Position numbers and translations under genes: made by a program. This document shows, piece by piece, positions 1-33,909 of a stretch of DNA of 33,909 bases. The stretch is from Rhodospirillales bacterium (GTDB lineage: Bacteria > Pseudomonadota > Alphaproteobacteria > ATCC43930 > CGMCC-115725), in contig DAHUYF010000020.1 in NCBI GenBank assembly GCA_027315365.1, positions 1-33,909 of the forward strand. Direction: 5' to 3'. The notes under the pieces were generated by a model. It saw nothing but the letters and a program-made list of their open reading frames with translations. It had not been told where the DNA came from and made no database searches. Numbering within the stretch: position 1 is the stretch's first letter; every line of letters starts with the position of its first letter.

Positions 1-1544
1 TCCCACTCGATCGTCCCCGGCGGCTTGCTGGTGATGTCGTAGACGACGCGGTTGATGCCGCGCACCTCGTTGATGATGCGGGTGGCGGCGCGGCCGAGGA
101 ATTCGTGCGGGAAGGGGAAATAATCGGCGGTCATGCCGTCGGTCGAGGTCACCGCACGCAATGCGCAGACCTGGTCGTAGGTGCGGCCGTCGCCCATGAC
201 GCCCACGCTCTTCACCGGCAGCAGCACGGCGAAGGCCTGCCAGATGGCGTCGTAGAGGCCGGCGTTGCGGATCTCCTCGAGATAGATCGCATCCGCCTTG
301 CGCAGGAGATCGAGCTTGTCGCGCGTCACCGCGCCGGGAATCCGGATGGCGAGGCCCGGGCCCGGGAAGGGGTGGCGATTGACCAGCCGGTCCGGCAATC
401 CCAGCTCGCGGCCAAGCGCGCGCACCTCGTCCTTGAAGAGTTCGCGCAAGGGCTCGACCAGCTTCAGCTTCATGCGCTCGGGCAGCCCCCCGACATTGTG
501 GTGCGACTTGATGGTGACGCTGGGGCCGCCGGTGAAGCTCACGGATTCGATGACGTCGGGATAGAGCGTGCCCTGCGCCAGGAACTCGGCGCCGCCGATC
601 TTGTGCGCCTCGGCGTCGAACACGTCGATGAAGGTGGCGCCGATGACCTTGCGCTTGCGCTCGGGGTCGTCGACGCCCTCGAGCTTCTCGAGGAACAGCG
701 CGCTCGCATCGCTGTGGATCAGCGGGATGTTGTAGTGGTCGCGGAACAGCGCCACCACCTCCGCCGCTTCGCCGGCGCGCAGCAACCCGTGATCGACGAA
801 GATGCAGGTGAGCTGGTCGCCGATCGCCTCGTGCAGCAGCGCGGCGGCGACCGAGCTGTCGACGCCGCCGGAGAGGCCGCAGATGACGCGGCCGCGCCCG
901 ACCTGCGCCCTGATGCGCTCGATCGCCTGGGCGCGGAACGCCGCCATGGTCCACTCGCCGCGGCAGCCGGCGACGCGGTGGGTGAAGTTGCGCAGCAGCG
1001 CTGCGCCCTGCGGCGTGTGGATGACCTCGGGATGAAACATGGTGCCGTAGAAGCGGCGGCGATCGTCGGCGACGACGGCAAACGGCGCGCCCTCGCTGAC
1101 GGCGACCGCGCGGAAGCCGTCCGGCAGCGCCTCGACCCGGTCGCCGTGGCTCATCCACACCTGCTCGCGGCTGCCCTTGGGCCAGAGCCCCGCGAAGAGG
1201 GCGCACTCCTCGATCACGTCGATGAAGGCGCGGCCGAATTCGCGATGGTCGGAGGCCGCCACCCGGCCGCCGAGCTGCGCGCACATGGTCTGCTGGCCGT
1301 AGCAGATGCCGAGCACCGGCACGCCCAGCTCGAAGACGCGCTGCGGCGCGCGGGGTGAATCCCCCTCGTTCACCGAGGCCGGGCCGCCGGAGAGGATGAT
1401 CGCCTTGGGCGCGAAGGCCGCGAGCCGCTCGGCGGCGATGTTGAAAGGATGGATCTCGCAATAGACGCCGCTTTCGCGCAGCCGGCGCGCGATGAGCTGC
1501 GTCACCTGGCTGCCGAAATCGAGGATCAGGACGCGCTCGGTCAT
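1..1544 (-). CDS. guaA: GMP synthase (glutamine-hydrolysing), 3' end cut by window
   Basis: Converts XMP to GMP with ATP and glutamine in the cytoplasm, the last step of guanine nucleotide synthesis. The N-terminal class I glutamine amidotransferase domain shows [11 protein letters not shown] near residue 11 and the nucleophile Cys81 in GICYGQQ, with a later MFHPEV motif. The ATP-pyrophosphatase domain has the P-loop GLSGGVDSS, and the dimerisation domain carries [16 protein letters not shown]. The ATG at 1544 follows a GGAG-type ribosome site. The window holds 514 codons ending in IEW; the family usually ends IEWE, so only about one codon and the stop are missing. It follows the rsmB-like gene and guaB on the same strand, placing two steps of GMP synthesis together. 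Identification is secure. Confidence 0.97.
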
Positions 1545-1574
1545 GTCAGACGCTCCGCAAGGCGGTCGAGACTA

Positions 1575-1654
1575 GCCCCCACCTCACCCTCCCGCTACGC
1601 GGGTCCCTCCCTCTCCGCCCCCGGGGGCGGAGAGGGTTGGGGTGAGGTGGGGGC
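1575..1654. repeat. REP-like palindromic repeat overlapping the rsmB-like 3' end
   Basis: Nested inverted repeat. Outer arms 1575-1590 and 1639-1654 match at 15 of 16 bases; a perfect 28-bp palindrome lies at 1609-1636; a small hairpin occupies 1591-1603. The sequence resembles palindromic intergenic elements dispersed in many proteobacteria whose translation gives SPQPSPPPGERE-like peptides. It encodes the last 20 or so residues and the TAG stop (1595-1597) of the methyltransferase. It may also act as a terminator or mRNA-stabilising structure between that gene and guaA. Other genomic copies cannot be seen from this window. Confidence 0.8.
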
Positions 1655-2989
1655 GCTGTGTTGCTCAGGCTTCTCTGCCGCCTTGCGCTCCATCACCGCG
1701 ACGAAGAAGCCGTCGGTGCCGTGGCGCGCCGGGCTGAGGCGCAGCATGTCGCCGGCGGCCGGCGGCTCGCCGCCGATCGTCTCGGCCCAGACCGCGGCGA
1801 TGGGCAGCAGCGTGAAATCGGGATGGCCCGCGAGAAAGCGCTCGACCTGCATCTCATCCTCCTCGCGCAGCAGCGAGCAGGTGGCGTAGACGAGCCGCCC
1901 GCCCGGCTTCACCAGGCGCTGGGCGCTGTCGAGGATATCCGCCTGGAGCGCCGCAAGCTCGGCCAGATCCTCCGGCTTGAGCCGCCATTTGGCGTCGGGG
2001 TTGCGCCGCCAGGTGCCGGTGCCGGTGCAGGGCGCGTCGACGAAGACGCGGTCGAAGCTGGCGGCATGGCGCTTCACCCATTTGTCGCGCGCGCCGGAGA
2101 GCGGCACGCGCTGGACAATGCTGGCGCCGGCACGGCGCAGGCGCTGGGTGGCGCGCTCCAGCCGCGGCGCCGAGACGTCGCAGGCGACGAGATGGCCGCG
2201 ATTGCCCATCGCGGCCGCCAGGGCCAGGGTCTTGCCGCCGGCGCCGGCGCAGAAATCGGCGACGCGCATCCCCGGCCGCGCATCGGCGAGCAGCGCCGCG
2301 ACCTGCGAGCCCTCGTCCTGCACCTCGATGAGGCCGTCGCGGAAGGCGTCGAGCGTCGCCAGCGGAATCCGCTCGAAGACGCGCAGGCCCAGCGGCGACA
2401 GCGTCGTGCGCGCCGCCTCGACCCCGTCGCGCAGCAGCGCCGCCCGCACCGCTTCGCGGTCCCTGGCCTTGAGCCGGTTGACGCGCAGATCGAGCGCCGC
2501 GCCTTCGTTGAGCGCCGCCATCTCGCGCGCCAGCCCGCGGCCGAGCGCCGCCTCCAGATGCGGCGTGAGCCAGGCCGGGTAGTTGCCGCGCACCTCGGGC
2601 GGCATGTCGCGGTTTTCCCGCTTCTCGCGCGCCAGCGCCTCGACCAGCCGCGCCTCCTCGCGCGACAGCGGCTGCGGCCGGAAGCGATCGCCGTCGCAGG
2701 CGCCGGCGATCGCCGCCGGCGCCCAGTCCTCGACCAGCGCCAGCGCCGCCAGCATGCGCCGGCGGGCGTCGAGCGGCAGGCCCGCCCCCTGGCGCTCGAT
2801 CCACCAGTCGAGCGCCGCGCGCCGGCGCAGCACGGCATAGATGTGCTCGGAGATCGCGCCGCGGTCGCCGGAACCGGCGAAGCGGTGGCTGCGGAAATAT
2901 CCTGCGACGATGTCGTCGGCCGGGGCGCGGCCCTGATCGATCTTCTCGAGCAGGCCGATCGCCGCCTCGATGCAGGCGCCGGGGGTCAT
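1595..2989 (-). CDS. RsmB/NOP-family rRNA cytosine-C5 methyltransferase
   Basis: SAM-dependent RNA m5C methyltransferase, probably acting on 16S rRNA, 464 aa. An N-terminal NusB-like helical region (about 1-130) precedes a class I methyltransferase fold. The SAM-binding motif DFCAGAGGKTLALAAA lies at about 245-260, motif IV DAPCTGTGTWRRNPD carries Cys321, and motif VI VYATCSLLREED carries Cys371. These two cysteines are the catalytic and release residues of the family. The start ATG at 2989 begins MTPGACIEAAIGLLEKI, a typical family N-terminus. The last 20 or so residues, APTSPQPSPPPGAEREGPA, come from the palindromic repeat and are foreign to the family. It lies between guaB and guaA on the same strand. 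The exact target base cannot be told from sequence. Confidence 0.9.
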   Translation of the reverse strand: MTPGACIEAAIGLLEKIDQGRAPADDIVAGYFRSHRFAGSGDRGAISEHIYAVLRRRAALDWWIERQGAGLPLDARRRMLAALALVEDWAPAAIAGACDGDRFRPQPLSREEARLVEALAREKRENRDMPPEVRGNYPAWLTPHLEAALGRGLAREMAALNEGAALDLRVNRLKARDREAVRAALLRDGVEAARTTLSPLGLRVFERIPLATLDAFRDGLIEVQDEGSQVAALLADARPGMRVADFCAGAGGKTLALAAAMGNRGHLVACDVSAPRLERATQRLRRAGASIVQRVPLSGARDKWVKRHAASFDRVFVDAPCTGTGTWRRNPDAKWRLKPEDLAELAALQADILDSAQRLVKPGGRLVYATCSLLREEDEMQVERFLAGHPDFTLLPIAAVWAETIGGEPPAAGDMLRLSPARHGTDGFFVAVMERKAAEKPEQHSAPTSPQPSPPPGAEREGPA

Positions 2990-3005
2990 GGGAAGCTCTC
3001 AGCCA

Positions 3006-3046
3006 TCAGCCGTCAGCTTTCAGCCAGGCCCACAACTGACGGCTGA
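3006..3046. terminator. Inverted repeat between guaB and the rsmB-like gene
   Basis: Perfect 11-bp arms at 3006-3016 and 3036-3046 around a 19-nt loop, starting 5 bp past the guaB stop. Partial copies of the arm (CAGC-rich) also occur inside the loop. It could end or attenuate guaB transcription, but there is no T-run, so its role is inferred. Confidence 0.45.
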
Positions 3047-3050
3047 CAGC

Positions 3051-4587
<1,537 letters not shown>

Positions 4588-4616
4588 CGCCGTGATCCGC
4601 GCGACGGCGATGGCGG

Positions 4617-5336
4617 CTATGCGTCGTTCCGGCCGCGAAACCCTTGCGCCACGACATAGACTTCCGCCGATTCGGTGCGGCTGGCCGGCGGCTTGGCATG
4701 GCGCAGGCCGGCGAAGTCGCGCTTCAGAGTCGCCAGCAGCTCGCCCTCGGCGCCGCCCTGGAAGACCTTGGCGATGAAGACGCCGCCCGGCGCCAGCACC
4801 TCGCGGGCGAAGGCGAAGGCGGCCTCGGCCAGGCCGACGACGCGCAGATGGTCGGTCGCGGCATGGCCGGTGCTGGGCGCCGCCATGTCGCTGAGCACGA
4901 TGTCGGCCGGGCCGCCCAGCGCCTCGCGCAGCGCCGCCGGCGCCGCCGGGTCGAGGAAATCGCCGCGCAGCAGCACCGCACCGGGGATCGGATCGACCGC
5001 CAGCAGGTCGATGCCGACGACGCGGCCCCTGCCCGCCGCCGCGCGGACGCGCTCGACCGCCACCTGCGTCCAGCCGCCCGGTGCCGCGCCGAGGTCGACC
5101 ACCCTGAGGCCGGGCTTCAGGAAGCGGAAGCGGTCGTCGAGCTCGATCAGCTTGAAGGCGGCGCGCGAGCGGTAGCCCAGGCGTTTCGCCTCGCTGACAT
5201 AGGGGTCGTTGAGCTGGCGCTCGAGCCATTGCGTCGAGGAGGCGCTGCGCCGGGCGGCGGTCTTGACCCGCACCGCCGGCCGCCGCGAGGTGGAAGGCGC
5301 GCCGCCGCCGCGCCGCCGCGCGCCGCGCCTGGTCAC
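4617..5336 (-). CDS. rlmE: 23S rRNA (uridine-2'-O)-methyltransferase RlmE (FtsJ/RrmJ)
   Basis: Methylates the 2'-O of a uridine in the 23S rRNA A-loop (U2552 in E. coli) during late 50S assembly. From the GTG start it has 239 aa. The K-D-K-E catalytic tetrad is visible in [31 protein letters not shown] and [11 protein letters not shown]. The SAM site is [15 protein letters not shown]. The start is placed at GTG 5336 because it overlaps the gppA stop as GTGA, giving translational coupling, and because an ATG at 5417 would add 27 unrelated Arg-rich residues inside gppA. The basic N-terminus ([11 protein letters not shown]) could contact RNA. Confidence 0.95.
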
Positions 5337-6379
5337 GACGCGCCGTCGCCGATCAGGCCGAGCAGGATGCCTTCCCGGATGCCGCGATCGGCGACGCGCA
5401 GCCGGCCCACCGGCCACAGCCGGCAGATCGCCTCGAGAATGGCGCAGCCGGCCAACACGAGATCGGCGCGCTCGCTGCCGATGCAGGGATGGGCGGCGCG
5501 CGCCGCGTAGCCGAGCGCGGCCAGCCGTGCCGAGACCCGGCGCACCTGCTCGAAGGTCAGCGCGCTGCCGTCGACCTGCGACCGGTTGTAGCGCGGCAGG
5601 TCGAGATGGATGCCGGCGAGCGTGGTCACCGTCCCCGACGAGCCCAGCATCTGCAGCTCGCCGCGGGCGATGCGCGCGCCCAGCCCGGGGCGCTCGGCGA
5701 AGGGCCGGAACGCGTCCAGCATCTCCGCGACCATGGCGTCATAGGTCGCGCGCGACACCTCCCGGCCGCCATAGCGGTCGGCAAGCGTGACCACGCCGTG
5801 CGGCAGCGACAGCAAATCCTCGACCAGCGGCGGCAGGCGGTCGTCGCACGGCACCTTGATCGAGACCACCTCGGTCGAGCCGCCGCCGATATCGAAGGCC
5901 ATGGCATGCGCCACCCGCCGGTCGAGCAGCGGCGCGCAGCCGGCGACCATCAGCCGCGCCTCCTCGTCGCTGCCGATGATCTCGATGGCGAGCCCGGTCT
6001 CGGCCCGCACGCGCTCCAGGAACTCGGCGCAATTGGCGGCGCGGCGGCAGGCCTCGGTCGCGACATAGCGCGCCCGTGTCACCCGGCGCTGGGCGATCTT
6101 GCCGGCGCAGATGCGCAGCGCCTCGATGGTGCGCGCCATCGCCGCCGCGGACAGCACCCCGCTCGCCGCCAGCCCCTCGCCCAGCCGGACGATGCGCGAG
6201 AAGGCGTCGACGACGCGGAATCCCCGCCCCTCGGCGCGGGCCACCAGCAGGCGGCAATTATTGGTGCCGAGATCGAGCGCGGCATAGGTTGCGCCCTCGG
6301 CCGCCGCCCAGCCGGACGCCGCGGCGCCGCGGGCAAACGCGGGGGCGGGCGAGAGATCGGCGGGCGCGGGCTTGTCCAC
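5333..6379 (-). CDS. Ppx/GppA phosphatase (exopolyphosphatase / pppGpp phosphohydrolase)
   Basis: ASKHA-fold phosphatase that removes terminal phosphate from polyphosphate or pppGpp; the two activities cannot be separated by sequence. At 348 aa it is the short form common in alphaproteobacteria, lacking the C-terminal HD domain. Motifs are [14 protein letters not shown] (phosphate 1 loop, about residue 35), GSDEEARLM, and [12 protein letters not shown] (phosphate 2 loop). The start is taken as GTG at 6379 with no clear ribosome site, so a slightly later start is possible. It is translationally coupled to rlmE. A stringent-response enzyme beside guaB and guaA makes metabolic sense, since all act on guanine nucleotides. 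Confidence 0.9.
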
Positions 6380-6534
6380 GGGCGGGCGGGGCTCAATTCA
6401 CGACATATTCATGACACGGCTGCAATGCTATCCCAGGATGCCGCGGTTGCGAAGCGCGGTCTCGCCCGCGCCCGCCCTCTACCCAGGCCGGTCGGGGTAT
6501 GCTATCTAGCGACCAGGGCTCGGTTAATCCCTGT

Positions 6535-6608
6535 TGGGGGATCGTCTAACGGTAGGACAGCGGACTCTGACTCCGCCGGTCTAGGTTCGAATCCTAGTCC
6601 CCCAGCCA
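6535..6608 (+). tRNA. tRNA-Gln (anticodon CTG)
   Basis: A 74-nt cloverleaf can be folded by eye. The acceptor stem is TGGGGGA with TCCCCCA, the anticodon stem GCGGA/TCCGC encloses loop CTCTGAC with anticodon CTG, and the T-loop is GGTTCGAATCC. Discriminator G and CCA are encoded. The last 17 nt (6592-6608) are repeated at 14730-14746, so this gene is the integration site of the neighbouring element. Confidence 0.96.
6592..6608 (+). repeat. attL, 17-bp direct repeat inside tRNA-Gln
   Basis: TCCTAGTCCCCCAGCCA, the 3' end of tRNA-Gln, identical to 14730-14746. Bases on both sides differ (A versus G upstream, A versus G downstream), so the shared core is exactly 17 bp. Confidence 0.88.
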
Positions 6609-6660
6609 AACCCCAGCCCATCCCGCAGAAAACCTCGCGCGTGCCGGGCTCCGTCCCCGG

Positions 6661-6686
6661 CCTGTGGCACATGATCGTGACACAGG
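6661..6686. promoter_or_regulatory. Dyad upstream of the integrase gene
   Basis: Arms CCTGTGGCAC (6661-6670) and GTGACACAGG (6677-6686) pair with one mismatch around a 6-bp spacer, ending 16 bp before the integrase start. The position suits an operator or an excisionase/integrase binding site; the role is inferred. Confidence 0.4.
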
Positions 6687-6702
6687 CCCGACCGGAGCGG
6701 GC

Positions 6703-8541
6703 ATGTCCACGGGCCATTTACATCTCTTCAAGCGCGCCGGCCGATACTGGTGGCGACGACGCCTTCCCGCCCCGCTGAGCGCCGCGCTCGGCATCGCGCA
6801 GGTGCGACGATCTCTTCGCACCGCCGAGCCCGCGATCGCGCGCCGGCGCGCGCGGCGGGCGAGCGTCGCCTTCGATGGCTGGCTGGCGATGGTGGAGAAG
6901 AACATGGCGGAAGGACGCGGCGCGCCGACGCAGGACGAGCTGAAACGGGTTCTCGACGACCTCTTCGAGAAGGTGCTGGCCGATGGCGAACTGGCGCGCG
7001 CCATGCGGCCGCCGGGGCCGCCGGAGTGGATCGTCGAAGGGCCGGACGATCCCGACGATCCCGAGCAGATGGCGGAGGCGGCGGCGCGCGCGGCGGAGGC
7101 CGCGCCTTCGGCTCAAATCCCGAAGCTGCGCGACGATCTCTTCCTCAACGATTGCTCGGCCGTGATGCCGGACCTCGACGCGGTGCTCGCCGCTCGCGGG
7201 TTCGCCGATCTCGACCGATCCTCGCCGCAGTTTCGTGTCTTCCTCCGCGAGGCCATGCGCGTCTACATCCAGGCGCGCGAGGCGGACGCCGAACGCGAGG
7301 AGCGCGCAGTCTACATCGAGGATCAGCGCGACCGTCGCGCCCTGCCCGTGCCGCTCACCACCTTGCCAGCGATCCCCACATCGCCGGCACCGACGCCCAG
7401 CACATCGCCGCTGCCCGCACTGGCGGTCGCTACTGAATTGGCGCAAGCCGGCGCGCCGCGGCGCGCCGGCCCTGTTCCTCGCCTCGTAGACGAGTTCGAG
7501 GCATGGCGCGACGCCATGGCGGGAAACGCCTGGGGCGACAAGCACGCGCGCGACAGCGCGGCCGCGTTGAAGCTGTGGCGCGAGCTGATGGGAGAGCAAT
7601 TCCGCCTCGACGAGGTATCGAAGCGGCAGGCCTGGCAATTCCGAAAGGAGCTTGGCCGGATGCCGAAGCTCCACGGAAAAAGCGTATTCACCGGCTTGAA
7701 CGCGCGCAATGCCATCGCGCGAGCCGACGCCATCGAGCGCGGCGAGTTCGATCCGGCCGAGATTTCCAACGTGCTGCGCAAGGACGAAGCCGTGGCGCGG
7801 CTCTCCAAGAAGACGCAGAACAAGCATCTCGACTTTTTCATCGGCTTCTACAACTGGCAGGCCATCGCCGACTACAAGCTCGAAAACCCATTCACCGGCA
7901 CGCTGCACAAGAAGCGCGAGATACGGCGCGACGCTGTCGAGACGCGGACGGCCCTCGACGACGAATTCCAAATCCGGCTGTTCTCGTCGCCGGTCTGGCG
8001 CGGCTCTGTCTCCGCCTACTACCGGGCCAAGCCGCGCCCGATCGAAAAGGGCGGCGTCATCATCCGCGACGCCCTCTTCTGGCTGCCGCTGCTCGCCGCA
8101 TTCCAAGGGCTCCGACTTACCGAGGCCCTACAGCTCTTCGTCGATGACGTGGTGCCGGCGCACGGCACGCAGTGGATTTGCGTCCGCCGTGGTCGCGGTC
8201 GCCGCGTCAAGACCGAGGCGGGCCTGCGCGAGATTCCCGTTCATCCCGAAGTCCGCCGGATCGGGTTCATCGACTACGTCGAGCAGCAGCGCGCCGCAGG
8301 ACAGCTTCGCCTCTTCCCCGACTACGCGCCGGACCCGGACCAACACGCAGACGCCGACCGCTTCTCAAAGAACTTCGGCTACTATCGCCGCGCAATCGAC
8401 TGCGGCGATCTGTGGAAGGATTTCCACGCGGAGCGGCATACCGTTGACACTGTCTTAATCCGCGCCGGCGTGCGCTCGCGCCTCGTCGCGAGCATCTGCG
8501 GACACATGGCGGCCATCTCGAAGCGCGACCGCTCGCCATGA
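6703..8541 (+). CDS. Tyrosine site-specific integrase, frameshifted before its catalytic Tyr
   Basis: Phage-type integrase expected to recombine attP with the tRNA-Gln 3' end. The open frame has 612 aa. An N-terminal DUF6538-like region (LFKRAGRYWWRRRLP) is followed by a Pro/Thr-rich linker near residue 220, a SAM-like core-binding region, then the catalytic domain. Visible catalytic residues are Arg471 in GLRLTEALQL, a Lys in KTEAGLREIPVHPE, His575 and Arg578 in FHAERHT, and His601 in ICGH. After His601 the frame ends MAAISKRDRSP, and the tyrosine segment lies in the -1 frame downstream. The ATG at 6703 has GGAG 6 bp upstream; a GTG at 6664 is less likely. Family assignment is secure; activity is doubtful. 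Confidence 0.88.
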   Translation: MSTGHLHLFKRAGRYWWRRRLPAPLSAALGIAQVRRSLRTAEPAIARRRARRASVAFDGWLAMVEKNMAEGRGAPTQDELKRVLDDLFEKVLADGELARAMRPPGPPEWIVEGPDDPDDPEQMAEAAARAAEAAPSAQIPKLRDDLFLNDCSAVMPDLDAVLAARGFADLDRSSPQFRVFLREAMRVYIQAREADAEREERAVYIEDQRDRRALPVPLTTLPAIPTSPAPTPSTSPLPALAVATELAQAGAPRRAGPVPRLVDEFEAWRDAMAGNAWGDKHARDSAAALKLWRELMGEQFRLDEVSKRQAWQFRKELGRMPKLHGKSVFTGLNARNAIARADAIERGEFDPAEISNVLRKDEAVARLSKKTQNKHLDFFIGFYNWQAIADYKLENPFTGTLHKKREIRRDAVETRTALDDEFQIRLFSSPVWRGSVSAYYRAKPRPIEKGGVIIRDALFWLPLLAAFQGLRLTEALQLFVDDVVPAHGTQWICVRRGRGRRVKTEAGLREIPVHPEVRRIGFIDYVEQQRAAGQLRLFPDYAPDPDQHADADRFSKNFGYYRRAIDCGDLWKDFHAERHTVDTVLIRAGVRSRLVASICGHMAAISKRDRSP

Positions 8542-8675
8542 CGAACAGGCTGTATTTCGGGGGCTACAAGCCCGCGGCCCTCATCGGCGCCATCAACTGC
8601 ATCGCGTATCCCGGGCTCAATCTGTCTCATCTCTACACCGACGCCGCGCGCGTCAGCCTTGCGGCGGCTGAGTAG
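8508..8675 (+). pseudogene. Detached C-terminal segment of the integrase with the catalytic tyrosine
   Basis: In the -1 frame relative to the integrase, codons from 8508 read GGHLEARPLAMTNRLYFGGY and continue in a typical integrase end (KPAALIGAI, then LNLSHLYTDAAR) to TAG at 8673-8675. It joins naturally to the upstream ICGH box if one base was lost at about 8505-8507, which would give a 657-aa enzyme. An ATG at 8538 overlaps the upstream stop as ATGA and could allow reinitiation of a 45-aa peptide. A programmed -1 shift cannot be excluded, but no convincing slippery heptamer is visible. Confidence 0.72.
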
Positions 8676-8691
8676 CCCGCTGAAGCTGCGT

Positions 8692-9135
8692 CTACGCGCG
8701 CACCTGGCGCAAAGCTCGGGCCACCTCTTCGGATACGCCGAGCGCATCGCGGATACGCTCGACCGGCGCCCCATAAAGCTTCTCGACGAAGAGGCGCTTG
8801 ACGAGACCCTTGAACTCGCTGCTGCCCAGGTCGATCTCGACCCGCTTCGCGGCGCCTTGGGGGATGCCGAGCCGGGCGCCGTCCGCGGCTCGCTGTGCGG
8901 CGGACTTCTCGAGCCGCGCGACGCGCCGCTCGAGGTCTTGAACGCGTTTCGCCAAATCGCCGGAGCCTTTCGCCGACCCGCGGACGCCGGCATCAACCTT
9001 GGCTTGGACGGCCGCTGACACCCACGCGCCGAGCTTCATTCCGGCGCGGTCCGCCGCCGCCTTCGCCCGACGCTGCAAATCCGGGGCAACGTCCCTCACC
9101 GTCCATCGCCCGCCGCTGCCGCTCGCTCTCGCCAC
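8692..9135 (-). CDS. Small ribbon-helix-helix-like protein with coiled coil
   Basis: 147 aa from GTG at 9135, chosen because AGGGGG lies 6 bp upstream; an ATG at 9240 would add 35 unlikely residues across a palindrome. The N-terminal WTVRDVAPDLQRRAKAAADR followed by AGMKLGAWVSAAV matches the strand-helix-helix pattern of small plasmid RHH proteins. Heptad-like DLAKRVQDLERRVARLEK follows at about 60-77. The tail FKGLVKRLFVEKLYGAPVER ends with a short helical stretch (LGVSEEVARALR). Likely a DNA-binding regulator or partition-like protein of the element. It converges with the integrase and diverges from the PAS gene, so it could act at the shared upstream region. Confidence 0.7.
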   Translation of the reverse strand: MARASGSGGRWTVRDVAPDLQRRAKAAADRAGMKLGAWVSAAVQAKVDAGVRGSAKGSGDLAKRVQDLERRVARLEKSAAQRAADGARLGIPQGAAKRVEIDLGSSEFKGLVKRLFVEKLYGAPVERIRDALGVSEEVARALRQVRA

Positions 9136-9173
9136 CTTCGCCCCCTGGTTGACGCAGCCTATCACGGGCGGCT

Positions 9174-9197
9174 CATGTCTGCCAATTGGCTGACATG
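9174..9197. promoter_or_regulatory. 24-bp imperfect palindrome, operator-like copy 1
   Basis: CATGTC and GACATG flank the core GCCAATTGGC (9181-9190), with only two symmetric positions breaking the dyad. It sits between the divergent RHH-like gene and the PAS gene. A second copy with core GCCATATGGC lies just after the PAS gene at 10395-10415. This is a good candidate operator for an element-encoded regulator. Confidence 0.55.
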
Positions 9198-9301
9198 CGG
9201 TTGGCGCGCCGAGCCGGCCTTCGGGTGTGGTCCCGGCCACTTTGTTAATTGCATCTCAACCAGTGCGCGAGTAGCATTCTCGCCTCTGCGGGGGAACCAG
9301 C

Positions 9302-10351
9302 ATGACCATCGAACTTGGTGTTTCCGCGCGACTGCTCGCCCCGGCGGAAGCGGACGCCCTTAGCGTTCGCTTCATCGACTATTGGCATCGCCTTACCCAA
9401 GGGCATCGGGCTCCGTCGCGACGCGATGTAGACCCGCTCGATTTGCGGCCGTGGATCGGCCGCATCCATCTTTGGGAACGGCTCTACGACGGCGATTTCA
9501 GATGCCGCATCTGGCCGACACACACCACTGAAACCAGCGGCTCTATCCGGGAGGGCAGCCGTGCCAGCGCGATGTGGCCGATGCCATATGGAGCGACCGT
9601 CCTTGAGCACTATCAGAAGACCATGGAATGCAAGAATCCGACGGTCCATCGGGTGAAGTTCGCGTTCCAGGGAGAGAATTGGACATATGACCGGGTGGCG
9701 CTGCCTCTAGCACCATCCTCAGACACGCCGCCAATGCTCTTGAATTACACCGTGCTCGGCGACCGGCTTCCTTGGCAACGGTTGCAGGCGGCGCTCGACA
9801 AGGTCGCGGAAGGCAAGTGGGGACACGGGGCAGCCGTCAAGCACGTGTCTGCCGAATCGAGCCCCACCCACCGTGCCATGGAAGCGCTGTCGGGCGAACG
9901 TCGACTCGTGGAGCGTGTGCTTCGCCTCTGGCAGGAAATGGCGACAGGCCAGCGCTGGCCGACGATGGCGAACCTTGACCCGTGGATGGTAGGCGACGAC
10001 TGGGCTAACTGCGCGCTGGTGAGGTTAGGCGCGGACCTTTGGCAATCGAGCTTCATCTTCGTCGGGGATCGCCTCGCGCCCGCGCCCGATCAATCTCTAG
10101 ACGGGCTGCCGCTTTCGACCTGCCCTCGTAGCTCAGTGCTTGGCAGCCTATTGAAGAACCTCTGGCGACTTCGGGCGCATCCGCAGCCGCTGAGCGTCGA
10201 AGGGGCCGCCGAGCACATGGACAATCCAGTTCTCTATCGAGGCGTGTTGATGCCGTTGTCAGAGGACGGCGCGAGAATGGACACGGTCTTCGCTGCTGCC
10301 ACCTGCGGCGAGCAACGCATGGACGAGCGATCCGTGCAGACCGGTCCCTGA
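9302..10351 (+). CDS. Tandem PAS_5-like domain protein
   Basis: 349 aa. The first half has the PAS_5 (DUF1388-type) signature: about residues 24-60 read YWHRLTQGHRAPSRRDVDP and then WIGRIHLWER, followed by DGDFRCRIW. The second half repeats the pattern from residue 200 in diverged form: LWQEMATGQRWPTMANLDPW, then WANCALVRL. So there are two PAS_5-like modules with no kinase, GGDEF, HTH or other output domain, and no membrane segment. The ATG at 9302 follows GGGGGAA. PAS_5 proteins are common in Rhodospirillales, and their ligand is mostly unknown. Here the gene is cargo of the mobile element between two operator-like palindromes. Any sensing role is inference. Confidence 0.72.
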   Translation: MTIELGVSARLLAPAEADALSVRFIDYWHRLTQGHRAPSRRDVDPLDLRPWIGRIHLWERLYDGDFRCRIWPTHTTETSGSIREGSRASAMWPMPYGATVLEHYQKTMECKNPTVHRVKFAFQGENWTYDRVALPLAPSSDTPPMLLNYTVLGDRLPWQRLQAALDKVAEGKWGHGAAVKHVSAESSPTHRAMEALSGERRLVERVLRLWQEMATGQRWPTMANLDPWMVGDDWANCALVRLGADLWQSSFIFVGDRLAPAPDQSLDGLPLSTCPRSSVLGSLLKNLWRLRAHPQPLSVEGAAEHMDNPVLYRGVLMPLSEDGARMDTVFAAATCGEQRMDERSVQTGP

Positions 10352-10394
10352 TCTACGGTGAATGTGGATCGCCAATCGAGGACAGCCATCCGAC

Positions 10395-10415
10395 TGCCAT
10401 ATGGCTGACACGCGG
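10395..10415. promoter_or_regulatory. Operator-like copy 2 of the GCCAWWTGGC palindrome
   Basis: This 21-bp stretch, TGCCATATGGCTGACACGCGG, matches 9180-9200 at 18 of 21 positions; two changes swap the central AT bases and keep the dyad. It lies 44 bp past the PAS gene stop, before the convergent small gene of the mob operon. Confidence 0.5.
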
Positions 10416-10441
10416 CACGGCGAGCCAAGGCGGCGTCCCCC

Positions 10442-10831
10442 TCAAAGCCTTAGCGTGTCATCGTCCTCGACGAGCGGGCGGCTAGGCTCGGTTTCGCGCT
10501 CACGCTGACGCGACGAAGCGCAGCCTCCGCCGCCTGCCACCGAAAGGCAGCCGGAACCACGCCCGCAGCGGCGCGACATCATCAGCACGGCACCGACCGC
10601 GTGCTCGAATCCGAGCGCGCGCGCCTTCATGGCGAGCGGGCGGGTCCAGGGCGAATTCTCATCGCCCTTTTTTCTATATCCGGGCGGCACCGTCGGCAAA
10701 AACTGCGTCCGGTACCACCTGACGTATTGAGACCAGAGCCAGCAGAACCGCGCCGCCGCCTCCCGCCGGCCGTGGTTTTCGAAGGCGGCCACGGCCGCCT
10801 GGAACATGGCGCGATAGTCAGCGTCCGTCAT
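10442..10831 (-). CDS. Hypothetical protein downstream of the relaxase
   Basis: 129 aa, not recognised. The N-terminal half (DADYRAMFQAAVAAFENHGR, then an aromatic-rich stretch RFCWLWSQYVRWYRTQF) looks folded and helical. The C-terminal part is Gly/Arg-rich and probably disordered. It begins 9 bp after the relaxase stop on the same strand, so it is probably co-transcribed with mob. No membrane segment or known catalytic motif is seen. Confidence 0.6.
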   Translation of the reverse strand: MTDADYRAMFQAAVAAFENHGRREAAARFCWLWSQYVRWYRTQFLPTVPPGYRKKGDENSPWTRPLAMKARALGFEHAVGAVLMMSRRCGRGSGCLSVAGGGGCASSRQRERETEPSRPLVEDDDTLRL

Positions 10832-10840
10832 CGCATCACC

Positions 10841-11854
10841 TCATCGTTCGAGAACCCGGTCAGGCGCGCGTCGCGCGCGTCCGAGCATCATCGCAGCGCG
10901 CGCCGCCGCCGCCGCGCCGTCGACCCGCGCCGCGACGCGGGCGACGAAGGCCCATACCTCCGCCCAAGCCGGGGCGAGGCGGCGTCGCAGCGCATCCCGT
11001 TCCGGCGGCGGCATCGCCGGGGCGATCCGGAACGTCGGCCGCGAAACATCGCCGGTCGCGGCGAGCACCTGGCCCTCGGCGAAGGCCTCCACGCCGGCGC
11101 AGAGCGCCGCCGCGCGTTCCCGCTCGGCCGCCACCGCCGCGCGGTCCGCCGCAGCTTCCGCGCGGCCGCGCGCCGCATCGCCCAGGGTGAGCGCAGCGAG
11201 CGTCGCCGCGCGGCTCGCGGCTTCCGCCTCGCTCTTCATCGTCGAGTAGCGGCGCCGGATGTCCTCGTGTCGCGCGTTCGAGCCCTTGACGCCGCGTTCG
11301 AGCCCGAGCGGCGCCATCGCGGCAGCATAGGCGTCTTGCAGGCGGGAGAGTTTGGCCGCGCCGTCGAACCATCGGGCGGCGTTGAGCCTGATGCGCGGTC
11401 CGCGGCGCCGCGGCGAGTCATCGATCACCGAAAGGGTGGCGGCGATATGCGGGGTCGACTCGTCGAGATGTGCGACACAATTGGCGAGATTCCTGCCCGC
11501 CTCCGCACGCAGGAATGCGAGCGAAGCGTCGCGCCATGCCTCGAAACGCGCCGCGTCCCACGAGCCGGCCTCGTGCGCGCGACCTGGCCGGAAGAATTCG
11601 GGTGAGGCCGTCAACAAGACCTCCACTGCGAGCACCGCGCCCTTGCGCTGGCGGTCGGGATCGAGACCGGCGCCAAGCATGCGGCCGCGCACATCCGCCA
11701 CCACATCGCGAGAACCGACGAGCAGCTCGATGCCCCGTTCGGGATCCGCGTTCGCCGGCGCGTGCCCTGCAAGTCGCAGATTGTGGCCGCCATGTGTCCG
11801 CAGCTCTCCCCAGCTCTTCACCTTCGCGATGCGCAAGATGGCGAACGGTCCCAT
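10841..11854 (-). CDS. MobV-family relaxase (Mob_Pre, plasmid recombination/mobilization protein)
   Basis: Single-strand nicking enzyme expected to cut oriT and lead DNA transfer with a helper conjugation system. From ATG 11854, preceded by GGAGGA, it has 337 aa. Motif I is HNLRLAGHAPANADP at about 24-38, the H-x-x-R and Asn pattern of MobV proteins. The metal and active-site motif AHLDESTPHIAATLSVID has His129, Asp131, Glu132 and His136. Residues 170-337 are Ala/Arg-rich and probably coiled coil. A longer reading from 12088 crosses hairpins and is unlikely. The upstream 12066-12476 gene and the downstream 10442-10831 gene lie on the same strand. No type IV secretion or coupling-protein genes are present. 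Confidence 0.88.
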   Translation of the reverse strand: MGPFAILRIAKVKSWGELRTHGGHNLRLAGHAPANADPERGIELLVGSRDVVADVRGRMLGAGLDPDRQRKGAVLAVEVLLTASPEFFRPGRAHEAGSWDAARFEAWRDASLAFLRAEAGRNLANCVAHLDESTPHIAATLSVIDDSPRRRGPRIRLNAARWFDGAAKLSRLQDAYAAAMAPLGLERGVKGSNARHEDIRRRYSTMKSEAEAASRAATLAALTLGDAARGRAEAAADRAAVAAERERAAALCAGVEAFAEGQVLAATGDVSRPTFRIAPAMPPPERDALRRRLAPAWAEVWAFVARVAARVDGAAAAARAAMMLGRARRAPDRVLER

Positions 11855-11956
11855 CCTGTCCTCCAGCACCGTGCGTCTGCGATATGGAAGCGCGGCACGA
11901 CCTCCGCAACTCGCGCCGGCGCCAGCGCCGTCAGGCGGTGGGGCCGTACCCACTAC

Positions 11957-12036
11957 GGAACAAGGGCGGCCAAGAGGCCGCCCTTGTTCCCGTGGGCGGG
12001 GCTCCGCCCTCAACCCGCTGCGGCGCGCTGCGCCGC
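11957..12036. other. Cluster of three hairpins upstream of the relaxase, candidate oriT
   Basis: A perfect 15-bp inverted repeat with a 4-nt loop (11957-11971 and 11976-11990) is followed by a 6-bp hairpin (11994-11999 and 12004-12009) and a 7-bp hairpin (12020-12026 and 12030-12036). They fill the space between the mob start (11854) and the upstream small gene (stop at 12066). In MobV systems oriT usually lies just upstream of mob. The first hairpin could instead be a terminator for the upstream gene. Confidence 0.5.
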
Positions 12037-12065
12037 GTCGGAGCGCCGGCCCCGACAACCCCGGG

Positions 12066-12476
12066 TCAGGACGTGGCCGCCCCCACACCCCCGCGCGCCG
12101 CCCGGCGCACGACCCACGCCCGCCAGCCGCCGGCGACGAGCACGCGGCGCAGCCGCGCCAGCTCGTCCGCCAGCGGGTCGCCTCCGGCCTGCGTGGGCCG
12201 GTCGATCACCTGCGCGACCGCCACAGGCGAGACCGTGCCGGCTCTCATCGCCGCCGCCAGCGCGCGCAGCGCGGCGCGCGCCTCCTCGGCATCCGGCGCG
12301 TCGATGTTCATCTGCCGCGTCCCGTCCGCCGCGCGGCGGTCGCAGTGCCGCGCCTTGCGGATCGCGTTCTTGCTCTGCTCCGTGCGGATGTACGCCTGCA
12401 CGCGTCTGAGCCCGGCGCGCGCCAGCGCCTCATCATCGGGTACGCCGTCGCCGCCGGGTGGAAGCGTCGTGTCCAT
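12066..12476 (-). CDS. Hypothetical protein upstream of the relaxase
   Basis: 136 aa, not recognised. It begins MDTTLPPGGDGVPDDEALAR and continues with a basic helical segment QAYIRTEQSKNAIRKARHCD, then an Ala-rich helix near DAEEARAALRALAAAMRAG. The ATG at 12476 follows GGAGAAAGGAAC, a good ribosome site. It could be a mobilization accessory or DNA-binding protein by position, since it precedes mob on the same strand, but no motif proves this. It is divergent from the rep-like gene across a 304-bp region rich in palindromes. Confidence 0.55.
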   Translation of the reverse strand: MDTTLPPGGDGVPDDEALARAGLRRVQAYIRTEQSKNAIRKARHCDRRAADGTRQMNIDAPDAEEARAALRALAAAMRAGTVSPVAVAQVIDRPTQAGGDPLADELARLRRVLVAGGWRAWVVRRAARGGVGAATS

Positions 12477-12780
12477 GTTCCTTTCTCCGTGCCTAGGGTT
12501 GTTCCTAGGAACGGATTTGGTTCCGAATTCGCCGAGATGCTCGGCGACGCCGCCAGGGGCCTCGATTTTTTCGAGCCTGTCCCCTCACCTACTTGCCCGG
12601 CGCAGCCGGGCACCGAACGGGCCGCGCCCGCCTTCCGGCGGGCGCTTGCCGGCGCCGGCGTAGAGATGAGCATGAAGCGGGATCGAGAAGCCCGAGTGTT
12701 TCCGCCTTTTTCCGGTTGGAACCCATATTGCCGGAGCTATCTCCCGATATGGGCGGCGATATGAATTCGGAGAACGTTGC
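12477..12780. promoter_or_regulatory. Divergent intergenic region with palindromes, possible origin/operator
   Basis: 304 bp without a gene. It holds a perfect 12-bp palindrome GTTCCTAGGAAC (12501-12512) next to a second CCTAGG (12492-12497), both just upstream of the minus-strand small gene. Near the rep-like start, an inverted pair CCCATAT/ATATGGG (12722-12728 and 12747-12753) is followed by another GATATG. Such repeats beside a rep-like gene could be operators or origin iterons. No clear set of tandem iterons is present. Confidence 0.4.
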
Positions 12781-13431
12781 GTGCTGCGGGATACGGATTG
12801 GGTGAACGCGAAGACCGGGGAAACCGGGCAGGCGTTCATGGTCATCAAGGGTAAGAAGTATCCGCGTGGCGTCGTCTTCATGACGATGTTCGCCCAGGGC
12901 TGGCGCGCGCTTGCCCAGTGGCGCGATGCCGAGGGGCGGAGACTGACCGCCACCGAGTGGACGGTCTTCGCCGGCCTGATGGGGCATCTCGGCTTCGAAA
13001 ACGTCATCCCGGTTTCCCAGGCGAAGCTCGCCAAGGAACTCGGCATCGCGCAACCGAACATCAGCCGGGCGGTGAAGCGGCTGGAACGAGCCGGTTTCGT
13101 TGCTTGCGAGAAGGACGAGAATGACCCGCGGCGCACGATCTACCGGCTGAGCCTCGACGTGGGATGGATGGGGGATGCTCCATCATGGCAGCATGCCATC
13201 CAGGGGCGCGGCAAGGCCGGGCGGACGCGGACGGCGGATGAGGACATCGATGCGTTTCTCGCGGAGCAGGGTTTCGCGGACGGCGCCGGGGATACCGACC
13301 CCAACGACCTCAAGGACTACGCCGGCAGAAACGCCGCGCCGCCGGAAGACGAGGGCGAACCGGCATCGCCCAGCGCGCCGTGCGATGAGGAAGAGGAAGG
13401 CGCTCGCCGCGCGGCAGGGGTGCGGGTCTGA
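12781..13431 (+). CDS. Winged-helix replication-initiator-like protein
   Basis: 216 aa from GTG 12781 with GGAG about 9 bp upstream. Residues 27-110 resemble a RepL-type or MarR-like winged helix: YPRGVVFMTMFAQGWRALAQ, a helix with LTATEWTVFAGLMGHLGFEN, then the helix-turn-helix SQAKLAKELGIAQPNISRAV and the wing. The C-terminal third is acidic, Pro-rich and probably disordered. Beside a MobV relaxase this suggests a plasmid replication protein kept in an integrated element, but a pure transcriptional regulator is also possible. Its stop lies in a perfect hairpin at 13415-13443. Confidence 0.65.
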   Translation: MLRDTDWVNAKTGETGQAFMVIKGKKYPRGVVFMTMFAQGWRALAQWRDAEGRRLTATEWTVFAGLMGHLGFENVIPVSQAKLAKELGIAQPNISRAVKRLERAGFVACEKDENDPRRTIYRLSLDVGWMGDAPSWQHAIQGRGKAGRTRTADEDIDAFLAEQGFADGAGDTDPNDLKDYAGRNAAPPEDEGEPASPSAPCDEEEEGARRAAGVRV

Positions 13432-13443
13432 CCCGCACCCCTG
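13415..13443. terminator. Perfect 13-bp hairpin overlapping the rep-like stop
   Basis: Arms 13415-13427 and 13431-13443 with a 3-nt loop. The TGA (13429-13431) lies at the tip. GC-rich stem, no T-run after it, so factor-independent termination is uncertain. Confidence 0.5.
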
Positions 13444-13571
13444 CAAGAGCGTGAGCGCTGCACGGCGTCAAGGCCGCTGCGCGCCGCCTGCGGCGGCCGG
13501 CCTGCGGCCGAACCTTGACCCCGCTCCGCTGATGGTTGAACTCGCCCCCAATGGCGTGCGACCATCAATCC

Positions 13572-14513
13572 ATGGCGTCGCGTCCCAACTCGTTTCGAAG
13601 CTTGCTCCACGCTGACTGGAGCAAACACGCAAAGAACCGCTGGGTAGCGAGGGCGGCACGGACGGACGCCGGTTGGCAAGTGGCACCCCCACGTCTAGTT
13701 GGCGACACGCGGGCCTTTGTGGACGAGTTGTTCATCACGGTTGATCCCGTGCTGGCTGGCTTCGATTTTCCAATCGGCGTGCCTGCCGCCTATGGGCAAC
13801 TAACCGGACTGCCGGATTTCTCAACCGCGCTGGAAGTCTTCGGAAGAGGCGAATGGGCCGAGTTCTTCGTCGTAGCTGAGACGCCCCAGCAAGTCTCACG
13901 TACAAGGCCATTCTACCCGCACGCGTCCAGGGCCGGGTCGAAGCAGTCGCATCTGCTGCACGGACTGGGGATCGAGAGCGTCGAAGCGCTGCGCCGCCAG
14001 TGTGAGCGTGCAACCCCGACCCGACGAGCCGCCTGTCAGTTGTTCTGGACACTGGGCCCCAACCAGGTCGGCAAGGCGGCGATTTCGGGCTGGCAAGAGG
14101 TGGTCGTGCCTGCCCGGCGGCGTGGCGCCCGCCTCTGGCCGTTTGACGGCACTCTGGCCGCGTTGGCAAGATCGGGCGTCCCCGTGCTGGCGGAGACCTA
14201 CCCTGCCGAAGCCTATGGGCACGTAGGAGTGGTATTCCGGGCGGGCACGAGTAAGAAATGCCAAAATGATCGTCGTGCCGCGATGACCGGCCTGTGTGAC
14301 TGGGCTCGCCAGCGAGGCATCACCTTCTCCGCAGAACTCGTTGCGCAGCTTGAGGACGGTTTCGGTGCCCGCGGCGGCGGTGACGACAAGTTCGACGCAC
14401 TCATCGGCGTGCTCGGCATGATCGAGGTGACCGATGGGCGTCGGATGGAGCGCCCTGCCGACCATAGCAGTGGGGCAGCCTGGGAGGGCTGGATTCTCGG
14501 GCAGGCGGCGTGA
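13572..14513 (+). CDS. DUF429-like protein with predicted RNase H-like nuclease fold
   Basis: 313 aa from ATG 13572; an ATG at 13551 is in frame, and neither has a clear ribosome site. The pattern matches DUF429 proteins: a first strand LLHADWSKHAKNRWVARA with Asp15, a second acidic site LAGFDFPIGVPAAYG with Asp65, the ETYPAEAYG strand, and a C-terminal GGGDDKFDALIGVLG motif with clustered Asp residues. These would form a metal centre as in RNase H-like nucleases, though no member's substrate is established to my knowledge. It is the last gene before attR, a usual place for cargo. Base composition is somewhat less GC-rich than the rest of the element. Confidence 0.7.
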   Translation: MASRPNSFRSLLHADWSKHAKNRWVARAARTDAGWQVAPPRLVGDTRAFVDELFITVDPVLAGFDFPIGVPAAYGQLTGLPDFSTALEVFGRGEWAEFFVVAETPQQVSRTRPFYPHASRAGSKQSHLLHGLGIESVEALRRQCERATPTRRAACQLFWTLGPNQVGKAAISGWQEVVVPARRRGARLWPFDGTLAALARSGVPVLAETYPAEAYGHVGVVFRAGTSKKCQNDRRAAMTGLCDWARQRGITFSAELVAQLEDGFGARGGGDDKFDALIGVLGMIEVTDGRRMERPADHSSGAAWEGWILGQAA

Positions 14514-15086
14514 GCGCCGCCCATTCTAATCGTTGTCGGCCGGCAGCCTCCTTGCCCCGGCGGGGTGGCCCCCACGCGCCCATTAGCTCCACGCGGCGCG
14601 TGGCTTGAACGTTGGGTGCCCGGAAATTCTTCCCACCGTGCCACCGCGACGTGGCACAATGCGCCCATCTGGAGCCTCGGCGCGAGGCTTTCCGCGGGGC
14701 CGGCCGCGGGTTTGGCGTTCGGGACTGGGTCCTAGTCCCCCAGCCAGCGCGCATGATCTGCCCAATCGGCCATCATGTCGCAGGACGAACGCAGCGAAAA
14801 CTCCAGCTTTTTCCCTCTGAGACGCGGCTGCCGGCGAGCCCTCCTCCCGCGGAGTTCAACCTCTTTTAACCTCTCCCATGCGACATATTTCGCGTTTGCC
14901 GGGTTGCCGCGTTGCGACGGAGCCGAGGTCATCGGCGCGCGCCGCGGAGCGGCGGAAAGGGCGACCGCCTCGGCCGCTCAACCTCTCCGCGCCGCGGGCG
15001 AGAGGCGCCTTGTTCGGCCGCCGGACGACCGCGGCCGCCGCGGTCTGCGTGCGCGATGTCGAGGCAATGGTGTGGGAGTTTCCGTC
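14514..15086. other. Non-coding stretch spanning the right end of the element
   Basis: 573 bp. The left part, inside the element, holds two small inverted repeats: CCACGC/GCGTGG (14589-14594 and 14598-14603) and GTGCCAC/GTGGCAC (14638-14644 and 14651-14657), possibly integrase arm sites. attR is at 14730-14746. The remainder to 15086 is chromosomal leader of the chemotaxis gene. An open frame through it (from 14775) has no protein-like features and is not annotated. Confidence 0.6.
14730..14746 (+). repeat. attR, 17-bp copy of the tRNA-Gln 3' end
   Basis: Identical to 6592-6608, with no tRNA body upstream, so it is the displaced end of the original target or of the incoming att site. Confidence 0.88.
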
Positions 15087-16823
15087 ATGAAGGGCCTCTT
15101 GTCCTACGCGCTGCGGGCGTCCGTCGGGCAGAAGTTCTTCATCGGCTGTCTCGGAACGCTCGCCGCGATCAGCCTGATGGCCGGCATCAGCCTCTCCACC
15201 TTCCGCGCGTCCGAGGCGCATCTCGAGGACGTCTCCCGAGCGAGCTCGGTCGCGCTGGTGCTCGCCGACGCGCTCTCCGCCGAGCGCGCGCTGGAGGCCG
15301 CGCTCCGCCAGGCCGCCGCGGCCGTCTCCCTGGACGAAGCGACGGCAGCGGCGGACCGGATCGCGGCGCGAACCGCCGAGGTCCGCCTGGACATCGAGAC
15401 CGCCGCGAAGCGGACCGCGCGCGCCGACCGCCACGCGGATCTGGAGTCGGTTCTCACCGGGTTCGACGCCGAAGCCGGGTTCGCCGCGTCCGTGGCGCGG
15501 TCCCATATCGCCCGGCTGAAGGCGGGGGACAAATCCGCGGCCAGCCTCGACGGCCTGGACAAGGCCCGGGCCCCCGTCCGCGACGGCCTCGTCGCCGAGA
15601 CCCGCAGCGTCAAGGCGGCGTCGGACGCCTTCGTCGCCGCCGGCGTCGCCGCGAACGCTTCGGGCGAGCGAACGCTCTGGATCGTCGTGGGCGCGATGGC
15701 CGCCCTGTTGGTGCCCGGCGTGTGGATCATGCTGCGGCTCATCACCGCACCGCTCAAAAAGATCGCGGACGTCGTCGACATGCTCGCGAAGGACAGGCTC
15801 GATGCCGTCGTCCCCTGCATCGACCACGTCGGCGAGATCGGTGCCGTTGCCCGCGGCCTCGAGGTCTTGCGCGTCGCCCTCGAGCATGCCGCCGGGCTGC
15901 GCGCGGCGCAGGAGGAGGAGCGCGCCCAGGCCGCGGCGGAGCGACGGGAAGCCATGTCCCGCCTGGCCGCCGGCTTCGAGTCCGGCGCCGGGCGCAGCGT
16001 CGACGCGGTGGCCGTCGCCGCATCCTCGCTGCTCACGCTCGCGGGCGACCTTGGCGCGGCCGCCGCCGGCGCGGAACGCGGTGCCGGATCCGCCGCCGGC
16101 GCGTCGGAGCGGGCGTCGGGCGCGGTCCAGTCGGTCGCAAGCGCGGCCGAGGAGCTTTCCTCCTCCATTGCGGAGATCAGTCGCCAGGCGCACGATTCCG
16201 CCAAGCGCGCCGAACAAGCGGCCGGCCGGGCCGAAACCTCGCGTCGCGAAGTCGGAGCGCTGGAGGCCGCTGCCGGCAAGATCCAGGAGGCGGTGAAACT
16301 CATCCAGGAAATCGCCAGCCAGACGCACCTCCTGGCGCTGAACGCGACGATCGAATCCGCGCGCGCCGGAGAGGCCGGCAAAGGGTTCGCCGTGGTCGCC
16401 AACGAGGTGAAGCATCTCGCCTCCCAGACCGCGACCGCGGCCGATGAGATCACCGCCAAGATCGACGAGGTCCAGGCGACGACCCAGGCGACCGTCACCG
16501 CCATCGGCGCCGTGCGCGCCTCCATCGAATCCCTGACCGAGACCGCATCCTCGATCGCGACATCGGTGGAGGAGCAAGGCGCCGCCACCACCGAGATCGC
16601 CCGCGCCTCGCAGGATGCGGCGACCGGAACCTCGGGGGCCACCGCCGCGGTCGCCGGCGTCTCCGAAGAGGCGAAGCGCGCCGGATCGCTCGCCGAGGCG
16701 GTCCGGAAGGCCGCATCGGATCTGGTCGCCCAGGCCGACGCGCTGAAGCGCGCCTCCGCCGAATTCGTCTCCGGCGTCCGCAGCGAGGGCCTGCCGCACG
16801 AGGTGAAGGCGGCCCGTCGCTGA
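15087..16823 (+). CDS. Methyl-accepting chemotaxis protein
   Basis: Inner-membrane chemoreceptor, 578 aa from ATG 15087 with GGGAG upstream. TM1 is at about 17-38 and TM2 at about 197-218, enclosing a helical periplasmic domain of about 155 residues with no recognisable ligand motif. A HAMP region follows at about 218-270, then the cytoplasmic signalling domain. The kinase/CheW tip is intact at about 408-445: [20 protein letters not shown] followed by [13 protein letters not shown]. No CheB/CheR-binding pentapeptide is seen at the C-terminus. No che genes are nearby, so it would feed a system elsewhere. Its leader begins at the element's right end, so insertion may have altered its upstream control. 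Confidence 0.93.
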
Positions 16824-17303
16824 TCGGCGCTCGCGCCGCGTCGGCGTCCACTCGCCGCCCGACGCCGTACGGCGGATTCCGCGCTGCCCCGCTCCATCTT
16901 CTCCGCCAGGGTGCGCTTGCCGACGGGTTCCGCCGGCAAGCGCACCCCGGGGATCCGGACGCGGCAAGCTCCAGATGTGACGCGAAGAATTCCCATGATG
17001 CCCGGCTTTCTGCCTCGGTTGTCCACGCCACGGGACGCCGGCGAACCCGGGGTGCAGCGTCCCGATTGCATGCAACAGGAAGCCCCCAACCCCACTCTCC
17101 GGCGATTTTGCGCGGAAAGGACGGAACCAAGCGTTGGTAAGCCGGCGGAAGGTCGGGCACCTCGCGCGAACGACAACCGAGGAGACGGTGAATGAGGGTG
17201 CGCCACGCTCATCGGGCCGGCGCCGATCGCCGCCGCCGGCCGGAGTCCGCGAATTGCGAGCCCCTCACGCTTCGCCGAAACTGCCTTATCGCGAGGAAAC
17301 CCG
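16824..17303. other. Non-coding stretch after the chemotaxis gene
   Basis: 480 bp. It contains a perfect 14-bp inverted repeat (16909-16922 and 16934-16947, 11-nt loop) about 85 bp past the chemotaxis stop, which may end transcription. A plus-strand open frame to 17195 ends in RANDNRGDGE, an ending seen on some small alphaproteobacterial proteins, but it has no ribosome site or other support. Confidence 0.5.
16909..16947. terminator. Hairpin downstream of the chemotaxis gene
   Basis: 14-bp perfect stem with an 11-nt loop, very GC-rich, no T-run. Position suggests a terminator. Confidence 0.45.
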
Positions 17304-17465
17304 ATGGAACAGGACGCCATGGCACAGGACTCCAAAGATCTTCGACGCAAGATCGCCCGCTATCGGCGGTCGCTGGCGGTCATGAACGATCCCGAGACGA
17401 TCAAGATGATCGAGCGGGTCATCAAAGAGACCACCGAGCGGATCGAAACCGTCGAAAGCCGCTAG
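17304..17465 (+). CDS. Small conserved-type basic protein (53 aa)
   Basis: ATG 17304 follows GAGGAAA at 6 bp, a strong ribosome site. The 53-residue product begins MEQDAMAQDSKDLRRKIARY and continues RRSLAVMNDPETIKMIERVI, ending with a charged helix TTERIETVESR. The R-x-x-I-A-R-Y-R-R segment followed by a charged helix resembles very small alphaproteobacterial proteins of unknown function. Probably one helical hairpin. It stands alone on the plus strand. Confidence 0.65.
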   Translation: MEQDAMAQDSKDLRRKIARYRRSLAVMNDPETIKMIERVIKETTERIETVESR

Positions 17466-17615
17466 GGGTCCGACGATCCGGATGGGCGTGACCCGGCGGG
17501 TCACGACGCGCAGCGAACGCCCGAGTTGGCGCGGTGTCATCGACCGGCTGCCACGCCATGGCAAGCCGGCACGGGGCCGTCCTCGTCCTTGCACCTTCTT
17601 CCGGCAGGAGACGCC

Positions 17616-17855
17616 ATGCGCTGCAGCATCGCCAAAAAGCGACCCTACATGAGCCTGTGGCTGAGCGCCGCCAACTCCACCCGCGGCGCCTGGACGGCGG
17701 ACATGAACCGACGGCAAACAGCGATGATGCACAAGACGGCCGGGACGATGATCCGCTTCCGGACCGGCGTCTGGCCGCTTTCGCCCGGCCGAGATCGCGC
17801 GGCGAAGCATCGCCGCCGAGACGTCGCGGGAGGACCGGAGGTCAAGCGGCGGTGA
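17616..17855 (+). CDS. Small hypothetical protein coupled to the DUF2141 gene (79 aa)
   Basis: ATG 17616 has AGGAG 6 bp upstream. The product has a conserved-looking segment MSLWLSAANSTRGAWTADMN, then RRQTAMMHKTAGTMIRF, followed by a basic tail. If translation began at the in-frame ATG 17649 the protein would start at MSLWLSAAN. No signal peptide or known domain. The stop overlaps the GTG of the next gene as GTGA, so the two are probably co-translated. Confidence 0.6.
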   Translation: MRCSIAKKRPYMSLWLSAANSTRGAWTADMNRRQTAMMHKTAGTMIRFRTGVWPLSPGRDRAAKHRRRDVAGGPEVKRR

Positions 17856-18388
17856 TCAAAAAGCCCTTCGTCATCATCCTGCTCGCGCTTCTAACGGCGT
17901 TTCCGGCCGGGGCCGCCGAGCTGCGCGTGACCATTAACGGCGTACGCCCCGGCGGCGGCGAGCTGCTGATCGGGCTCTATGACAATTCGGCGGGATTCGT
18001 CGCCGCCATCGGCCGCGCGACGCAGAGCGGGCTCATGGCCGATAGCGGCCGTCTGGTCGGCGTATCGATCAGGGCAAAAGCCGGCACGCAAAGCACGATC
18101 TTCACGCAGCTGCCGCCGGGACGATACGCCGTCATCGTCGTCCATGACGAGAACGACGACGGCCGGCTCGGCACCAACGCCATAGGCGTGCCGACCGAGG
18201 GCTACGGCTTCAGCAATGACGCACGCGGGTTCCTTTCCGCCCCGTCCTTCGACGCCGCCGCCATGACGATTGGAAATGCCGATGTCAGCGGGGCTATCGA
18301 CCTGATCTATCCGCGAGAATCCTCGGAGGAAGACAGATCCGACTATCAGCGCTACATCAGCGCCGCGCCCGAGACGACCGGTCGATAA
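17852..18388 (+). CDS. DUF2141 secreted protein
   Basis: 178 aa from GTG 17852. A clear signal peptide (VIKKPFVIILLALLTAFPAG, cut after AGAA) sends it to the periplasm or beyond. The mature part is a small beta-rich DUF2141 domain: ELRVTINGVRPGGGELLIGL at the start, then PPGRYAVIVVHDENDDGRLG, and GVPTEGYGFSNDARG, the most conserved family motif. Function of the family is unknown. It is translationally coupled to the small gene upstream and is not linked to the cyo operon, which starts 1 kb later. Confidence 0.88.
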   Translation: MIKKPFVIILLALLTAFPAGAAELRVTINGVRPGGGELLIGLYDNSAGFVAAIGRATQSGLMADSGRLVGVSIRAKAGTQSTIFTQLPPGRYAVIVVHDENDDGRLGTNAIGVPTEGYGFSNDARGFLSAPSFDAAAMTIGNADVSGAIDLIYPRESSEEDRSDYQRYISAAPETTGR

Positions 18389-18467
18389 CGACGCAGAGCG
18401 CGGCGGAGAGAAAGCGCCGGCCTCTATGAGAGGCATCGCGCCCCGGCGCCCGAGGCCTTTGGCGCCT

Positions 18468-18683
18468 TCAACGTTTCCTCATCCAACGCGTGCGATTCAG
18501 CGAAACGCCCTCTTGCGCACGCTGCTTGTGGCCCTCGATCCACGCCTCGGCGGCCGCCGCGCTGGCAAAGCTGGTGACCGTGGTGGGGAGCATCTCGGGG
18601 ATCGCAATCTCGACCCCGAACGCCGTTTCGGCATGCGGGACGACGCGATACGTGGCATCGGCGTGGGGGTGTTTTTTTTCCAT
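18468..18683 (-). CDS. Small hypothetical protein (71 aa)
   Basis: Starts at ATG 18683 as MEKKHPHADATYRVVPHAET and continues AFGVEIAIPEMLPTTVTSFA, then AAAAEAWIEGHKQRAQ. The pattern of two short strands, then T-V-T-x-F and AEAWI, is like small alphaproteobacterial proteins of unknown function. The start codon is followed by a run of eight A (plus-strand T at 18672-18679), a possible slippage point. Convergent with the DUF2141 gene. Confidence 0.65.
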   Translation of the reverse strand: MEKKHPHADATYRVVPHAETAFGVEIAIPEMLPTTVTSFASAAAAEAWIEGHKQRAQEGVSLNRTRWMRKR

Positions 18684-18791
18684 GTCCTGACTATGGCACC
18701 TGCGAAAAATGGCCGCCACTCGCGCGGGACGCGAGCCGCAGACCTTGATCTGCAAACCGGACCACGACCGCCTCGCCGACCCGCACCGCCG

Positions 18792-18968
18792 CTATGCGAC
18801 GTAAAGGCCCTCGATCGCGGCAACGACGCGCAGCCACCAATCGGCCCTCTCCGTCCTGCCCTGGCGGCGCTGATTGCGCGCAGCACTCCGGGCAATCGCC
18901 AGGGCATCGGCGCCGTTCGCTTCGACCATCGATCGAACCAGCTCGGGAATTTCGCTGTCTGCCGCCAT
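18792..18968 (-). CDS. Small hypothetical helical protein (58 aa)
   Basis: MAADSEIPELVRSMVEANGA, then DALAIARSAARNQRRQGRTE, then RADWWLRVVAAIEGLYVA. Two helices ending in WWLRVVAAIEGL are typical of tiny alphaproteobacterial proteins of unknown role. The start is ATG 18968, with AGGA about 12 bp upstream. The open frame runs further upstream, but that extension lacks protein character. Same strand as 18468-18683. Confidence 0.62.
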   Translation of the reverse strand: MAADSEIPELVRSMVEANGADALAIARSAARNQRRQGRTERADWWLRVVAAIEGLYVA

Positions 18969-19427
18969 GATGGGCAATCCTGTCAGACGGAGGCGCCCGT
19001 CGCGACGGCGGGACGAGGCTGGGAAGGAGAGGGCACCAGTAGCCGGTTCGGATCGCGGCCACACGACACGCCGGCGAGCCCGCGTTGGACACCCCGCGCA
19101 GTCCGTAAACGAGCGCGCCACGCGCTGGTTCCGACGCACACTGAAAATGACGCCGATCGCGCGTCGAGCGTCGTCCAAAGGTCGACCGGCTCGGCGCGAC
19201 AAAAGCACGCAAATTTGCCAAGCCGTCGATCCCGGCGGAGACGCTTGCCGGTGCGGTGCGTTGACTGGCGTACTCGCCCGGCGGAGGCGACTTGTCGGCT
19301 CGGGCGGGTGGTGCAATCGCTCCCTCGCTTGCCGGTGCCGCGACGACGAAAGCTGCGGTTGGAGTGCGGCGCGCGCAACCAACTCTATGACGACCCGAAC
19401 AGGGCCGAACAGGAGCCGACACCCCCG
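18969..19427. other. Non-coding stretch upstream of cyoA
   Basis: 459 bp expected to hold the cyo operon promoter. TTGACT at 19261-19266 has no good -10 at the right distance. No clear FNR, ArcA or RegA site is seen by eye. Confidence 0.4.
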
Positions 19428-20372
19428 ATGCAACCGAAGCCGCCGTTGCCCTGGAGGCGCGCCCCCGCGGCGCCCAAGCGTCGGAAATCGGCTGCCGGGA
19501 CGGCCGGTCTTATGGCGCTGCTGCTGTCGCTCGCCGGCTGTTCGGGAGGCGTGCTCGACCCGCAGGGGCCGATCGGCGCTGCGGATGCGAAAATCCTGCT
19601 CAACGCCGTCGAGATCATGCTGGCGATCGTGATCCCCACGCTCGTCGCGGTGCTCGCCTTCGCCTGGTGGTTTCGCGCGTCCAATACCCGGGCGCGCTAT
19701 CTGCCGGACTGGGCGTATTCCGGCCGCCTCGAGCTCATCGTCTGGTCGATCCCGCTGCTGGTGACCCTGTTTCTCGCCGGCGTGATCTGGATCGGCGCGC
19801 ACGATCTCGACCCCTCCCGTCCGATCGCCCCGCAGCGCAAGCCGGTCGAGGTCCAGGTCGTCTCGCTCGACTGGAAATGGCTGTTCATCTATCCCGATCA
19901 GGGCATCGCCAGCGTCAATCAGCTCGTGGTGCCGGCCGACGTGCCGGTGCACTTCTCGCTGACCTCGGCCACCGTCATGAACATGTTCTTCGTGCCGCAG
20001 CTCGGCAGCATGATCGCGACGATGTATGGCATGGTCACGCAGCTCTATCTCGAAGCCGGCCATGTCGGCGATTTCTACGGCGAATCGGCGCAGCTCAGCG
20101 GCGACGGATTTTCCGACATGCACTTCACCCTGCGCGCCGTGTCCGTGGACGCGTTCGCGCAATGGGTCGCCGCGACGCGCCAAGCCGGCCCCGCCCTGGA
20201 CCGCGCCGGCTACATCGCGCTGTCGCAGGAAAGCCGGCACGTGCGCCCCTTCACCTATCGCGCCGTCGAACCAGCCTTGTTCCGGGCCGTCGTCGACCGA
20301 GAGTTCCCCGCCGGCCCCGGGCCGACCGGCGGCACGGGCGGTCCGTCGGTCCACCCCGCGGGAGCGCGTTGA
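19428..20372 (+). CDS. cyoA: Cytochrome bo3-type ubiquinol oxidase subunit II
   Basis: Subunit II of the haem-copper quinol oxidase, a membrane-anchored lipoprotein facing the periplasm; 314 aa. The signal peptide ends in lipobox LSLAGC with Cys38. Two membrane helices follow at about 55-80 and 94-117. The cupredoxin domain includes VSLDWKWLFIYPDQGIASVN and FVPQLGSMIATMYGM, typical of CyoA. The copper-A ligand motif of cytochrome c oxidases is absent: where it would be, the sequence reads YGESAQLSGDGFSDMHF. This makes it a quinol rather than cytochrome c oxidase. ATG 19428 follows AGGAG at a longish 12 bp. First gene of cyoABCD. Confidence 0.93.
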   Translation: MQPKPPLPWRRAPAAPKRRKSAAGTAGLMALLLSLAGCSGGVLDPQGPIGAADAKILLNAVEIMLAIVIPTLVAVLAFAWWFRASNTRARYLPDWAYSGRLELIVWSIPLLVTLFLAGVIWIGAHDLDPSRPIAPQRKPVEVQVVSLDWKWLFIYPDQGIASVNQLVVPADVPVHFSLTSATVMNMFFVPQLGSMIATMYGMVTQLYLEAGHVGDFYGESAQLSGDGFSDMHFTLRAVSVDAFAQWVAATRQAGPALDRAGYIALSQESRHVRPFTYRAVEPALFRAVVDREFPAGPGPTGGTGGPSVHPAGAR

Positions 20373-20373
20373 C

Positions 20374-22392
20374 ATGCATCTGCTCGGCAAGCTGAGCTGG
20401 AACGCGATCCCCTGGGACCAGCCGATCCCGCTCGTCGCCGGCGCGGTGGTGTTCGTCGCCCTCTTCGCCGTCGTCGCCTGGACCATCCTCAAGGGCCACC
20501 TGCCCTATCTCTGGCGCGAATGGATCACCAGCGTGGATCACAAGCGGATCGGCGTGATGTACACGCTGCTCGCCCTGGTCATGCTGGTGCGCGGCTTCGT
20601 CGACGCGATCATGATGCGCTCGCAGCAGGCCATCGCCTTCCGCGCGCCCGGGTATCTGCCGCCCGAGCACTACAACCAGATATTCTCGGCCCACGGCACG
20701 ATCATGATCTTCTTCGCCGCGATGCCGCTCATGATCGGCCTGATGAACTTCGTCGTGCCGCTGCAGCTCGGGGTGCGCGACGTCGCCTTCCCGACCTTGA
20801 ACGCGACGAGCTTCTGGCTCACCGCCACCGGCGCGCTGCTGGTCAACATCTCGCTGGTGGTCGGCGAGTTCGACCCAGCCGGCTGGCTGCCTTATCCCCC
20901 CCTCTCCGAGCTTCGCTACTCGCCCGGCGTTGGCGTCGATTACTACCTATGGGCGCTGCTGATCTCGGGCGTGGGCACGCTGATGACCGGGATCAACTTC
21001 GTGACCACCATCCTGAAGATCCGCGCACCCGGCATGAGCTACCTGCGGATGACGATCTTCTGCTGGACCGCGCTCGCCGCCAACCTCATGATCGTGGCGG
21101 CCTTCCCGGTGCTCACCGCCACGCTCGCGATGCTGACCCTCGACCGCTATCTCGGATTCCATTTCTTCACCAACGCGGCCGGCGGCAACATGATGATGTT
21201 CATCAACCTGATCTGGGCCTGGGGCCATCCCGAGGTCTACATCCTCGCGCTGCCGTCCTTCGGCGTCTTCTCGGAAGTGATCTCGACGTTCTCCGGCAAA
21301 CCGCTGTTCGGCTACCGCTCGATGGTGGCGGCGACGATGTTCATCTGCCTGGTCTCCTTCACGGTGTGGCTGCATCATTTCTTCACGATGGGCGCCGGCG
21401 CGGACGTCAACGGCATCTTCGGCATCGCGACCAGCATCATCGCCGTCGGCACCGGGGTGAAGATCTACAACTGGCTGTTCACCATGTATGGCGGCCGCAT
21501 CCGCTTCGCCACGCCGATGCTGTGGGCGATGGGATTCCTGGTGACGTTCACCATCGGCGGCATGACCGGCGTGCTTCTCGCCGTGCCGCCGGCGGATTTC
21601 CAGCTGCACAACAGCCTCTTCCTGGTCGCCCATTTCCATAACGTCCTCATCAGCGGCGTGCTGTTCGCTGGCTTCGCCGGCATCACCTATTGGTTCCCCA
21701 AGGCGTTCGGCTTCCGGCTGCACGAAGGCTGGGGCAAAGCCGCCTTCTGGTTCTCGCTGATCGGGTTCTACGTCACCTTCATGCCGCTCTACGTTGCCGG
21801 CCTGCTCGGCATGACGCGGCGCCTGCAGCATTACGAGGTGGCGGCATGGCACCCGTGGATGCTGGTCGCGGCGTTCGGGATCGTGATCATGACCTGCGCC
21901 CTCGCCTGCCAGGTGACCCAGATCGTCGTCAGCATCCGCCGGCGCGACGAGCTTCGCGACGAGACGGGCGATCCCTGGGACGGCCGCTCGCTCGAATGGG
22001 CGACCGCGTCGCCGCCGCCCGCCTTCAATTTCGCGGTGCTTCCCGATGTGCGGGGCGAGGAGCCCTACCAGGCGATCAAGCGGCGCGCGATCGAGACGCA
22101 GCAGCTGTCGTCGGAGGCGCAATACGAGCCGATCGAGCTGCCCAGGAACAGCCCGACCGGATTCATCGCCGCCTTCTTCTCCACCATTACCGGCTTCGCC
22201 CTGATCTGGCACATCTGGTGGATGGTTGGTCTCGGCCTCGCCGCCGCCTACGCGGTCTTCGTGTGGTTCGCGTGGCGTGATGTCGAGGAGTACGAGATCC
22301 CGGCCGACGCCGTCGCCCGGGCCGACCGCGACCGCCGGCGCGCACGCGCGGAGTGGCTCGACCATCACGAGCGCGCCGGTGAGCCGGCATGA
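20374..22392 (+). CDS. cyoB: Cytochrome bo3-type ubiquinol oxidase subunit I
   Basis: Catalytic subunit that oxidises ubiquinol, reduces O2 to water and pumps protons; 672 aa, multi-spanning. Haem and copper ligands are visible: His107 in FSAHGTIMIFF, the WGHPEVYI loop with the cross-linked His and Tyr and the proton-channel Glu, the HH pair in VWLHHFFTMG, and the two His of VAHFHNVLI. The ubiquinone-site residues of E. coli CyoB (R71, D75, H98, Q101) match R73 and D77 in RGFVDAIMMRSQ and H99 and Q102 in PPEHYNQIF. The ATG lies 1 bp after the cyoA stop, with GGAG 9 bp upstream. Confidence 0.97.
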   Translation: MHLLGKLSWNAIPWDQPIPLVAGAVVFVALFAVVAWTILKGHLPYLWREWITSVDHKRIGVMYTLLALVMLVRGFVDAIMMRSQQAIAFRAPGYLPPEHYNQIFSAHGTIMIFFAAMPLMIGLMNFVVPLQLGVRDVAFPTLNATSFWLTATGALLVNISLVVGEFDPAGWLPYPPLSELRYSPGVGVDYYLWALLISGVGTLMTGINFVTTILKIRAPGMSYLRMTIFCWTALAANLMIVAAFPVLTATLAMLTLDRYLGFHFFTNAAGGNMMMFINLIWAWGHPEVYILALPSFGVFSEVISTFSGKPLFGYRSMVAATMFICLVSFTVWLHHFFTMGAGADVNGIFGIATSIIAVGTGVKIYNWLFTMYGGRIRFATPMLWAMGFLVTFTIGGMTGVLLAVPPADFQLHNSLFLVAHFHNVLISGVLFAGFAGITYWFPKAFGFRLHEGWGKAAFWFSLIGFYVTFMPLYVAGLLGMTRRLQHYEVAAWHPWMLVAAFGIVIMTCALACQVTQIVVSIRRRDELRDETGDPWDGRSLEWATASPPPAFNFAVLPDVRGEEPYQAIKRRAIETQQLSSEAQYEPIELPRNSPTGFIAAFFSTITGFALIWHIWWMVGLGLAAAYAVFVWFAWRDVEEYEIPADAVARADRDRRRARAEWLDHHERAGEPA

Positions 22393-23087
22393 GCAGCACG
22401 ACCGAGGCCTTGCCGCAGCCGCATCGGCGCGACATTGCCCCCGCCAAGCTCGGGGGTCGCGGCGCGCCCGGTCATGGCGGGGGAGGACATGGCTACGCGA
22501 CCGGCCACGGCGAAGGCGGGCCGGCGTCGAAGCGGGTGATCGTCGGCTATGGCTTCTGGATCTTTCTGCTCAGCGACATCGTCATGTTTTCCTGCTTCTT
22601 CGCGGCGCATGCGGTGCTGCAAACCGCGACCGCTGGCGGCCCGTCCGGGCGCGCGCTGTTCGATCCGTCGCGGGTCGCGATCGAAACCGGCTGCCTGCTC
22701 GCCTCCAGCTTTACCTGCGGGCTGTCCGCGGTGGCGACCGAGGCGCGCAGCCGGCTCTGGACCCAACTCTGCCTGCTGGTCACCGGCCTGCTCGGTTTTG
22801 CCTTCCTGACGCTGGAGGCGAAGGAATTCGCCGGGATGGTGGCGGCGGGCAACGGGCCGCAGCGCAGCGCCTTCCTGTCGTCCTTCTTCGCCGTGGTCGG
22901 CTGCCACGGTCTGCATGTCAGCGCCGGCCTGCTCTGGCTCGGAACGATGATGGCGCAGATTTACGTCAAGGGCTTTCGCCCCAACATCGTGCGCCGGCTG
23001 CTCTGCTTCAACCTGTTCTGGCACGCGCTGGACATCATCTGGGTCGCGTTGTTCACGATCGTCTATCTGGTGGGAGAAGGCCGATGA
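22389..23087 (+). CDS. cyoC: Cytochrome bo3-type ubiquinol oxidase subunit III
   Basis: 232-aa membrane subunit with five predicted helices that stabilises subunit I. A hydrophilic Gly/His-rich N-terminus (GGRGAPGHGGGGHGYATGHG) precedes GYGFWIFLLSDIVMFSCFFA. Family motifs include FLTLEAKEF, CHGLHVSAGLLWL and FNLFWHALDIIWVALFTIVY. ATG overlaps the cyoB stop as ATGA, so translation is coupled. The His-rich N-terminal extension is longer than in E. coli CyoC; a metal-binding role cannot be claimed from sequence. Confidence 0.95.
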   Translation: MSSTTEALPQPHRRDIAPAKLGGRGAPGHGGGGHGYATGHGEGGPASKRVIVGYGFWIFLLSDIVMFSCFFAAHAVLQTATAGGPSGRALFDPSRVAIETGCLLASSFTCGLSAVATEARSRLWTQLCLLVTGLLGFAFLTLEAKEFAGMVAAGNGPQRSAFLSSFFAVVGCHGLHVSAGLLWLGTMMAQIYVKGFRPNIVRRLLCFNLFWHALDIIWVALFTIVYLVGEGR

Positions 23088-23479
23088 CCCCTGCGAAAGA
23101 GGAGATCAACGCCGACGACGTCGCGCCCGGCGTGATGGAGGCCGCCGACCACAGCATCAGGGACGGGATCCAGGGCTATCTCATCGGCCTCGCACTTGCG
23201 ATCATGCTCACCGTCGCCTCGTTCTACATCGTGCACACGCCGCTGATCTGGGGGCCGGGAATCCCGGTGGCGCTGGTCGTGCTCGCCATCGCGCAGATCG
23301 GCGTGCACCTGGTGTTCTTCCTCCATATCACCACGGCGCCGGACAACACCAACAACGTGCTTGCGCTGGCCTTCGGCGTGCTGATCGTGGCGCTGGTCAT
23401 CGGCGGCTCGCTCTGGATCATGAGCCACCTGAACCAGAACATGCTGCCGATGGATCAGATGACGCGGATGCAGCGCTGA
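23084..23479 (+). CDS. cyoD: Cytochrome bo3-type ubiquinol oxidase subunit IV
   Basis: 131 aa with three membrane helices; small assembly subunit of the quinol oxidase. GYLIGLALAIMLTVASFYIV is TM1, and the family motif IGVHLVFFLHI lies in TM2, with IMSHLNQNML at the end. ATG overlaps the cyoC stop as ATGA. The operon ends here: no cyoE (haem O synthase) or surf1 follows, and the next gene is on the other strand. Confidence 0.94.
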   Translation: MTPAKEEINADDVAPGVMEAADHSIRDGIQGYLIGLALAIMLTVASFYIVHTPLIWGPGIPVALVVLAIAQIGVHLVFFLHITTAPDNTNNVLALAFGVLIVALVIGGSLWIMSHLNQNMLPMDQMTRMQR

Positions 23480-23536
23480 GGACAGCCACCCCGGCCGGCA
23501 CGGCGCGGGCCTCCGAGCCGGGCCCCCCACCTCCGG

Positions 23537-24784
23537 TCAGCGGCGATTTATGTCGCAGGAATACCGCGTCTCGACGGTGACGCGCCCGCGCTTCACGACC
23601 CACAAGCGAAGCGGAATATCGAGCAAGGCGTCCGCCACGTCGTAGGTGTCGAGAATGACGATGTCGGCCTGACGCCCGACCGCGATGCCGTAATCCTTCG
23701 CGACCCCCATCGCCCGCGCCGCGCCGTGGGTGCCCATCTCCAGCACATAGGCTTGGTTCTGCGGCGTCCCGAACTGCGCCAGATGCGCCAGGAAATTGCC
23801 GATCAGCAGCGGATCGGCCTTGCCGAAAGGGGTGAATGCGTTGCGGATATTGTTCGACGAGAAAGTGACGTTGACGCCGCCGTCGCGCAGCCGGCGGATC
23901 GGCGTCAATCCCCGCCGTGGGCTACGCGTGTCATTGCGGCCGCCGAGATAGACATCGGTCGCCGGCAAGGTGACGATGTTGATGTCCGCCTCGTGCAGCA
24001 GGTCGATGATCGGCTTCGCCTCCTCGGCGGTGAGCGCGCCGAGGCTGGTCACATGTCCGAGCGAGACGCGGCCGTGATACCCGGTCTCGATCGTCTTGCG
24101 CGCGACATAGTCCGCGACGGCAAAGCGTGCATCCCCAGTGTCGTCGGCAAAATCGGCGTGCAGGTCGATCGGCAGGCCGCGCTTCTGGGCGAGATCGAAG
24201 ACGATGCCGATGTGCTTTTCGGTGTCGGCGCGCGTCGACTCGTTGTAGGGGCAGCCGCCCACGACATCGGCCCCGAGGTGCAGCGCCTGCTCCATCAGCT
24301 CGATGGTGCCGGGCGATTTCAGAAGGCCCTCTTGCGGGAATGCGACGATCTGAAGGTCGAGGAGGTCGCGGTACTCCTCCTTGAGCTGGAGTGCGGTCTC
24401 GACCCCGATCAAGCCCTGGATCACATCGACGTCGGGTTGCGCCCGGATCGCGGTGGTCCCTGCCTTCACCGCCATGTCGAGCACCTGGCGCGAGCGGGCG
24501 AGTACATCCTCGCGCTCCTGCTTTCCCTTGAGGATACCGGTGATACGGATCGCCTCTTCGAGAGTGCCGCTGCGTGCCGGCATGCGCCGGTGCAGCAGCG
24601 CCTTTTCCAGATGAAGATGGGGTTCGAGCAGTCCCGGGATCGCGGCCCGGCCGCTGGCGTCAATCACCCGCTGGGCGACGCCGCCGATGCCGCGTTCGAT
24701 GGCGGTGATGCGGCCGCCCTCGACGGCAATGTCGATCGGGTCGCTATGGTCGGAGGTCCGGACGTTTTTGATCAGAAGTTGCAT
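23537..24784 (-). CDS. CodA-like amidohydrolase of unknown substrate
   Basis: 415-aa TIM-barrel metal hydrolase of the cytosine deaminase / AtzC group. The metal motif HLHLEK has His56 and His58. A third His lies in DLHADFADD, a fourth in SLGHVTSLGA, and the last metal position is in SSNNIRNAFTPFG. Compared with CodA (Glu217, Asp313), the catalytic Glu is replaced by Phe (DLHADF) and the metal Asp by Asn (SNN). From memory, a subgroup of uncharacterised CodA-like proteins shares both changes, so substrate and mechanism should not be copied from cytosine deaminase. No signal peptide, so cytoplasmic. It overlaps or abuts the gamma-glutamyltransferase remnant upstream and was probably its operon partner. 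Confidence 0.82.
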   Translation of the reverse strand: MQLLIKNVRTSDHSDPIDIAVEGGRITAIERGIGGVAQRVIDASGRAAIPGLLEPHLHLEKALLHRRMPARSGTLEEAIRITGILKGKQEREDVLARSRQVLDMAVKAGTTAIRAQPDVDVIQGLIGVETALQLKEEYRDLLDLQIVAFPQEGLLKSPGTIELMEQALHLGADVVGGCPYNESTRADTEKHIGIVFDLAQKRGLPIDLHADFADDTGDARFAVADYVARKTIETGYHGRVSLGHVTSLGALTAEEAKPIIDLLHEADINIVTLPATDVYLGGRNDTRSPRRGLTPIRRLRDGGVNVTFSSNNIRNAFTPFGKADPLLIGNFLAHLAQFGTPQNQAYVLEMGTHGAARAMGVAKDYGIAVGRQADIVILDTYDVADALLDIPLRLWVVKRGRVTVETRYSCDINRR

Positions 24785-24808
24785 CGGTATCCCCCTGCCC
24801 CGCCAAGT

Positions 24809-25673
24809 TTAGTACCCAGCGCGAGCCCTTCGCCGCGCGGGTCGGCGCCGCCCTCGAAAAGCACATCCGGCCCGGCATTGAGGCGGATCAGCCGGGCGGT
24901 GCCCATGCGCGGGTGCGGCCAGACCGCCGCCTGGGCCGGATGACCCATGCAGACGAGCCTCGCGACCGCCGCGTCGCTGACGGCCGCCACGGAACCGCAT
25001 GCCGGCCATCAGCGTCGAGGCGGTTTGCTTGCCGGCGCCGGCACGTTGGGATGAGCCGGATCGAGCGAAAAGAACGATCCGCGGTTCTGCAGCGGGACGC
25101 CGGTGTCGGGATCGAGCACCGCGGCGCCGAAATCGAAATAGAGGCTCTGCACGACGCCGACGGCATTGCCCTCGCCATCGGCGGTGGCGACGAGCACCGT
25201 GTCGCTGCCGGTCTTTCGGCTGATGAGAGATCCCGCCGTATCGGCGATGGCCGCCGCCCGCTCGCGGTCGGCCGCAGCGGGATCGAGCAGGCGCGCCACC
25301 GGAATGTCGAGAAAGGCCGGATCGGTAAGCCACGTGTCGCGCTGCCGGAACGCCCATTTGATCGCCTGCAGCAGGGCGTGGAAATACCGCGCCGAGGCGT
25401 CGCCGGCCGCCGTCAGATCGGTGCCGGCGAGGAAATTCAAGATCATGCATCCCGCCAGCCCCGGCGACGGCGGCGGCGGCTGGAACGCGGTGCAGTCGCG
25501 ATAGCGGACCGAGATCGGGTCGACCCGGCGTGCGTGGTAGCCGGCGAAATCTTCTTTGCCGAGCAAGCCGCCGCGCTGCACCAGATAGCGCGCAACATCG
25601 CCGCCGATGCCAGGCAGTGAGGCGTCGCGACCATGCCGCGCTCGCCATAGGCAACCGGCCGGGTCAACGCCAT
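24809..25673 (-). pseudogene. Gamma-glutamyltransferase pseudogene
   Basis: The start ATG 25673 reads MALTRPVAYGERGMVATPHC and LASA, a normal family N-terminus, then breaks. From about 25610 another frame resumes with GGDVARYLVQRGGLLGKEDF and continues through the large-subunit end, so roughly 200 family codons are missing. The catalytic-Thr region GSDTVLVATADGEGNAV and QNRGSFFSLDPAHPN remain. The frame ends at 25009 just after NVPAPASKPPRR. Nearby, another frame continues as GKQTASTLMAGM, and the C-terminal RLIRLNAGPDVLFEGGADPR lies in a third. At least two indels and one or two internal deletions make it non-functional. Confidence 0.85.
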
Positions 25674-25771
25674 GCAATTATCCCACCTCGAACGCCTCTC
25701 GGGCTCCTTTATGCAGCATCGGCGCGGCCAAGAAAAATGGGAGTTGGACCGGGACGAATGGGCCCGGCCAG

Positions 25772-27385
25772 TCAATGGCTCGGCGGGTCCGCCTCGCAGC
25801 AGCCTTCGTCGACCGGCGGCATCGACACCGCCAGAAACCGCCGCACGCCGTGCCGGTTGAGCAGGAAGAGCACAGGAGGGTCCGGCTCGCCCGGCTGCCA
25901 TGCGTCGTCGAGCCTGGCCGCTGCCTGTTGCGGCGTCGCGACTGGTTGCCGATCGATCGTCTCGACCACGTCGCAGGGTGCGATGTCATCGGCGGACAGC
26001 GGACTGTCGGCGGCGATCGCGGCGATGACCACGCCGGTGACACCGTGCGGCAGATGGAGCTTCCGATGCATGCCGGTGGCGAGGCTCGAAAACGTCAGCC
26101 CCAGCCGGGTGGCATCCTGCTCGGCCGCTCCGGCGATCCTACGCTCGCGCGCGGCCCCCGGCATCTCGGCGGTGACCGCGTCGATCGTCCGCTTCCGGCC
26201 GGCGCGCCAGATCCGCAGCCGCACGGTGCCGCCGATCGGCGTCTGCGCGACGATCAGCGGCAGCTCGCCGGCCCGTTTGGGCCGATCTCCGCCGATGCCC
26301 GTGATCACGTCTCCCAGCCGCAGGCCGGCCGATGCGGCCGGCCCGTCCTCGGTCACCTCGTCGACGATGGCGCCGCGCGCCGGCACGAGGCCGAGGCCGC
26401 GAGCGATCGCCGGCGTCACCTCCTGCACGGTCACGCCGAGCCAGCTTCGCACCACGCGGCCGCGCCGGCGCAGCTGATCGATCACCGATCGGGCGAGGCT
26501 CGACGGCGTTGCGAAGGCGAGCCCGATCGAGCCGCCGGTGGGGGCGTACATGCGGGAGTTGATGCCGACTACCCTGCCCGCGAGATCGAGGTCGGGACTG
26601 CCGGAATCGCCGGGATTGATCGCCGCGTCGATCTGCAGGAAGTCGTCATATGGGCCGAACCCCAGTTCACGATCGAGTGCGGCGACCCTACCGAGCCGCA
26701 GCGTCCCGGCGAGTCCGAACGGGCCTCCCGCGGCGATGATCCAGTCGCCGGCGTGCATCGCATGGCTGTCGCCCCAGTCCAGAGCGGGGAGCGGCGCCGC
26801 CGCCTCGATCTTGAGCAAGGCGAGATCGGTCATCTCGTCGTCGCCCAGCAGACGCGCTGCATGCCGGCTGCCATCGGCGAGCAGGACGTCGATGCGGCCG
26901 GCGCGGGCGACCAGCCGGAAGCTGGTGACGATCAGGCCGGAAGGGTCGATGACGAAACCCGATCCCTGCACCTCTCCAGTTCGATCCCGTCGCCCCGCCG
27001 GTACGGGCCATCCGGCGGATCGCCGCAGCACCTCGTCGGAAAATCCCGGCTGCGCCTCCGGGGCGAGCGCCGTGGCCTCGCCGCAGGATTGGCCGCCGCC
27101 GTCGACGCTCCCGGGGATCACGGAGATATCGACGACCGCCGGCAGCGCGCGGCGCGCTACGGTCGCGATGGAAGGCGGCGCCGCGCCGTCGATCGTCGCC
27201 GGGCGCGCTGCAACGCTCGCCATCGGCTGCGCCCGAACGGGTGGCGCGGTCAGCGCGCAGAGAACCGGAATCGCGATCAGGGTTGCGATGAGCCTGCGGA
27301 AATCGGGCTGCGCCGCGCCGACGAACCCTGCCGAGGCCACGAGCAGAGTCCTAAGCGTCGCTCTGAGGGCCGTGCCTTGGACCAT
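25772..27385 (-). CDS. HtrA/DegP-like protein with two PDZ domains, catalytic His replaced
   Basis: 537 aa from ATG 27385; in-frame ATGs at 27406, 27478 and 27559 are possible, none with a good ribosome site. The N-terminal hydrophobic segment IATLIAIPVLCALTAPPVRA should export it to the periplasm. The trypsin-like domain keeps Asp187 in TDLALLKIE and Ser261 in NPGDSGSPDLDL. At the usual His position (family N-N-H-V-V) the sequence reads VTSFRLVARAG, with Arg157. PDZ1 (SWLGVTVQEVTPAIARGLGL to about residue 405) and a more diverged PDZ2 (LGLTFSSLATGM onward) follow. It should lack normal proteolysis and may act as a chaperone or scaffold. The frame is intact, so it is not simple decay. Confidence 0.85.
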   Translation of the reverse strand: MVQGTALRATLRTLLVASAGFVGAAQPDFRRLIATLIAIPVLCALTAPPVRAQPMASVAARPATIDGAAPPSIATVARRALPAVVDISVIPGSVDGGGQSCGEATALAPEAQPGFSDEVLRRSAGWPVPAGRRDRTGEVQGSGFVIDPSGLIVTSFRLVARAGRIDVLLADGSRHAARLLGDDEMTDLALLKIEAAAPLPALDWGDSHAMHAGDWIIAAGGPFGLAGTLRLGRVAALDRELGFGPYDDFLQIDAAINPGDSGSPDLDLAGRVVGINSRMYAPTGGSIGLAFATPSSLARSVIDQLRRRGRVVRSWLGVTVQEVTPAIARGLGLVPARGAIVDEVTEDGPAASAGLRLGDVITGIGGDRPKRAGELPLIVAQTPIGGTVRLRIWRAGRKRTIDAVTAEMPGAARERRIAGAAEQDATRLGLTFSSLATGMHRKLHLPHGVTGVVIAAIAADSPLSADDIAPCDVVETIDRQPVATPQQAAARLDDAWQPGEPDPPVLFLLNRHGVRRFLAVSMPPVDEGCCEADPPSH

Positions 27386-27615
27386 GGTCTGCAGCGACTC
27401 TAGCATGCGTCGGGGCTCGCGCCATGCGAGCGTCTGCACGATTGTGTTCCATGAATATTTTTTTACGGCCGTCATCATGACGCCCGAACCGGGCTGGCGC
27501 TCGTCACGCCCCGCAAGATGGTCGAGACGTGCAGCATGCTGCGGTTGGCGACGGATCAAGCCTCAAGCCGGCCCGCGCCGCCAAAGCGCCCGGACCGGAG
27601 CGAGCGATTTGCGCA

Positions 27616-28209
27616 TCACTGCGGCGGGCTTGTCGGAACATGCTCCCATGCCTTCGAGCAAGAGGCGACATAGGGGTAATAGGACTTCGATGGCCGGCAG
27701 TAATACCAGATGCTCTCAGCTTGCGTCGGCGGTGCGGACGGCGCTGCTTGCGGCGCGGCTGCGGCGGGCGCCGCCGCGCCGGCAGGATAGGCGGAGGCGG
27801 GATAGCCGTAGGGAGCGGCATAGCCATAGGCCGGATAGCCATAGCCATAGCCATAGGCGGGATAGCCATAGCCGTAGCCGGCATAAGGGTATCCCCAGTA
27901 CGGGTTGTAGTACCCGCCAAGTCCGGCATAAACTCCGCCCCAGCCCAAGCCCCAACCCCAACCGCCCCAACCCCAACCGCCCCAGCCCCAACCGCGGCCC
28001 CAGCCCCAGCCGCGGCCACCCCAGCCGCCGCCCCAGCCGCCGCGGCCACCCCAGCCGCCGCCATGCCCGCCCCAGCCACCGCCGTGGCCGCCACCGCCAC
28101 CCCAGGCCAGAGCCGGTACGGACGTCATGCCGAGCATCGCCGCCAAGGCGAAGGCCATCATCGCTGCCGGAAGGCCGCGAAAATGGGCGTTGCTGGAGTT
28201 GGTCTTCAT
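27616..28209 (-). CDS. Secreted Gly/Trp/Tyr-rich repeat protein
   Basis: 197 aa from ATG 28209 with AGGAGG upstream. A signal peptide (MMAFALAAMLGMTSVPALA) precedes a low-complexity region: GGGWGGHGGGW-type repeats, then WGWGGWGWGGWGWG, then GYGYGYPAYGYGYGYPAYGY. An Ala/Pro linker leads to the ending WYYCRPSKSYYPYVASCSKA followed by WEHVP. That Cys-containing ending is shared by many secreted proteobacterial proteins of unknown role. Probably periplasmic or outer-membrane associated. The repeat tract is prone to length change by slippage. Confidence 0.82.
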   Translation of the reverse strand: MKTNSSNAHFRGLPAAMMAFALAAMLGMTSVPALAWGGGGGHGGGWGGHGGGWGGRGGWGGGWGGRGWGWGRGWGWGGWGWGGWGWGLGWGGVYAGLGGYYNPYWGYPYAGYGYGYPAYGYGYGYPAYGYAAPYGYPASAYPAGAAAPAAAAPQAAPSAPPTQAESIWYYCRPSKSYYPYVASCSKAWEHVPTSPPQ

Positions 28210-28497
28210 CGGCCCCTCCTGGGATGCGTGGGGCAGGTCGAAGCGCGTCACGCTCCACGATAACCATCATATGGTATCTCGCCATCCGCGTTTCGTCGCG
28301 GCGGCTTCGCCCGATACGGGGCGCCGGCTCCGGAAAGCCGCAGAATGCCGCCGCTTGCCGAGGTGAATTAAATTCCCGTTAGGAAGGGCCGGCGCTCGCC
28401 TCGGCCCGGCCCATCCGCGCCGCCGCGGTCCAGAAGCCGGGCGCCGGCGCGGACGGGCCGCAAACCGGGTCGGTGCCCGGCTTCCGGCGCAGAAGGA

Positions 28498-28779
28498 CTA
28501 TGCACCGGCGCTGCGGCGCTCCGTCGGATCGGGGCGGCGCAGTTTGCGAATGATCATCTCCGCCAGGCGATCATGCGGGGCGGCGCCCTTGTCGCCCGCC
28601 TCCCCCCGCTCGCCGAGGCGTCGCCGCTGCTCCCAAACCTCGACATCGCGGAAATGAGGGCGTTCCCCAAGCAGTTCGATCGCCTTGTGCCAGGCGTCGG
28701 CGTCGTTCTCCGCGCCGATGAGTTCCGCTCCTCTGATCGTCCCGTAGCCATCCAGCAGAAAGCAACGGTACCGCCGCAT
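28498..28779 (-). CDS. Small hypothetical protein (93 aa)
   Basis: ATG 28779 has AGGAGG 6-7 bp upstream. It begins MRRYRCFLLDGYGTIRGAEL, then IGAENDADAWHKAIELLGER and FRDVEVWEQRRRLG. The pattern of a short strand, a helix over AD.AW..AIELL and then EVWE is common in small alphaproteobacterial proteins of unknown function. The tail after about residue 60 is charged. It lies 106 bp past the histidine kinase on the same strand and may be its last operon member. Confidence 0.72.
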   Translation of the reverse strand: MRRYRCFLLDGYGTIRGAELIGAENDADAWHKAIELLGERPHFRDVEVWEQRRRLGERGEAGDKGAAPHDRLAEMIIRKLRRPDPTERRSAGA

Positions 28780-28885
28780 GCAAGCCTCCTGTGTTCGTCG
28801 CGCCGCCGGTCGCGGGCGGCCGAACGCCGCATGGTGTGGTATCAGGCTGGAATGAAGGCCAGGCGCGACTTCGATTAAAATTCGC

Positions 28886-30322
28886 TCATGACCGGGCTCC
28901 CGTCGAAGCGCGCCGATCGGCCGGTGTCGCGGCGGACAGGCCGTCCGGGCCGCGCGGCAGTTCGACGCGGAAGCTGCTGCCATGCCCGGGTACGCTGGTC
29001 AGCTCGATCTTGCCGCCATGCGCCGCGCAAATCGACTTTGCGATGGCAAGACCAAGCCCGGCGCCGCGATCGCTCGCACCCGCGACACGATACGAGCGGT
29101 CGAAAATGCGCGTGTGATGTTCCGCGGCAATGCCGATGCCGTTATCGGCGACGATCATGGCGGCGGTCTTCGCCGAAGAGGTCAGAGAAACCGTTACCCG
29201 CCCTCCCGGCGGCGTGAACTTGACGGCGTTGTCGACCAGATTCACCAGCACCTGCTTCAGGCGGGTTCGATCGGCCATGACCACCACCGCGCCCGCCGCC
29301 GCGCAGTCCAGCGCGACTGCCTTGTCCTCGGCCAACAGGCGCATCTGCTCGACGGTTTCGGCGGCGAGTTCCTGCAAATCCACCGGCAAATGCGCCTGCT
29401 TCCCCCAGAAACTGCCCATTCTGGAGAGGGTGATGAGGCTTTCGACGATATGAGCGAGATCCATGGTTTCCTGCAGCACCGCGGCAAGCGGGGCGCGAAG
29501 ATGATCGGGCAGTTCGGCCGCCCGCTGGATCAGTTCGAGTTCGCCCTGAATGATCGTGAGCGGGGTGCGCAGCTCATGCGCGGTTTCCGCAGAGAACTGG
29601 CTGACATGCTGATAGGCGTTGTCGAGGCGATCGAGCATCCGGTTGAGGCTCTGGCCCAGGCGCGCGATCGGTTCGAGCGCACCGTGCAGCGGCAGACGCT
29701 TTTCCGGGCTGTTGAAGGACAGCGCTTCCGCCGCGGCGATCATCTGGCTCACCGGTGCCAGCGCGCGTCGAACGAGCATCCAGCCGCCCGCCGCGGCGAT
29801 CGTGAGAAACACCGGCAGCGCGATGATCAAGGAGGTCTCCAACCCGCGCCGCGCGTCGCGCAAGACGACATCCGGATGCCCGGATTCGACGATCGCCACT
29901 CTGCCGTCGGACAGCGCGAATTTCTCGGCGACGATGTCGAGCCCCGCCTCGTGGATCAGTCGCCCTGTGGCGCCGGGTCGAGGCGGCGGGACCCTGCCCG
30001 GGTCGAACATGCCTTCCACCGGTGGTCCAGAGCGATAGAGCACCGTGCCGGCAAGGCTCAGGCGGATGAAGCGATTCTGACCTTCGGGCTCGAAGCGGTT
30101 GCGGATCGCGGCGGCGAGCGGCGCGCGGTCGCCCAGCAACGGGCGCGCCAGCGCCCAGACCTCGTCTGCGCGCCCCGCCAGCGTCCGCCGGCTGGTCGCG
30201 TCCACATAGCGGGTGAATCCGACCGCGGTGTAGACGCCGAAGCCCGCGCCCAGCACGAGCAGCACGCCGCAATACCAGGCTGCCAGGCGGAAGGTCAGCG
30301 ACCGCCGGATCACGCCTGGCAA
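28886..30322 (-). CDS. Two-component sensor histidine kinase
   Basis: 478-aa inner-membrane kinase. TM1 at about 14-36 and TM2 at about 163-184 enclose a periplasmic sensor domain of about 125 residues with no recognised ligand motif. HAMP spans about 184-238. The HisKA box FSAETAHELRTPL has phospho-acceptor His249. ATP-binding boxes are NLVDNAVKFTPPGG, DNGIGI and GAGLGLAIAKS. The start overlaps the 3' end of the response regulator by 13 bp, so they are coupled. The overall form is that of CusS/CzcS-type kinases; metal sensing is only suggested by the nearby heavy-metal-sensor-like gene. Confidence 0.93.
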   Translation of the reverse strand: MPGVIRRSLTFRLAAWYCGVLLVLGAGFGVYTAVGFTRYVDATSRRTLAGRADEVWALARPLLGDRAPLAAAIRNRFEPEGQNRFIRLSLAGTVLYRSGPPVEGMFDPGRVPPPRPGATGRLIHEAGLDIVAEKFALSDGRVAIVESGHPDVVLRDARRGLETSLIIALPVFLTIAAAGGWMLVRRALAPVSQMIAAAEALSFNSPEKRLPLHGALEPIARLGQSLNRMLDRLDNAYQHVSQFSAETAHELRTPLTIIQGELELIQRAAELPDHLRAPLAAVLQETMDLAHIVESLITLSRMGSFWGKQAHLPVDLQELAAETVEQMRLLAEDKAVALDCAAAGAVVVMADRTRLKQVLVNLVDNAVKFTPPGGRVTVSLTSSAKTAAMIVADNGIGIAAEHHTRIFDRSYRVAGASDRGAGLGLAIAKSICAAHGGKIELTSVPGHGSSFRVELPRGPDGLSAATPADRRASTGARS

Positions 30323-30990
30323 CCGGCATCGATCAGGTAGCCAAACCCGCGAGCGGTACGGATGAGCTTCTGGTCGTAGCCCTCGTCGACCTTCTGGCGC
30401 AACTGCCGCACATAGACATCAACGATGTTGGTCAGTCCTTCGAAGGATTGATCCCACACGCTCTCGATGATCATCGATCGCGACAGGACGCGGCCGGCGT
30501 TCAACATCAGGTATTCGAGCAGCGAATATTCCTTGGGCGTGAGCTCGATGGCGCGCCCGCCGCGGCGTACCCGATGGCTCAACCGGTCGAGTTCCAGATC
30601 CGCGGCGCGGAGGATGGCCTCCTTGATCACCGGGCTCCGCCGCAGCAGCGCCTTGGCCCGGATCACGAGTTCGGCGAGAGCGAAGGGCTTGGTCAGATAG
30701 TCGTCGGCGCCCGCTTCGAAATTCTCGACTTTTGAGTCGATGCCGCTGCGCGCGGTCAGCACCAGAACCGGCACTTCCGACCGGCTCCGGCGCAGCCCGC
30801 GCAGGAAGACGGTGCCCGATCCGTCCGGCAGCATGAGATCGAGGACGATGAGATCGTAGGGATAGCGCTCGGCGAATTCCGACGCCTCGGCAACCGTCGC
30901 CGCGCTGTCGACGGCAAAGCCCTCGGCCGCAAGACCGCGAATCAGAATTCCGACGAGTTTTGCTTCATCTTCAACGACGAGAATGCGCAT
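30310..30990 (-). CDS. OmpR/PhoB-family response regulator
   Basis: 226 aa from ATG 30990, the canonical start MRILVVEDEAKLVG. The receiver domain has the acidic pair E7/D8, phospho-acceptor Asp51 in LIVLDLMLPDGSG, Thr79 in VLVLTARSG and Lys101 in DDYLTKPF. The C-terminal winged helix (from about 125) shows ELTPKEYSLLEYLMLNAGRV, then DVYVRQLRQKVD and RTARGFGYLI. Transcribed before its cognate kinase with a short overlap. Targets are unknown; neighbouring envelope genes are candidates. Confidence 0.95.
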   Translation of the reverse strand: MRILVVEDEAKLVGILIRGLAAEGFAVDSAATVAEASEFAERYPYDLIVLDLMLPDGSGTVFLRGLRRSRSEVPVLVLTARSGIDSKVENFEAGADDYLTKPFALAELVIRAKALLRRSPVIKEAILRAADLELDRLSHRVRRGGRAIELTPKEYSLLEYLMLNAGRVLSRSMIIESVWDQSFEGLTNIVDVYVRQLRQKVDEGYDQKLIRTARGFGYLIDAGCQA

Positions 30991-31407
30991 GCCGCCACAT
31001 TGGCTGGGCACCGGCTCCGGGCTGGAACCGTCCGGCCGCGCCGCCAGTGAGGCCTCTGTCGCCGCGACTGGCAACTAAAAACGGATTTAAGCTTCACATG
31101 ACTTCGCCGCGTGACGCTGAGGGAATCTTAATCCGCCACTCACGCGCCCCTTATCTTGCGCTGGCACGCTCCAGGTCGGTCGGATGACTGTCCGATCGGC
31201 TGAGCGGCACCCCCGCACCCCGGCTGGTCGGCGCAAAACACGCTCCGTCCGGGAGACAAGAGGAAACGCCTGCGTCAGGCGAGGGACCGGCCAGCCGCAA
31301 ACCGATTTGTCGCGCCGCTCCCCCCGCGGTCCGACAAATTGGCCCCGCCCCGGCATCGATCGTAGAGATGCCGGGGTGGGGCCGCCCGGCGGCACGCTGC
31401 GCGTCGG
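30991..31407. promoter_or_regulatory. Intergenic region: two-component promoter side and operon terminator
   Basis: 417 bp. The half nearest 30991 should carry the promoter of the two-component pair and contains AT-richer patches around 31076-31155, but no confident -35/-10 can be set. The distal half holds the strong hairpin at 31341-31383. A minus-strand frame of 102 codons here lacks protein character. Confidence 0.45.
31341..31383 (-). terminator. Strong 17-bp hairpin after the lipoprotein operon
   Basis: Arms 31341-31357 and 31367-31383 pair over 17 bp with a single G-T wobble and a 9-nt loop. Read on the minus strand it starts 25 bp past the lipoprotein stop and is followed by AATTTGTC. 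Likely the terminator of the operon coming from 33909. Confidence 0.65.
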
Positions 31408-31830
31408 TTACCGGCTTCCGGCGAAGGCGTCGAAAGGCGGGATCGCCGAGGCTCCGCGAGCGCCGATTTCCACAACATTGGCGTGCAGCGGCCATGCCTC
31501 TCCCTGGGCCGCCGTAAGGCACTGGTCGAGCTGATCGAACATGTCGCCCAACGGTTCCAGGAAGATGCCCGCCGACGGCCCGTAGCGGCGGGCAAGCTCG
31601 GCCAGGTCGAGCAAGGCGCTGTATTCCGCCGCACAGGGGGCCGGAGGGGCGGACGCAAAAGCCGACGCCTTCGCCGCCGCCGGAGCCAACGGCGGACCCG
31701 GCGGACCCAACGCGCACGCACTGGCGAGCCCGCCGATCGCAAGCAGCAGGCCGAGCCCGGAGAACTCGCTGCCACGCCACCGTCGCAGGACGAAGCGCCG
31801 AGAGACGCCGCGAACCGAGCCGGCCTTCAT
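31408..31830 (-). CDS. Small lipoprotein, function unknown
   Basis: 140 aa. A long basic N-region and a hydrophobic segment end in lipobox LASAC with Cys39. An Ala/Pro-rich linker follows, then a helical part: CAAEYSALLDLAELARRYGP, FLEPLGDMFDQLDQCLTAAQ and WPLHANVVEIG. There are two further Cys residues in the mature part. ATG overlaps the DUF4410 stop as ATGA, so the two lipoproteins are co-translated and may work together. Not recognised as any named family. Confidence 0.7.
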   Translation of the reverse strand: MKAGSVRGVSRRFVLRRWRGSEFSGLGLLLAIGGLASACALGPPGPPLAPAAAKASAFASAPPAPCAAEYSALLDLAELARRYGPSAGIFLEPLGDMFDQLDQCLTAAQGEAWPLHANVVEIGARGASAIPPFDAFAGSR

Positions 31831-32591
31831 CCGCGCGACCCACCTTGCCAGGTTTTGCCCGCGGCCGGCCTAGGCCAGCCGACGGACGCATAATAAGTCT
31901 TGAGCTGCTTGACGACGGCCGCAGCGGTTTCCCGGGCGTCGCCGTCGAGGCCGCCGCGAAAGCTGGTCGCAACCCTGATGCCGCCACCGATCGCGAGCGG
32001 CAGCAGGTTCCTCGTCGCCAGCGCGAGCGCGCCCGGCAAAATCAGCCCCGGCATCATGCGCCCGCTGCCGCTGGAGGTATCGAAAGCGGTGAGCGAATAG
32101 GCGCCGGCGGTGTCGGCGCTCTCGAGATCGGCCTTCGCCCGAAAGTCGGTGCGGCCAAGACCGAAGCCGATGATGAACCGCTCCATATAGCTGCCCGGCT
32201 CGGCCTCGGTGATCGAGACATGCAGGAGAGCGGCACCGGGATGAGTCGTTCCCGGCACGAAAGGCTCGGCGGAAACCCCGGCTTTGGTCAACCGCTCCAC
32301 CAGGTCCGACCGGAGCTTGTCTGCGAGTTCGGGGCCGATTTTCGCCTGCGCATCATCGGTCGCGGGAAAAGCGGTCACCTCCACCAGGATCTCGACCGGC
32401 GGTCGGCCTGCAGGCTTCGCCGAAGTGACGTCGGTCACCCGCGCGCCCGCGCATCCGGCCACCGCGCTCAGAAGCAGGCTCGCTCCGACGAGCCGCAGCA
32501 TGATCGAGGGGGGCCGGCGCTTTTCCCGTTCGACGGACCGCGCGCCGGGACCATCGACAGTCGCCGGGCACGTTCGCATGACCTCACGCAT
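31827..32591 (-). CDS. DUF4410 lipoprotein
   Basis: 254 aa from ATG 32591, chosen for GGGAGA 5-6 bp upstream; an ATG at 32501 would give a shorter, more usual signal peptide. The lipobox AVAGC (Cys47) marks export and lipidation. The mature part fits DUF4410: VEILVEVTAFPATDDAQAKI, LADKLRSDLVERLTKAGVSA, GAALLHVSITEAEPGSYMER, and the glycine-rich FGLGRTDFRAKADLES region. Family function is unknown. Coupled to the small lipoprotein downstream and preceded by the EF-hand gene. Confidence 0.78.
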   Translation of the reverse strand: MREVMRTCPATVDGPGARSVEREKRRPPSIMLRLVGASLLLSAVAGCAGARVTDVTSAKPAGRPPVEILVEVTAFPATDDAQAKIGPELADKLRSDLVERLTKAGVSAEPFVPGTTHPGAALLHVSITEAEPGSYMERFIIGFGLGRTDFRAKADLESADTAGAYSLTAFDTSSGSGRMMPGLILPGALALATRNLLPLAIGGGIRVATSFRGGLDGDARETAAAVVKQLKTYYASVGWPRPAAGKTWQGGSRG

Positions 32592-32675
32592 GGACTCTCC
32601 CAGAGTAGCCATCGACCGGCGGTCGATGAAGCACGACACTGATACGAGCGAGGCCGGCGCATGCGACACCGAATA

Positions 32676-33008
32676 TCACGGCCCGTCCCAATCCTTGCGG
32701 TCGAGATAGCCTTTGTGGCCGCGACCATTCTCCTCGAAACGCTGCTTCAGTCGGGTGCTCTGCTCCTCGGGACTCAGGTGTTTGAACCACTGCGCCATCG
32801 GCCCATCGCGCGCCATCAGGCGGTTGGTAGTGTAGGTTTCATATTCCTGAAGCGTCACGCGGCCGTCGTTATTGGCGTCGGCGTCAGGCGCGAAGGTCGC
32901 AGGACGGTTCGTGATGGTCTCCATCGCTGTCGGAGCCAGGAGTGATACGAATCGGCGGCCGCTGTACGACGCGCGTCGACGCCGATCGCCCGTCGGCGTC
33001 GCGGGCAT
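32676..33008 (-). CDS. EF-hand domain protein
   Basis: 110 aa from ATG 33008, chosen because it overlaps the upstream stop as TGATG; an in-frame ATG at 32924 would start just before the EF-hand. A canonical calcium loop DANNDGRVTLQE (residues 44-55) has all ligand positions. A second, degenerate loop ENGRGHKGYLDRKD near the end lacks several ligands. There is no convincing signal peptide, odd for a gene in an envelope operon, so the start may be wrong or the N-terminus altered. EF-hand proteins often sit beside periplasmic heavy-metal-sensor genes in alphaproteobacteria. Confidence 0.72.
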   Translation of the reverse strand: MPATPTGDRRRRASYSGRRFVSLLAPTAMETITNRPATFAPDADANNDGRVTLQEYETYTTNRLMARDGPMAQWFKHLSPEEQSTRLKQRFEENGRGHKGYLDRKDWDGP

Positions 33009-33490
33009 CAAGGCGACGGAGGCTCGCCCGGCGCCGCGCGGCGTTCGGCGACGAGCTTGCGCCGTCCCTCCGGGGAGACCTGCGCCAGCGCCTCGATGAG
33101 CGTGCCGCTGAAGTCGCCGAAGAAGCGGCCCCACGCCGTTTGCCATGTGGCCAAGGCCTGCCGCACCTGTTCCTGATTGAAATCTTCCGCGGTGATTTTG
33201 CGCCTGAGCTCGCGACGAGCCGCACGAAGCTGCCGCCAGTCTTCCGCGTAGTGCGGCGCATCGCGCTTTATGACCGCGCCGAATGCGGCCGCATCCTGCG
33301 ACGGCAGGATGGCCTCGGCCCTGGCCAAGGCGCCGGCCAGCGGCGTTCCGAAACCAGCGTCGCTGCGGCGATTGTGCCAGACTTGGCCGCCGATCAGCGC
33401 GACGAGGAAAAGGTTGAGGATGACCGAAGCCGGCAGCGCGAGCCGTCGCCAATTCGGGATTCCACGGAGTCTCTCGACCATCTTCTTCAC
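33008..33490 (-). CDS. Periplasmic heavy-metal-sensor-like protein (Metal_resist type)
   Basis: 160 aa. GTG 33490 lies 1 bp past the upstream stop; an in-frame ATG follows at 33481. An N-terminal anchor (ALPASVILNLFLVALIGGQV) is followed by a helical periplasmic domain: WRQLRAARRELRRKITAEDF, QEQVRQALATWQTAWGRFFG, and a tail VSPEGRRKLVAERR. This matches CpxP/CnrX-like Metal_resist proteins, commonly paired with an anti-sigma factor and an ECF sigma factor. Few His or Met residues are present in the mature part, so metal binding is not evident from sequence. Confidence 0.75.
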   Translation of the reverse strand: MKKMVERLRGIPNWRRLALPASVILNLFLVALIGGQVWHNRRSDAGFGTPLAGALARAEAILPSQDAAAFGAVIKRDAPHYAEDWRQLRAARRELRRKITAEDFNQEQVRQALATWQTAWGRFFGDFSGTLIEALAQVSPEGRRKLVAERRAAPGEPPSP

Positions 33491-33491
33491 G

Positions 33492-33909
33492 CTAATCCGC
33501 CAGAATCTGGAGCGGCGCCGGCTCGAGCAAGGTCAGCACGCCGTCGGGCGCAGGCGCCGACGCGTACATCACGCCGATCAGCAACCCCGCCATGATGGCC
33601 AACCCGCCACCCGTCGCCATCCCCGCCCAGCGGAGATAGAGCTCGAGCGCCCCATCGCCGCCTCGCGCCGGCATCCCTGCGAAGCGCCGGCGTGCCGCCC
33701 CTCGCCGTGTCGATGCCGCAATCCGGGCCGCGACGCCCGATCGCAGCCTGGCGAGCGCCGCATCCTCGCCGCCGGGCTGCCAGAGCACGGCATCTTCGCC
33801 GGCGCTCGCCGCGTCGATCGCCTCGTCCAGCGCCAGTGCCTCGTCGAGAAGCGCGCGCGCTTCGGCGGAGACGTTTAGCAGCGCCCGCGCCTCGCCGCGC
33901 ACCTCGTCC
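33492..33909 (-). CDS. Anti-sigma-factor-like membrane protein, 5' end outside window
   Basis: Open to the window end with no upstream stop, so the N-terminus is missing; about 139 codons are seen. A charged helical N-part (SAEARALLDEALALDEAIDA) is followed by an Arg-rich segment and one membrane helix (GLAIMAGLLIGVMYASAPAP), with a short periplasmic tail. This topology, directly upstream of a Metal_resist-type gene, resembles the anti-sigma subunit of ECF sigma systems. The sigma gene would lie beyond 33909. No zinc-binding motif is visible in the part present. Confidence 0.55.
   Translation of the reverse strand, partial: DEVRGEARALLNVSAEARALLDEALALDEAIDAASAGEDAVLWQPGGEDAALARLRSGVAARIAASTRRGAARRRFAGMPARGGDGALELYLRWAGMATGGGLAIMAGLLIGVMYASAPAPDGVLTLLEPAPLQILAD

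Follow-up and report, generated by a model that had tools for sequence, protein, structure and literature searches.

The DNA analysed here (the window) is a 33,909-nt stretch of a Rhodospirillales bacterium (GCA_027315365.1, contig DAHUYF010000020.1, positions 1-33,909, forward strand). A tRNA-Gln(CTG) gene lies on the + strand at 6535-6608 (ARAGORN; Rfam tRNA 63.1 bits), and its 3' end, TCCTAGTCCCCCAGCCA, constitutes the 17-bp attL core (6592-6608, + strand). The same 17 bp recur exactly at 14730-14746 (attR, + strand) and nowhere else in the window, even with two mismatches allowed, confirming the repeat which the first-pass annotation had placed around an element at this tRNA. From base composition, the 27.3 kb on the right-hand side of the tRNA should contain 3.9e-6 same-strand matches by chance, and when 300 control 40-mers of the left flank were tried, all their exact matches fell short of 17 (two were of 16). 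The repeats are separated by about 8.1 kb, and the tRNA gene, the apparent integration target, was kept intact, pointing to site-specific integration. G+C content is poor evidence for the element (0.679 within it, 0.713 to the left, 0.722 to the right up to 17 kb and 0.676 in the remainder of the right side).

The first gene inside the repeat encodes a tyrosine integrase (6664-8541, + strand, 625 aa from a GTG, with an ATG at 6703), in agreement with the earlier assignment. It matches the Pfam family DUF6538 (55.1 bits, cut-off 27), while the Phage_integrase score (23.3 bits) is under its cut-off of 27.1. The frame stops 11 residues past the histidine of the GH motif and contains no tyrosine after that motif; in the relatives L089, L090 and L024 a tyrosine lies 10-11 residues past the equivalent histidine. 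As assembled, the element thus has a member of the family that is probably defective, a point overlooked in the first-pass annotation. A 45-codon ORF in the -1 frame (8538-8676, + strand, beginning MTNRLYFGGY) overlaps the integrase stop (ATGA) and, from its resemblance by eye, is possibly the displaced tyrosine segment; a profile test was unsupportive (406 of 2000 shuffles scored equally well). There was no evidence for a programmed frameshift or for a split integrase, and no excisionase was recognised in the element. Twelve of the 17 DUF6538 matches above cut-off in 39 genomes of the family adjoin a tRNA gene: nine of the 15 fetched loci (ARAGORN), the window, a contig of the window's own assembly (G000:C142, beside tRNA-Gln(TTG)) and G016:C183, where a partial tRNA-Gln lies at the contig edge. 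The C142 integrase is 32% identical to that of the element.

The cargo differed in part from the first description, in which tandem PAS_5, DUF429 and RHH-like proteins were listed. The 182-aa protein encoded at 8692-9240 (- strand) is RHH-like by eye, without a Pfam match at E<10 or a plasmid homologue. The protein encoded at 9302-10351 (+ strand) has a single PAS_5 (MopJ-like) domain (Pfam 39.6 bits, residues 22-146; NCBIfam MopJ 33.1 bits, cut-off 200) and no plasmid homologue; its C-terminal half gave no hit at E<10, and comparison of the two halves gave a best match of 23 aa (E 0.005), so that the tandem arrangement did not hold. The DUF429 assignment (13536-14513, + strand) stood in part: there is no Pfam match, but the protein is 50.3% identical over 94% to a plasmid protein annotated as DUF429. 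Its structure prediction was too poor for use (pLDDT 34). The remaining ORFs encode a 129-aa protein of unknown function (10442-10831, - strand) and a 136-aa protein with a weak UrfF-like score (12066-12476, - strand; 21.2 bits, cut-off 100), neither of them with homologues in plasmids.

The MobV relaxase reported earlier (10841-11854, - strand) was borne out by Pfam Mob_Pre (61 bits, cut-off 25.5); the NCBIfam MobV score of 99.5 bits is just below the cut-off of 100. In an alignment of five proteins, H25 and R28 of motif I (HxxR) and the HLDESTPH of motif III (HxDExxPHUH) were conserved in the element's protein. The last histidine of motif III is replaced by alanine in the element, serine in pKM19s, valine in pD and threonine in pAES1, and the phage-borne L123 alone retains it. 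An oriT-like site (11946-11990, - strand), which the first-pass annotation had missed, lies some 90 bp upstream of mobV: a hairpin with perfect 15-bp arms and a 4-nt loop (11957-11990; fold z -6.9) and, after it on the - strand, TAGTGGGTAC (11946-11955). The motif occurs once in the window, against 0.01 expected. The same core is found near mobV in plasmids pD and pKM19s (upstream of the gene), in pAES1 (upstream on the other strand) and in pCENA543d and pUHCC0039a, neither of which was used for choosing the motif; it was not found in Klebsiella pWP3-S18-CRE-02_8. Two of eight MobV plasmid records not used for that choice contain it. Judged by sequence, the element thus carries a canonical relaxase and an oriT of its own. 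The reported absence of transfer channel genes also stood, as no T4SS or coupling protein matched among the eight element ORFs scanned. The T4SS ATPase (PF03135) and coupling protein (PF02534) were likewise not found in the window's own assembly, and hence no helper was apparent. Few genomes of the class sample have MobV: Mob_Pre exceeded its cut-off in two of 385 genomes (the window's own and one with the match on a 39-kb contig), and a protein search matched the window's own genome only. Absences in these MobV and RepL protein searches are soft, because the number of first-look candidates scored per genome was limited.

A winged-helix gene, previously termed replication-like, lies at 12781-13431 (+ strand), and its product proved related to RepL-type mini-plasmid initiators. 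Against 72,556 plasmids, tblastn returned three records only, all of 2.5-3.9 kb: pKM19s and pDESACI.02, whose proteins score 29.8 and 25.9 bits with RepL, and pD. One of the three matched proteins is annotated RepL, one matches PF05732 and the third is encoded by the sole annotated gene besides mobV on its plasmid; all three are known or presumptive Rep proteins. The closest homologue, from the genome G363 (42% identical), has matches in 168 plasmid records, of which the 12 listed measure 1.46-4.4 kb, three of them under 1.9 kb. The gene might instead encode a MarR-type regulator, making the element a plain integrase and relaxase island without a replicon, since the protein scores 37.9 bits with MarR (cut-off 24.6) and the Pfam RepL family (PF05732) is unmatched at E<=0.1. 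We consider this very unlikely, because the plasmid matches are mini-plasmids alone, their alignments start at residues 5-12 and therefore include the stretch before the HTH, and the G363 homologue matches the initiators of 1.46-, 1.53- and 1.86-kb plasmids. The protein had no match in one phage collection and weak CARF/Csa3/CasR-type matches in PADLOC, where the other seven element proteins had none; its structure prediction was too poor (pLDDT 56). An inverted repeat with 15-bp arms at the repL end (13414-13444) looks terminator-like or origin-linked, and the structured block at 13.4-13.5 kb matches no Rfam family. At E<=1e-4 the RepL profile matched 16 of 385 class-sample genomes, with weaker winged-helix matches in all except those of the window and G363. 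Two of these loci were set aside, one in G091 (no tRNA, no obvious relaxase) and one fetched from G004.

Relatives were searched with DNA of the left flank (5333-6640) and the right flank (14747-17000 and 14747-33909). The ppx-tRNA-Gln arrangement is conserved, while the right flank is not, and no searched relative shared it. No strict empty site was found by the flank searches or by inspection of loci fetched from 20 relatives, with a further look at the first 3.5 kb of eight of them. Of those loci, 19 contained the tRNA and 18 some downstream DNA (three less than 150 bp); the contigs of L058, L064, L072 and L073 stop no more than 150 bp from the tRNA. The sole protein-level match (E<=1e-8) between this downstream DNA and the window was of 25% identity. 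In the congeners G001-G003 the DNA right of the tRNA, where present, is not homologous to that of the window. Fixed core genes in relatives, which the first-pass annotation had named as evidence against a mobile element, were not observed: neither the integrase nor DUF6538 was detected in these three congeners, whose assemblies are 78-82% complete. At megablast level, plasmids gave only a 75-77-bp match at the tRNA.

G363 belongs to another alphaproteobacterial family and carries a 5.7-kb element (L120, 9347-15078) at tRNA-Gln(CTG), bounded by an exact 17-bp repeat. The two elements share the target tRNA, the att length, a DUF6538 integrase and the order integrase, cargo, relaxase, RepL, attR. 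The rlmE gene adjoining the G363 tRNA is 67% identical to that of the window, where ppx lies between rlmE and the tRNA. The G363 element differs in its relaxase (MobA/MobL, MOBQ, instead of MobV), its cargo (PMT_2) and its size, and its integrase is limited to the N-terminal part (260-aa ORF, DUF6538 alone), with the catalytic half absent. The 8.1 kb could also have arisen in two events, in which a small RepL/MobV plasmid entered, by recombination, an integrase island already present at tRNA-Gln; the whole would then never have been a single circular element. Such a history would fit the mosaic G+C of the modules (mob region 0.741, int 0.677, PAS_5 0.628, repL and DUF429 0.661) and the cargo proteins with distant plasmid homologues or none, but it seems unlikely, as the G363 element, with an identical order and a 17-bp repeat at its tRNA-Gln(CTG), argues for a recurrent modular unit. 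This element is the strongest comparative evidence for an integrative mobilizable element (IME).

The DNA itself shows the att repeats, the family to which the integrase belongs, the relaxase, the oriT-like site, the kinship with RepL and, in G363, a second element of like build. Because an integrase is combined with a RepL replicon and MobV/oriT, and a transfer channel is lacking, the element is very probably an IME built on a RepL/MobV mini-plasmid and inserted at tRNA-Gln(CTG). The proposal of a mobilizable plasmid captured by an integrase is supported by the relatedness to RepL-type initiators, by the existence of mini-plasmids of little beyond a Rep gene and mobV, by the MobV-type oriT preceding mobV and by the G363 counterpart. 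We infer that a mini-plasmid with repL, mobV and oriT gained a tRNA-targeting DUF6538 integrase and cargo. Recombination between attP and the tRNA-Gln(CTG) 3' end would then have inserted it, with the tRNA preserved and its last 17 bp duplicated at the other end. The integrase would excise the element as a circle, which RepL would replicate, so that the element could persist while excised. By analogy, MobV would nick oriT at TAGTGGG/TAC, and the nicked strand would exit via a helper element's channel and re-enter tRNA-Gln in the recipient.

Since no catalytic tyrosine follows the GH motif in its integrase frame, this copy is probably stranded. A decayed genomic island, with the integrase and perhaps other functions dead and the DNA retained solely on account of its cargo (PAS_5, DUF429), is a serious possibility, to which we give slightly less than an even chance; it overlaps with the IME interpretation, differing in that the unit could no longer move. 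The truncated integrase frame, its N-terminal-only counterpart in G363 and the lack of a T4SS ATPase and coupling protein in the assembly are in line with decay. By contrast, neither the RepL and MobV frames nor the oriT-like site shows damage, and a related integrase, such as that of C142, might move the element in trans.

The element, interpreted as an IME, resembles in outline the working scheme of IMESag-rpsI of Streptococcus agalactiae, a canonical IME whose relaxase is of type MOBV1 and whose initiator is Rep_trans (PMC5090054; PMC5704250). Both have a tyrosine integrase, a replication initiator, MobV and an oriT (TAGTGCG/TTA in IMESag-rpsI, which is about 9 kb) and lack a transfer channel. 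IMESag-rpsI differs in its Firmicute host, rpsI 3'-end target, Rep_trans initiator and three-repeat pMV158-type oriT, whereas the window's element is alphaproteobacterial, with a tRNA-Gln target, a DUF6538 integrase and a RepL-like initiator. The proteobacterial IMEs SGI1 and BcenGI2 are similar in their tyrosine integrases and tRNA or gene-end sites, with a plasmid-type Rep_3 initiator (PMC5704250). According to the same 2017 review, no proteobacterial IME described was canonical, that is, with its own canonical relaxase and no T4SS proteins, and RepL is absent from the initiator types it gives for IMEs (PMC5704250).

The window and G363 elements may represent a family of alphaproteobacterial tRNA-Gln "plasmid-IMEs", in which DUF6538 and a RepL mini-replicon are combined with an exchangeable relaxase (MobV, or MobQ in G363) and free replication alternates with chromosomal residence; our confidence in this is evenly balanced. 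If true, these elements would lack transfer genes but have a relaxase and an oriT of their own, a combination absent from Proteobacteria in the 2017 review, and would use an initiator type outside its IME list (PMC5704250). The idea has precedent, as a 2024 review cites an E. coli strain whose IME has a relaxase of its own (PMC11389934) and pPDL2 of Sphingobium fuliginis was termed an integrative mobilizable element in 2012, with attP-attB recombination shown (PMC3516476). The latter is an alphaproteobacterial mobilizable plasmid with its own replicon, an integrase and an attP matching the tRNA-Ser 3' end; it differs in being a 37-kb free plasmid with a repA replicon, opd catabolic cargo, a 328-aa integrase with CopG, and a RepB with weak MOBF likeness, no MobV being named in its description (PMC3516476).

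Bartonella pKM19s, Oceanisphaera pD, Paracoccus pAES1 (also treated in PMC3832669) and Klebsiella pWP3-S18-CRE-02_8 carry, like the element's backbone, a Rep gene and mobV, but are free plasmids (2.5-3.3 kb) in which no integrase is annotated. Here a backbone type of 2-4-kb mini-plasmids (RepL, MobV and oriT) comes with both an integrase and a target tRNA; since a counterpart in another family has a different relaxase, plasmid-to-IME conversion and relaxase exchange become directly testable with the predicted nick site. Scans of genome contigs with MobV and the integrase gave no match, and the viral scans indicated only phage-like contigs carrying MobV or RepL relatives.

The first-pass annotation had proposed that an exact 17-bp repeat of the tRNA-Gln 3' end bounds the element (6592-14746), and this was confirmed. 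The tRNA-Gln(CTG) gene at 6535-6608 is the sole tRNA of the window (ARAGORN); its 3'-terminal 17 bases (TCCTAGTCCCCCAGCCA) are repeated without mismatch at 14730-14746, with no further copy at two or fewer mismatches elsewhere in the window. Base composition predicts 3.9e-6 chance matches for a 17-bp repeat across the 27.3 kb on the right side. Of 300 left-flank control 40-mers, none reached a 17-bp match (longest 16, twice). The integrase ORF begins 55 bp into the element. G+C is 0.679 in the element, 0.713 on the left side, 0.722 on the right side to 17 kb and 0.676 in the remaining right side, a contrast that weakly supports the boundaries.

The integrase and the MobV relaxase named in that annotation were both borne out, the former by DUF6538 (55.1 bits; Phage_integrase reached 23.3 bits, under its own cut-off) and the latter by Mob_Pre (61 bits, cut-off 25.5), with NCBIfam MobV just below its cut-off (99.5 vs. 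100). The relaxase (mobV, 10841-11854, minus strand) retains the HxxR and HxDExxPH motifs; the last His of the MobV HUH is Ala in the window and Ser, Val and Thr in the RepL/MobV mini-plasmids pKM19s, pD and pAES1 respectively. A single PAS_5 domain (39.6 bits) was found where a tandem had been claimed, and the search for a plasmid homologue of this protein returned none. Pfam finds no DUF429 in the putative DUF429 cargo protein, which nevertheless shares 50.3% identity across 94% with a Microvirga plasmid protein that carries the DUF429 annotation; the label stood by homology and not by domain search. The 182-, 129- and 136-aa proteins had no Pfam match at E<10 and no plasmid homologue was found for them; the 136-aa protein matched NCBIfam UrfF weakly (21.2 bits, cut-off 100).

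The winged-helix protein (repL, 12781-13431, plus strand; MarR, 37.9 bits) matched three records among 72,556 plasmids, in alignments beginning at residues 5-12, ahead of the HTH. These are Bartonella pKM19s (3.3 kb), where the matched HTH protein gene neighbours annotated RepL and MobV; Desulfosporosinus pDESACI.02 (3.9 kb), where the matched protein is annotated RepL and a MobQ is also present; and Oceanisphaera pD (2.5 kb), where a hypothetical protein is the sole annotated gene apart from mobV. PF05732 RepL was matched by the pKM19s and pDESACI.02 proteins, and not by the window or pD proteins. A homologue in the alphaproteobacterial genome G363, 42% identical, matched 168 plasmid records; the 12 matches listed are plasmids of 1.46-4.4 kb, three of them <1.9 kb, with matched proteins annotated RepL or replication protein. 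The mini-plasmid homologues support the earlier description as a replication-like protein: judged by homology, it is RepL-like, and a RepL-like protein on such small plasmids would most simply be an initiator. Excerpts of PMC3832669 describe Paracoccus plasmids that combine an HTH_36-type Rep with MOBV2 relaxases, as well as the RepL-type minimal replicon pMOS6. A viral contig (L162, 7989-8429) also encodes a RepL-like winged-helix protein. Directly 3' of repL lies a structured block, TCAAGG-(GC-rich)-CCTTGA (13401-13530), with an 80%-identical 133-bp copy in the same genome (C190:7303-7435, L025) near another integrase-like ORF.

RepL matches were obtained in 26 of 385 alphaproteobacterial genomes at E<=0.001, the window's own included. 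The only other strong match (3.4e-32; next best 7.8e-7) was in G363, from a different family of the same class. At its locus (L120), rlmE and tRNA-Gln(CTG) (15062-15135) are followed by a 260-aa DUF6538 ORF, the gene of a PMT_2 protein, an ORF of 141 aa, the gene of a MobA/MobL relaxase (156 bits) and then the RepL-like gene; an exact repeat of the tRNA's last 17 bp lies at 9347-9363. The catalytic half of the G363 integrase was not detectable. The window gene at 4617-5417, which we take to be rlmE, is 67% identical to G363 rlmE; ppx, between rlmE and tRNA-Gln in the window, had no match in the examined G363 stretch. By their predicted features, the two elements share integrase type, target tRNA, att length and gene order, and differ in relaxase family.

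In the congeners G001 and G003, ppx and tRNA-Gln are conserved, at 80-83% across the query and 84-86% when the longer locus is compared; the G002 contig stops short of the tRNA; the DUF6538 integrase was not found in these three. To the right of the tRNA are a serine-recombinase-like ORF in G003 and a regulator gene in G001 (both by eye), which differ from the chemoreceptor gene of the window. Among 20 fetched loci of relatives, the tRNA is present in 19, and 18 extend past it, three of them by <150 bp. In these 18, no protein-level match to the window (E<=1e-8) was found downstream of the tRNA except one at 25% identity, and no strict empty site was found among the 20. On these results, the site varies between relatives. 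In four relatives (L058, L064, L072, L073) the contig breaks off at tRNA-Gln or no more than 150 bp from it, a pattern that frequent assembly-breaking insertions at this site would produce. Right of the element, a cytochrome-oxidase-like cluster (18426-23084; COX2, COX3) had no match to post-tRNA-Gln DNA of the relatives examined.

Across the 39 genomes examined in the window's family, DUF6538 gave 17 matches above cut-off, and 12 adjoin a tRNA gene: nine of the 15 whose loci were fetched (six at tRNA-Ser, one each at tRNA-Phe, tRNA-Leu and tRNA-Glu), the window's, one in its own genome at tRNA-Gln(TTG), and G016:C183, next to an incomplete tRNA-Gln at the edge of its contig. In the Azospirillum megaplasmids pAB510a and AZO_p1, a DUF6538 integrase directly follows tRNA-Gln(CTG). 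A literature search for DUF6538 returned no paper. The own-genome copy (contig C142; L024 1593-3617) is 674 aa long with its Tyr present, is followed by a cytosine-methylase-like ORF (named by eye), and probably marks another island.

The closest working model is IMESag-rpsI, with integrase, Rep and MobV (excerpts of PMC5090054; PMC5704250). The Sphingobium plasmid pPDL2, alphaproteobacterial and mobilizable, carries repA, an integrase gene and an att site that matches tRNA-Ser, and its attP-attB recombination was demonstrated (PMC3516476, in part); this precedent lessens the novelty of the window element. Titles and abstract openings of the papers listed revealed no other alphaproteobacterial element of such build. 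Excerpts of a 2017 review state that no proteobacterial IME described by then was canonical, and give the initiators of IMEs as Rep_3, RepA/RepC, Rep_Trans, phage-type replisome organisers and DnaC (PMC5704250). A 2024 review, as excerpted, mentions a relaxase-bearing IME in an E. coli strain and that new IMEs are regularly found (PMC11389934); the Mesorhizobium IMEs in excerpts of PMC8627217 either use traACD or have virD4-like genes.

Tyr lies 10-11 residues past the GH-motif His in two Azospirillum relatives and the C142 integrase. The window frame ends as GHMAAISKRDRSP-stop, the expected Tyr is missing, a reservation against classing this copy with IMEs that have a functional integrase; a sequencing error is a possible cause of the frame end. 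A -1-frame ORF of 45 codons overlaps the integrase stop as ATGA and reads MTNRLYFGGY. By its look it might be the missing part, which is only a guess; as the Tyr segment it scored no better than shuffles against a five-relative profile (406/2000 as good). Neither a VirB4-type ATPase nor a coupling protein was found in the window's own assembly, so a helper would need to be supplied from outside.

Upstream of mobV and on its strand, 11946-11990 holds an oriT-like hairpin, GGAACAAGGGCGGCC-TCTT-GGCCGCCCTTGTTCC, with perfect 15-bp arms followed by GTAGTGGGTAC, 92 bp from the mobV ATG (11854). As single-stranded DNA, the 81-nt stretch reaches -33.5 kcal/mol (z -6.9; 0/200 shuffles equally good). 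The first search pattern was what we took to be the MobM nick site. TAGTGNGTAC, a pattern picked after the site was seen, occurs once in the window vs. 0.01 expected. Nick sites given in excerpts of PMC5090054 are TAGTGTG/TTA (MobM) and TAGTGCG/TTA (MobSag). Of 12 sequences taken upstream of mobV, 6 contain TAGTGNNTA on one strand or the other vs. 0.54 expected from shuffles, four of the six (window, pKM19s, pD, pAES1) being the source of the motif; a looser pattern occurs in 7/12 (0.59 expected). The two positives among the eight remaining records, pCENA543d and pUHCC0039a, have it on the opposite strand, and it is missing upstream of mobV in the Klebsiella RepL/MobV plasmid. Two viral contigs from IMG/VR (L123 7974-9170; L124 7926-9254) also encode relatives of MobV, immediately 3' of genes judged by eye to be tail-like.
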